Assembly: GCA_964019415.1 (NCBI GenBank)
Contig: OZ025889.1
Span: 3,233,078-3,297,077, forward strand
Direction: 5' to 3'
Source of the DNA: Ianthella basta
Taxonomy: Eukaryota > Porifera > Demospongiae > Verongiida > Ianthellidae
Length of the DNA: 64,000 bases
The notes under the pieces were generated by a model that was not told the origin of the DNA, ran no database searches, and saw only the letters and a list, made by a program, of their open reading frames with translations. Positions 1-64,000 of the stretch are shown in pieces. Position 1 is the first letter of the stretch. The number at the start of each line of letters is the position of its first letter. Both the position numbers and the translations under genes were made by a program.

Positions 1-2745
1 GCCAGGAGCGCAGCATCATCAGCAAACTGGCACTCTGTAGCCGTTGTCTGACTTGCATTTCGGGTGTACCTTCTGAACAGCTTCCCATCATCTTTGTGTC
101 TGAGGTAAACCCCAACACCATCTGTGTCCTCCAGTCTCGCTGTCCATCTTTCCACCACTGCACATGAGTACAAATTGAACAGTGCAGGTGCCATGCAACA
201 ACCCTGCCTTAATCCATTGTCTACTTCAATCTCCTCTAGCAGTGTGTCATCTAAGCGAATCTGGGCTTTCATGTCTTGATGGAAGGACCTAATGATGTCA
301 ATAAGTTGGTCTGGGACTCCTAGCTTCCTCAAAGCCACCCACAGTGCTTCCCGTGGCACAGAGTCACATGCCTTCCTGAGATCAATGAAGACAAGAAAAG
401 CCTTGGCCTTGTGCTCCCAGGACTTCTCCACCACCTGTCTAACTGTGAAGATCATGTCCGAGCAACCACGTCCACTTCGGAAACCACACTGCGACTCAGG
501 TAGCACCTCTTCAGCAAGATCTTAAGCCTACCCTGTACCACTCTCGCAACCACCTTTCCCACAACATCTAGCAAAGCAATGCCCCGCCAGTTGTCACATT
601 TGGTGATGTCTCCTTTCTTGGGGATGGGCACGAGGATGGCATCTGTCCACTCCTTGGGTACTTGTCTCTCCTTCCATGCTTGATGTACTAAGCTGAGAAG
701 TAGTTCAAGGAAGTCACTGTCACTACAGGCAGCCTTCACCATTTCTGGTAGGATGCCAGAACTACCTCCAGCCTTTCCAGTCTTCAACTTGCCAACTGCC
801 TTGATCAACTATTCCATCATTGTTAGGTCTGCCACTTGTGATTTGATTGGCCTTTGTCTAATCCTTGCTAGTTCTACCTCATTGAACTGACTTGGGATAT
901 TAAGTACATTTGAGAAGTGCCTTCTCCACCGTTGATGTTGTGTGTCAGTTGTAGTGCATGGATTGCCATTCTCATCCCTAATAGTTGCTGACCTGGTAGG
1001 AACAGGCCCACGCCGTCCTCTTTGCATGTCTCTGATACACTGCCAGACCTTCTTTCCACCAAAACGCTCCTTTTGCGCTTCCTCAGCCTTGCTCTGAAAC
1101 CAAGCATTCTTTGCTGTTCTTGTTGCCTTGCGAGCAAGTCTGCGTGCTTCAGCAAAACTTCGCCGGTCTGTTTCACTTCTGCTGCTCAAGTACTTGGCAT
1201 AAAGCTGGTTCCTCTTATGGAATAGGGGTTCCAAGGTTTCAATGTTCTCTCTGAACCAATCAGGATGTCTGCGCCGCTCCTTTCCAAGAACCTCTTTGGC
1301 TGCCTCTGTCAATGCTGATCGTAATGTACACCACTTTTCCTCAATTGAGCTATTCACGTTCCATGTCTCTTTTGCCTTTACACTCACTGTTTGCCGAAAC
1401 AACACTCTCCCGTGCTCTCACTGCCACCACTTTGTAACTTTGCCACATCATACTTCACAGGTCTCTGCTTCCCCTTCCCTGTGTGAAACCCCTTGCTGGT
1501 CATCGCCACCTTGATGCGCAACAGTTGATGGTCCGTGTGGCATTCTGCTCCTCTCCTGACTGCTGCATCCAAGCACCTCCTCCTGTCCTTCTGCCTCATC
1601 ACTGCAAAGTCTATGCAGTGCCATCTTTTGGATTTTGGATGCTGCCATGTCTGCATGTGTATGTGCTTCTTTGCAAACTGGGTGTTGCATATGGTTGCTT
1701 CATTGAGTAGCAAAAAGTTTAGGAATTCTTTCCCTGCCTCATTCATTTCACCAAGCCCAAATGGGCCCCTCACATCGCCCCACAAATCTCTGTCCCCGCT
1801 CCTAGATCCGACACGGGCATTAAAGTCTCCCAGCATGACGTATGACTCTTCTGGTGGTATCTCATCCAAAGCATTCTGGAGGTCATCAAAAAAGGCTTCC
1901 TTTACATCTCTGCTTGCTGCAAATGTTGGTGCATAACATGAAAGCACATGTAAGCGATCGGAACTTTTCTTTCCAGTAGCAAGGGTGACCTTGATTAGCC
2001 TTGATCCCCAGGTCTTCCACTGCTCTCCTCCCTTCTTCCATGTGGATATAGCTGGGCCACTCAATACAACTGCAACACCTTCTCCTCTCTGCTTGCTCTG
2101 ACCTGGCTGTGGGGTGGGTCTACCAGCTGTTATTACTACACTCTTCCCCACACAGTACACAGCTTGCCCAAACCATTTCGTTTCTTGAAGTGCAGCAACT
2201 GGGATCTTGTACCTGTTTAGTTCTCTAACCACTAGATCGATTCGTCGGTCCTCAGTTACCTGGCGACAGTCCAGACCCTGGCGTGCAGTCTCCACAGAGC
2301 CCTCGCTGTCCAGTAACGATCGTACGTTCCACGTACCAAAGTACCAAAATGGCCGTCTTCGTCTCACTCCTCTACGTGCAGAATGAAGTCTCGCCCGGGA
2401 GACCTGCAAGTTCTCCGCGGGTGAACACATGAGGGATGAACCGAGTGGCGACATCGAACGTCGCCCTGTTCTCGTCTTCACACACTTCCTCGTCTGTGGT
2501 CTGCAGGAGGCCGTTGGGGACGATACTTCCCTCTTCCGCCCATCAGCCGTTGGGGAGACGCGTCCCTCTTCCGCCTGTCGGGGTCCTGCCAGCTCCGAGT
2601 CAGGCCTTAGGGTCGCCTGACAGACCCATGTGGTGTGGTGGTGGGCTCTCCTGGTCGAGGACGCGTCTCCCCCTACGTGTGTCTGCAATCGAGACGTTGG
2701 CATGCAGACCCTGCCATGATTCAGAGAATGCCCCTTTGTTGCCAC
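1..2745 (-). mobile_element. APE-type non-LTR retrotransposon (LINE), decayed, 3' end outside the window
   Basis: Read on the minus strand, 2745-1384 encodes an N-terminal basic region followed by an apurinic-type endonuclease/exonuclease/phosphatase domain (FGTWNVRSL near residue 138, LQETKWFG, SCYAPT, LGDFNARVG, and the HTDHQLL end motif). 1405-809 holds the linker and 808 to 1 the reverse transcriptase (VPIPKKGD, NWRGIALLD, then the palm ending in FADDAALLA at about 40-14). The reading frame is broken three times: a shift near 1385-1405, an in-frame TAG at 809-811, and a shift near 525. It resembles RTE/CFDP2-like LINEs, but clade assignment is inference. It is a dead copy, and its C-terminal part would lie to the left of the window. 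Confidence 0.88.
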
Positions 2746-2764
2746 TGTTGTTTGGAAGCCTTAA

Positions 2765-4208
2765 AGGTCCACTGTCGCATTTTTTTTTAATTTTCATATT
2801 GATAGTGCTATGTGAAACATCTTCAATGATACCCATTTCAGTGTGCTCTGCCTCACGATGGGGGAGTTACGAGGGTGCAAAGTTGCAAAAAAGACCAATT
2901 ATGCGTGGGCGTTTCCGGTGTTCCGGTCCTAACAATGCTAAAACGTCGTGACGTCACAGTAGGCTCCGGAATGTTTGCGCAAGTATGGAGGAGAATAGGC
3001 CAGTCAACGGACTGAACAAGAAATCGTTATCTCCTGCGAGTCTTTATCTTACGATGAAGGCGAAACTTCTTGAGACAATGAAGGAGATACCCCTGCTGCT
3101 TCTGAAGTAGAGCTGGGCATGCGGGTTGCGCAGCCGTACGGCACGACATCAATTTTGCGACACGACCAATAATAGGGTGACGCCCGTTCTCAGCCCTACA
3201 AACGCCGATTCGCACCATTCTTGGACTGTTACAAGAGCATACGAAACAGAGATGGTACACTAGTCTAGAGATGATTTGTCACCTCCTACAAGGCGTAACA
3301 GCTGAAATACGAAGTGTGCCGAAGACATATTTCGGAGCACTCGGCACGTATTCTAGGTCACTGGCTCGCACATCGCGAGACGTAAGCATCTCTCTACTCC
3401 TACTTGCTAGGTAGCAGGGCACACACAAGCTCTGGTCACAGCAAAAGGTTCTGACTTCAGAGGAAAAACCGTCCCCTGCTCTCTACTGAGAACGGCTGCG
3501 CAGAACACCAGGAGGTGGAGGCATCGAAATGGCTGGGACGCCTTTTTCGTCATCCTAAAGCTACTACTCACCCTTTCGTCCTTTGTAGCGATTTGTCGTC
3601 TTCTCGATTGGCTTTCTCTGTGCTAGGAAAGACTCTCCTGTAAGTTAAAGCGCCATTCGGATTCTGATGGATGTACTAGAGTGAGCAAAGTGGTTGTTGC
3701 TAGAATATTTACACCAAGAAACAGCGAAATGGCAGGTAGGGCATCAGTCGCAATCCGAAAGGCGCTCTAACTTACGGGAGTGTCTTACCAAGCACAGAAA
3801 GACCCTGCCAACAGCTGCTGGCCACCGCTTCTTCAGACTATCGCTCTTCGTGAAATGAAGCAGCGACCGTTGCCTCCACCATAGATCTATGCCTCCACTG
3901 GCCCTACTACATCCTCCAGCAACACATTTGTGATGCATCGGGGCGAGTTCATCAGCAAGAGGGACGTGAATAGCCAGTCGGCGATTGTCTTCCCACACGG
4001 CGTGTGACACGTTCAAGCATAGACACAAGTGTACGGCAAGCCTACTGTGACGTCACAGCAAAATGGCGGATTTCTTCGGCCGATTTTCCGGAAGTGAGCC
4101 ATTATCCCTCTACCAGGGAATTTCGAAGCGCTCTAACAGCGATTTTCGGTGGTTTTAGACGATAATCTATCATATAAGAGCAACTTGTGTAACCGTGACA
4201 GTGGACCT
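2765..4208. mobile_element. 1.44 kb TTAA-flanked foldback DNA transposon (non-autonomous)
   Basis: Both ends carry the perfect 12-bp inverted repeat AGGTCCACTGTC, and each end is flanked by TTAA (2761-2764 and 4209-4212), the target-site signature of piggyBac-type elements. The interior is itself largely self-complementary. The stretch near 3625-3675 matches the reverse complement of about 3740-3815, and ACGTCACAGTAGGCT at 2949-2963 matches the reverse complement of about 4040-4055, so the element could fold into a long hairpin. No transposase ORF is seen. It is inserted in a repeat whose flanking sequence recurs intact at about 10325-10360, which supports the insertion reading. Confidence 0.75.
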
Positions 4209-4261
4209 TTAAAAGTTGACTGGCCCATGTGTAATTTGCATTCCATAAAAAGCGGAGAAAC

Positions 4262-5622
4262 AAGGGTATGTAAAAATGTTTCCTCCAAAAACAAGGACAG
4301 ATGTAGGGATGGTGCAGTGTGTACCTGCAAGGTATGGCAAAACCACCTGGCGGAAAAACCGTAGAAACAAGGAGTGCCAGTCCATGCAAAGAGGGGGGGG
4401 CCAGTCGGTCCATGCAACAAGGAAGGCCGGTCCATGCAAAACCCAGGTCATTAACATGCGCTGACTTTGAATACGTTTTCACCATCCCTACATCTGCCAA
4501 CATTTTGCTGCGCCTCCTATGCAGCATATATACTACTACATGCCCATTCTAGTTCTTCAGCTTACAATTTTCCCATCTTTCTGCTTTGTTGCATGTGCTC
4601 TGTATGCTATAGTTATTAGGTTTATCCTTGCAAATTGCTTGCTACTCAATCTACTTAGCTGTGCTTTAGAATCAAGGCCCTCCTGCTCTTCCATGCAATC
4701 CATTACATGTTTTGATGTAACAGCTAGCTGCATGACCCACATTCTTTGGCTTCATCACTTATGTAGCTATGCATCTTGCTACACGTTGAGACCCTGGAAA
4801 AACCACCCAGCTCTGTACATGTTATTGCTTATCATTGCTCTTCACTACATTGCTGCCTGCAAACCGGTGCACCCAGTTTCAGGCCCTCTCTGTTTGACTC
4901 TCACTGTAAAAACAGTGGTGGTTCTCAGGGACAAGCAGTGGTTTCAAACAACTTTAACACCTTTAGTCCCTGAGAAACACCAATGACGGTCTGAATCCAG
5001 CACTGTTTTACAGTGTACACCAGTACAAACATTGTACACTTCACTGTCAACACTTGCGAAGTTCAAACTCCCTATATCCAGGATGTGAATGGCTTATACA
5101 GCGTACAGAGTGCAGCTGTGCATGCACCATGCTGCACAGCAGACTGCAGTTTCTGGCTATTCAGGCTTTCCTCATTAGTGCTTCAGTCATGTACATGGAT
5201 GTATACATGCAGCATGGTGGTATATGTACATGGGAACATGTAGCTGCAGTGGGCATATGCATGCAATAGGATAGTCTCCTGTGGCAGCCCTTGTTATTGC
5301 ACACTCACATGTACAATTGCACTATAATATGCAGGCGGAGAAACAGGGGATGGTAGCAAGACCGCAAGCACAGCAAAATGTTGGCAGATGTAGGGATGGT
5401 GAAAACGTATTCAAAGTCAGCGCATGTTAATGACCTGGATTTTGCATGGACCGGCCCTCCTTGTTGCATGGACCGACTAGCCCCCCCCTCTTTGCATGGA
5501 CCGGCACTCCTCCTTGTTTCTACGGTTTTTCCGCCAGGTGGTTTTGCCATACCTTGCAGGTACACACTGCACCATCCCTACATCTGTCCTTGTTTTTGGA
5601 GGAAACATTTTTACATACCCTT
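4262..5622. mobile_element. Element with about 260-bp terminal inverted arms, copy A
   Basis: The left arm (4262-4520) begins AAGGGTATGTAAAAATG and matches the reverse complement of the right arm (about 5362-5622) over most of its length, including the internal signature GATGTAGGGATGGTG. The ORFs of 60-155 codons in the arms mirror each other on opposite strands and are products of the inverted repeat, not genes. The middle 840 bp shows no coding. A second copy of the family lies at 10412-11629. The sequence just left of the arm (4213-4261) is also shared with that copy, so the true left boundary may lie further out. Confidence 0.7.
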
Positions 5623-5644
5623 ATATATAAAGAAGGATTGAGCA

Positions 5645-6060
5645 GAACGGTTGTCCGCGAAGTGCTCCCGCGAGCAACGGCGCATGGACACCAAACTTTC
5701 CCAGATTACGGACGCCACACCCGGTCTCGATCTAAGGGGGGCGACGTGCGCGAAGAAGCCCCTGCCGAGGAGTGCGCGGCGAAAAACCTCCAAACGACCG
5801 TCCGCCATCTTGGATTTACGGAGGAAATATACGGTTTTCCGCGCACGCTTCTATGCTGCCAATACAAAAGAGGAGCCCCGACCGTTGTTCGTGAACTCCT
5901 CCCGCGAGCGTCGACGAAAAGCGACCAAACGTTCCCAGCCGTGGCACGCTGTACCTCACATCAATATAAGGTGGTAGACGTGCTAAAATAAGCTGCTACC
6001 GAGGAGCGGGCGGCGAAAACCCAGGATGAACCGACCGTCGGCCATCTTGGATCTGCGATA
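5645..6060. repeat. Diverged tandem duplication, GC-rich unit
   Basis: Two diverged copies of a unit of about 220 bp lie at roughly 5645-5820 and 5878-6058. Each runs from a CGTTGTYCG..CTCCCGCGAGC block to a CGAGGAGYGCGGCGAAAA..CCATCTTGGAT block. Base composition is clearly more GC-rich than the surroundings. Overlapping ORFs up to 181 codons exist but change frame between the two copies and show no domain, so I do not call a gene. Confidence 0.5.
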
Positions 6061-6133
6061 AACGTACAGGACCCCTCCACAGGACGCACTAGATCCCCCT
6101 ACAGGAAGCACTCGACCACAATTTACCCTCCTA

Positions 6134-6164
6134 CAGGGCCTGCCGAAGGCAGGGGCCTTGCAGC
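6134..6164 (+). mobile_element. Helitron-like 3' terminus (hairpin followed by CTAG)
   Basis: A 6-bp stem with three-base loop (CCTGCC-GAA-GGCAGG) is followed about ten bases later by CTAG and then T. This is the arrangement expected at a Helitron 3' end (hairpin, short spacer, CTRR, host T). The element would extend to the left, possibly including the GC-rich tandem units. No helicase gene is present. The call rests on structure only and is supported by three similar ends elsewhere in the window (7340, 12031 reverse strand, 13030). Confidence 0.4.
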
Positions 6165-6395
6165 TAGTAATGTCTATAATACAAGAAGTACCAAATGCTG
6201 CTGCCCTTGTGCAAGTAACAATATGCTTGCTGCATCGGGCACTCCAATGGTGCTCGTGCTTGTCCTGACCCTTTGTAACTTGCACTGGTAGTCTTTTCCA
6301 CCACCAACTAATTGGGTGGGGTTTTGGGTGCTGGTGGGTTGGAGTGCAAGGTACAAGGTTCAAGAGCCAGAGATTATGGGATGTCAATGGATCGC

Positions 6396-6417
6396 ATGTG
6401 TGTGTGTGTGTGTGTGT
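6396..6417. repeat. (TG)n microsatellite
   Basis: An uninterrupted TG dinucleotide run of about 22 bases. Confidence 0.9.
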
Positions 6418-6499
6418 CATGCTATTGGTCAAGAAAAAAAGCATGTGATAATGCTAAAGACTGGTAGGCAAACAAACAGCTAAGAAAAAGAAAAGTTAA

Positions 6500-6573
6500 A
6501 AAGTGGCTGTAGTAGGATTTGAACCTAGAACTTTGGATTGTTAAGCAACCACACTAGACTGTGTGGGCCTTGC
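6500..6573 (-). repeat. tRNA-derived sequence, probable SINE remnant
   Basis: On the minus strand GGTTCAAATCC (6517-6527) is a good RNA polymerase III B box / T-arm. About 35-45 bases upstream AGTCTAGTGTGG resembles an A box / D-arm. Acceptor and anticodon stems do not pair convincingly, so this is a decayed tRNA-like sequence rather than a functional tRNA gene. The surrounding 6420-7300 shows no gene. Confidence 0.35.
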
Positions 6574-7330
6574 CTAATGCAAAGGTGATACATTCCTGCT
6601 AATTGGGTGTCATCATTTGATTTTTGCCCTGTATATTCAGCATTCTGGCACTAATTAAGAAATACTGCTAATGACATAGACTGGTGGACCACCTGCCCAT
6701 GTCCACCAAATTCCGTGATAATCTGCTTACATTTATTTTTCAACTAATACTACACTATGTATCTGTATAAATAAGCTATACATTATGTATTTTCCTAAGC
6801 AAATTTATATTTCCTGTTCGACTGCAATTTGCACAAGGCCGAAAGCCTAATTAAAAAATCTGTTCAATTTAAAATCCATTAAACTCTTCATAGTTTGTAT
6901 GTATACTGAGTACTTGTCCGCAGCATCCTCTGTAGCCTCTGTGAATTATATTACATTATATTATTTAGTTAGTTAGATTAGTGGTGTATATTGTTACTTG
7001 CACTGTATGTATTAAGGATAATTTAGTGTATGTTTCTTTTCTTCTACTGGGGTCCCTGGAAAGTAGTCTATTATGACTAAGTGGAGTTCCAGTATATAAT
7101 AATGAAATGAAATAAAACACATTGTACTGAAAGCCATGTAGCTATGCACATTCCATCCTGTCCTCAGTAGACCCATCCACACTTCCTAACCTGTTTCATT
7201 CATCTATGCCATATGCGCGCCATTCCTGTCATGGCCCTCTCTCTGGGCTGCAATCACTGCATGTGTACATGATGCTCGCTCAGGCTTGCCCCACAATGCT
7301 TGCATTTGTCTAGGTATTACAATCGCAATT
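6574..7330. other. AT-rich non-coding stretch
   Basis: No ORF with domain features, no clear repeat borders. The stretch is AT-rich and stop-dense on both strands. Confidence 0.6.
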
Positions 7331-7334
7331 GAGA

Positions 7335-7368
7335 TTATGCTGGGAACCCTCCCGAAAGGTGGGTATTC
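7335..7368 (+). mobile_element. Helitron-like 3' terminus
   Basis: GGAACCCTCCCGAAAGGTGGGTATTCAA forms an imperfect hairpin and is directly followed by CTAG and T. The reverse complement of 12031-12069 is a near match (GGGAACCCACCC, GGGCGGGTATTCAG, CTAG), so the two are related termini in opposite orientation. Confidence 0.4.
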
Positions 7369-7614
7369 AACTAGTAGACATAATTGAGCACTTCTACAGG
7401 ATATACTCAGATTACAGAAATACATGTATGCAATGCACAGTACATAAATCTATATGTATCATGTGCACTTAGTTCCTACGTAGCTATGAAAGGAATATTA
7501 ATTATCCAACTACAGGACAATGTACAGTATAATATTATACTGTTACAGCTTCAACTACAATTCTAAGGCCTATATAACTTTATGTTGCGCAGCTGTGGGC
7601 AGTTGGCATCTTCA

Positions 7615-8414
7615 TCAGGAGCAACGGGACTGAGGTACTCGAGTCTCTGTCAGACAATCAGATTGACTATACTTAGTGAGTAAATAAGCTTCATTAGCTC
7701 GCTCCTGCAGTTGCAGTAGGCTTTGTCGATCCACATAGAATATATGTGAATCCCTCGCACCCTTAACTAATATATCCAGGCCTGTTTCATTCAGTTGCAA
7801 TAAGTCTTGTTTTTCACCATATGCAACTGCGTAAGTAGCAACATTAGGTTTAGCAGTATTGTGCAGGCACTGAATGGTGTCTGTCAAGCGATCAGAACAA
7901 GGACCGTTATGTTTTCCATCTGTTACATACATCACATCAGTGTCCAGTAGGCTACTGTTCCAACCACAGGTAGTAGACAGCATGTAATCACATGCACATT
8001 TGGTTGCATGAGCTGTATGGGTCAAATCACCAATGTAAGCCACTCGATCAATTGCACGTGCTATTTGATTTCTGTCATTGTTATAGCAATTGAAGCAGAA
8101 CTCCACGTTGACTACATTACTGTATGTAAGCATTGCAACTTTGATGTGGCCACACAAAGCATAAACAATGTTCTTGAGAATGCCCTTCATTTCAATAAAT
8201 TTGGCTTTTGAGATACTTCCAGAAAGATCCCAAATAAACAGCATGTAACGCTCTTCTCCAGGACAATGACTACTGCGCTTCCCTCTGTTGTGACTGATAA
8301 TATTTGGAACAAATGGTTCTACTGAAATTTGAGGGTCCAGGGTTTCAAATGTTGCCCTTCCATGCATTTCTTCATTAATGCCACCAAGAGCTGAGCGACG
8401 CCTCTTCTTTTTAT
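7615..8414 (-). CDS. Exon 3 of secreted TSP1-like/vWA protein: von Willebrand A domain
   Basis: The exon encodes 265 residues and the stop. It opens after the acceptor TATGTAG with a basic patch (KKKRRRS), then a vWA domain. The metal-ion-dependent adhesion site looks complete: DLSGS after ERYMLFIW, THT in GDLTHTAHA, and TDG in YVTDGKHN. Such domains bind protein ligands through a divalent metal, mostly in extracellular matrix or adhesion proteins. The reading frame enters in phase 1, matching the donor of the exon at 11774-11977. The last about 30 residues (ERANEAYLLTKYSQSD) follow the domain. Joined with the two upstream exons the protein would be 452 residues. The domain call is firm; that no further exons exist between is inference. 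Confidence 0.78.
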
Positions 8415-9255
8415 CTACATATGTGATGATACAGATATTTATAGCTGTTCCATAATCATGCATGCTACACAATAAGATAACCCTCAAATACAGCTAACTT
8501 CTACCATGATGGGGCAGCTGAAACTATAAGTCTACTAGAACTGAACTATAGACATGCAATTAAAAGGATCAAGTGGATGACCATGACATGCCATCTATAC
8601 TAATGTACCAACAGCACCCATGTACACAGCAGAATTTGTGAAGAAAACATTAACCATGTCCCACAGTTCACATACATCACATGATTCACTGCCAGTGGTA
8701 GCAAGAGGCTGAACTTAGATTACCTTGTCGAGTGCACTGGCAATGCAGCCCTGAATGGAGTAAAACTGGCACTCATTAATTAGTTTCAGAGTCACTGGGC
8801 CACAGGCTCATGAATGTGCGTATGTACTCCACACATTCATGTGAATGGAAATGCCAAAATGTAAACAATGCGCTGCGAGCTGTCACAACGGCCACCACTG
8901 CGAGATGAACAACCCAACTTGAGACCCGAATCACACGATGTTTTCTCCGCCACTGTCAGGAGTAGCAAACTGCTTCCTGAAGACGTGTGATGATGCAAGG
9001 ACGAGTAGGTAAACTGATTTGCTGCCGGCTCCTTACCCAATCATTTGGGATCTATTACACTTAAATGCTGACCAATTGATGTCTCTGAAGATATAGACCA
9101 CTCGGCACTCAGGTGCTTCGCACCCTCTTTCCTCGTGCTCTAACTTTCAGAGACACCTCTTGTTTAGCATTTAACTATTACATAGAGCATGCACCTTGAG
9201 CTCTAGAGGCAAAGAGAAGTTGTATATGGACCAAAGACTCACCCTGGACTAGGTA
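8415..9255. other. Intronic sequence, nothing recognised
   Basis: This is part of the proposed 3.4 kb intron between the vWA exon and the exon at 11774. It has short random ORFs only. Confidence 0.5.
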
Positions 9256-9990
9256 ATCAGACAGCACGGTAGTGCTGTCTATGTAGGGATGGTGGTGGTT
9301 GTTTGTGTGCTGTAATACAAACGGAAAGCAGCGCTACTCCTGAACAGTAGAAAGAACCGGTACAATAAACCGCCTACAAGGAAGGGAGGCTGTACAGTAT
9401 ACAGAGCTAGCCTTACTTTGACGCGCAAGCGTGCCGTCGTGTAGAAAGCGTCGAAGCCTTTTTCCGTGTTTTGTCTTCTTCTTCTCCGTCAGCTGTAACT
9501 CACTAACTGTAGGGAGTAAGAGAATAATTTACCCACAGTTCTACAGCGCTTTTGACATGTAAGTTCCTTTGTAGGTTTGATGACTCCGCGAACAAGTCCA
9601 CAAATGGAGGTTTCCAGACCTTGGGGAGGTGGCCCTGAGAGAAAGACGCCATCTTACGCTGACGTAACTACACGTTTTAGACACGGTTTTCGACCTAATC
9701 CTCTTGCAGTTGCTATTCAATAGTTCATCAACGCGGTCAGCTGACTGTTCAGACTGGACATGCTTCGACCAACATTCGCCGCGCGTTGTTTCGGAGGTTA
9801 TTTGTGGTCGTGCCATTTAGCAGCCATTTTCAATTACTGTGTGATTGCTTCCGGCTGTCATTTCCGTGTTCGTTTGGTGGTGCAGAGTAGCTATCACTTC
9901 CGATTCGACTCCACAATCACCCTGCATTCAACGGTGTAGGTGTGGTGCAACTCTCTTGCATGCAGGTAGGGGCCGTACATCTAGATCGTC
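9256..9990. repeat. Interspersed repeat, copy 1 (related to 20005-20560)
   Basis: It begins with a small hairpin CAGACAGCAC..GTGCTGTCT, then GTAGGGATGG and TAATACAAACG. The same order of blocks, including CTCCTGAACA and the TTTGTAGG block, occurs at 20005-20560. Similarity is clear for the first 300 bp and patchy after that. No convincing coding potential; the 91-codon minus ORF at 9541-9816 shows no domain. Confidence 0.5.
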
Positions 9991-10411
9991 TGTGGTGTGG
10001 GCATATATGTAGAGCCCTCTTAACAGGGAGTCAGAGTGGCAGCGAAATATGATTAGGATAGAGGGAGTTGCTTCATGACCAAGTCAATCTTGCCTACAGC
10101 TACAATTTCTTGGACCAAGTATTTGGGGGGGGAAGGGGCTACAGCCCCCTAGCCTCCCTGACGTGAGTGTTCTGCCACCTAGCCCATATCACAGTGAATG
10201 ATAGCCTATCAAAACAGAAGTAATATGTCTTGCACCCACCCACCACAGCCTACCCTAGGCTGCCCACCCAGCCACATCCCACAATGTGCTACACATCCTG
10301 CCATGCATTCGAGGCACATTCATTTGTTGGCACTATTGTTTGGAAGCCTTTCAAGTAGACCAGCCATTGTGCATGTGCAATTTGCATTCCATGCATAAAA
10401 AGTCAAGAAAC

Positions 10412-11629
10412 AAGGGCGTGTAAAAATGTTTTCTCCAAAAACAAGGGCAGATGTAGGGATGGTGCAGTGTGTCTCAAGGGCATAGCAAACCACCTGGCGG
10501 AAAAACCGTAGGAACAAGGAGGAGGGCCGGTCCATGCAAAGAGGGGGGCCACCCAGTACATGCAAAACCGAGGTCATTAACATTCGCTAACTTTGAATAT
10601 ATTTGCACCCTCCCTACATCTGGCAACATTTTGCTACGCCACCTACTACTGCACACCCATTCTGGCTATTCAGCTTCCTCTTTACACCTTCAGGTACAAC
10701 CTTACAATTCGTCCATCTCTCTGCTTTGCTGTGCTCCGTCTTCCCTTAAAATTTCCACCAGGTTTAGCCCTGCAAATTGCTTGCTACTCAATCACCTTTG
10801 CTGCATGTGCTCTAGAATCTAGGACCTCCTAGGTTCTAGGACTCTTCCAAATCATTACGTACCTCCTAGATTCTAGGACTCTTCCAAATCATTACGTGTT
10901 TCCATGAAAGTGTCAGTTGCAGGCTCCTTACTCTTTGGGTTCTTATGCAGCTATCTCGCTCTGCCATGAGACCCCGGCAAAACACTAAGCTCAACTGCAA
11001 TGTCAATACTTACCATAGCTGTACACTACATCGCTGCCTGCAAACCAGCACACCCACTTTCATGCCCACACTGTTCACTGCCAATGCTTGTGAAGTTCAT
11101 ACTCCATATACGTACATCCAGGTAGCTAGTGTCTAACAGCATATCAGAATGCACCTGTACATGCATGCGCCACGGTTTACACCAGACCCTGCAATTGCTA
11201 TATAGCTGTACAGCCGTCCTCATCAGTGCTTTAGTCATGTACATGGGTGTAGGCATGCAGCTTAGTGATATGTACATGGGAAGATGCATAGCTGGGATGG
11301 AAATGCAATTTTAGCCGCGTGTGGCAGGCCTTGTTATTGCACACTCACAATTGCACATCAATATGCAGGTGGAGAAGTAGAGGATGGTATCAAGACTGCA
11401 AGTGCAGCAAAATGTTGCCAGATGTAGGGATGGTGCAAATGTATTCAAAGTTAGCGAATGTTAATGACCTCGGTTTTGCATGGACCGGGTGGCCCCCCTC
11501 TTTGCATGGACCAGCCCTCCTCCTTGTTCCTACGGTTTTTCCGCCAGGTGGTTTGCTATACCCTTGAGACACACTGCACCATCCCTACATCTGCCCTTGT
11601 TTTTGGAGGAAACATTTTTACACACCCTT
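10412..11629. mobile_element. Element with long terminal inverted arms, copy B
   Basis: Second copy of the family at 4262-5622. The left arm (10412 to about 10650) matches the reverse complement of the right arm (about 11395-11629), and both arms and the middle align with copy A. Length is about 1.22 kb. The mirrored ORFs in the arms are not genes. It lies inside the proposed intron of the vWA gene. Confidence 0.7.
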
Positions 11630-11773
11630 TATAATTGAATGGGAGTAAGAGGACAGACTAGTTGATATGTGTACGTATATACATGGTAATCACTTCTGCT
11701 TGTTGACCAAATAAGTGAGTAGCTATGGCAGAGTTGAGTAAAGTGAACTAACCCATGTAGTATTGCTACTCAC

Positions 11774-11977
11774 CACAGTCAGTGCTGAGAGGACAATTGT
11801 TCAATTGGTTATTGTTCTGCTCAAAAGCACTAGGACAAGTGACCTCACGGCGTCCCCTACTTGAGGTTGAGTTGCTATGAGAGGGTCTTGTAGTAGGAGT
11901 AGGGGCAATCAGGGTTTTCTTTGATAAGCCCAAGTTTTCAGCCATTTCCTTGAATACTTCCTCAGCATCGGGTTCAC
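11774..11977 (-). CDS. Exon 2 of the secreted vWA protein (linker exon)
   Basis: A 204-bp open segment lies between an acceptor (CATGCAG) and a donor (GTGAGT) on the minus strand. It has no start codon, so it is invisible to ATG-based ORF finding. It enters and leaves in phase 1, so it is a symmetric exon. It encodes 67 residues: an acidic start (EPDAEEVFKEMAENLG), a Ser/Thr/Pro-rich part (TPTTRPSHSNSTSS) and a Cys-containing end (NNCPLSTDC). The phases match both the exon at 19495-19849 and the vWA exon at 7615-8414, which is why I join them. No named domain is recognised. Confidence 0.55.
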
Positions 11978-12030
11978 CTGCATGTAAATAGGTATAGTTT
12001 GTGTATAGAAGTGCAGTTGTATTCTACTTA

Positions 12031-13036
12031 CTAGCTGAATACCCGCCCTTTGGGTGGGTTCCCAGCATAATTATCATTCGAAATTTGAGCGCTGAACCAA
12101 TGAAAACTATCCATTTAATTGGAGCATACCGTAGACTCGCTCCGTAAAACTCCGTGCCTACAGATATGCACCTATCAATTGTTGTTCCCATCTACCCCAC
12201 CTCTAGTCTCGTACCCAGACTCACTTGCGCACCCCTAAAGCCCACTTTTGGGCTGCTACGCGCGTGGGTCTGGGTACAAGACTACCCCACCTCGGGATGC
12301 CCCAGGTAAGAAGTGGGGATCACTTTGCTGCTGCTCTTTCCCCTACAAACAAACAAGCAGAGACCGGTGCACTAAGATCATCTCGTGCGTCCGATGCACC
12401 GATTCTTTGTTCGTTTGTCACCGTAAAAATCTGTCCCGCTCCGGGGGCCGCCACGAAATTCTCCATGCCGGTTGAGGGCAGCCTGGACCATGTTCTTAGG
12501 GGGGGTTGGCGCTCCCCAAGCTGCCCTGCTGCAGAAGATTGTGGCACTACTATCTTTCCTCTGCGGGACGATCGGCCATTTTATCTACGTCATTCGGTGC
12601 CAGTGCGCATACGTATACCGTACCGTTCCGCCCCTAAGATGTGACGCACATCCTGTTGGTAATCTAATTATGCGCCCTCCAACTGCACACCTTAGCACCT
12701 CAGCCAGCTCAAATTGCAGTTTGTTTACACAACACCCCTCACTCCCGCACTTTCCTGAACCAGCCCATGGCCAACAGAATCAACTCATCCGAAAGTGCTA
12801 GCTAAGTGTTCATGGGATACCCAATAATACACTACTTGCATACACTGGAGACTCAATTTTGCCTATGACACATGGTGTCATGCACTTTCCATTCCTCCTT
12901 ACATGACATCTACTTGGTGCCCAGTCCATGAACTTGCTGGTGCATAGCTAGCAAGGGTATTATTAGCCGGTGTCTGAACACCTCGCACACCCTGAGCACA
13001 CGGAGAGCCCCGCCTGAAGGGCGGATCAGTCCACTA
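12031..13036. mobile_element. About 1 kb segment bounded by inverted hairpin-CTAG ends
   Basis: The left end (12031-12069) reads on the minus strand as hairpin, ATTCAG, CTAG, T. The right end (about 13006-13035) reads on the plus strand as CCGCC-TGAA-GGGCGG hairpin, ATCAGTCCA, CTAG, T. The two ends therefore face outward, as in Helitron-like elements with a stem-loop at both termini, or as two Helitron ends tail to tail. The interior is non-coding and contains the small Mutator-like MITE at 12204-12284. Confidence 0.35.
12204..12284. mobile_element. 81-bp Mutator-like MITE with 9-bp target duplication
   Basis: Near-palindromic element starting TAGTCTCGTACCCAGAC and ending GTCTGGGTACAAGACTA. 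It is flanked by the perfect 9-bp direct repeat CCCCACCTC (12195-12203 and 12285-12293). TIR sequence and duplication length agree with the elements at 18486-18582 and 27375-28274. Confidence 0.75.
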
Positions 13037-13454
13037 GTTATAATAAGATGAGATGTAGTAACTTGATAGCTAATTACGATATGAGGTAATTACAAGTGTA
13101 TGAATTGATGAAGCTGTCCATCTAGGCTGCACCACTGGTAGTTTTCTTGGAAGTCACTATTCTCCTTCAGTGCAGGCCCACTGAAGAATGCAGCAATCAG
13201 CTGCCAATTGCAAAACATTTGGTAAAGAATCAAGTCTTTTGGACAATGCATAACTTCCATAGAGCTACCAATTACAAGTGTACTTGCCTCATACTTTACA
13301 TTTGACCATTGGATGTATTTCCCAAATCATTTAGTAAATCCTTTTGCATACCCTACAGCAGGAAATACTGGTAAGCACAGAATTTAGTGAACTTGCCCCA
13401 AAAGCCTTGTGGAGGGCTTTGACCATTACCACATTGCTACGGTTTTCAAATGAT
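13037..13454. other. Intronic AT-rich stretch, no gene seen
   Basis: Lies between the hairpin-CTAG end and the left LTR. No ORF or repeat recognised. Confidence 0.5.
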
Positions 13455-13656
13455 TGTGGCATAAGCTGAACACTATGTAGTGTGAATTACTGACTGTTAC
13501 TAGTCATAGCAGTGTTACTATCTTAGTCACGTTAAGTGTTGATTGTGACTGTACTTAGTATCATCTTAGACAATGCTTATTGCTGTACTGCTGCTTGAAT
13601 AATAAGTAAGTTGTTGTTGGCGAAGTGACTGCGGACGTTAACCAAAGTATTCTACA
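13455..13656 (+). repeat. Left LTR
   Basis: 202 bp, starts TG and ends CA. It differs from the right LTR by scattered substitutions and small indels, so the insertion is not recent. Confidence 0.92.
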
Positions 13657-13679
13657 TGGTGTCAGAAGTGACAGGTTGC

Positions 13680-14400
13680 ATGGCTAGTGGTCGGTTGCAG
13701 CCTCCCTCCCCCTTTGAGTTCCGGAATCCAGACGAGCCCGCAGGAAAAGGCGATTTGAACAGTTTCGCCTAGCGTCCGGGCTGTCCTCAGAAGACGACAC
13801 TAGACAGGTCAGTAAAATTTTATATTGCACGGGCGAACATGCGGAAGATACGCTCGCATCTACGGTCATCTCCGTTGCTGATCGTAAGAAGTACCTGAAG
13901 TTGATCGACAAGTTTGACGCCGTTTTCCAAGTCCGAAAGAACATCATCTTTGAACGCGCGCGATTCAATTGACGCGGCCAGGAAGAGGGTGAGTCCGCTG
14001 AACAATACATCACTAGTCTTTACAGTTTTGCCGACAACTGCAACTACGGTGATCTTCAAGACGATCTTATCCGAGATCGTATCGTTGTCGGGATTCGAGA
14101 CGCCTGCAGTTAGACCCAGACTTAACCCTGGAGAAGGCCAAGAAAATAGTGCGCCAACGTGAAGCTGTTCAAGAGCAGCAAGAAATCCTGAAAACTGGTC
14201 CCAAGGAAGAGAAACTGATCGATTCTGTGAGACAGAGAAACCCACCTAGGAGCAATGGTGCCCCACGTCGGCAGCCCAAAGGTAACAAGCAGCACAGGCC
14301 AGCAGCAGCTGCCACAGGAACAACCCGCAAATGTAATACCTGCAAGCGTAAGGGCCACTTCAGTTCGCAATGCAGTGTTTCTTCCAGTTTCACCACAGAA
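13680..14400 (+). pseudogene. gag region of the LTR element, broken
   Basis: Begins at an ATG shortly after the primer-binding site. The first stop comes within about 30 codons and further frame changes follow around 13740-14110. The last part stays open from 14149 and carries basic sequence and a CX2CX4HX4C zinc knuckle (CNTCKRKGHFSSQC, 14334-14375), the RNA-binding end of Gag. Confidence 0.75.
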
Positions 14401-14919
14401 CCTGGAAATGAATACTATGACACTGCATTCCTGAATACCATTGGAGCAGGACACGTCACATCCTGGAGCAGCACTGTAGCAATTAATGGAAGGGAGACTC
14501 AATTCAAGTTGGACACGGGTGCAGAAGTCACCGTCATTTTGGAGGATGTCCTTACCTCTCTGAGTTCTCCCAAGTTGCACAAGGCAACCAAGAGACTGTG
14601 TGGCCCAGATAAGAAGCTACTGGATGTCCTTGGTGAGCTACCGGTGACACTGTCCTACAAGGGCAAGCCGTGTTCTCAGCCAGTCTACGTGGTCAAGGAG
14701 CTCCAGCAAAATTTGCTAGGATTGCCTGCCATTCAAGCACTAAATCTGCTCTCTCAGGTTGATACCCTACAGACGACACCTGTTCTCCAGCAGTTCCCAG
14801 CCTTATTCACTGGCCTTGGCACTATCCAGGATAGCTTTGAAATCAAGCTGAAGCCAGATGCCAAGCCCTATCCTAGTTCACTCCTCGCAATGTCCCCATT
14901 CCAAGAAAGTTCAAGATGA
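14401..14919 (+). pseudogene. Retropepsin-like protease region of the LTR element
   Basis: The open frame continuing from gag contains FKLDTGAEVTVI (14504-14539), the DTGA active-site motif of retroviral-type aspartic proteases, followed by a hydrophobic flap region and linker. The frame ends at 14919, before the RT. Confidence 0.8.
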
Positions 14920-15525
14920 ACTCTCCAGGATGGAATACCTCGGAGTCATCTCACGAGTGGAAGATCCTACACCATGATGTGCCGGCATGGTCGTGGTACC
15001 AAAGAAGTCTGGTTCAGTTCGTATATGTGTGGACTTCAGACCCTTGAATGAGCATGTTCTGCAAGAAGTACACCCCCTGCCCAAGGTTGATGAGACCTTA
15101 GCTCAGCTCACTGGTGCCAAAGTTTTCAGTAAACTTGAGGCTAATTGTGGATTTTGGCAGATTCCTCTAGCTGAAAGTTACCGACATCTCATCACCTTCC
15201 TTACACCATATGGGAGGTATTGTTTCAACAAGCTTCCATTTGGGATCACCAGTGCACCAGAACACTCTCAGAGAAGAATGAGCCAGATCCTTGAAGGCCA
15301 GGAGGGCATTTTGTGCCTCGTTGATGATGTTCTCATCTTTGCACCTACCCAGCAGGAACATGACATTCGACTTCATGCTGCCCTAGCAAAGATTCAGGCA
15401 GCTGGGTTGACCCTCAACAAAGAGAAATGCGAATTCAACAAGGAGCGACTCACATTTCTTGGTCACATGACAAGAATGACAAGAATGGCATCTCAGCAGA
15501 CCCAGAGAAGACATCGGCAATTCTA
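14920..15525 (+). pseudogene. Reverse transcriptase region of the LTR element
   Basis: 14987-15526 contains RICVDFRPLN, FGITSAPE and CLVDDVLIF. The LVDD box carries two catalytic aspartates. The first palm aspartate, normally in an F-S-K-L-D-A type motif, reads Glu here (KLEANCGFWQ). An in-frame stop lies upstream near 14976 (CACCATGATG region), and the frame shifts again near 15470-15530. Confidence 0.85.
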
Positions 15526-16272
15526 GAGATGGAGAAACCCCAGTCACTCCCAGAGTTACGCTGGTTCCTGGGAATGGTCAACCAGCTCAGCAAGTTCAGC
15601 CCAAACGTCGTGGAAGTTTCCAAGCCCCTACGTGAACTCATGAGCACAAAGAAGTTCTGGCTGTGGGGTCCAGCACAAGAGAAAGCATTTCACAAGGTCA
15701 AGCTGGAATTGGCGAGACCTACAGTCCTGGCACTGTATGATCCACAAGTTGACACAAAGATTTGTGCTGATGCTTCAGCCTACAGACTCGGTGCAGTTCC
15801 TCTACAGCAGCACTCCAACTCAGACTGGAAGCCTGTTGCCTATGCATCCAAAGCCCTCAGCGACACAGAAAGAAGACATTCCCAAACCGAGAAAGAGGCT
15901 TTAGCACTTGCATGGGCTTGTGAGAAGTTTGCCAACTATGTCTTGGTAAAGACCATTCACCTGGAAACGAACCACAAACCCCTTGTCCCACTACTCAGCA
16001 GGACCAATCTTGACTCCCTGCCACCACAAGTTCTGAAATTCAGGTTGCACCTTACAAGGTTCTGCTACACAATCAGCCATGTCCCAGGGAAATTTCTTTA
16101 CATGGCAGACGCCCTTTCACGTGCCCCAGTGGCATCTACGGATGGCCTTCAGATCCAGGAGGAGGTACAGAGTTCTTCGCAAGTGCGATTGTTTCCAATT
16201 TGCCAGCCAGCCAAGGGTTGGCCAGACAGACGCAAGATCAAGGGAGATCTATCTCCTTATTGGCAGGTGTGA
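15526..16272 (+). pseudogene. RNase H region of the LTR element
   Basis: The frame open to 16272 carries the connection region (LRWFLGMVNQLSKF) and an RNase H domain: CADASAYRLGAV, the TEKEALAL helix, and the HVPGKFLYMADALSR end motif typical of Ty3/gypsy elements. Confidence 0.85.
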
Positions 16273-16289
16273 GGCGAGCTCACCCTTCA

Positions 16290-17130
16290 CAAGGAGCTCC
16301 TGTACAACAGCTGAATCGTTGTTCCCAAGAGCCTGCAAGCCATGACACTGCAGAAGATCCATACTGGACACCAAGGCATCCAGAGATGTCATCTGAGAAC
16401 AGTGGCAGATCTAGGATTTCCGAAAGGGGGGTTCTAAAGTAGTTAGGCACACATGCAGAACCCCCAATATATGGCCACCATGCCTCTTTCTGGTCTAAAA
16501 ACTGCCTAAAATCCTAAGACTAGAAAAAGGGTGGGTCCTTTACATCCCCTGGATTCTCCTCTAGATCCGCCACTGGCAATCTCAATCAGTATGGTGGCCT
16601 GGAGTGTCCAAGGAAATAGAACAGCTTATCAAGTCATGCCCAACCTGTGTGAAAGCCTCCACTCCACACAAGGAGCCAATGATGTACTCAGCACTTCCCA
16701 ATCATCCATGGGAAAGAGTTGGATCAGATCTTTTTGAGCTTCATGGAACCACTTACCTACTGGTTGTGGACTATTTCTCTTGCTACATTGAAATCCAGAA
16801 GCTTTCTTCTACCGACTCCAAAAGTGTTATTCTAGCACTGAAAGCCATCTTCTCAAGACACAGAGTCCCTGTGACATTTGTGAATGACAGTAGCCCACAA
16901 TATGCTTCTCGGGAAATGCAAGAGTTCGCTGAGTCCTATGGATTCAAGCACGTACATCACCAGCAGCCCACACTTCCCTCAAAGCAACGAGTTGGCTGAG
17001 AGATCAGTCAAGACAGTGAAGAGCATACTTGACAAGGCTAGCGACCTGTACATGGCAGTCCTCAGCTACAGAGCTACTCTACTGCCTTGGTGCAATCTAA
17101 TATGCCCAGCTGAACTTTAGATGGGCAGAG
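16290..17130 (+). pseudogene. Integrase region of the LTR element, interrupted by a MITE
   Basis: A zinc-binding H2C2 region lies near 16290-16660, split by a 176-bp MITE at 16400-16575. The catalytic core follows (LLVVDYFSCYIEI with the first Asp, FVNDSSPQYAS with the second, NELAERSVKTVK with the Glu), with frame changes near 16600 and 16980. The C-terminal part to about 17540 is poorly open. Confidence 0.8.
16400..16575. mobile_element. 176-bp MITE (CAGTGGC family), copy 1
   Basis: Starts CAGTGGCAGATCTAGGATTT and ends with the inverse CTCTAGATCCGCCACTG. It interrupts the integrase of the LTR element. Same length and same internal sequence as the copy at 26910-27085. Confidence 0.8.
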
Positions 17131-17542
17131 GTCTGAAAACAGACATCCCTCAGCCAAAGACAGCATTCATACCAGAATGGCTCCATTTGAGAGGGTTTTG
17201 AGAGAAGGACAAAAAGTGGAAGCAGAAGTCCACCTATGTCAAATGACATCGAGTCAAAAACCTGGCTCCCCTTTCTGATGACCAGTCAGTGTGGGTAAAC
17301 ACCCAAGACAAACCAACTACAGGAAGAGTTGTTCAGCCAGCTGCAACCCCAAGGCCCTACATTGTTGAAACATCCACAGGACAACTCCGTAGGAACCGCA
17401 GCTACCTCATCCCAATACCTGAAGAATCTCAGGAAGACACACCGGAGAGCGACCCTCCACCAACCCGGACTATTGCCACCTGATCCCGTACTGGAACTCA
17501 CACCAGACCGCCTTCCAGACTTATGTAGTGGAGGAAGGGAGA

Positions 17543-17744
17543 TGTGGCATAAGCTGAACACTAACTATGTAGTGTTAATTACCGACTGTTACTAGTCATA
17601 GCAGTGTTACTATCTTAGTCATGTTAAGTGTTGATTGTGACTATACTTAGTATCATCTTAGACAATGCTCTTTGTTGTACTGCTGCTTGAATAATTAGTT
17701 GTTGTTGGCGAAGTGACTGCGGATGTTCATCATTGTATTCTACA
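17543..17744 (+). repeat. Right LTR
   Basis: 202 bp, preceded by the purine tract and followed by the ATGAT target duplication. Confidence 0.92.
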
Positions 17745-17749
17745 ATGAT

Positions 17750-18240
17750 CGGTAGTGATAATGAGCCATCACGTAGCAGGTTGACAGGTGGAATAATTGC
17801 AAAAATGTACGACATTTTGACCGTGAACCTCTTTGTCAGGTGCAAAACTGAAATATCACAGGTAAAGACTGATCTTATATACAGCAAGGTCAAGGTGTTA
17901 AGACGGGAATTATTGTGATGGGATGACAGGTTGTGAATTATTAATGTATGTAATTAAAAAATATATAGAATGAAGATAGGGAAATACTGCTGTGGAGATG
18001 AAGGGGTGGTGAACTAGTGGTTTAGAATTGGGTTCCACACTGAAGGCAGCTGGAGACCACTGTCCAAGTTCATTGTCTCACTGCCACCTTAAGCACCTTG
18101 ACTTTGCTGTATATAAGACCAGTCTTTACCTGTGGTATTTTAGTTTTGTACCTGACGAAGACCTGTGCAGTCGAAACGTCGTACATTTTTGCAATTATTT
18201 CATCTGTCGACCTGCTACATGATTGCTCATTATCACATTG
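17750..18240. repeat. Inverted-repeat element with a hammerhead-like motif
   Basis: About 150 bp at 17750-17905 reappears in reverse complement at 18088-18240 (shared blocks GTGATAATGAGC, GTAGCAGGT, AATTGCAAAAATGTACGAC, TATACAGCAA). The right arm holds CTGACGA, a short stem, GAAAC and GTC (18152-18180) inside a TGTAC/GTACA closing stem. Such motifs with GAAACGTC occur in Penelope-like element repeats. The LTR element inserted exactly at the left border. No ORF is seen. Confidence 0.55.
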
Positions 18241-18353
18241 ATCATTACCACCAGAGTTTGAATTTTGCACATGAACTGCATACATGACAATGTAATTAAC
18301 CCTCAGCGGTGCATAGCACAGCAAGGGGTTACTGTACTTGGTTTGTCTGTGTG

Positions 18354-18366
18354 TGTGTGTGTGTGT
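18354..18366. repeat. Short (TG)n run
   Basis: Short TG dinucleotide run in otherwise unassigned sequence. Confidence 0.6.
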
Positions 18367-18485
18367 CCATGCCTAATCTGGCACTGCAGGCGGCGCCTTA
18401 TGAGCGATACCAGTGGATTCAGAACGACACAGTAGGAAGTTAAAAAAGGTGATTGTCTCAAAAGGGCTGTGTTCGAGAGATATGG

Positions 18486-18582
18486 TAGTCTTGTACCTAG
18501 CCCTATCTCTGCCGTTTCACCATTTGGGGAGGAGTGTCCTCCAAAATGGCAGAATGGCGGAGATGGTTCTGGGACGAGACTA
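18486..18582. mobile_element. 97-bp Mutator-like MITE with 9-bp target duplication
   Basis: Starts TAGTCTTGTACCTAG and ends CTGGGACGAGACTA. It is flanked by the perfect 9-bp repeat GAGATATGG (18477-18485 and 18583-18591). Same family as 12204-12284 and 27375-28274. Confidence 0.75.
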
Positions 18583-18599
18583 GAGATATGGCATGAAAA

Positions 18600-19494
18600 C
18601 AGCGAAAAGGCCAATATGCGGCTTATACTCTTTCTGAGAACATCTAAATCGCGTTCAATGGCGGGATGTAATCGAGAGGTGTCGAGTTCAGCGTTCTACT
18701 CTGGCGGTGCGAGCCCTTGGTGTGGCGTCTGGTGGTAGATCACCAGAACCAATTTGCAACGCGTACCACAAGGTAGAATGTTGTACGTAGTTTGCGTAGA
18801 GTAGAGAGCCACTTTTCTGCAGTTCAAGAGGATCCACACCTCTATGGAAATGGCGTTCATTTCATCTTTTCCAATGATGTCATGTTATTGCACAAGTGTT
18901 CAGTTGCTTATCTAGTGCCACAGAATCAGATGTCATATTAGTTGCTGTATACAGCTGTTTTGTGGCACCCATGCACACTCTCGCTCAGTATTGTGAATTG
19001 CGTTGCTTATACAATGCCTTTGTTGCATGGCTAGCTACAACAAAGACCTATAGCTACAATCGCATTCTTACAGCCATTGCATGCATATGTTGAGCTTCTA
19101 CACTAGATTCTTAGTGAATACAACAATCTGCAATTTAGCCAGCAATGTTTGTTTGCAAACACGCTGAGGGTTTTGCACTTCACTATGTACCATACTCTCT
19201 TCTTACACAGGATGGAAAGGCTTGATAAGTATGAGTTTTTGCTTGGAACTACAAGGTTAGCCCCCACAAGGCATACAACTGTCTCTTCCTGTGGGTACCT
19301 AACCTTAATCCACTGGTGGTCAGCCCTATATTGGAACATGCAGTGCTATTTTCCCATTGCATATATTATATGCATTGCAGTATATATACAACCAACCTCC
19401 ACCATCCCTACCATAGACACACATGCATAGACAGTCTTTTTATGTGAAATGACATAAGGGATAATGCAATTCAACACAAATGCATGCTTCTTAC
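18600..19494. other. Intronic sequence, nothing recognised
   Basis: Within the proposed first intron of the vWA gene, just downstream of its exon 1 donor. Only short unrelated ORFs are present. Confidence 0.45.
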
Positions 19495-19849
19495 ACATGT
19501 ATCTGGACACTGTCTCCGTCTTCTGAGCACAATTTGCCAATTGATAAGATCGAGTGCGATTGTACTGCCTTGCTCTGCCAGTAGGGCATGCTGTCGTTTC
19601 CAATTGATGTCTAGTAGGAGACCATTCACTCCAGTCTGAAAAGCGTGCTTCACACTTGGAGGAGCAGTGCCTGAATAAATAATCAAATACTGGATATTTT
19701 CGCAGTATTGAGGTGCAGCTGAAAAGTGGCACTTCTGTTTCAGGCTCCGGCAGCTGTTCCTTCCCATTCCCTGGAAGATATGCACCAATAACAACTTGAG
19801 GCACACATATGGCCACAGCTATGAGTATGAAATAAGCTCTAGCACTCAT
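19495..19849 (-). CDS. Exon 1 of the secreted vWA protein: signal peptide and TSP1-like segment
   Basis: ATG at 19847-19849 opens 118 codons and one base, ending at a GTAAGA donor (phase 1). Residues 1-23 are a clear signal peptide (FILIAVAICVPQVVIGA core). Residues about 44-118 are Cys-rich and include FSDWSEWSPT, the W-x2-W core of a thrombospondin type 1 repeat, with TACPTGRARQYNRTRSY after it. The product would be exported. The next exon in matching phase is 11774-11977, whose first two bases complete a Cys codon. Without RNA data the join across 7.5 kb of transposon-filled intron is inference. The exon itself is convincing because of the signal peptide plus the WSEW motif. Confidence 0.65.
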
Positions 19850-20004
19850 TGTTTGATTCGTAGCAGTTCCATTCGCAGATATGACAATTGAAGAATTAAG
19901 CTAGCTGGTTAAAAGATCTTTGGTCCCCGCTTTTTATAACAGTAGGCTCATTAGTGCATGAGATTATTCATAACAATATATGAATAACATTAGCAATATC
20001 AGAC

Positions 20005-20560
20005 TATCAGACAGCAGTGGTGCTGTCTATGTAGGGATGGCAGTGGTTGTTTGTATGCTGTAATACAAACGAAAAGTTGTGCCACTCCTGAACACGACCG
20101 AAAACCGGCAAACAAAGCTTCCCATAAGGAAGCGGGGACTGAACAGTGCACATAATTAAGCTTACTTCCCAGCGAAGATGCGCCTACATGTAGATAGTGC
20201 CCTTGACATTTCTCACGTTTCGTCTTTTTCTTATTCTTAAGTCTTTGACAGCTGTAGTGCACAAACCAGAGGGAGCAGGAGAATACTTCTCACACCATAT
20301 TGTCCTATTTTGGCTGGCTACATTCCTTTGTAGGTTAGAAAGCGGCGCAATTTAGTGCGGAAGACGGCACTTGCCACGACTCTCGCCGTGTTGCTTGGCC
20401 AAGTGGGGTGGATGCCATTTTCAAATTACGTAATTCAACCGAATGAAACCAGCGGCATGACTGGTGCGATTGTGAGCAGCTGAGTATACACAGCTTCCGA
20501 AGGCTCCTTCTTCCATTGTTTTGCTCCAGCTATAAGGTGCGACATACTTGCATGTAGGAA
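20005..20560. repeat. Interspersed repeat, copy 2 (related to 9256-9990)
   Basis: Starts with a hairpin CAGACAGCAG..GGTGCTGTCT and GTAGGGATGG and follows the block order of 9256-9990. It lies about 150 bp upstream of the putative first exon at 19495-19849, so it may overlap that gene's promoter region. Confidence 0.5.
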
Positions 20561-21061
20561 CCATGGTTAATGCTCCACTGTGTAACAGCCTTTACTGGTT
20601 TCTGTCCTATTTATGCCATCCCTACATCCTTACATCCTTACAATTTTTATAGAAAGTTTTATCACGTCTAGTTACTGTTAGCAAAAGCACATTTTGAGCC
20701 TCTTTATGCACATTTAGTTTTTACCTTGGAGGCACTGTGTTCTCAAAAAATTAATGGTTGGCACAAATTGGCCAATCAACTTAAAATTCAGCTCTAAACG
20801 ATAACTATGCTCTTACTTACCTGTTGAACATTTCCGGTGTCTACTGCATGCATGCATCAATAGTGCGGCCAATGCAATTCACTGGTGCACATGTACACTG
20901 TTAGAAATTGGTGTGATTTATACACTGCTATTTTGGGTGAATTGCCCACTATAGGGGGCACACCATTTATCAGTGTGAACTCCACACTGATCCGTTCTGG
21001 TGCGAGCATTACACCCATGTACAGGAAGCATGATCTGCACTATAGCTAGCTTCAGTCATGA
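20561..21061. other. Unassigned intergenic sequence
   Basis: No gene or repeat border recognised. Confidence 0.5.
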
Positions 21062-23808
<2,747 letters not shown>

Positions 23809-25817
23809 AGTCAGCAGAACAACATTTGCACTATGAAAATGGACACACACTACACAGATGCACTTGATAGCAGAATGCCAATATCACTATGCACAGCCAG
23901 CCAGTGTATGTGGATGGGACCACATGGCTCCCTTGGTGTCTGCCACACTGCTGACTGAACTTGGTAAGATTTAATGGGACAAATTTGTAGATACATTGAC
24001 TGCACATGCAGCACATGCAGCACTTGCAGCACACACACACACATACACACACACACACACACACACTTGTATTATAACCGCCAAGACTTGGCTACATAGA
24101 CCCTATTAATGGGGCAAGCCAGCAGGTACACAAACACACATGCACGTCTTCCTTCCTTTCACTGTTTATATTCCAATGAGGAACGATGCAGGACAGTGTC
24201 ACTGCAGTTGTGTTGGAGTTTGAGTCACAAGTCAGTTTCTTCCCATGTGCCATGACATCGACAGCCATGTAGACATGTCTGACTATTGATTCATTTGGTT
24301 CTTGTACTCATGTGGAGTAATAAGATTAGTGTGTCCAAAATGTGTGTGTGTTTGTGTGGTGTGTGCCACTGTACAAACCATGAATACCCTCGCTGCAACT
24401 CCTGACCGGTTGACAGACACTCTCCAGCAGGATGCGTGGGGAGCTGTTATTGGTGTCTGTCTTTGCCTGTTATACACTCAAATGTGGAACAACACCCGAC
24501 AATCCCAACTTGGGAAAGCTTTTACAAGAAGACTGCAGTTTTCTGACTGGAGAATTGCTGTTTACTTTACCTCCCATCATAATTGGCATGTGCTACTCTC
24601 ATGCATGTAAACTGCATACAGGTAAGTATATATGAGTCAATCCAAACTTCCTCCTCACCCTACACAACCACATGATCTGCAGCTGGTGTGGAAGACCAAC
24701 AATTGACATGAGTCAATCAGAGTGCTAGCCAGTACATGAGACATCCACATCCTTATTCATTCCCACCCCATGTAGGTAAATAGTGTATCTGTAAATCAGA
24801 AGAATCAAAGCTGCATGATCTCCTTGTATGGTTGGCAGGTAGAGCCCTAGCTATATATTGGCTTCCAAAAATGTCAAGTTGGTGAAACTGGCAATAAACA
24901 CTCGATTAGCATTAATCATATCCACGTGCTTGTGAATTTGCCTGCATTGAGATTAAAAAGCTATTAGAGATAACAGTGTTCAGGTGTTGTCAGGCAACAA
25001 CAGCTCACTGGCGATTCAGAGAGCCTGAAAGAGGACCCTATGAATATGGGGTGAGAAAGCAGATAGCAACGCACACACACACACCTTCCTTCATTTTACT
25101 GCTTTTCTTCCAATGAGGAACGATGCAGGCCAGTGTCACTGTGGTTGTGTTGGATTTTGAGGTGGTTTGTTGATTGCAGAACACTCATGGTTGTGGAGGC
25201 CCTGTCGTTTGAAAGTCTGGTGGCAGAACTGGCGTTGGCCAGTCAAAGTCGGACCATTATGGCTTGCATGGAGAAGTTCTGGGCTTTCCTTTAATTCTAC
25301 AAGGATGGTAGGACATTTGTGATGCAGAGATGTTGAAGGATCATGCTAGTGGGTACACACACACACACACACACACATGCACACACACGCACACGCACAA
25401 AAACATAGAACGAGGGTCAAACAGCTAGCATGTACGTGGCTCAGAATTAAAACAGACCCTGAAATATGCAATTATATTTAAGATAAAAGGAATACCAACA
25501 ATATGCAAAAATTGCAACAGATCAAAGTCACCAAATTAAGAACATACCTGCCTAGGCGACCTCTACTCCTTGTGCAAGTGCAGGGCCACAAAATGCTGCT
25601 TGAAGATGAGGATGCCTCTGATGATCACCGTCTTCCTTTGGTGATCTAAAATAAACAAACTAAAACCCTTCGTTGCTCCTCTTTCATTGCGCATGGTATG
25701 CCATTAGTCAAGTACAGTTCAAGTAGCTACAGAGTAGAGTCCTATTCTTACCCATCCACTTATTGCACGCACACACAAACATGGTAAAACATAGGGGCTG
25801 AGCTTTGATCTTCACTA
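23809..25817. repeat. Tandem segmental duplication, unit 2
   Basis: Nearly identical to unit 1 over 24066-25810, with single-base differences and a few small indels. It has a short CA array only at 24032-24065. Confidence 0.85.
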
Positions 25818-26026
25818 TAGCTTCAGTCAGCAGAACAACATTTGCACTATGAAAATGGACACACACTACACAGATGCACTTGATAGCAGAATGCCAATAT
25901 CACTATGCACAGCCAGCCAGTGTATGTGGATGGGACCACATGGCTCCCTTGGTGTCTGCCACACTGCTGACTGAACTTGGTAAGATTTAATGGGACAAAT
26001 TTGTAGATACATTGATTGCACATGCA

Positions 26027-26197
<171 letters not shown>

Positions 26198-26909
26198 GAT
26201 TATAACCGCCAAGAGAATTGGCTACATGGACCCAATGAATGGGGCAAGCCAGCAGGTAGCAACACACACACATGCACACCTTCTTCCTTTCACTGCTTTT
26301 ATTCCAATGAGGAATGATGCAGGACAGTGTTACTGCAGTTGTGTTGGAGTTTGAGTCTTAAATCAGTTTTTTTCCCCATGTGCCATGGCATCAACAGCCG
26401 TGTAGACATGTCTGACTATTGATTCATTTGGTTCTTGTACTCTTGTGGAGTAATAAGATTAGTGTGTCCAAAATGTGTGTGTTTGTGTGGTGTGTGCCAC
26501 TGTTCAAACCATGAATACCCTCGCTGCAACTCCTGACCCGTTAACAGACACTCTCCAGCAGGATGCGTGGGGAGCTGTTATTGGTGTCTGTCTTTGCCTG
26601 TTATACCCTCAAATGTTGATTGGCAATTGCAACACCTGACAATCCCAACTTGGGAAAGCTTTTACAAGAGGACTACAGCTTTCTGACTGGAGAAGTGCTG
26701 TTTACCTTACCCCAACATAAGTGGCATGTGCTACTCTCATGTAAGCTGACCTCTCCACAAATCCACGTTTGGGCCCAAATTACATTTGCAGGTACGTATA
26801 TAGGAGCCAATCCCAACTTCCTCCTCACCCTACGCAATCACATGACCTGCAGCTGTTGTGGGAGACATTAGACACAGTTGACATAAACCAATCAGAGTAC
26901 TAGCCAGTA

Positions 26910-27085
26910 CAGTGGCGGATCTAGAATTTCCAAAACGGGGTTCTAAAGTAGTTAGGTGCACACACAGTGCCCCTGAGATATGGCTATCATGCCTGTTTCC
27001 AGTATAAAACTGCCCAAATCCTACATAAGACTAGCAAAAGGAGGGTTCCTTCGCACCCCTGGATCCCCCTCTAGACCCGCCACTG
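26910..27085. mobile_element. 176-bp MITE (CAGTGGC family), copy 2, with proven empty site
   Basis: Starts CAGTGGCGGATCTAG and ends CTAGACCCGCCACTG. It is flanked by CAGTA on both sides (26905-26909, 27086-27090). The corresponding place in tandem units 1 and 2 (about 22671 and 24732) shows a single CAGTA and no element, so those copies are the empty site. Confidence 0.88.
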
Positions 27086-27598
27086 CAGTACATGAAACAC
27101 CCACATCCCTATTTATTCTCACACCATGTGGGTAAAGTATCTGCGAAATGTGAAATAGGAAATGAGACATCGCCATTTTAGTGCATGAAGTCTCAGGAGA
27201 ATGTTGTTGGATGTTGGCGCTGGACAATGGCAAACTGTTCTCAGTGGAAACAGATGGAGATCTTTGCTGGATCAACCGACTTTAATAAATAGGACTCGTG
27301 GTAGCCATGGTGATGTCACAGGAAGTTGGGTGACATCATCCAGTGATGTCACACACCTTCAGTGGTGAGTAACCTAGCCTCGTCCCCAGGCCATCCATGA
27401 TAATTAGAGTGGGTGGGAAGGATGGCCTGGTGCACACTGTTTGTGCATGCACAAATTATCCTTCAAAAGTATTGGAGAACAGAAACTGACACTGTATATT
27501 ATCCGTAAAACTCAACTACGGCAAATGGCTACTATCTGCAGGGACTGACAAAATGTGATTCACTGGTGCTCTATCTTACGCTTTTTCTCGTGTAGGAC

Positions 27599-27819
27599 TT
27601 CCTGGTATTGCGATTAAGCGAGAACAGTTGACTGCTATTCGTTACCTCTACGATCGGAAGGACGTATTTTTGTGGTTACCAACTAGTTCTGGGAAGTCAA
27701 TCTGCTACGAGGTGCTGCCGTTTCTTTTTGACTTTGCTGGAAGTGAGTCTGGCAGCGTATTGTCTCCCCTAATATCCTTGATGATGTACCAAGTTCGAAG
27801 CCTCCGCAAATGTTTCTGA
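27599..27819 (+). pseudogene. RecQ-type DNA helicase fragment
   Basis: After an acceptor-like TTTTCTCGTGTAG the frame encodes about 73 residues that look like the start of a RecQ DEAH helicase core: KREQLTAIRYLYDRKDVFLW (motif 0 region), LPTSSGKSICYEVLPF (motif I, here S-S-G-K-S) and VLSPLISLMMYQVRSLR (motif Ia). The frame then ends in TGA. Motifs II to VI are absent, so it cannot be a helicase. It is probably a captured exon within the 900-bp element. Confidence 0.7.
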
Positions 27820-28143
27820 CTGTAGGGTCACAGTGAAGCTCCTACCCCAGTAGAGTCCTTGGGGCGCTTGCTTTCTTGCACCTGTAACTTTCAAGCTTTC
27901 CTGAGCCACCTCACAGAACCTCTGGAGCTTGCTTTTGATGCACTGAGCTGTTGCCAGGCAATTCCTGCACACGTATGATGGCAAACGGTCGTCATTCTCG
28001 ATTGCCACCACTAGCAGCCTACTAAGGCACCCAGGAAGGTCTTTCTTCAGCCCATGTCAGCTGACCAACAAGGAAATGTCTGACGAGCAAACTCTGCATT
28101 TGCAGAGCCTTACGAAGACCGCGCTGCGCACATTGCCGTCCAT
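27769..28143 (-). pseudogene. ZAD-like zinc-finger-associated domain fragment
   Basis: Minus-strand frame from ATG 28143: LCKCRVCSS, a hydrophobic helix, then LPSYVCRNCLATAQCIKSKL. Two CX2C pairs about 60 residues apart with LP-x2-VC-x2-C is the layout of the ZAD domain, which binds zinc and dimerises. One in-frame TGA (about 28057-28059) interrupts it. It overlaps the end of the RecQ piece on the other strand. The assignment is by pattern only. Confidence 0.45.
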
Positions 28144-28283
28144 TGATTATTCAACCTTATGCAATCTGCCATCGACACCATTTCAGTATGGAAGTATGAC
28201 ATCACAGAACAGTGGCTCCCAGGCCCTTTTTCTCCTCCCCCGCAATTAACATGAAGGGCCTGGGGACGAAGCTATGAGTAACC

Positions 28284-29200
28284 CTTTTTGAAACAGCGAT
28301 TACTGTAATTCAGATTCTAGATACGGTAATCGCCATTTTCATAGTGGTTATATTTGACATCTCCACGGCACACATCACTGTCGCATTTTCTCTTTCTTTC
28401 TTTCTGCGGTCCCCTTGAAATGCACTGCATGAGATGTTTGGAACTTTGTGTATACTTAACACTGTGATGCTACTGTAGTCATATTAATAAAGGGTATTGT
28501 CCATTCTGCTGTTGCACCTTTTCATATGTACAGATCACATGCTAATAAAGTTGACGAGTTATTAGCATGCTCTTTGGTGGACTTCTTTGACATTGCAGCA
28601 AAATGTCTATTTTGGATCTTGGCTCGGTCATGTTTCAGCCTGTTGATGGTATCATCACATTGATGCAAAGCAAGCACCTACTAGCATCTAGGCAGACGTG
28701 TTCTGCATGCAACACTGCTAAGTCCATGAGCTGATATCAGCGATAGCTGCAGGTTGGTCTCATTAAGATTACACGATTATTTAAAATAAGTTTAATGCAA
28801 TATTAAATAATGCATTACAAGTAAAACATACAAATTAATATAGTATTTTACATGTTGATGGGAAGTACAAACAAATAATCATATACATGGTCCAATGATG
28901 ACATTGGTTACATAAAACATCATTGTTTACATAAATCTTACAATTTGGCCATACACAGTGATAAAACACATCAACATTATCTTTGTTATAATTACGGATG
29001 GAGATGACTCCAATGCTACCAGACGACCAGTTTTCATGAGGGGAGTTTTTAGGGGCTGTCTGTGGCAGCCCCTTCATTGTTTTCATTTTGACATTTTGCT
29101 GTATGGCTTCATGTTACGCCTATGGTGGTATATCGGTATGTTGGTATGTATGTATGTTTATATAATACGTAAACTGCGGTAGTATAACTGTGCTTGCATT
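28284..29200. other. AT-rich intergenic sequence, no gene seen
   Basis: Several short ORFs on both strands without domains, and no repeat borders recognised. Confidence 0.5.
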
Positions 29201-29202
29201 TA

Positions 29203-29783
29203 CCGTATCCGCTCTAAAAATTTGTCACCCCTAGTGCAGCGAAAATTTCGTCTTTTGAGGCAATTAGAGCGGGAATGGAGAAGACTGTCGAAGGTGACGA
29301 ATATTTAGAGTTTCCGGACGAAACATTAGAGCGAAGGCGAAACATTAGAAAGCTTTTCAATATGGGCGTTCCTTGCTGAAATGGCCGCTTTCACAATCAC
29401 CGTGCGAACAGCAGTGCGAGGCTACCGTCCGAATGAAAGGATCTGGAGACAATTTGCGATCGCTGAACTCCATTGTCGCACCAAAAGGAAAATGAACGAC
29501 GTACACAGCGTAGATAAGGCTTATAGACGAACGGAACAATGCCAGAATGACGAAGACAACAGCGAGCGTTGTTGGCTTAGTTCCTAGGTTTTGTTCCTTG
29601 GCCGTCGCAGCCATATTGCAGGCATTTCCGACGAATATTTAGAATGCTTCCTGTTCATGACAAAAATTTGAGGCCAATGGCGGAAATTAGAGAGACAGGT
29701 AATTCGTCACGATTAGAGTACACTTGAGCATATTTTTTTCCCCTGACGAAAATTAGAATGACGAATTTTTAGAGCGGATACGG
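29203..29783. mobile_element. 581-bp TA-flanked DNA transposon (Tc1/mariner-like MITE)
   Basis: Inverted ends CCGTATCCGCTCTAAAAATT and its complement (GAATTTTTAGAGCGGATACGG) are flanked by TA on each side (29201-29202, 29784-29785). Related GAA/TTAGAGCGAAGG blocks repeat inside. No transposase. The ORF at 29381-29587 has no domain. Confidence 0.75.
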
Positions 29784-30380
29784 TATATAATAATGTATTG
29801 ATGGTAGTATTGAAGATAGGTAATTTATATTGTCGGCCATTTCTCTCACACCGAAAAAACAAAGGAAGGACTTTGAAACCGGCTTCCAAATGTTGCTCTG
29901 CATGGAGCATAGGCATTTTCTGCCTTCGAAAGTGGTAGAACAGGCAACCATACCACCTCTGGCCTGAAGATGTACAGAAAGCAGCGGGATAGCACCAAAC
30001 AGTTCGGTGACTTGGTTCACACGACACTTTCAATCATGGCCGCCTCATTGAAGGACTTCAGTTCCCTGTCTCAGAGAAGTGACAGGAGCAATGTAAAACT
30101 TGGCGAGCCCCACCAATTCTGTACGCAAACGCCTATAGCGTTTAAAGCTTAAGCACACACAGTTAGGCCTACCCTTGAGATTTCTCCAAATGGTGCGCGT
30201 ACAGCAGTTGAGCGAACTGCCTTCTGCCACAATAGAACCCTAGCTGCTGCAATGACTGTGGGTGTGCTGTAAAGCACTTGCAGCTATCTGTGTGCCTTCC
30301 ATCCATATCTCTCTCTCCTCTCATCCATGTCTTTTAGAGATCAAGTACGTATGTTTGCATGTGTGTGTTAGGCTACATGT

Positions 30381-30382
30381 GT

Positions 30383-30418
<36 letters not shown>

Positions 30419-30425
30419 TGTGTGC
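30381..30425. repeat. (TG)n microsatellite
   Basis: TG dinucleotide run with few interruptions. Confidence 0.9.
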
Positions 30426-30804
30426 ATGCATGTACTTGATTGTGTTTTTGGCAACTCTAAGAATGTGCAAGCTGTGTATAAGGTACGTAAGTTAATGTAC
30501 TGTGCTGTTGTGCACGTGTGTGTCAAATTATCTTTGACTCCATTCATGTCCATTTCAATCATTTGCGTTTATTCTTGCCTATGACGTGTCTTCACAAGTT
30601 TGTTGATGAATTACACAAACTTAGTTGCAATAGCTACTTTATATTGATGACACTGCAGCGACTGGAGGGAGCAAGTATTTCGAGTTAGGGCGGTAGCCCC
30701 ACAAGTTTTTTTTAACTCAAAATACTTGTTTGCAAAGTCTCGGCTAACTTTACAGAAATGGTTAATTCTCCTGTACTGGTGGGCACGTCAGTATCCAGTG
30801 ACGG

Positions 30805-30978
30805 ATGCCTTTCAAGAGGCGCAAGTATCAGAGTGAAGTGCAATCCAGGTATACCAATGGTTTCGGGACGTGTGGTCCACGTGCCTATATACTCTCACAG
30901 CCAATTCAACTTGGTGGACCAGGTGTAAATGTCCAGATAGATGAATCCCTATATCAGCACAAGCCAAGGCAGCATGCA
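30805..30978 (+). CDS. ISXO2/Merlin-like transposase, exon 1 (start uncertain)
   Basis: ATG-less frame opening near 30805, basic at first, then IQLGGPGVNVQIDESLYQHK. The G-G-P-G-V-x-V-x-I-D-E-S block is the first catalytic region of the DDE_Tnp_ISXO2 family (IS1595-like; Merlin in animals). A GTAACA donor at 30979 ends the exon in phase 0. Nothing convincing was seen further upstream, so the N-terminal part is missing or in an exon I could not find. Confidence 0.55.
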
Positions 30979-31065
30979 GTAACACTGCTACGCAAATGCA
31001 TAGATGATTGCATTACTTAGCAACAATAAATTATGACATCCAATATAATTTCTCTACTTCTACAG

Positions 31066-31314
31066 TATCATTGTGGAAGGGCTCCACAAAATGAAATCTT
31101 GGTATTCGGCATGGTCGATACTTCTCACACGCCAGCATTAGGTTATATGCAGACAGTGCTTGACCGCACAGCTGCTATTCTACTGCCTATTATTCAAACA
31201 CACCTGCAACCAGGCATGACCGTCCACTTGGACCAGTGGGCGGCATATTGCAAGTGCAATCGCTGCCAAACATGGCTAATTATGACACACTCAATCATTC
31301 TGTGGCATTTGTAA
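31066..31314 (+). CDS. ISXO2/Merlin-like transposase, exon 2
   Basis: After the acceptor CTTCTACAG, in matching phase 0, the frame gives YHCGRAPQNEILVFGMVD, then VLDRTAAILLPIIQTHLQPG and MTVHLDQWAAY. The D-R-x-A-x-x-L-L-P-I-I and H-x-D-x-W-x-A-Y blocks are typical of the ISXO2-like domain (second catalytic Asp). It ends about 22 residues later without the last catalytic part. In animals this domain occurs both in Merlin transposons and in single domesticated-looking genes. No terminal inverted repeats were identified. The 87-bp intron is inferred from phase and homology. Confidence 0.6.
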   Translation, partial: YHCGRAPQNEILVFGMVDTSHTPALGYMQTVLDRTAAILLPIIQTHLQPGMTVHLDQWAAYCKCNRCQTWLIMTHSIILWHL

Positions 31315-32463
31315 ACAGTACCAATGGAGCATACACACAAAATATTGATCCTTACACAACTGTGCGTGGGCATTTCCTTTGATGTGGTCAGGTCGATAAA
31401 TAACATATCAACCCAACCACAGGTTGATAAGTTTTTATCAACCTGGAGCTCTTATCACATTTGTGGACTCTTATTGTTTAAGATGATTAAAATCACAAAG
31501 AACACAGCGTTCAAGTTGGTTGTAATGTCAGTCAAGTGGTCATATTAATAAATGTCAGCTTCATGAAATGGTTCTAACCCTAACTCTTCCCTGAAAGTTA
31601 ATAATAAGACTCTGTATGCTTCCATTGAAGCTAAACGACTTTTGCATGTCTTGCCAATATGTAGTTTCAGGCTTTGAGTCTTGAGGCTCCTCTCCTTGCT
31701 TCATCTTCTTGCTGGCTTTGAATTACTTCTGCCAGAGCCTTGAACTGCTGAAGTGACACTTCTTTGTACTCCTTTTCATATTTAAAGGGACTTGGGAGAG
31801 GACTGCCGACTGGATGTGTTATCTAGACATTAGCGGACCGCATCTCTTCTCATAATGCTGTGAAGCTAGCTAATAACAGAGCGTCTTCCTCCTCCTCCTC
31901 TTCCTTCACGAATAACTGTGATGCCTGCAGCAGCAGATCATTGGTTGGCGATTCAGTGTTCAGACCAACGCATTCCCTAGGAACGGCAGGAATGCAAAAG
32001 CTTACTGTGATCATCTACGTCCCCCAGATTGACAGTGGTTGTGAGAGGAGGTCAAAATGTTGCTCCCAAATTCTACAGGGGTGTCTGAAGCAGCAGTGCA
32101 AAGCAGTTCTTCCAGTAGCCAGTCCGTCATGGCCTTGTGAGCGAGCGCATTCCATTCAAAGTAAACACCCACGCCCACGTTGTGTAAGATGGTTATTGAA
32201 TTCGGTGTCAGTTGAGATGCGATTTATTGCCTCTCAACCTCTTCCTCATTCAATAACCTATACATACTGGAACCACAGTAAGCAGTGGTTCAAGGTCATG
32301 AAAGAGTGCCATGCAACAGAACAGAACAGTGCATGTTTGGCATTTAGATGCACTGCGCACAGTGCATCTCTGGGATTTAGATGCACTGGCGCCGGTCTGG
32401 CGAGATGCAAGCGCTCGTCATATTGGCTACATGTTTGTGATTTTAATTTCAGTATTTAGATGC
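31315..32463. other. Non-coding or unassigned
   Basis: Contains a 199-codon plus ORF (31860-32459) with a Ser-rich start and no domain, which I do not call a gene. TTTAGATGCACTG is repeated at 32345 and 32379. Confidence 0.45.
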
Positions 32464-32465
32464 CC

Positions 32466-32479
32466 GTTACCATGGCAAC
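32466..32479. promoter_or_regulatory. X-box-like palindrome (RFX site)
   Basis: GTTACCATGGCAAC matches the RFX X-box consensus (two half sites, here with no extra spacer). No start of a host gene is visible next to it, so its role is unknown. Confidence 0.3.
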
Positions 32480-32677
32480 AGGATCTATCTTAAAAGAAAA
32501 ACAGTCAAAGTGCACATTTCTGTCTAAGAACTCACCATCGCTGAAATGGCCAAGATGTGACCTAGAAGTTGGTTCAGCCGGACTGCTGCTATCCCTTTGT
32601 CCAAAGATGATAATATTACATCAAATGGACTTCACCTGATAACATCACCCAACTTCCTGTGATATCATGGCCCGATC

Positions 32678-33645
32678 CTATCCATTCTCTCTCTTCTCCG
32701 TCAGTGTATGCACCACTATACTTAAAGCAGTGGTTGGTGTCTTCATCTTCTTCACTTTCAAACTTGGTGTCTGCAATGGCTCCATTTGAGTGGTCACCTC
32801 GAGCTCATCCTGAATGATGGGATTTTCCTGCACACTCGGCTCCTCTAGAGTCTTCTTTCCACCCTTCTTCACTGCTTTCTTCTCTTCTTCTTGCTGCCTC
32901 AGGTACTCCATCATTTCTGTGCTTGCTAGTGCTTCTCCTTCTATGTGCAGCTTAACCCTCTTCTTCTTTCCCCTAGGAGCATTGGGCAGTGGCTGCAGTC
33001 ATGCAGCAAAGAAATGCCTCAGCTCAGTGCAAAGGGGAGTTTCTTTTGCATAACTGCAGCTGCTTGCGACCTTCTGACTCCCATCAGTGTTGGTAATGGC
33101 AACGGATGGTGCAATCTTGTACTGAGGAATGGCCCCAGAATTGAGTGGGTGTAAGCCACATGCCCTGAATCCTGCTGAGATATGCTCCAGATAAACAGAC
33201 TGTGTCCAGAGTTGGCTTAAAAGGGAGGGAAATTCCTCCTTTGTAACGTTGGCTGCCCGAGTGCTGGTATTGTACTGTTTCAGTACCTTTCTCCATGTTG
33301 CCTTCATCGGGCCATAGACACCAACATCCATTGGCTGCAGTATGTGGGATGTATGTGCTGGCAAACAGACTAGGTGGATGTTCCGCATCTTAGCTTCATC
33401 CAGTAACTTCAAGCTCAAGTGTGAGTGGTGTCCATCTAAGAATAGTACAACTGCTCCTGTGCATAGCAATTCTTGAACTGCTGGGATGAAAATCTTCTTG
33501 AACCAGCTGTGAAAATTGGCTTTCTCTATCCAGCCACTCTCGGATACTGAGAACCTAGCACTATCTGGCCTGCATTTCTTCCAGGATGCTTTCCTTTGTA
33601 CACAACAAATGGTTGGAAGCAGCAGATGACATAGATGAAAAGTAC
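32678..33645 (-). pseudogene. Pogo/Tigger-like transposase, C-terminal part
   Basis: Minus-strand frame 33652-32999 has a DDE_1 domain: VSESGWIEKANFHSWF, VVLFLDGHHSHLS (second catalytic Asp), LVCLPAHTSHILQPMDVGVY (final Asp region). A stop follows after HFFAA. 32914-32678 continues in homologous fashion with a Glu/Lys-rich tail (YLRQQEEEKKAVKKGGKK). Separated from its N-terminal half by a LINE at about 33650-35522. It catalysed cut-and-paste transposition when intact. Confidence 0.85.
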
Positions 33646-33649
33646 AACT

Positions 33650-35455
33650 CATTCTATTTCCCCAGCCTCCTGCTCTTCAATCTTCCACTTATCTGAGGTC
33701 TTAGAAACTGAGGTTCTGAAGAAATTATCCAATTTGGATGTAGGGAAGGCAACAGGTCCTGACAGAATCTCAGCCAGACTTTTGCGCATGGTAGCCCGTC
33801 CATTGCCCAAAGTATTACCTCTCCATTCGATGCAAGCCTCACCACCGGCCAATTTCCATCGAAATGGAAGGAGGAAAATATCACTCCTGTGCCCAAACCG
33901 GGAGGAAAGAGGGACTTCAACAACCTCAGACCAATTTCTGTCCTGCCAGCGCTGGCCAAGGTGCTAGAATCCGTGGTTGCTGGCCAGCTAATTGACTACC
34001 TGGATTCCAATAAGCTCTTGAGTGATGCACAGTCTGGCTTCCGGTCAAAACATTGTACCCAGGATGTTCTGCTAAAGTGTACCGATGACTGGAAGACTGC
34101 CCTTGACAAAGGCAAAGTCGTAGGTACAGTCATGATAGATTTGTCGGAGGCTTTGACTCTATTTGCCACTCTCTCCTCTTCAGGAAGCTGGAAGCCATTG
34201 GAGTATGTGACACTGCTCTTATCTGGTTCACTAGCTATCTAACTGGTCGGAGACAAAGGATCCTCACCCACAGTGCCTGTTCAGAATGGAGACATGTCAC
34301 GACCGGTGTACCACAAGGATCCATCCTGGGGCCTCTCCTCTTCCTGATCTTTGTTAACAATCTACCAGCTGTTGTCCAGCACTGTTCAATCAGCCTTTAT
34401 GCTGATGACACTTCAATCTATGTTAGCAACCTGGACCCTACCACAGTAGGTAAGCTGCTTGAAGAAGACCTAGTGTGTATTTGTGAATGGCTTGAGTGCA
34501 ATGGACTAAAGATAAATGTGGAGAAGACATAGCTGATGGTAATGTGCAGCCACCAAAAAAGCACCAGGAAGACCAGGTAGAAGTGAAGATTGGGAGATCA
34601 GTACTACAGAAGCAGAAGTCTGTTAAGTACCTAAGAGTCACAGTCGACAAACATTTGCGTTGGCATGACCATGTTGACAACATGCAGAAAACGTGCCTAG
34701 GGAAAATTGCAGCCATCAGAAGAGCTAGTTACTATCTCCCAAGCCAGATCAGAAGAACACTCTACCTCTCTCTTGTCCTCCCCCACCTTGAGTACTGTTC
34801 AGTGGTCTGGCACAACTGTGGGGCAACCCTCACCAAGAGAATGGAACGTGTGCAGAACTATGCTCTACACATAACCCTGAACAAGCCCCTCAGAAGCAGC
34901 ACTGAAGAGATGCACAGTCAACTGCCCCTGCCCCCTCTCTCATGCAGAAGGGATATCAGCACGATACTGCAAGTCCGCAGGTGTCTAAGCAGACGTGTCC
35001 CCAACTATCTCTGTAGCAAATTTGTGACAAGAGACTCCATCCTCACCACCTATCTTTCCACCCGTGGGGCGAAAGATCTGCATTTGAAAGCACCACGTAC
35101 TAATTGGTATGAATCTTCATTCGAGTACTTTGGAGCCAAGTTATCCAATGACCTTCCGAATGAAGTAAAGTCCATGAGCTCAGATTCTGCCTTCTATAAG
35201 GCTCTACTCATGCAGCCACTGAGCGTTCACATGCATCCATCTCGGCAACAAAACAGACTGAATATTGATTGATTGACAATGATTTCTGACCACCTCATTA
35301 TTTCCCTTGACAATAATTGCATCTTATTATCCTCTGTCCCGGCCATATTACATGTCCCTCACTCCCCTCATGTTTTGTCTTTGTGTTAAGGTAAATCAGG
35401 ACCTGCATGAAAACCTGCGGCTACACAGATGCAGCACCTCCTGTAGTAAAATAAA

Positions 35456-35522
<67 letters not shown>
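33650..35522 (+). mobile_element. CR1/L2-like LINE fragment inserted in the pogo transposase
   Basis: Reverse transcriptase blocks in order: KATGPDRISARLL (33757-33795), KPGGKRDFNNLRPISVLP, SGFRSKHCTQDVL, a broken first palm motif (IDLSEAL), TGVPQGSILGPLLFL and LYADDTSIYV (catalytic Asp pair about 34398), then the C-terminal HLRWHDHVDNM..LPHLEYCSVVW region open to 35272. Frame changes near 33800, 34160 and 34530 make it non-functional. It ends in a trinucleotide array, as CR1-like LINEs often do. 5'-truncated. Confidence 0.85.
35455..35522. repeat. (GAT)n microsatellite at the LINE 3' end
   Basis: About 22 units of TGA/GAT. It marks the 3' border of the CR1-like insertion. Confidence 0.92.
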
Positions 35523-36136
35523 GAGTCTTCCTGAGGCTGATCCTTCGGCATGGATGATGGTCACTTCTCGGCCTGACCCACCTGTTGTTTCGTGAACCCA
35601 CTTGCTACCTCTCCTGCCAGAAAAGTGCTGGATGCCACTGATGTGCAGATATCACTTTCATTGCAATTCCACAGCCTATCTTCTGTGACCACAGCAAGTC
35701 CTTCACCTTGGTGAAGAAGCCATCAAATGTTGCCTGGTTGCCATCTATTGCCCGATGTTTTGGCAAGTGCTGGGGTTCCGGCTAACAAGCTTTGGATACC
35801 GTGATTGAAAGCCTCTCCACCAATGAGGACCTGGTAGGCCACGAAAGGGGTTGTCATGACCAATTGTAGTGAGATAGTCAATGACAATTGCACCTACTGT
35901 CTCCCTTGTCAACCCAAACCCCATCTCCTGCACACCTGACATGAAATCTCAATCTCTTGTTCCTCTGCCAGAATAGTTGGTCAGCCTGCACCTCAGCGTT
36001 TGGCTTTCTTTTGGACATGATTGTGCAGGGTTAAAGAAGGAACACTGTATTTCCTAGCAATTGACTGTACTGACACACTTGCTCCCTTTTTCTTAGCTTC
36101 TTGCACAGCTGCATACACATTCAACTTCTTAGGCAT
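35523..36136 (-). pseudogene. Pogo/Tigger-like transposase, N-terminal part
   Basis: ATG at 36134-36136 opens a psq-type helix-turn-helix (YAAVQEAKKKGASVSVQSIA, then RKYSVPSLTLHNHVQ). After a stop and frame change, 35942-35745 carries the CENP-B-type second DNA-binding helix region (LTRETVGAIVIDYLTTIG, GPHWWRGFQSRYPKLV). Near 35600-35525 the frame reads ETTGGSGREVT, the first block of the DDE_1 fold, and is then cut by the LINE. Confidence 0.82.
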
Positions 36137-37464
36137 TTTCACCTTTCAAATCATGCATATATCCCATGTATTGACTATGTGCTTGCTATTAATGACACAT
36201 GATATAAGAATAAATTGTTACTTGTTACAGATTATAGTCTTAATTTTATGCGCAGCACAAGGCGCCAAATTTAAACATTAGTAATGGGAATATGCACATG
36301 CTATTGCCTGCTAGTGTGTCTTGACAAGGCGAGCTCTGCGAGGATTCTTCGACGAGCTACGGCGCCCGATGCCTGTCCCCCAATGCTCTCAGCAACCATG
36401 TTAGTATAGGGAGATGGTTCAAGTTACGAATCAACTTCAAGGTCCAACGATCAAGCCCTTGGGTAGCCCAGTTCAATCAATCTTATCATTACCCATTGAT
36501 ATCAAAATGCATCTGCTAGGTGGTTAGCCTAGGCTCTGCAATAATAGAGTCAAATATAGGCTGTACAGCTAATTTTCTAAGGGGGGCTGCCCCCCCCCCC
36601 CCCCCCATTTCAATCCAAGGGGGTTCAGGCCCACCCTGGTTATAATGGTTCCTACGCCCATGTTATTGCTACAGTTTAAAATGGTGATTATTAGTGAATC
36701 AAGTCCAGTAAAAACCACAAGTCAATGAGAACAATAATTAGAAAATGGCCGTCGTCCGCGAAGGAAAAAGCGGAAATGGACGGATAACTCTCTGCGAACC
36801 GCAAGATGGGCGATGTCAACCCCGCTATAACCCGTCCCCCAGTGCCCCCAGCAACCACAGCGAGTTTGAGGGCGGTGGAGCGAGAAACGCGCGTGGTTAT
36901 CGCGAACACACACACACACACACAGACAATTTCGGCTTTATATATTAGATGATTGCTGTTGTGGGCGTAAACGATGATGTAATGCTTAAAAATAGAATTA
37001 TGGGCATGTTGCTAACTTCTGGTGCAATTCAGACGCCGATCTAAAGGTTGCCAAGTGCCGTAGTATTGACAGTCTTTAGAGCCGAAGCAAGCAGGATTGG
37101 GACAAGCACAGCTGTGTCCAGTTTAGGCAGAGGGGAACTGCACCTCTGTTTCTTGTTGAAGACTAGACCGAGAGTCTGAGCAAGAGGAAAAGAGCGTTGA
37201 GCAACATCGTTAGCGGCGCGCTGCATTGATATCTCAGTTCCGCTTACTGACTGCTCCGTTCGTTGCACAAGCGTGTGTGGGGACTCGTGCAGTCTATCAG
37301 GTCTAGGATCTGCATCACTGCATTTCAGCGTCAAACTTTGCGTATAGCATAATAATTATTATCCTTAATATCTCGCAAACAACCGTGAAGAAGCAGACTG
37401 CGCTGCAAGCATCAATTGACAGATAGTCGCCTCAGCAAGCAGTGGCACTGACTGACTCTTCACA
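36137..37464. other. Intergenic, repeat-like, no gene seen
   Basis: Holds a C17 homopolymer (about 36590-36606) and a short CA run at 36906-36924. A GC-rich block near 36345-36400 recurs in altered form near 36800-36870 (CGTCCCCCAGTGC..CAGCAACCA), probably two copies of a small element. Confidence 0.5.
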
Positions 37465-38230
37465 ATGAGTGTGGATTCCAAGACAGACATCCTACAGCTA
37501 CAGTCCGTCGAGAAGGGGCCAACAGGCTACGCATGGGATGGAGAGACTGTGGCTATCCCAACCTCAGAGACTAACAGTAATTACTTGCACCACACCACTA
37601 CAACTACACCACAGCCAAAGGTGTGCCAGTTTTTCCTACAAGGCAAGTGCAAGTTTGGAATCAGATGCCACAATCTCCATCCACTTTCTGACTCTTGTCC
37701 ATCCAAACAGAAGTCTCCTTCAACTGTTAACTGGCTGCAGTGCAAAGAAGCCATGGCCAGCAATGAAGACAGCCACTAATGTCCTCCACAGAATACTCTG
37801 GGACAGTCATCTTCAGTCAGAAATGTTTGTAGTTGGATACCTAGATCGCTTTATTGGGGTTGTGGAATTGCCATTTGAATCATTTAATGGACTCGATAAC
37901 CCATCACTCTTGAGCCACAAGGTACTGGCTATCCCCAAGCACCGCATCCAGTACTTCAAGTACAAGGGTGTGATTGTGTGGGACAAGGCCAACCAGGTGG
38001 ACAATGTGTTTGGGTCCAGGGGCACTGGTAAGACCATCACAGATGTAATGAGGGAAATGGATGGAGAGGCTGTTGGGGAGGTGGGTGAAGAAGAGGAAGA
38101 CGGGGATGAGTTTGAACTTGGTCAAGATGATGGGGAGGCTATTGAGAGAGTGGAAGAAGGTGAGGCAGGTCAAGAGAGATGGCTTGCAAGTGAATTGGAG
38201 CATTATGCCTCTTCCAGTAACGTAGCCTGA
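37465..38230 (+). pseudogene. Truncated paralogue of the RNA-repair gene: CCCH zinc finger and MJ1316 domain, frame broken between them
   Basis: ORF 37465-37779 (104 aa) carries a CX7CX5CX3H zinc finger (KVCQFFLQGKCKFGIRCHNLH at about residues 52-72) and then stops. One frame over, from ATG 37763 to 38230 (155 aa), comes an MJ1316 domain (HRILWDSH, GYLDRFIGVVE, HKVLAIPKHRIQYFKYKG, VIVWDKANQVDNVFG) and an acidic tail ending in TGA. The MJ1316 part is nearly identical in DNA to 48250-48570, so the copy is young or was homogenised by gene conversion. An in-frame stop (37453-37455) lies just before the first ATG. Either a pseudogene, or two small products: an RNA-binding CCCH peptide and a free MJ1316 protein. 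I could not find an intron that repairs the frame. Confidence 0.75.
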
Positions 38231-39168
38231 AGCAACAATTTGGTGATACCCATGGTGATCAGTGAATTGTCCAGAAGTTCTGCGGCCACTTTGAACACTG
38301 CATGTAAAGTAATTCAGAATTAATTTTTCACTGGTTATGTGGTAACTAGTTAACTAGGAATGGGACATTTGTACATGGATTAGAGTTTAATTGCTGTACA
38401 TTTATTTAGATCTAGAGTTTTCAGCCACACTGCATGGGGAATTCTGATCATTGTATAAATAGCAATATATATTTATGTATGTATAGCCACCAAAAATGTA
38501 TGTGTTGATTTATGCCCATGTACACATAGAAATTGTCAGCTAGTGAATTGAAGGCCACAATCACTCTAGAGACATAATCTTGGCTCAATATGTCAATTTA
38601 ATACATGCATGAGGTATAGTATTATGGACTGCATGACTGTCTTCATTCTATTCCACAAGTTGAAGTATAATAGTGGTGCACATGCACATTATGATCATGA
38701 ATAGGTATACAATCCTATACAATAGCCCATATATATTCTAATGTCTGAGGCAGTAGTTGGCCGGTACATGCACAGCCACAGTGATGGTTGTCAAAAGGTA
38801 GTAGCTGACTAGGTACGTATGCAGCTAGTGGTACTACCACCTCATTTCATTCCCATGTACATTTACCTTCAGCTAGTGCATGTCCCAGCGACTATCACAA
38901 TGTCTGATTAGCTATGGCTATGTATCTTCTCCAAGGAATCTGTCTCCCAGTGGTCTCTAGCTGTAACATGCACGCCACATGCTACCAAAGACAGGAATTG
39001 AAATACTGTGCAGTTGTGTCTAAACCAATAAATGCACAAGTTTCTAGCTAGCTAGCTAGCTACCCCAAGAAATTGCAAAGTTAGTGGGTTGCAGAAAGTC
39101 TGGATTTGGGCTGGAGAGCAATGTAGCAACAAAAGGCAACTTGCACAAGGGTATGAAATGGTAAAGGT
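38231..39168. other. Intergenic, AT-rich, no gene seen
   Basis: Follows the truncated paralogue. It contains several TATATATTTATGTATGTAT-like stretches and an AGCTAGCTAGCT run at 39047-39062. Confidence 0.6.
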
Positions 39169-39340
39169 GTGTATGCCCTTTGCCCATCTGGCTTATAAGC
39201 TTTGTGCACTCGAAAGTATGCTCTGCAGTTTGTCTGCAGGGGTTGTGCGCTCTAGCGATGACGTCAGTCACCAAAATAGTAGGCAGGCATTGAGCAAGTA
39301 TTGTACATGTGCAGTCTATGGTGCAAGCACTTATTGCTAA
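39169..39340. repeat. Copy of the sequence upstream of the RNA-repair gene
   Basis: Matches 44812-44975 over about 170 bp with few differences (GTGTGTATGCCCTTTGC, CTCTGCAGTTTGTCTGC, GCGATGACGTCAGTCACC). It lies between the truncated paralogue and the full gene, so it looks like a rearranged piece of a duplicated locus. Confidence 0.75.
39259..39266. promoter_or_regulatory. CRE-like site TGACGTCA (upstream copy)
   Basis: Perfect ATF/CREB palindrome inside the duplicated segment. Confidence 0.4.
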
Positions 39341-40099
39341 GCTGAAAGGCGAGGCAAGTAATCATGATGCGTAGTTGTCCCCCGTCTGTATGTAGATATG
39401 TATGTATATATGTATATCGGTCCCAGTCAACCCAAGGCATCTAGATTGCACAATATTGCCCAGTGTTCTCCGCAGGCACTCATGCACGACAACAAAAAGC
39501 TTAACTTGGCCACCATCGGCTACGAAACAGCTCAACACTCCACTTCATTGCTGCATGCTGCATACAGATTGTTGTTAATGTCACCCATTGCTCCAGTGAG
39601 GGCTAGTTGTTAAGGTGCTGTTTTCTTAGCTTTTCTTGCAGGTGCTTCTTCAGGGCCTCTCTTGGCCCACCTGCTCAATACATGGGATGATTAAAAGTCG
39701 ATGAAGGTTTGATCTCATGCATGGGAGGTGGCTAAGGGAAGATCAACAGAGAAAACTATGGCTGAAGATTAACAAGAGGAATAAGATTGTTTAACAGAAC
39801 TCCTTTATTTCTTTAAACTTACTATCTCATCATGACATATGTAATCATTGCAACTATTCATTGCAACTATGATGCGGCAGCTATTACAGTCTTAATATCT
39901 GCATGCCTAGCTATACAGCTATTAATACAGCTATTTACGATCTAAAATATCTGCTTGCTCAGCTAACACAGTCTTAGATTCAATATAATATAATTATAAT
40001 TGTAGGGATGATTCAATTCAGCAGAATGTGGCCTAGTAACAGTTTCTACTGGCAACTGCTATCAATAGATACAGCTTTTGCTTAAAGCTTCTGCTATAT
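39341..40099. other. Intergenic, no gene seen
   Basis: AT-rich, no ORF with recognisable features. Confidence 0.6.
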
Positions 40100-40525
40100 A
40101 TGGATTTACCTTCCCTAAATTGGCATAACTGTGATAACACGTGCAATGGTGTCCCCAGTTTACAAAGGAAAGAAATACCCAAGAGTTTTTCAGAGGATGA
40201 TAAAGTTTATCTCAAACTTAAGAGAAAAGAATTGGAAGATAAAGTTTGCCTTTCTCCTGGGAAAATAAAAGAAATTGCCCGTCATTTGCAAAAGAGCGAA
40301 AAGCAAGTGAAGTTTTGGTTTTATAATGATTGAGCAAGAAAGGATACAGGAGTGAGGTTAACATTCACAAGAGAACAAAAAAGTATATGGAAGGGTGCTT
40401 TGCAGTGAATCCTTACCCCTGCGAAAAGGTCAAGGCAGATATGGCAAGACATCTTGTGCTTCCTTACTCAAACGTTGGTTGCTGCATGGCTTAATAATCA
40501 TCGCAGCAAGCAATTTAAGAAAACT
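40100..40525 (+). pseudogene. Double-homeodomain gene fragment, broken
   Basis: Frame 40100-40333 gives a first homeodomain-like unit: SFSEDDKVYLKLKRKELEDK, then SPGKIKEIARHLQKSEKQVK and FWFYND, followed by TGA where R-x-A-R-K continues in frame. It has three more residues between helix 1 and the WF than a standard 60-residue homeodomain. Directly after comes a second unit in shifted frames: LTFTREQK, then YMEGCFAVNPYPCEKVKADM, then AWLNNHRSKQFKK, with standard spacing to the helix-3 Trp. Two homeodomains with a linker of only about 10 residues is unusual. At least one stop and two frame shifts make it non-coding now, unless small introns were missed. Confidence 0.6.
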
Positions 40526-40591
40526 CTTCATCCTTTACTTTTTTTAAAAAATAATATAATATAATTTTATGCATAAATTGACAGTTAAAAT

Positions 40592-42337
40592 AGTATGGGT
40601 GTGTACAGGTACAGGTAAGAGCCGTCCCTACTGTTTTTGGGGATAACATTGTTGAATCTGCTGAAGGGGTGCAGCAGGGAGATCTGCTGGGCCCCCTCCT
40701 TTTTAGTCTCACTGTTCACCCCATTCTGAAGACGTTGAAGTCTGAGCTCAGGATTTTCTATCTTGATGACGGCACTATGGGGGGGAAACTTGAAGATGTC
40801 ACAGGTGACCTCAAGACGATGGAGCAAATGGGTGGGGCGTTAGGCCTTGTTCTCAACCACTCCAAGTCTGAGGTGATCTGTGCGGATGAACACACTCGAC
40901 AATCTATCTTGGCTGTATCACCCCACCTTCAATGCACAGACCAAGCAGATGCTTGCCTTCGTGGGTCACCCATTGGGGGGCCCGCAGAGCATCACCAAAG
41001 TGCTGTCCTCCTAGAAACAGTCATTGGAGCTAATGGGAGAGCGGCTGAAGCTCCTCCATTCCCATGATGCCCTATGCCTTTTGAAGAATGCGTTAGCTCT
41101 CCCCAAGATTTTGTATGTCCTTCGCTCTGCCCCATGCTTCTCTTGTTCCATCTTGGCCAAGCTGGACAGGCTTCAGAGATCTTTTTTGGAGGCTATCTGC
41201 AATGTTACCTTGAGCGATGTGGCCTGGTCTCAAGCCTCCCTGCCTACCCAGGCAGGGGGTCTCAGCATTAGGAAGTTTACCATGCTGGCTACCTCTGCAT
41301 TTCTCGCATCAGCTGCTAGTTCTGCTTCCTTGACGGGGAGGATTTTGCCACCAACATTTGCAGATACAGTTTGCCCCTTCAGAGCAGAAGCTCTTTCCTT
41401 GTGGTCTCAGGACCACACAGAAGAGCCCGTCTGGTTGCAATGCCACGAAGCAACGGGCTTGGGATGCCCCACTCATCGAGTCAGCCGTGACCTCTCTCCT
41501 CTCCTTGGCAGATGATGCTTCCAAGGGCCGCCTGCTGGCGTCAATGAGAAAGGAGTCTGGTGCTTGGCTTTCTGCGCCTCCTGTATCATCCCTCGGCCTC
41601 CAGATGGACGATGACACTGTGAGGATTGTTGTTGGTTTGCGACCAGGATCCCCGTTATGTACACCACACCAGTGTACCCTATGTGGGGGCCAGATGGATG
41701 CATCTGGTACCCATGGGTTGCATTGCAGAAGAAGTGCGGGCCGACACCTCAGACATATTGCCCTCAGCCATCTGGTGAAAACATCCCTCGCATCCATCGA
41801 CATACCAACCATCCTGGAACCCCCAGGCCTTTTTTGGTCTGATGGGAAGCACGTGGATGGTGTGACAATAGTCCCCTGGAAATCTGGCTGTGCCTTGGCT
41901 TGGAATGTCACGTGTAGCGACATCTTTGCCCCTACCTATCTATCCCTGGCCTCCTCGGGTGCCGGTAGGGTAGCAAACCTAGCCGAGACTAGGAAGAAAC
42001 ATCTGTATCAAGAAATAGAGCCTACTCACCATTTCATCCCTATTGCCATTGAGACATCCGGCGTTTTTGGCGATGAAGCTTTAGCTTTTTTCAAGGAATT
42101 AGGGTACCGCCTTAGATCTAAGACTCAAGACTCACAATCCTTTCACCAGATTTGTCAACGTATTAGTGTATGCATGCAAAGATTTAATTCCGTTTCTATT
42201 CTGGGCTCTAGTGCCACATAGGTTTTTCTATAGTATGTAATTGTATAGTGACTCTTTTCTGTGTACATGTCCTGTTGAATAGTTAGGCTATAGTATTTTT
42301 GCTGTAGGTACTTCACTTACCTGTACACACCCATACT
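40592..42337 (+). mobile_element. RT fragment enclosed by 19-bp perfect inverted repeats
   Basis: AGTATGGGTGTGTACAGGT at 40592-40610 recurs as its exact complement at 42319-42337. Between them lies a 5'-truncated reverse transcriptase pseudogene. No target duplication was identified outside the repeats. Whether the inverted repeats are ends of a mobile unit or coincide with a captured fragment is open. Confidence 0.5.
40660..42221 (+). pseudogene. Non-LTR reverse transcriptase, C-terminal two thirds, with possible restriction-like endonuclease domain
   Basis: Three overlapping frames (40669-41067, 41024-41515, 41358-42221) together read as one protein. GVQQGDLLGPLLFSLTVHP and RIFYLDDGTMGG (the Y-x-D-D catalytic box) come first, then a thumb/connection region (LVLNHSKSEVICADEH; RLKLLHSHDALCLL). 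The C-terminal domain has a CX2C..H-type finger (CTLCGGQ..GTHGLHCRRS) followed by SDGKHVDGVTIVPW..WNVTCSD. The finger followed by a D-G / W-x-V-T pattern recalls the endonuclease end of restriction-like-endonuclease LINEs; that part is inference. Two frame shifts (near 41000 and 41440) inactivate it. Confidence 0.8.
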
Positions 42338-42790
42338 GTTATAACTATACATATAATTATACATACGTATATACAAACATGAAGCCATACGAAAACCTAA
42401 AAGTGAAAAGCCCCAAAAAATCTGAGGGAGAACCATCAACACAGATTGCTTCTAAGACTGCTTCCCTTACGCGCAAATCTAGCATTGAGTCTTCTTAGAA
42501 TTTCCTCTAGGTAGACAGGTCAATGAAGGAAGTAGAAGAATTTCCTACAATATCGATTTGGAAGGTTCCACTGAAGCATCTCATTTCTACACAAAGCAAG
42601 ATAAAACAGGAGACTTTCAAGGGCCACAATGGGTATTTGATACTGCTAAAGTCAAATAAGAGGAAGAACAGCAGTTACAAAAACATCGGTGTACACTATA
42701 AATCCTGTACTTAATTTAATGCTAACTTAGTGTATGCTAACTTCCTGTAAAGTTAAATAATGCTAACTTCCTGTGGAATAATTAGTATCC
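42222..42790. other. AT-rich, no gene seen
   Basis: Short random ORFs only. Confidence 0.5.
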
Positions 42791-42866
42791 GATCCGAACA
42801 TGGTTTGCTCCGAACATGGTGCAGCACATATGTGCCGCCCCATGTTCGGCGCAAACCATCTTCGGC
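42790..42866. repeat. Imperfect 37-bp-arm palindrome
   Basis: CCGAACATGGTTTGCTCCGA.. to ..CGCAAACCATCTTCGG fold back around CACATATGTG with about four mismatches in 37 base pairs. Each arm also contains the CCGAACATGG block twice. It would form a stable cruciform or RNA hairpin. Confidence 0.7.
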
Positions 42867-43059
42867 TGCTCTTACGCAATATCGGAAGCCGAAGACGGTT
42901 CAAAAGCTAGCTATCCACTGTGCAGCCGAAATCAGTTTAATTAACAGCAATTAATGATGGCTGCCGAAGAAGTTAAGGGGGTTCAGGCTCTTCGGCTTCT
43001 TTTGAACCTGACCTTTTGGAAGAAATCAGTGAAGGCTGGAGTGAATTGTTAGCATTTGA

Positions 43060-43385
43060 TAAGGAATTCGTAAAGCTTAACAGACCCGTAGGCTGTGGGG
43101 GGGGGGGGGGGGTTCGGGCCTGTTCGGGAGGCTACGGGCCTGCTTAAGAAAGACAAGGTGCAGGAGCAATGCAACCATTACAAGAAGCTGTTCGCAGGCA
43201 GTCAAAAAATATCCGCCATCACGCTCTTCAAACGCCTCCACTTGCTGTCGGAGGGCCCTCTTGGCATCCTTGGAGAATCCAGAGGGATACGCGGGCTTTC
43301 CAGCCTTAGCGCTACGGATGTATTGCACTGGCCCACAAGAACTTCTGCACTATCCTCTGTTAACACGGTCGACGTAGCCATCTGA
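43060..43385 (-). pseudogene. N-terminal fragment of an integrase-type protein
   Basis: Minus strand from ATG 43383: short acidic start, then after a one-base frame change IRSAKAGKPAYPSGFSKDAK and RALRQQVEAFEERDGGYF. This matches the leader that precedes the H2C2 zinc region in Ginger/KRBA2-type and gypsy-like integrase proteins. It is on the opposite strand from the integrase core at 43813, so the two are separate insertions or were inverted. A G16 run lies at 43097-43112. Confidence 0.45.
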
Positions 43386-43493
43386 GATCTGATGCTACAG
43401 ACTGCATAGTTGCTTATTTATACCAGCACGACAGTGCTATAGCACTTTCTGATTGGACGAACATGATCCTTACATCTTTATCGTATCCCTCAC

Positions 43494-43513
43494 TTTAGGG
43501 TTAGGGTTAGGGT
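43494..43513. repeat. Interstitial TTAGGG repeats
   Basis: Three TTAGGG units, animal-type telomere sequence, at an internal site. The stretch 43386-43812 is otherwise non-coding and has a GGGATA-rich block at 43655-43755. Confidence 0.8.
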
Positions 43514-43812
43514 GTATTTAGCCAGCAATCTTCGGTCGGCTACGCTATGTACACTCAGTCGGGGCACTTCTTACCTTCGTATACCACTTTCACAGGAGTG
43601 GAAACGCCTGGTTCTTCTCTATTGGTGCTCAACAGTCAATGCGTTATAAGGGGATAGTCTATCCCAAGGTGGGCTACTATATCCTAGGAAATTTCAACCC
43701 ACCGGATAGTTTAAACTACCCGGGGGGGATACTTTATACGGGGGATACTATAAACTGTGACACCGGAAAAGCCTTGAGGAGAAAGGGAAAAGCGTAACAA
43801 CGGAAAGATCAA

Positions 43813-44813
43813 ATGGCTGGATCTATTAAGGAAGAAAGATCCTCATTTCACCTTGCAAGGCATTATAAAAAGAGGAAGAACGGCATTGTAAAAAGACGTA
43901 ATTTGCAGGGCAGATTTCTGCAAGTAGTCCCTGTCGAGTATTTCCACAATGTTCTAAGCAGATTCCACAGAAGCGGACTGGGTGGTAGCCACAGCGGTTA
44001 CCAGAAGATATACGATCAGGTGAAAAAGCAATATTCTGGTATACCTAGAATTGCTGTGCAAGCATTCACAAATGTATGTCATGTTTGCCAAATTCAACGC
44101 AAGGCACAGATATCTAAAGCCCCGTTAAACCCTATTGTGACCAAGAATTTCTTGCACAGAGTTCAAATTGACTTAGTGAACATGACTACCAGTATTTTGC
44201 ACATGTTGTGGATCATGCTATGAAACTGCATGTTCTTTTCCCTTTGAAAAGTAAGGAAGCCAAAGAAGTCGCAGATCAGTTTGCTATCAGTTTTCTGGCT
44301 TATTTTGGACCTCCTGTCATTCTTCAATCGGATAATGGAGGGAAATTTGTTAATAGGCCGTGGCTATTGGTCCGGTACCCAGCTCAGCAAAATTATATAA
44401 AATCAACCCCTAACCCTAACCCTAACCCTAACCCTAATACTAAATAATTTATACAGGGTATAATATCGCAACCTACGGTGTTGTTTTATACCATTTTACT
44501 GAGTTGGCTGCCGGAGCAATAGCCACTTCGTTGTTAATAACATTTTGACTGACATGGCGAAGGATTGGTGCAGAGTGGTTACGACTATAGCTAAAGGTAT
44601 GGAGACAGAATTTGTGCATGGAAGACCTCGCCATCCACAATCCCAGGGTTGCGTGGAGCAAGGCAATAGGGTTGTAAAGCAGCATTTGGCTGCTTTCACA
44701 AAAGGGACGTTTAATGAATGGTAATCTTTTCTGCTCAAGGAGATGCTTGCTATGAATTCTTCAATATCAGCTGCTACGGGATATAGTCCTTACCGCTTAG
44801 TGTTTGGGCAGGA
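43813..44813 (+). pseudogene. Integrase (H2C2 zinc region and DDE core), decayed and MITE-interrupted
   Basis: 43813-44223: zinc region (EYFHNVLSRFHRSGLGGSHS..ending CHVCQ), then RVQIDLVNM with the first catalytic Asp; a frame change follows. 44208 onward: HVLFPLKSKEAKEVADQF, LQSDNGGKFVN (second Asp). A 176-bp MITE (44355-44530) then splits the core. After it come GRPRHPQSQGCVEQGNRVVK (catalytic Glu), NEW and a stop, and SSISAATGYSPYRLVFGQEV. This is the integrase type found in Ginger transposons and gypsy-like elements. The coding homology stops at about 44811, where the duplicated promoter-like segment begins. Confidence 0.82.
44355..44530. mobile_element. 176-bp hAT-like MITE containing telomeric repeats
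   Basis: Flanked by the perfect 8-bp repeat TTGTTAAT (44347-44354, 44531-44538). About 43 bp at each end are inverted copies (GTGGCTATTGGTCCGG.. against ..CCGGAGCAATAGCCAC). The centre holds CCCTAA units at 44406-44437. Removing the element rejoins the integrase frame around FVN, which supports insertion. Confidence 0.82.
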
Positions 44814-45208
44814 GGTGTGTATGCCCTTTGCACATCCGGCTTTGTGCACTCGAAACTATGCTCTGCAGTTTGTCTGCGGGGGTTGCGCGCTCTAGCGATG
44901 ACGTCAGTCACCAAAATAGTAGGCAGGCATTGAGCAAGTATTGTGCAATCAATGGTGCAAGTACTTATATACGATGACTTGCAGTACCGCACACGAGAAG
45001 CCCTCAACCAGTTCCCAGTGAGAGGGCCCTGAAAGGAGAGTCCGAAACACCACCAAGGAGCACCGTTTAGACGTTAGTTGTGCTGTCTACCTGCTAGAGT
45101 AGTCGTGTTCGCTCTGCCCTGCCGCGTGCCGCTCGACTGTCGATGTGTTGTCGAATCGTGTTGTCCTCTTTCCTTCCATGCTCTTTAGATTGCTGCAGTG
45201 TCAGTCAG
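44812..45208 (+). promoter_or_regulatory. Promoter and 5' leader of the RNA-repair gene
   Basis: The segment directly upstream of exon 1. It holds a perfect CRE TGACGTCA at 44899-44906 and a TATA-like TTATATAC at about 44964. The part 44812-44975 is duplicated at 39169-39340. The transcription start is not visible; the position relative to the ATG (about 200-300 bp) is the only further support. Confidence 0.45.
44899..44906. promoter_or_regulatory. CRE-like site TGACGTCA
   Basis: Perfect palindromic ATF/CREB site about 300 bp before the start codon of the RNA-repair gene. Confidence 0.45.
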
Positions 45209-45347
45209 ATGGAGGTTGAAGAAGAAGTAGAAACTCTACGGGCAATTGTCGGCGAGGAGAATGTTTCCTATGACAGCTTGTGTCGGACCGTCTCAGTGCG
45301 ATACACAGACCTGCTGGACGGACTACAGGTCGTCTACATTCTACCGG
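45209..45347 (+). CDS. RNA-repair multidomain protein, exon 1 (N-terminal half of RWD domain)
   Basis: ATG at 45209 encodes 46 codons and one base up to the donor GTGAGC (phase 1). The peptide starts MEVEEEVETLRAIVGEE and ends LQVVYILP. This is the first helix and beta strands of an RWD domain (E-x2-x-L-x-A-I pattern). The matching acceptor at 47601 adds A-D-YPDVAP, and Y-P-x3-P is the hallmark turn of RWD domains, so the join is strongly supported by homology and phase. RWD domains are protein-protein interaction modules (GCN2, RWDD and RING proteins), and here the domain probably tethers the enzyme to a partner. Confidence 0.85.
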
Positions 45348-47601
45348 GTGAGCATGGGGAATGTTAACTGGTGCCAAGTATCAGGCTATTTCTGCCTTTT
45401 ACTTCATTGTACATGCGCCATTTTATGGCAGATCTTGCTGCGGAAGTTGTATGTGGGTGTTGGTAGAAGGCCTGGCTGTATGCATGTGACAAAGAAGCTC
45501 ATTAAAGCTGCTGCTGTAATGAAGACATAAATTGTACTAGTTTGGTATCTTGTGATCTAATTATACATCATAATTTGATATTTCCAGCATTATGATGATT
45601 AGATTATACATTGAAACCTATCTAAGACAGCCACCTATGTGCCAGTTATAATTGGCCTTTATAGAGAGGTGGCTGCATTACGGAGGTAGACTGCAACATT
45701 TTTGTGTTGTTTGTGCCAGTTGCATGGGGTCAGCGAGGCTGGCTGTTCTAGAGAGGTGGCTGCCTTATACAGTGACCATCTTAGACAGGTTCCACTGTAT
45801 TTGCAGGGTGTATAGGAATACAATAATTTCACCTATTAGTGAATGATCACCTCGTATGGTTTTCAGCACAATCACTGGACTGCTCCTTCCACAGGAGTAT
45901 AATTACTGGCAAGGGAAGACAATGAAATTTAGTGTATATGACAGATATAACTTTTCATTATGCATCCATGGTGATGGCACCGAGGGCACAGTTGGACGAC
46001 TGCCAGAGAATTTGCTTTCTTTCCTTCCTCTGGCAGTTCCCAATCCACACTGTGACATAACATGAGTTCTCTCCAGAAGGCAACACCTTTTTCAGTTGCC
46101 TTGACCTCATGAAACTAGTTCCAAGAATAGAAGACACAGCAGTGCTGTAAGCAGAAGAAGCCAAACTATTGAACCAAACTCAATTATTCAAATACCTTGA
46201 AAAGCTGTAGGCTTGTTAACGAATTTCAATTTCAAGTACTGCATTATGTTTACTGAACATTCTCAATTTCACCTTGGATAAATCAGCCTATTGGATAGTA
46301 TCAATGGCAACATTGAAGACAGTTTGTTTGTTCTTTCAATAAATCGATTCAACAGTGAAGGAATTGGCACTTTGAAAATTACTGCTTGAATTGCAACAAG
46401 CCAGTTTTGACATGACCACGAGGGTGCTTAGCTTATTTATAGTCCTCGTGGCCATGCTAAGCATATTACTTAAATTATCACATGAATAATGTGATGCCAT
46501 ATTCATGTCTGCTTAGTTTACATTACGGGTGTGCAATTATCAAATTAGCGGTATCATGATTATTGCCAATTATTCCTTATAAGGTATCGCGATTAATCGA
46601 TTAATTGGCTATTGCGATAGACATACGTAGCAATGTCCCTTGCACATCATGATGAATCCCACAGAATGAATGCTATGAGTTTATGTTGATGCAAATTAAT
46701 TGCAACTTCTCAATGAAGAAGCATACCATGGAAGCATTCACTGATAAAAGACAGGTGCTATTAAAAAGAACGCCAGACTATTGCATGCGAGCACTAATAG
46801 CAATGCCTATTTCACACCTCACTACAGCGCATATGACTTATATGAACAGATGTGCGCTAGGCAGAAGTGAAAACCTAGTTCGCTAAGTGTATGATACGAA
46901 TAACAGGCTCTGCTACCAACTTACGTGGCTGCGATCTGTGGATGATTTCATTCTCCAGACGGAATCTGAAGAAGTATCATGCATTGCTGCTACAGTTCTT
47001 TAGGATAGGTAAATATGCTCTTCAAACCAGGCCCATTTGTGCTCGTCCATTTGGAAGCAAAGAACAGCCTTTCACAACGGTTTTGCACTTCCAATAAACA
47101 TGCATTACGTCACAACTACACTTGTGGAATTGATCAATTAGGGATTTCTTAATCAACCGATCGATCACTTTATAGGTTTACCTTGATAAACAGAAATTGA
47201 AACAATGTGGTAAAGAGATGCCCATATTCATCTAACCCTATTCTTGCTATAGTATTGTGACTCCATATTCTGCTCATTCCTAAGCACTCACGTCTATCAC
47301 TAAAACCAGTGATGATGTAATTGGTGTATGCGTTGGGCTCTTGTTACGTAGGTAGCCAAGAACTTGCTACATGTGTAGTGAAGGTGACAAACACTTTTAC
47401 AAGTGGCTGTGTGCATGCCTCACCTACAGACTCTACATGTGAATGTACTGAACGGTGGCCGGCCATATTTGACCTGTAATCCCACATTCACACAGTACAT
47501 TGAGGAGTCCTGTGTCCAATGATGCATGTATAAAAGTTTACATAGCACAAAGGCAGAAGAAGGTGCTTGTATCTGACAACCTCCTTCCTCCCTCTCCACA
47601 G
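45348..47601 (+). other. Intron 1 of the RNA-repair gene
   Basis: 2254 bp, donor GTGAGC, acceptor CTCTCCACAG after a pyrimidine tract. It contains a MITE at 45607-45799 and otherwise AT-rich non-coding sequence. Confidence 0.8.
45607..45799. mobile_element. MITE of the CAGTGGAACCTGTCTAAGA family, copy 1
   Basis: Inverted ends TTGAAACCTATCTAAGACAG and TCTTAGACAGGTTCCACTGTA. Inner GAGAGGTGGCTGC blocks recur in inverse at 57548-57716. TA-flanked, probably Tc1/mariner-derived. Confidence 0.65.
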
Positions 47602-50600
47602 CTGACTACCCTGATGTGGCACCCTCTGTTGCCTGTTCTCTTCCTGGCATGGACCTGCCACTCCTTAGGAAACACCTGGAAGCAGAGGCCAAGGATTGCC
47701 TGGGGACACCAATGATTTATCAGCTGGTCCAGAGCACTCAGGATTGGCTGATCCAGCATGTTGCACAGAAAGCATCGCTTGAAACAGAAGCTTGCCAAAG
47801 ATCTGCCACAAAGGAGGATCAAACTGACTCTTCCAGTGTGAGTGTACATCACAAGGCGGATGCTGTGCAGTTGGCAGTGAAAGGCCCTACTGGTAACATG
47901 GGGAAGGGGGGAAGGTCGGCTGGAGTGACGGGGCAGGGGAGGATGAAGGTCAACCAGTCAGCACCCTTAGCTGAGGCTACACCACCACAACCAAAGGTGT
48001 GTTCCTTCTTTTTGAAAGGAAAGTGCAAGTTTGGAGACAAGTGCCACAATCTTCATCAGAAGCCAGGGACACAACCAGCTGCTAGGAAATGTGAGACCTC
48101 CCTGTATGATGAGATGTTAGCGAAGACAGGCGCCTCCAGCCCACCAATGTCTTCAGTGGACACTACAAATGAAGATGAAACTTTCACCGAAGACGTGGAA
48201 ACTTCAAGTGATTTTACTGTAAGTGAACCTGGTGGGAAGAAGGTATCTATGAAGACAGCCACCAATGTCATCCACCGGATCCTCTGGGACAGCCATCTTC
48301 CCTCAGAACACTTTTTAGTTGGTTACTTGGACAGGTTTGTTGGGATTATTGAGAAACCGTTTAAATCCTTCAGCTGGGAGGACCTTTCCGCTGTGAGCCA
48401 CAAAGTACTGGCTATCCCTAAGCACCGCATTCAGTACTTCAAGTACAAGGGTGTGATTGTGTGGGACAAGGCCAACCAGGTGGACAATGTATTCGGGTCC
48501 AGGGGCACTGGGAAGACCATCACAGATGTAATGAGGGAAATGGATGGAGAGGCTGCTGGGGAGGTGAGAGAAGAAGAGGAAGCCGTGGATGAGGATGAGC
48601 TTGATCCAGAAGATGTAGAAGAGATGGAAAGACAGTCAAAGATGGGAGTTTTGAAGCAGAAGGCTGACAAGAATAGGCCCACCCATTTCATTTACATCCC
48701 TGTGTTCCAGTCAAAGGAGATTGTCGCTAAAGCAAAGGAGGTCCAGGACCACATGGTAGAAATTCACCCTTGTTTTGATGATGGCCGCCTTCCACTGGAG
48801 AACCTCCATGTGAGTGTGGGCTATGTCAGATTGGAGAAGCAGGAGGAATGTGAGCGTGCCACAGAAGTCTTGAAGAAGCTGCAGCCCTACTTTGCCACCA
48901 TCTTACCTCCAAGCATGGTGCTGCACTCTGAAGGAATGGAAACATTCAGGGGACAGCTGATCTATGCCAAAGTGAGAGGCTGTCCAGCACTGCAACGCTT
49001 TGTGACCCTCTTACTGAACAGCCTGCAGTCAGCAGGCCTGAGTACACCTGGGAACCATATACCATTTGTGCCGCATATCACTGTGCTACGTCTGCGCCGG
49101 CCAATGATGAGGGAAATGAACATGCAGATGATTGAGAGCTGGATGTACCAGCCCTTCAAGAGTGCTGCTTTCGGTGAGCAGGCCATCCAAGAACTGCGCA
49201 TAGGAGAAATGTCTGACATCTACATCAGGCACAGGTTCCGTATCTCCAACAGTGCACTATGTCTCTCACCTGCACTGCCACCACTTGTCTGTCAGTCAGC
49301 GCAGCGTCTTCATGAGCTTGGCATGGTGACATCAGAATCACTCTCAGAAGTGAACAAAGTCATTGGTAAATACCAAGCTGGAGAAGAAGAAGTTTGCTCT
49401 AAAGCTGAGCGAGCCACTGAAAACATCAGGAAACAGCAGAAGAAGGTTCTGGATGGGAAGTGCAAGAGACTTTCACCGGAAGAGATAGCAAAGGTGCTGA
49501 ATCCAACCCTTGTTGTCATTTTGCGGGGGCTACCTGGAAGTGGTAAGTCATGGCTAGCCCATAACTGTGAGGAGACTCTAAAGGCACCATCATCTGTGGC
49601 TATTTGCAGTGCAGACGATCACTTTCTCGACCACAAAAGTGGAGAATACCACTTTGATTTGGATGCCCTTCCACAGGCTCACCAATCTTGCCTGATGCAG
49701 TTTATTCAAGCACTGCAGAGTGGCAAGCAGCTTGTCATTGTGGACAATACCAATGCTCAACTCTGGGAGTACCAGATTTACAGGTATCTGGCACAGCTGG
49801 TAGGCCTGAAGAGCTGTGTGCTTGAGATACAGTGCCTTGATGAAAGAATGGCTGAACTCTTTGCTTCCAGAAACCAACACAAGGTCCCAACAGAAACTGC
49901 TCTGAAACGGTATGCACAATGGGAGAAGGATGAATTAGCCATTGTTCTTCCTCCTTCAGTTGTGAGCCCGTACCAGCATACTATTCCTGGAAACTTCTCC
50001 TTATGCAGCCTAGGCCAAGGTGAACAGCAGCTGTTGGCAGAGGTAAGAGAAAACGGGTACCCTGTCTCAGTAATGTACACTGGCATTTACCTTGACTGTG
50101 AATCACAGTGGTCTTTGGTTGAAACAATTCATCCCATTCATCCAATGGTCTATGCCAACCATGTCACCATCGTTTACCACCCAACACTGAGCCAAGTGGC
50201 CACACTTTCCCTGGGCGAGGAGGTTCAGGTGGTGCCCGTGGGCTGGGCCACCAATAATGATGTTCAGGCATTGGCCGTTAAAGTTCCCGAGTCCATCAAA
50301 GTTGCTAACAAGTGCCCGCACATAACCATCAGTACAGAGCGTGGGGTGTCTGCAAAGTACTCAAATGACCTGCTGGAGAGCAACCCAACCCTAGCTATGG
50401 TGCCACCAGGAGCACTGCAGCTGAAGGGGCGGGTGGGGATGGTGATCGAGGTAGGTCAATCTCTGGACAAACGGCAGCCTCAGAAGACTTTCCATATTTT
50501 CAGTAAGGAGGACTTCCAGTCTATTCTTCCCTTTTTGGTGGATCACACACCAGTTAGAGATACAGAGGCTGCGAGTGTTTCAGGTGTCCAACTGCCGGCA

Positions 50601-52712
50601 TGGACAAATGACTCGGTGGTGTCGCCAGATGATGTTGGCATTGTGTCTGGAAAGCAGAAGATCACTAAGCTGTTCCTCTTTGACTTTGATGGCACTTTGT
50701 TCCACACCCCTGATCCAGTGGAAGGCAGAGCAGAGTATAAGAGACTGACGGGTCACAGCTGGCCACATCCTCATGGCTGGATGAGATGGGCGGAGTCTCT
50801 CCTCCCTCCTCTCAGGAGCCAGCCTGGCCCGGCACTCCCCCACTTCCATGAATGCTTCCACCAAAGTGGTAGCCTTACTGTGCTAGTCACTGGACGGATT
50901 CCTCCCACAAGCAATGCAGTGAAGGAGGTACTTCACCACCACCTTGTCTACCCTGAGAAGTACTTCTTCAAAGACAGCCCTATGGAGAAGGAGAGCACTC
51001 CTGCCTACAAGGTTCGTATCATACAGCAGCTCCTGAGGGAATACCCAGATGTGAATCATGTCAAGGTGTTTGATGACCTTGATGATGTTCTAACAGCAAT
51101 GAACAAACTAGCCCGCAACTATCAGGACAGGATTAGGTTTGAAGTCATAGATGCAAAGGGGATGGGAACCTCTTCCACTGGAAAGCTGCAGAAGGCTGTG
51201 CTGAACACAACCAGCAAGGAAGGTGCAATTGCATCTCTCCTACATCAATGTGGTCTCCTCCCCATGCCTTCGTATCAGGGTGCAGCAGCAGCAGGTGTGG
51301 CTCTGATAGCCTCCCAATGGGCAGCGGCAGTACACTTCTCTGGTCCATCTGACCATCTTGTGATGACCTTTGGTTCCTACTGTCTTGGAAGGAGGGGAGA
51401 TGTGGACTTGTGTCTCCTAGCTCCTCCACAACTCTCCCATTTTGAGTGCCTTGATCTCCTGGCTTTCCGGCTTCAGGATGCAGGGACAGTGTTTGTCCAT
51501 CGAGGCTATGCCTCTCGCTGTCCTCGTTTGAAGGTCATGCTGCAGTACAGCAGTGTCCCAGACATCAATTTTGACATCATCTTCATTGTCACAGCAAGTG
51601 AAGACTTCTACTACAAGACACTTCCTGGTGTGAAGCCAACCTGTGCCTCCATCAAGTCTGAGTTGGCACCAGGAGATGCACCAAGCAAGACAGCCCTGAT
51701 GGGGCCTCTCTTTCTTCAGCAAGTGCAGAGCAGGATTGAGGGCAGAATAGTGAAAGCTGAGTTTGCAATGGCAGTGGAAATGGTAGTGTGGTATCTGAAG
51801 TCTCAGCGGTTGAAGGGGAATGCCTGCTCCTGCATCAGGACCTTCCACGTGGTCCAGTTGCTTGCAGACGTGGCAAGTAAGGTGAAAGACAGTGAGTGGG
51901 AGGAGCTCCCCTCAAAGGCAGACTACCTGTTTAGTAGGTTCATCACCAAAGTAGCTAGCTTGGAAGAGGACAAGTGGTTGCATCTTCTTGGGGATAAAGG
52001 TAGTCAGGAAATAGGAGAAAGGGGGACCACTGAGAAAATGAATAGAGTACCACTGCAGTACATCCCAGCCCTGCAAGCTACCTTTAAGCGTGCTCACTCA
52101 ATCCTTGGCACTGGCAGTGAGTCCACCCAGTCCACTCTTCAAGTGGAAGCACTCTGCGATCTACTTCAAAGACCTGCTCACCCACCACTTGGATTCACCC
52201 CAGTAGCTTTGAAATTTGGGAGTCTGGACAAGAAGTTGGAGTGGGAGCTGTCCACCATCTTGGAAGCTCGCATGCCCACATACATCCATCAGCTTATCAC
52301 GAAGGGAGTCAGTGTTCATCCCAGTGGTAATGACATGGAAGCAGGCTACATTGCCTTTGCTGTGAAGGATGATCCATCGACTGTTGAGACAGTGCAGTCC
52401 ACGTTGAAGCCACTCTGGAATGAAGTTGCTGTGTACAGGAAGCACCCTGAAGTAGATATAGGCCTCTTTATAGGACAGACTGATGTACATCACTTGTCAA
52501 CACCTGGCTCCAATGTTCTAGAGCAGGTCAGGAGCTTTGCAGCATCTAGCAGTGCAGAACCTGGAGGTGTGGCTTTGGAACTCCACCTCCCCAGCTCACT
52601 GACCAGCTATGAGCGCTGGCAGGTCCACGAGGCTGCAGAGTCGCTGGGACTAAGCCATGTCAGCACGGGAGAAGGAAAGGACAGGCACATTGTGCTGCAG
52701 AAGTGCTCATAA
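47602..52712 (+). CDS. RNA-repair multidomain protein, exon 2 (1703 codons): CCCH, MJ1316, 2H, kinase, 2H, HAD, nucleotidyltransferase, R3H
   Basis: With exon 1 the product is 1749 aa. Domains in full-length numbering: RWD 1 to about 96 (YPDVAP 49-54). CCCH finger C180/C188/C194/H198. MJ1316-type RNA cyclic-end recognition domain 263-348. Acidic linker. AKAP7/LENG9-like 2H phosphoesterase about 404-596, motifs H449-V-S and H538-I-T. P-loop kinase 681-826 of NEDD4BP2/polynucleotide-kinase type, Walker A GLPGSGKS 689-696 and VDNTN 760-764. Second 2H domain about 851-1001, H900-V-T and H953-I-T, like tRNA-ligase cyclic phosphodiesterases. HAD phosphatase 1066-1241, DFDGT from D1074, TGR 1143-1145, DD 1204-1205. 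PAP-like nucleotidyltransferase from about 1291, G1304-S1305, D1313, D1315, D1371. R3H 1701-1749, R1718-x3-H1722. CCCH+MJ1316+2H is the LENG9 core. All visible catalytic motifs are intact. The inferred role is sensing and healing of cleaved RNA ends, then tailing; no ligase is seen. Confidence 0.93.
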
Positions 52713-53378
52713 GTAGGAGTGACACAGACGTAATAATATCAACACTTTTAAATTAAACCATCAGTGTGCTAGCTATTGTGATCCACTTCACATACATGCA
52801 ATACTATCATTACATTAATAATTATTATTGTTCAATTTACTGTGTTATAAACTATAGATGTATTCATGTATCTTGTTAAGCCCTGAGTGGTAGGTAGGGA
52901 TGTTTTTACAGTATGTAGGGATTGGTGCACTATAATGGAATTGTTTAGCATGCTGAACGATGAATATAGCTTCTTCTTTGGGCAATCTAGCATCACACCA
53001 AGTAAATCAAAAAGCTTTCAATTATTGCAATGTTTTGCTGATGAAGCCTGCGATAGGTGAAGCATTGCAATGATTGATTGAAAGATTAATTTAGTTATAC
53101 TTGGTGTTTCAGATTGTCCAAAGACTAGCTGCATGCATTAGTTAGTTTGAATGTCAGCATATGCATCATATTAATTGTATACAGATATATGGGTATGTAA
53201 TCTGTATTGTAGTGCATGTCATAGTTGAGATAATTAAACTTTACAGTATAAGTATTAATACACGTACCACCATCACAAGAGAAGTCATTCAATTGATGAT
53301 ACAGCATAAAATAGTGCATAGGAACGTACTAAGCAGTGCTTGAGTCTGTGGGGAGGCTATGATTGGGTATAAAATATA
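52713..53378. other. Intergenic between convergent genes, no gene seen
   Basis: AT-rich sequence between the stop of the RNA-repair gene and the stop of the DESI-like gene on the other strand. An inverted pair around AATCATTGCAATG / CATTGCAATG (about 53018-53075) flanks a short loop. Confidence 0.6.
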
Positions 53379-53463
53379 TTACTCATTCCAGTATTGGCTG
53401 TTGCCACCACCTTGTGCACCAGACATCATCTGTAGGAAGGGCTTGAGCTGCTGACCAAATGGT
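53379..53463 (-). CDS. DESI-type thiol peptidase, exon 6 (C-terminus)
   Basis: Last exon of six (all minus: 55410-55482, 55254-55275, 54448-54517, 53947-54053, 53657-53779, 53379-53463; 480 bp, 159 aa). Encodes TPFGQQLKPFLQMMSGAQ and a short Gly/Asn tail. T-P-F-G-Q-x-L-x-P-x-L is the conserved end of DESI1-like proteins. Confidence 0.85.
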
Positions 53464-53656
53464 CTGTAAGTGGGAGTGCATGCAGAGGGATGGAGGAAAG
53501 GGAAGGCATGAGAGTGGGCTGGTGCATGTGGTGTGTGTGTGTGTGTGTACATACATAGCAAGCATTCTTGAACAAGAACACATGTAAGATATTGATGCAG
53601 GCAACTAAATGTGCAGCCAAGCTCCAACAAATGCACATTACCGCCCATCAACTCAC

Positions 53657-53779
53657 GTTGACATAACCTCCTTTGGAAGGTCAATAATATAAGAAGGCAC
53701 TTCCTTCCCAGTGAGGAACTGGGCAGCCTCATTGGAGAAGCTGTTGCAGTTGTTCTCTAACAAGTCATACTTGTCTGGC
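53657..53779 (-). CDS. DESI-type thiol peptidase, exon 5 (catalytic Cys)
   Basis: Encodes [20 protein letters not shown] then [29 protein letters not shown] is the catalytic cysteine block of the PPPDE (DESI) fold; the cysteine is residue 102. DESI enzymes remove SUMO or palmitoyl groups in cells; which substrate applies here is unknown. Acceptor TTGCAG, donor GTGAGT. Confidence 0.92.
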
Positions 53780-53869
53780 CTGCAATGAAGCAAGAAGAGG
53801 CATGTTACAGCTGGGGAGCTACATTCTGTGCCTGCTTCCCCAAAGCCATTAACAGTGCTATCAGCGTTG

Positions 53870-53872
<3 letters not shown>

Positions 53873-53919
<47 letters not shown>
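53873..53919. repeat. (TG)n microsatellite in the DESI intron
   Basis: Perfect TG array. The preceding GTGCTATCAGCGTTGCCTG recurs before another TG array at 60640-60665. Confidence 0.92.
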
Positions 53920-53922
<3 letters not shown>

Positions 53923-53946
53923 GTAGAATTGCTGTATATAGCTCAC

Positions 53947-54053
53947 TTGAACTCAGGAGAAATACTGTGAAGGTATTCTGCAAAAAGTTCAAAAGGCACT
54001 TCTGTGGTTCCCAAATCCTCAATCTTATGAGGAGGTCCCATCACTGTCCCACC
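53947..54053 (-). CDS. DESI-type thiol peptidase, exon 4
   Basis: Encodes [20 protein letters not shown] then [23 protein letters not shown]-x-G-x-T-E-V is typical of DESI1. Acceptor ACTACAG, donor GTGAGC, leaving in phase 2. A G-rich homopolymer lies just upstream in the intron (54074-54088). Confidence 0.9.
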
Positions 54054-54447
54054 CTGTAGTGGTGTGTGGTGGAGGGGGGGGGGGGGGATGAGACAAGGAA
54101 GTACAGGGGAACAATGACAGTGGCAAGGGAATAGTCTAATGGAAATACAATGTGAGAGGGAAAGGTGGGAGAAGGGGAGGTGATGGAGAGGACAGAGTGA
54201 GGAAAACGGTGAGGGAGGCAAAATAGGAATATGACTGGAGTGGTATGACAAAGATGATCAGAAAATACCCCTAATTAAACCTGATGTGTGAAAGGGGCAG
54301 AATTCAGTGCAGGATGGTCTAGCAGGCTAGACAGCACCCACTATTCATGCACATGGCAGTGTATTAGACCCAGTCTTGATAAAGATGCACAACTCCAGCA
54401 AACATCCCTAAATTACACATTACACTGGAATAGTAATTGCTGCTCAC

Positions 54448-54517
54448 AGGAGGACAGCTCTCAATGCCCATCCCGCCGTAGAAGAACTCCTGTCCATACA
54501 CCACCACTCCAGTGTGC
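54448..54517 (-). CDS. DESI-type thiol peptidase, exon 3 (catalytic His)
   Basis: Encodes HTGVVVYGQEFFYGGMGIES then CPP. The W-H-T at the junction gives the catalytic histidine (residue 33), and E-F-F-Y/F-G..G-I-x-S-C-P-P is diagnostic of DESI1-like proteins. Donor GTGAGC. Confidence 0.9.
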
Positions 54518-55253
54518 CTGCACACGTGAACACAGTCATACACAAGGAAGGGAAGCAGAGGAGGGCGGTCTCCCATTTATATCAGTCTCATGCTGAAGGG
54601 GACAACTTTATGCACCAATACAACACCAGTACAATACTTACCCCTCCCAAGAAGTGATGCTGCAAGATGCTCATATATACACATGCACATGTATAAACCT
54701 GTACTGACTTGCAGCATGTAAGGGGAAGAGTACCTTATACCACAGTAGCGAGGCATTTGACATGAATGATATTTGTGCACATAAAATCTGTGACAGCATG
54801 TAAACATGCAAGGTAAACCGGCAAATTGGCCACACTACATCCAATGTTGCACCTAATGACAATCCAGTAGAGTGGATTGATTGTTTGATATCCAGTATCA
54901 CATTGGTGGGAAAAGCAATCTGAACTTAATTACTTGGAAGCTACCTGTCTAGAGTGCTGTGCAGCAAGGTGCTAAGGCATACTACCGGGTTGGAAGAGAG
55001 GACAAAAGCACTGTTCTAACAATACAATACATGGCAGCCATATTACAGTCATGCAGCACAGTAGATCATTCACATGCATGTTAACACTCACACCAACTAA
55101 ACCTCCAAACCTCTCAGCTAGATGTTGTTTCATAGCATACCCCAAGTGGTTTCAGTCACTGGGCATTGGCATGCACAAGCTAAGATGAATACTTACTCCA
55201 CAAATTCATGGCTACAGTCTACATGGATGACTAGTGAATATCTCTTTACTCAC

Positions 55254-55275
55254 CAAATCCCTTCAATTTGCTTCC
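55254..55275 (-). CDS. DESI-type thiol peptidase, exon 2 (22-nt microexon)
   Basis: Acceptor CTGTGTGCAG, 22 coding bases, donor GTGAGT. It completes the sequence LGKQIEGIW across its two borders, which matches the L-G-K-x-x-E-G-I-W-H-T of the family and keeps the frame on both sides. Confidence 0.82.
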
Positions 55276-55409
55276 CTGCACACAGAATGAAACATAGTAT
55301 GCAGAGAAAGAGTGTCAGATGGGCCGAGTCACACTAGATTACTTCCCAGTAGTATTTTAGCCAAACGGCCACTCTGTCTACTAGCAGCCATGATAACAGA
55401 GTGGCTTAC

Positions 55410-55482
55410 CAAGGAACATGGGCGATAGCTGGGCTGCCATCCCCATGGACAGGTCGTAGATGTACAGTTGTACCTTCTCCAT
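55410..55482 (-). CDS. DESI-type thiol peptidase, exon 1
   Basis: ATG 55480-55482 starts MEKVQLYIYDLSMGMAAQLS then PMFLG, the V-x-L-Y-V-Y-D-L-S-x-G family start. Donor GTAAGC. Upstream in-frame codons to 55674 are less likely translated because family members start here. The gene is convergent with the RNA-repair gene. Confidence 0.87.
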
Positions 55483-55648
55483 CGACACGACTACCACTCC
55501 GTGTATACACTCAGCAAGGGCGCTTATTTGCAGCCTGTAAGAATCTGGGGGCTGAAAGGGAGAATAATGTAATTCATGGTGTACTATGAATGACATTAAC
55601 AATGTCCAACAGACCGTACACCTTGATTCGTCCGCTGGGAGAATAATA

Positions 55649-55711
55649 CAGTGAAACCTGTCAAAGACAGCCACCTGTGGGCCATGCCGTTCTAACTAAG
55701 GTTTCACTGTA
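55649..55711. mobile_element. MITE of the CAGTGGAACCTGTCTAAGA family, copy 2 (short)
   Basis: TACAGTGAAACCTGTCAAAG.. to ..AGGTTTCACTGTAATG: inverted ends with a short centre, close to the DESI gene start. Confidence 0.6.
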
Positions 55712-55949
55712 ATGCAAAATTCTTCCTGCACCTGCGCTTGCGCTGTCTTGCAACCATCCATTCTGCAGTGCATGCAGTGCTAGTACAAATAACTCATACT
55801 AAATCAACAGTGCACTGCATTTGTTCACTAAGTATGTTGGCATTGCTTCATGAAGGCTTAGAGATGGCCTGCAAAACGGTTGGGGAAGAAACTAAAATTA
55901 ATGTGTAAGAGTTGTTCAAGTTGGAGAGGCAGCCACAGATTTGCATCCA

Positions 55950-57450
55950 CAGAAAAAGCCGTCTACCCGAGAAGTAACTATTTGATCAAGCATATTCCTG
56001 AATAAATGGCGGTACAGATGAGCTCCCCTATTTTGCTGCATGCAGTAGTATAGTTAATCTTGTTCCTAAAATATTTCCCTCGCTCTGCTCTCAACATCAA
56101 CTGCCTGACCATGCAATCCGTAACTGTTTCCTCTGCTGCTGATGTAGATGTGATTATAACTAAAGTGATGACTATATTTGACTTTTTTCATAAATATACC
56201 TGGAAAATAATGAATACATGCACAAAACAGAAACACTTAATAATAATAAATGATTGAAACAAACTAAAATTCTAACAATAATCATACAGGCTAGCAATTA
56301 ATAACTGGTGCACTAGGGTGCACCTACCCTAACTAAAGTCTTCAAGCCTTTGCATGCATAAATAATTATGCTTACTTACAGCAACTCTAATGAACAGTGT
56401 CACTCCACACACTCAATTGCATGCTTGTTACATTAATCACATTCCAACACTTGGCTTCAGGTAAGGTAATACGCTTGTATGTTCATATTTAGACTTGCCA
56501 AGTATGTCATTCAAGCATTGCCTGCATTCCCTACATTGCTATAGCAACTACTGCATTACTACACTTGGTCTTCTTTGACCATATACTGAGCTGCTATCAA
56601 CACCTGTGGAAGACCTCACTGCAACACACTGTAACTAGCCACCAAGCAGTTAGTAACCTGCCTGGAACCTTTTGCTATGCTTAGATTTTAAAACTGGCAC
56701 CACTCAGAACACTGTCAAGTGTCCAAGTACTGAATCAGCTTACCACATAGAACTGCTTCTCACTCACAGCCATCCTTGCTAGTGCATTTTTGAGCAATTG
56801 CAATGCTGCTTGTTCTCTCTCACAACCCTGGATGTTTGCACGGACACTTTATCTGTGTTCCCTCAGAATTGTAGAAGACACATTTCAAACTCTTCCAATT
56901 TGATGGTAATGTGAATTGCATAGCCAATTTTTCCCATTTTCTGGAGGCAAAGATTGTAAAGATTGTGTTGGTATGCTTTGTAGTAATTGCATACCATGCT
57001 GATGCGATTGTCTATGAATGTTTCAGCTAGCCTAAATGGCATGCAGGTGAATTCCATAGTGTGGTCTCCAAGGTTACGGCTTCAGTAAAGTTCGGCTGGT
57101 GTAATGTTAGCTTGCCAGTACAACAATTATACAAAATATGAATAGTGTAGCTACATGTTGTCAGTTAGTACTTGTTATGCATTGTCCCTCACCTTGGATG
57201 TCTATAGTATTACCATACATAGATTATTGTCATTATATTTGCTGCCATGTCCATATCTGGACATGGCAACGAATTTCCACTCTATCATACATATTTTGCA
57301 TCATCATGCTCACAAGCCTGCTATTTCTTCACACCGAGCTCTATTTAGATCATTCCTTGTATATAGGCCATAGGTGGTAGATGTTCTGGTACTCCAAGCT
57401 GTTAATTGCATGCGGTGTTGACTCTGTGGGACTCCAGAGCACTCTCAACC
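55950..57450. repeat. Dispersed duplicated segment, copy 1 (related to 61860-63500)
   Basis: Shares ordered blocks with 61860-63500: GGCGGTACAGATGAGCTC at about 56010 and 61926; TATGCATTGTCCCTCAC at 57176 (63322 similar); and ATAGGCCATAGGTGGT..TTCTGGTACTCCAAGCTGTTAA at 57363 and 63430. The rest is diverged. No gene is recognised in either copy. Confidence 0.55.
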
Positions 57451-57547
57451 CACGGATCAACTCACTGTAGTACGAGAGATACTACATTATTCATTGTAAG
57501 ACATCTGCATGCTTGTACCCTTACAATGAAGAGTGTAAGTAGTATGT

Positions 57548-57716
57548 GCAGTGGAACCTGTCTAAGATGGTCACTGTATAAGGCAGCCACCTCTCTAGAA
57601 CAGCCAGCCTCACTTGTCCCAAACAGCATTAAAGCATTGCAGTATATCAGCCACTTCTCTATGAAGGTCAGTTAGTACTGGCCCACAGGTGGTTGTCTTA
57701 GACATGTTTTACTGTA
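57548..57716. mobile_element. MITE of the CAGTGGAACCTGTCTAAGA family, copy 3
   Basis: Ends GCAGTGGAACCTGTCTAAGA and its inverse TCTTAGACATGTTTTACTGTA. Internal blocks are inverse to those at 45607-45799. Confidence 0.65.
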
Positions 57717-57719
57717 CAT

Positions 57720-58895
57720 GTGCATGCAGGCTGACCTGTCCAGGATATGGTTCAGAGACGACTAGATGAGGGAGTATGTAGCTGAGAGCATTGACTGCAT
57801 GGGTTAAGGTATGCATGATGTCAGCTCAAACATGCTCACTCATGCACTAGGACAACAAATGCCTATCATTCTTGTACTGATATGTGTGTATATCCTTTAT
57901 AGTAAATAGTGCATGATAGCAGGGATGTGTTACTGGCAGTCTGTCCATGTAGTGATCCAAGTGAACCTGTTGTGAACCTGTGAGCCTGTTGTGTAGTGGT
58001 AGACTGCAATGTGTAGTACAGACTGCTAGACTCTTATGTACATGACAAGAGATGAGTAACCTGTATCTATTTAAAGCTTTGATGATTGCAGTCTGTGTCC
58101 TATTCCAATCAGTGAATTATTCTTACGTACTTGCTGTTCATGCGTTGCACATTGGAGTTATAACAGTCCATTACCGAGAGAGTTAACAGGAACATGGGAA
58201 GTGGAGGATCAGTGATGTTTGCTGCTCACTACATGAGTGCTCAAAACATCTCACCAGAGACTTAAGGAAGACAAAATTTTATTTCTCCGGCATTGATGTG
58301 TCACTCTTAATTAATGGTGCTGAATTGTCTGTTGTCATCGCTCTCCAATATGGTAAGTGTTGCCTCCGGAATGTCCACACACACATGGTGAAAGATCCAT
58401 AGCACACTGTAAAAAGAATGTTTTTGAGTCTTCTTTCCTTTCATTTATACTAGCCTTACATGCATGTGTTTAACCATATTAGAGATCCCTTTCAGGCTAC
58501 TGAGAGTGATTGTTAATGTGATGTGAATGAACATCAGTGGCCAGGGGTGGGTTTGAGCAGAAGTTAATATGATAGCTATCATCATGCACTGCAATATCAA
58601 CACAATTTCCATCTCTCAAGGATGAAGACAACCAGATATGTAGTGGAGACTGCATGTGTACATGCTATCAACATAGATACTGTAAAAGGTAAAAGGATCT
58701 TTTATCCAACAAGTTGAGCACGCATTTCCGGGTGAGGTTCCGCAGGAAGTCAACGCATAGAGAGATGGTTAATATATGACAGGCGCGCATAGACACACTG
58801 GACTCCTAAAGAAATGTGCTGTACAACAGTGAATATTGCCAAGTTAGATAGTTTGCAAGTTGGCTTTGGAGTATTTGCTATAGGACCTTGTGGGT
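57720..58895. other. Intergenic and probable promoter of the glycosyltransferase-like gene
   Basis: No ORF with domain features. The last 200 bp before 58896 have no clear TATA box. A GCACGCATTTCCGGGTGAGG block with the ETS-like core TTCCGG lies at about 58719-58736. Confidence 0.45.
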
Positions 58896-59981
58896 ATGGC
58901 CGTGCCAAGTGCTAGACACCTCAGTAATGCACGCGGTTTGCTACTCTGCAGCGCAACAGCCGCAGCCATCATGCTGGGAATGTACTTCTTAAGCGCCGCC
59001 TACCCGAGGACCATGATCCTTCGACCTACCAGTCCTGTCAGCAATAGTACGGACTGGGGTGGTAAACAAGCATCGGTTCGTCTGGTGGATCGCGATGTTC
59101 CATCCGACGTCACATTCGACAGTGAGGCCGTTGAAACGCAGTCTCCCCACTCAGTGAACGATCGTGGCTCTGATGTCGGGCAGAACAAAACCAAGTTTCC
59201 AAGCCAGTCCAGCACTACCGCTGTCGCTAACGAAGCGCCCCCAGCAGTCAAGCCTGCACCTCCCGTGAGTATTCATCTGGTGATCGTGTTATTTACAACC
59301 ACCTCCAACGATACTAAGCTCCGCCTTCGCCAGCAGGAGCACGCGACAGTTCTGCAAAGGAACCTGAAGCACTCCCTGATCAACAGCGTGTACATCATGA
59401 CTGCAAACAAAACGGACATGGAAGAGTACCTTCGTGGACTAGAGCTACCAAACAGGCACAAAGTCAATGTTGTTGAGAGTGAACAATGGGATGTGATGCG
59501 AGGAGTCTTCCAGTACATATCAGATAACCTGGTTGGGAAGGATGCAATGTATGCCAATGGAGACATGTACTTGGGGAGTGGGTTTGAGAAGGTGGATGCA
59601 AATGTGTTTCGTGGTAGCAATATCTTCTACTCTCTGAGCCGTCTAGGCAAACAGGAGGAGGCATGCAAAATGGAAGATTTCTGTGGCGGCGACATCAAGT
59701 ACATTGGAGCCCACGATGTGTTCTTCTTTCACTTGAAAGAGCCAATTCCAGAAGAAGCCCTGAAAGTGCTAGATTTTAAGATTTGGGCCTATGGAGCAGA
59801 GAATCTACTAATGGGAGTGTTCACTAAAATGTTACATTACTGTACGCTTAACCCATGCAAGATCCTAGAAACCTACCATCTTCATTGCTCAGGAGCACGT
59901 CGTAGTGACAGAGTAAGAGTTAATAAGCATTCTGAATACAATGGACGATCTCCCTTCACCTCTAACCTGACTTGTCATTGA
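58896..59981 (+). CDS. Type II membrane glycosyltransferase-like protein, single exon
   Basis: ATG 58896 gives 361 aa. Residues about 14-34 are one hydrophobic span (LLLCSATAAAIMLGMYFL) after a short basic start, so a type II signal-anchor protein, probably Golgi. A Ser/Thr-rich stem follows to about 125, then a globular domain beginning HLVIVLFTTTSNDTKLR. YANGDMYL (219-226) sits where GT-A enzymes carry the metal-binding N-x-D / D-x-D motif. AHDVFFFHL, WAYGAENLLMGVF and NPCKILETYHLHCSGAR are blocks shared with uncharacterised eukaryotic glycosyltransferase-like proteins. Five N-glycosylation sequons are present. Donor sugar and acceptor cannot be told from sequence. The in-frame GTG six bases upstream is not used as the start. 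Confidence 0.82.
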   Translation: MAVPSARHLSNARGLLLCSATAAAIMLGMYFLSAAYPRTMILRPTSPVSNSTDWGGKQASVRLVDRDVPSDVTFDSEAVETQSPHSVNDRGSDVGQNKTKFPSQSSTTAVANEAPPAVKPAPPVSIHLVIVLFTTTSNDTKLRLRQQEHATVLQRNLKHSLINSVYIMTANKTDMEEYLRGLELPNRHKVNVVESEQWDVMRGVFQYISDNLVGKDAMYANGDMYLGSGFEKVDANVFRGSNIFYSLSRLGKQEEACKMEDFCGGDIKYIGAHDVFFFHLKEPIPEEALKVLDFKIWAYGAENLLMGVFTKMLHYCTLNPCKILETYHLHCSGARRSDRVRVNKHSEYNGRSPFTSNLTCH

Positions 59982-60764
59982 ACACAGTCCCAAAGGTGTG
60001 AAGTGCAGTGGTGTGAAGTGTCATCCACTACTAAATATGTATGAATGCTGCTGTAATTCATGATCAATGAGCATGCATTTCAGACTCATGTTAGTCTGTA
60101 TAAGAAAGATGATCATGATCTGTGCAGTGTGCACAAGAGTATGCATGTGCATGTGTGCATGTGTATACATGTATATTGAATTGAATTGAATTGAGTTAAT
60201 TTTGTCTTTGTCAACATATGCACAGGGTTGCACAAGAGGTAATCCTATAATAGTGCTCCCCGGGACACACGCGTACAAGCCATATTAGTACACACATGCA
60301 TATGTACAGAAGTAAGAGATGGAATCACAGGACATAATTATAAATGGAGAAAACGACAACCGGTGTTTATGATGCTAAGAATTTGAGTAAATTGGACCTA
60401 AATGCATTAAAAGATGATGATTGAACAAGGTTAGAAGGTAAAGCATGCCAGAGATGGGGAGCACTGACAAAGAATGAATATTTAAAGACATTTATTACAG
60501 TACAAGAGTGAGGTACAATTACAGAGCAGGGTTGACAACGTAGGGGTCCACTCTTGGTAGTAAAAGAGTCAGTAACTTAATACAGTCCAAATTGTGCATA
60601 ATTTTGTATGTTTGACAATAAATAAGATGTGTGTGTGTGTGCTATCAGCGTTGCCTGTGTGTGTGTGTGACGTCATCGCCAAAATGGCTGCCGCGAGGTA
60701 TGGAGTGTTGGAAGACAGTCAGTTTCGCTAGAATGAAGTGAGGGCTTCTCAGCTGGCTCAGGCA
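59982..60764. other. Intergenic, repeat-rich, no gene seen
   Basis: An (ATTGA)n run at 60174-60196 borders a stretch reading away to the right that may be a LINE 3' end. A TG array lies at 60629-60669. TGTGACGTCA with CCAAAATGG lies at about 60668-60686, a CRE-like site without a visible gene start. Confidence 0.45.
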
Positions 60765-60953
60765 TCAGAAAGGGTTGGCTCTCCAATACCAGCTTCACAA
60801 CAGGGTTGAAAACCTTGCCGACGTTTCGACCAGATGCTCTGGTCTTCGCTGAGATCTTCGCCCTGAAGAAGACCAGAGCATCTGGTCGAAACGTCGGCAA
60901 GGTTTTTCAACCCTGTTGTGAAGCTGCTATTGGAGAATCAACCCTTTCTGAGT
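60765..60953. repeat. Long palindrome containing a hammerhead-like motif
   Basis: Arms of about 80 bp (60765-60847 and 60870-60953) are inverse copies (TCAGAAAGGGTTG.., TTCACAACAGGGTTGAAAA, CCTTGCCGACGTTTCGACC). On the plus strand CTGAAGA (60863-60869) is followed by a 7-bp stem GACCAGA-GCA-TCTGGTC, then GAAAC and GTC (60888-60895), the order of a hammerhead ribozyme core. One extra A sits between core and stem. Confidence 0.7.
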
Positions 60954-61249
60954 TTTGCTAGAAGTTTGTGCCTAAAAGACGCCCAGTCTGTGCCTACAAC
61001 TCCAGAACGGTCGTTTAGGCAGCACTGGAAGAGAAAGTCTGAGCCTCACAAAGGACGAAGCGGAGAATGGCAACCCGTCCGAGGTGCGAACTTTTGGCTA
61101 TCTATCGTAATGGCGAACGGCCTCCTCGACGATCACTGGAACAGGCGACTATTCGCGAAGTCTCAGCAACAGCAGCACAGTGGATCTGTCAGTGACACAC
61201 AACCATGGAGCAGCACCTCAAGATCAAGAAGCTTTTGTCTCACCAGTTG
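60954..61249. other. Unassigned; 110-codon plus ORF without domains
   Basis: The ORF 60918-61250 starts inside the palindrome and shows no recognisable domain, so it is not called as a gene. Confidence 0.4.
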
Positions 61250-61259
61250 ACACTGTCAC

Positions 61260-61472
61260 ATGCACACAGACACACACTACTCATTATTCCATATGCATAC
61301 ACATACATACACCGTCCATATGCATACAGACAACCCACGCCTCATATGCATACACACAACCCCATATACACATACACAACCTCCATATGCATACACACAA
61401 CCCGTGCCTCATATGCATACACACAACCTCCATATGCATACACATGATCCCCATATGCATACACTCTTGCCA
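61260..61472. repeat. Minisatellite, CATATGCATACACACAACC-type units
   Basis: Roughly ten imperfect units of about 20 bp. The three overlapping plus ORFs (YAYTQP-type repeats) are products of the array. Confidence 0.85.
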
Positions 61473-61617
61473 CTACTGAAAACCCAACCAAGAGTCATTT
61501 AACAGTTTTAATTTGTGCCATGTGTCCCTCAACATGTAGACAATAACTGTTACTCCGATGACTCCATTTCCTTATTTTTGTACTGTTGTCTTATAATAAG
61601 GAGATGTTTTGCCCCAT

Positions 61618-61618
<1 letters not shown>

Positions 61619-61684
<66 letters not shown>
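61619..61684. repeat. (TG)n microsatellite
   Basis: About 33 TG units. Confidence 0.95.
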
Positions 61685-61685
<1 letters not shown>

Positions 61686-61859
61686 ACTTGCACTGCCCAC
61701 ACACTTATGCTTGTTGCTGCACATTCTAACACTTGGACTCGTAACATAATACGCTTGCCTGTCCTTGCTAGCGACCACGCAAATGATTAATTGCATTGTT
61801 ATATTTTCTGAAACGTTGAGGTACTATTTTTTATAATGGCACTTACACTCATAAACAGG

Positions 61860-63500
61860 AGAAGTCACTTTCATCTGACATATTTCTGAATAAACGCGAC
61901 GAGAGCATGTTTCTGCAATGCTACGGCGGTACAGATGAGCTCACCTGCTTGACTGCATGCAGTGGTCTGGTTGGTATTGCTCAGTTCGCAACATTTGTTT
62001 AACTGCCCGACCAATCCACAACTGCTAGGGACGCCCAATTGCAGCACCACTTCAGTGCCAGGAAGGGGGTGGTGCGAACGTGCCTAGGCGCGGCAATAGC
62101 TTAGGTGACAGCCATGTGCTGCAGCTGAGAGGCAGAACAGGGACGCCCAATTGCAGTGCCTGGGTCCATGTGCTGAGCAAATTAATGCCTGAAAAGAACT
62201 GCACGCAATGGATTCGCAGCAGTTCCACTGTGCAACGAGTGCGATCTTTGCAGGATGATCCGCACCAGTACGACCAAGCACAATGCTAAAAGCCAATGCA
62301 CGCGCGGAACACAATGCACTGGACTCGACGTACTTCGGCAGCCGCTAGCGCGCGATTTCAGGAGACCGCGGCGACAAGAACGCGACCAGTGTGGGCATAG
62401 CTCGCAATAGCAAAGCCAACGACAGGACTACTTCAGGTTAGTTTCTTGCATTCTTCCTATACAACCGCAGGCTTCTTCAGTTCATGTCTTCTAGCTGCTT
62501 CCTATGCATGGGATGATCCTGCCGTCCAGCATAAACGGAAGAGCTGCGCTGACGTGCTTCCAGTGGCGGTTGCTGCTCAAGCCCGGCTGCTAACACATGC
62601 AGGCGCAGGAGTGCTTGCGGTTAGCTCTTGGCATCTATGTATGCCTAACGGCCTAGGCTCCTCAGCCTAACAGATGTTCCCACCGTTTTACCATGACCTT
62701 AGGACCAGACAGACTACACATGTGGCCACTGTTGATGACTCGGTGCTTCCAGATAGCCAGTTACAACTGGCCAAATCGTATCTTCATCAAGAGCACTTGC
62801 ACACACAAAAACAGGAGCAGGAGTGCTTGTGGTGCGCTCTTGCTTTCTTTCTTCGTCTCAGTTACTTCAGCTTACCCACCTTCCACTGTGTGTTTCAGGA
62901 GGACAGTCAGACCTCACAGACTGAGCATATGGAACACCAAAAAGTCTGCACATGTGGCCATCATTGCTGAGCTGGCACTTCCAGAGAGCCAATCAGATAC
63001 GGCCTAATTTAAGGTTTGAGAGGAGCACTTGTAAGGGCAAATACTGAAGTAGGAGTGCTTGTCAGTATATTATACAGTACGTTACTTGTGCATGTATGTC
63101 CATGTCGTTCAAGTGAGACTTTTGCAGTGATGCCACTACAGGCTCAATTGATGACAGAGGATGACCAGGTTTATGTCACCAGCCGGCTACACCCATGGTG
63201 TTACAGTGAGGCTGGGGCCCAAAAGGCCCTATATCGAATGACGTACAACCAGTGATTTCCCCTACATCGTACAAAGATGGAGATGTATGTGTGCCCATGT
63301 TACTGTGTGCATACATCTAATTATGCATTGTTCCTCACATTAGGTGTCAATAGCAACTGACCTATCATCATGCTCACAAGCTTGCTATATTCTTTCCTTC
63401 TGAGCTGTCTTTAGGCCTTTCCTTGTAAATAGGCCATAGGTGGTTGATGTTCTGGTACTCCAAGCTGTTAAATGCGGTGCTGACTCTGTACACTGTCCGC
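61860..63500. repeat. Dispersed duplicated segment, copy 2 (related to 55950-57450)
   Basis: Same block order as 55950-57450. Within it, 62700-62850 and 62890-63070 resemble each other (CACATGTGGCC..GTGCTTCCAGA.., GGAGTGCTTG), a small internal duplication. ORFs of 74-104 codons here have no domain. Confidence 0.5.
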
Positions 63501-63575
63501 CCCTGCGTGATAATGAGAAGTTGGGGGTAGCGCGCCAGACTACATTGCTCGTACTATTATTGTAACCATCATCAT

Positions 63576-63599
63576 ATCATCATCATCATCATCATCATT
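63576..63599. repeat. (ATC)n microsatellite
   Basis: Seven or so ATC units, near the 3' side of the LINE fragment on the minus strand. Confidence 0.85.
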
Positions 63600-63678
63600 A
63601 GAACACAATTCCCAAAACACATGGGGGTCATTCATACAAATGAAAATTGAGCTGTTAGTATAATTATATTGTCATAGG

Positions 63679-64000
63679 TTAGATACTATAGAGTATTCTA
63701 AAGATTACTATTACTGAAATGTCTACATGCATCTTGGCATCCATCAGCAAGCATCGCTCCATCGCTTTCTTGGCCTCCCGCTTGGTCTTCCAGTCTTCTC
63801 TCATTCTGCGCACCTGCTCCACACTTTCTTCATGCCCTAACTGTGTTCTAATGTCATCATTTCTCATGTGATCTATTCTCCTCACTCCTGCTATCTTCCT
63901 TAGCACTCTCATCTCAGCTGCCTGAACTCTTTGTTTCGCCCTCTCCTTTAACACCCAAGATTCTGCACCATACGTCAACGTTGGCTCTATCATTGCCTTG
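63679..64000 (-). mobile_element. LINE fragment: C-terminal end of a reverse transcriptase ORF
   Basis: Minus-strand frame from the right window edge: TYGAESWVLKERAKQRVQAA, then EMRVLRKIAGVRRIDHMRND and IRTQLG. T-Y-G-x-E-S-W-x-L and A-E-M-R-x-L-R-x-I-x-G-V are the C-terminal blocks of RTE-like and related LINE polyproteins. The catalytic part lies outside the window to the right. Confidence 0.82.

What the first reader, a model, noticed from the sequence alone, without database searches (positions are those of the whole stretch)
45209..52712. Nine-domain RNA-repair protein in one polypeptide
The 1749-residue product combines RWD, CCCH, MJ1316 (RNA cyclic-end recognition), AKAP7/LENG9-type 2H, polynucleotide-kinase-like P-loop, a second 2H phosphodiesterase, HAD phosphatase, PAP-like nucleotidyltransferase and R3H. 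Each catalytic motif is visible (H-x-S/T pairs, GLPGSGKS, DFDGT, G-S..D-x-D..D). LENG9 in vertebrates has only CCCH, MJ1316 and 2H, so this looks like the full-length version from which LENG9 is a remnant, or a lineage-specific fusion. It suggests an animal system that recognises 2',3'-cyclic phosphate ends left by RNases and processes both ends.
Basis: partly seen in the sequence, partly recalled or inferred. Interest (0 to 1): 0.92.

Follow-up and report, generated by a model that had tools for sequence, protein, structure and literature searches.

The report
Multi-enzyme RNA-end repair protein
One very long protein appears to carry the tools needed to clean up both ends of a broken RNA; it belongs to an ancient, already named group of RNA-repair proteins, and the short vertebrate protein LENG9 looks like a cut-down descendant of it.

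Summary
A two-exon gene (45209-45347, 47602-52712) encodes 1749 residues: RWD, CCCH, MJ1316, AKAP7-type 2H, polynucleotide-kinase-like P-loop, a second (tRNA-ligase-CPD-like) 2H, HAD phosphatase, PAP/TUTase-like nucleotidyltransferase, R3H. The nucleotidyltransferase is the weakest call: Pfam misses it in this protein; weak family-profile scores and an invariant D..D..D triad support it. It is no lineage-specific oddity: 91 other proteins align over at least 90% of the searched part, and simpler forms occur in a cryptophyte and oomycetes. Catalytic residues are essentially invariant over 100 aligned sequences. Pfam already names the kind 'Swiss Army Knife RNA repair proteins'. LENG9-type short proteins form one clade among long ones, supporting the 'remnant' idea. 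New lead: the relative in Aphanomyces euteiches carries an RNA ligase at its C-terminus, and this genome encodes a related ligase as a separate gene. Best reading: an RNA end-healing enzyme whose products suit a 5'-phosphate/3'-hydroxyl ligase in trans. No activity has been tested. The paper that probably described the family could not be read here.

The parts
45209..45347 (+). Exon 1: start codon and first half of the RWD domain
   Evidence: GT donor at 45348; join with 47602 restores the frame and the RWD (E 3.1e-12); relatives such as P0006 and P0009 have a similar N-terminus in one frame
45348..47601 (+). Intron interrupting the RWD domain
   Evidence: GT..AG borders
47602..52712 (+). Exon 2: rest of the RWD and all other domains, with stop codon
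   Evidence: Lies in the open frame 47577-52712
48000..48056 (+). CCCH zinc finger, C180-x7-C188-x5-C194-x3-H198
   Evidence: zf-CCCH 20.4 bits, cut-off 20.5; ligands conserved
48249..48470 (+). [quoted passage not shown]
   Evidence: Pfam E 2.5e-25; genome scan
48678..49211 (+). First 2H phosphoesterase (AKAP7/LENG9 type), H449-x-S and H538-x-T
   Evidence: AKAP7_NLS E 4.3e-24; both histidines 100 of 100 rows; AKAP18 structure, profile E 3.9e-38
49512..49898 (+). Polynucleotide-kinase-like P-loop domain GLPGSGKS, with K695 and D718
   Evidence: AAA_33 E 2.7e-9; profile hits Pnkp1 9e-6 and a polynucleotide kinase 0.0085, but also other P-loop enzymes in between; K695 and D718 100 of 100
50064..50492 (+). 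Second 2H domain, tRNA-ligase CPD-like, H900-x-T and H953-x-T
   Evidence: tRNA_lig_CPD 9.5e-7 on the cut-out piece, 4 of 9 members at E up to 10; histidines 99 of 99 non-gap rows; no solved 2H structure found by sequence
50652..51128 (+). HAD phosphatase (HAD_SAK_1), DFDGT, T1143, K1183, D1205
   Evidence: PF10307 E 4.6e-8, 27 of 28 members at E 0.1; D1074 and D1076 99 of 99 non-gap rows
51246..52142 (+). PAP/TUTase-like nucleotidyltransferase, FGS..D1313-x-D1315..D1371
   Evidence: Profile against PDB: CutA, URT1, Pla1, pol lambda (best E 0.024); MTPAP-like palm in 3 of 9; triad 98 of 98 non-gap rows
52578..52703 (+). R3H domain
   Evidence: Pfam E 2.5e-11; SMUBP-2 R3H structure, profile E 1.1e-8

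Best explanation
The gene encodes a full-length 'Swiss Army Knife' RNA repair protein, the long form from which the LENG9 family derives. Inferred mechanism: RWD, CCCH and R3H bring it to ribosome-linked or damaged RNA. MJ1316 binds a 2',3'-cyclic-phosphate end left by a metal-independent RNase. The second 2H (tRNA-ligase CPD-like) opens the cyclic phosphate, the HAD removes the remaining phosphate to give 3'-OH, and the kinase phosphorylates the 5'-OH. The AKAP7-type 2H probably cuts 2',5'-linked or other terminal RNA phosphodiesters. The PAP/TUTase-like domain adds nucleotides to a healed 3' end, to restore or tag it. The healed ends (5'-P, 3'-OH) suit a classical ATP-dependent RNA ligase, which is part of the relative's chain in Aphanomyces euteiches and is a separate gene in this genome. 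Shown: gene structure, domain order, conserved active sites, a ligase domain in one relative, a separate related ligase gene here. Inferred: every activity, the substrate, the order of steps and the partnership.
For: Domains, with 99 relatives aligned over them and the families found in most of 28 members scanned. Catalytic residues of the five enzyme domains: first 2H 100 of 100 rows, kinase 100 of 100, second 2H 99 of 99, HAD 99 of 99, nucleotidyltransferase triad 98 of 98 non-gap rows. The second 2H is matched by tRNA_lig_CPD and follows a kinase; in yeast and plant tRNA ligases CPD and kinase heal such ends (PMC3400036 passages). RNA_ligase PF09414 (5.6e-32) at the C-terminus of the A. euteiches relative P0100, a cluster of 7 sequences on 5 contigs. 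The own genome has a PF09414 gene (1.4e-25) matching that ligase at 43% over 187 and 53% over 57 aligned positions (E 2e-52); it reads as 260 residues with the ligase motifs in order. MJ1316 as a reader of RNA 2',3'-cyclic ends is stated in PMC6514570 (passage).
Against: The nucleotidyltransferase rests on weak scores. Besides polynucleotide kinases, the kinase region's profile hits seryl-tRNA(Sec) kinase (3e-5), SRP/FtsY GTPases (from 8e-5) and PFKFB (from 2.5e-4), so sequence alone does not single out RNA 5'-OH as substrate. The second-2H and HAD profiles found no convincing solved structure, and the 53 residues between the second-2H histidines is short for this fold (recalled). The ligase domain is seen in one cluster of gene models; the A. 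invadans relative P0101 ends before it, so merged neighbouring genes are possible. RtcB and a Tpt1-family gene are also present; RtcB seals cyclic-phosphate/5'-OH ends directly, so healing is not the only route. P0099 lacks the second 2H.
Confidence: 0.6

Rival explanations
1. End tagging for decay rather than repair: the protein cleans a cleaved 3' end and the TUTase-like domain tails it, so the fragment is degraded; no ligation follows.
For: Best-scoring solved nucleotidyltransferases are CutA and URT1, tailing enzymes, though at E 0.024-0.026 only; no ligase in the same chain here; R3H and CCCH are general RNA binders.
Against: A 5'-OH kinase is of little use for 3' tagging (it could feed 5'-3' decay); ligase domain in the A. 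euteiches relative.
Confidence: 0.2
2. 2',5'-oligoadenylate switch-off enzyme: the AKAP7-type 2H is the main activity and degrades 2-5A; the other domains clean its cyclic-phosphate products and RNA cut by a 2-5A-triggered nuclease.
For: AKAP7 and an oyster 2H enzyme cleave 2',5'-bonds and leave 2',3'-cyclic phosphate (PMC8406329 passages); two sponge species make 2-5A (PMC2852836 abstract).
Against: OAS1_C was not found in this genome, though no control genome rang either; it does not explain kinase and ligase; the family also exists in oomycetes and a cryptophyte.
Confidence: 0.1
3. Dedicated tRNA splicing or tRNA repair healing enzyme, a Trl1 substitute working with the separate ligase and the Tpt1-like protein.
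For: Kinase-CPD module as in Trl1; Tpt1-family gene present; [quoted passage not shown]
Against: An RtcB gene is present, as used for canonical animal tRNA splicing; a HAD phosphatase would be superfluous beside Tpt1; MJ1316, RWD and R3H suggest a damage role.
Confidence: 0.15
4. Gene-model artefact: several adjacent genes read as one.
For: Only genomic sequence is at hand for this species.
Against: One stop-free exon of about 1703 codons; 91 relatives aligned over at least 90% of the searched part and transcript-like contigs.
Confidence: 0.02

Closest known systems
Swiss Army Knife (SAK) RNA repair proteins (Pfam PF10307; source paper recalled as Burroughs and Aravind 2016, which PMC6514570 cites for MJ1316 fusions)
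   Same: HAD_SAK_1 domain over cut-off; MJ1316, 2H, kinase and nucleotidyltransferase-like parts in one chain
   Different: The paper could not be read, so whether this nine-domain form is in it is unknown; no ligase in the chain here
LENG9 (leukocyte receptor cluster member 9)
   Same: CCCH, MJ1316 and AKAP7-type 2H in the same order; many molluscan forms and the Saccoglossus one also have RWD
   Different: The listed LENG9-type proteins show no kinase, HAD or R3H family
Fungal/plant tRNA ligase Trl1 (LIG-KIN-CPD)
   Same: Kinase followed by a CPD-type 2H
   Different: No ligase domain; a HAD domain; extra recognition domains
Aphanomyces euteiches protein P0100
   Same: RWD, MJ1316, 2H and kinase by Pfam; second 2H, HAD and nucleotidyltransferase motifs in order by alignment
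   Different: Ends in an RNA_ligase domain; no CCCH or R3H hit
PNKP and bacterial Pnkp
   Same: Kinase plus phosphatase healing logic
   Different: Different order and far below the PNK-3'Pase cut-off (15.6 against 502.8 bits)

Membership tests
SAK RNA repair proteins | HAD_SAK_1 domain | tested here: met
   33.5 bits, cut-off 25.6; 27 of 28 members at E 0.1 or better
SAK RNA repair proteins | several RNA-end-processing domains in one chain | tested here: met
   by sequence only
SAK RNA repair proteins | definition given in the 2016 paper | not tested
   paper not held
SAK RNA repair proteins | demonstrated RNA repair activity | not testable with these tools
   needs biochemistry
LENG9 family | CCCH, MJ1316 and AKAP7_NLS in this order | tested here: met
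   (CCCH at 20.4 bits, cut-off 20.5); N-terminal piece finds named LENG9 proteins
LENG9 family | groups with LENG9 rather than outside it | tested here: inconclusive
   LENG9-type clade is nested among long proteins; the window protein lies with other long ones
Trl1-type tRNA ligase | CPD domain | tested here: met
   PF08302 25.2 bits, cut-off 23
Trl1-type tRNA ligase | RNA ligase domain in the same chain | tested here: not met
   no RNA ligase family among the hits at E up to 10
Canonical poly(A) polymerase | PAP central domain | tested here: not met
   no PF04928 hit; the genome's matches to that family are on C20
Nucleotidyltransferase superfamily (PAP/TUTase-like) | G-S..D-x-D..D triad and fold | tested here: inconclusive
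   triad 98 of 98 non-gap rows, weak profile scores, fold not predicted
PNKP 3'-phosphatase/5'-kinase | TIGR01663 equivalog cut-off | tested here: not met
   15.6 against 502.8 bits

The most novel reading that the evidence does not exclude
Early-branching animals keep a complete ribosome-linked RNA repair pathway. The RWD docks the protein on GCN1 at stalled ribosomes; MJ1316 captures the cyclic-phosphate end of the cut RNA; the two 2H domains, HAD and kinase heal both ends; the terminal transferase restores lost 3' nucleotides; and the separate C23 ligase, part of the same chain in an oomycete, seals. Bilaterians lost the catalytic half and kept LENG9 as a relict sensor/phosphodiesterase.
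Probability: 0.2. Interest if true: 0.85.

Novelty: new member of a known kind. Interest (0 to 1): 0.55.

Why it matters
In the listings no title or abstract start dealt with what LENG9 does biochemically (of the papers listed there I opened only PMC9635633, PMC6514570 and PMC7765460, by passages). [quoted passage not shown] A conserved long form with candidate enzymes for every healing step, plus a separate ligase of the kind joined to it elsewhere, gives LENG9 an evolutionary origin and makes animal RNA healing and sealing directly testable with two recombinant proteins.

Tried and rejected
Lineage-specific fusion: rejected by relatives in other eukaryotes. Separate genes misread as one: made unlikely by relatives on transcript-like contigs. 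OAS or canonical PAP identity of the nucleotidyltransferase: no matching Pfam hit. Short paralogues: proteins P0204, P0221 and P0224-P0226 looked like CCCH-MJ1316-only forms, but reading them showed chains that break off inside the 2H, as unspliced exon pieces would. A free-standing C-terminal half: one search returned 1 protein among 7996 scored candidates, but it also missed P0090, which is of eligible length and has the HAD, so absence is not shown. Grouping Nematostella with the other rows that I take for cnidarian was not rejected (p-AU 0.279; the group was named after seeing a tree), so whether the truncation predates the cnidarian-bilaterian split is open. Bilaterian long forms: no named bilaterian among the 91; three named bilaterian hits (P0105-P0107) are NEDD4-binding-protein-2-like or futsch-like and cover 9-11% of the query; one search scored only 7987 candidates, so absence is not shown. 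In the trees P0099 is labelled 'Rhodosorus' by my mistake; the taxid in its name is Rhodomonas lens, a cryptophyte. The species of the window was not established. In one search three of the four CCCH positions were mis-set; one search gives the right ones, and that script then stopped on an error after printing them. mis-set the frame of the second copy's CCCH part; searches show it rightly.
Full report
Observation. Exon 1 (45209-45347) and exon 2 (47602-52712) join to 1749 residues across a 2.25-kb GT..AG intron; exon 2 lies in a frame open for 1711 codons. Pfam places RWD, MJ1316, AKAP7_NLS, AAA_33, HAD_SAK_1, tRNA_lig_CPD and R3H above their cut-offs, with the CCCH finger just below. The nucleotidyltransferase has no Pfam hit in this protein.

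The weak domains. For the nucleotidyltransferase I aligned nine family members. Against solved structures 36 sequences match up to E 10: 34 are nucleotidyltransferases by name (CutA, two URT1, two Pla1, three further poly(A) polymerases, Cid1 and 25 DNA polymerase lambda sequences), one is an Mnt-type antidote and one a glutaredoxin; the best E is 0.024, so the strength is in the agreement and not in any one score. MTPAP-like palm hits 3 of 9 members (best 1.1e-5). This supports a PAP/TUTase-like enzyme but not a closer name. The second 2H is matched by the fungal tRNA ligase CPD model in 4 of 9 cut-out pieces and in 18 of 28 long members at E 0.1; its profile found one PDB sequence, a tautomerase at E 1. 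The HAD profile found three weak hits, the best a vegetative storage protein at E 0.14. The kinase region's profile hits Pnkp1 (9e-6) and a polynucleotide kinase (0.0085), but also seryl-tRNA(Sec) kinase, SRP-type GTPases and PFKFB.

Conservation. I aligned 100 sequences: the window protein and P0003-P0101, leaving out P0002 (the window's own protein without exon 1) and P0102-P0107. Catalytic residues: first 2H H449 and H538, 100 of 100; kinase K695 and D718, 100 of 100; second 2H H900 and H953, 99 of 99 non-gap (P0099 lacks the domain); HAD D1074, D1076 and D1205, 99 of 99 non-gap (P0097 lacks the first two positions); nucleotidyltransferase D1313, D1315 and D1371, 98 of 98 non-gap (P0090 and P0097 lack the region). 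Five enzyme domains kept intact over this range are unlikely to be decoration.

Distribution and LENG9. One search gave 106 hits, one of them the window's own P0002; 91 of the other 105 cover at least 90% of the searched part. Organisms named by a source or by taxid include Hydra vulgaris, Geodia barretti, Aphanomyces euteiches, Aphanomyces invadans and Rhodomonas lens; Ephydatia, Clytia and a choanoflagellate are my inference from identifier styles. A search with the N-terminal piece gave 172 hits, 120 listed, with LENG9 in vertebrates and RWD-bearing LENG9-like proteins in molluscs and Saccoglossus. In a tree of the MJ1316 and first 2H region with 49 rows picked by hand (27 long, 22 short), 19 short rows, bilaterian where named plus Nematostella, form one clade (98/92, bootstrap not fully settled); three other short rows fall among long ones and may be gene-model fragments. 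With four rows removed (P0102, P0168, P0121, P0108) the clade has 18 rows at 96/91. Because the oomycete, cryptophyte, sponge and hydrozoan forms in the tree are long, loss is simpler than repeated gain. Nematostella's place is unsure (p-AU 0.279).

A sealing partner. No RNA ligase family hits the window protein. The A. euteiches relative P0100 (7 sequences, 5 contigs) carries RNA_ligase PF09414 at residues 1452-1616 (5.6e-32), and P0103, related through its kinase, carries RNA_lig_T4_1, an exonuclease and R3H. The window's own genome has a PF09414 gene at C23:276791-277165 (1.4e-25). It matches the P0100 ligase over two exons (43% of 187 and 53% of 57 aligned positions, E 2e-52) and, joined at GTAGGT..TTAG across an 82-base intron, reads as 260 residues with KVDGANLG, LFGEWLYA, FLAFDLYD, EGVYLR and KVVR in order (their standing as ligase motifs is recalled). 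No solved structure matched its first exon at E 0.01. A second PF09414 match lies on C7 (4e-11, one stop inside). RtcB and Tpt1-family matches are also present. PF09511 and OAS1_C gave no match, but no control genome rang either, so absence is not shown.

Mechanism. In yeast and plant tRNA ligases a CPD opens the cyclic phosphate and a kinase phosphorylates the 5'-OH before sealing (PMC3400036 passages). AKAP7-type 2H enzymes cut 2',5' bonds and leave cyclic phosphate (PMC8406329 passages). MJ1316 is described as recognising RNA 2',3'-cyclic ends (PMC6514570 passage). GCN1 binds ribosomes and several RWD proteins (PMC10931611 passages); the term LENG9 does not occur in that paper's main text. 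Putting these together, I propose end healing of cyclic-phosphate/5'-OH breaks followed by sealing in trans. Every step in this protein is inferred. The role of the first 2H and of the terminal transferase is the least certain.

Known or new. Pfam's own name for PF10307 shows the kind is known. The paper behind it, which I recall as Burroughs and Aravind 2016, is not held. Searches for LENG9, MJ1316, Swiss Army Knife and PF10307 terms listed 30 of 43, 20 of 36, 40 of 64 and 1 of 1 papers, and I saw no functional study of LENG9 or of a long animal form among those titles; that covers only this library. I file it as a new member of a known kind. What I add is the conservation count, the LENG9 placement and the ligase pair; whether these are already in print is not settled.

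Noticed in passing
window 37465-38230: A second, partial copy: CCCH and MJ1316 parts in different frames. The MJ1316 part is 84% identical in DNA (372 b) and about 78% in protein to the main gene; dN 0.13, dS 0.58 over 127 codons, so it may still be constrained.
   Followed up: partly
window 43798-44760: Integrase-like retroelement remnant, by eye from the open frames, directly upstream of exon 1.
   Followed up: no
window 44813-44968 and 39165-39334: An 87% identical repeat lies just upstream of exon 1 and downstream of the partial second copy.
   Followed up: no
window 809-2760, 14053-16272, 33763-35272, 40594-42221: Reverse-transcriptase or gag-pol-like open frames by eye, not searched; the neighbourhood looks rich in retroelements.
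   Followed up: no
window 58884-59981: A 365-residue open frame with a hydrophobic N-terminal stretch, not identified.
   Followed up: no
L016 (own genome C23, near 276791-277165): Free-standing two-exon RNA ligase gene, 260 residues, homologous to the ligase at the end of the Aphanomyces euteiches relative.
   Followed up: yes
P0103: Another multi-domain protein: RNA_lig_T4_1, NT5C-like HAD (below cut-off), exonuclease, R3H, kinase and a possible primase-polymerase (below cut-off); organism unknown.
   Followed up: partly
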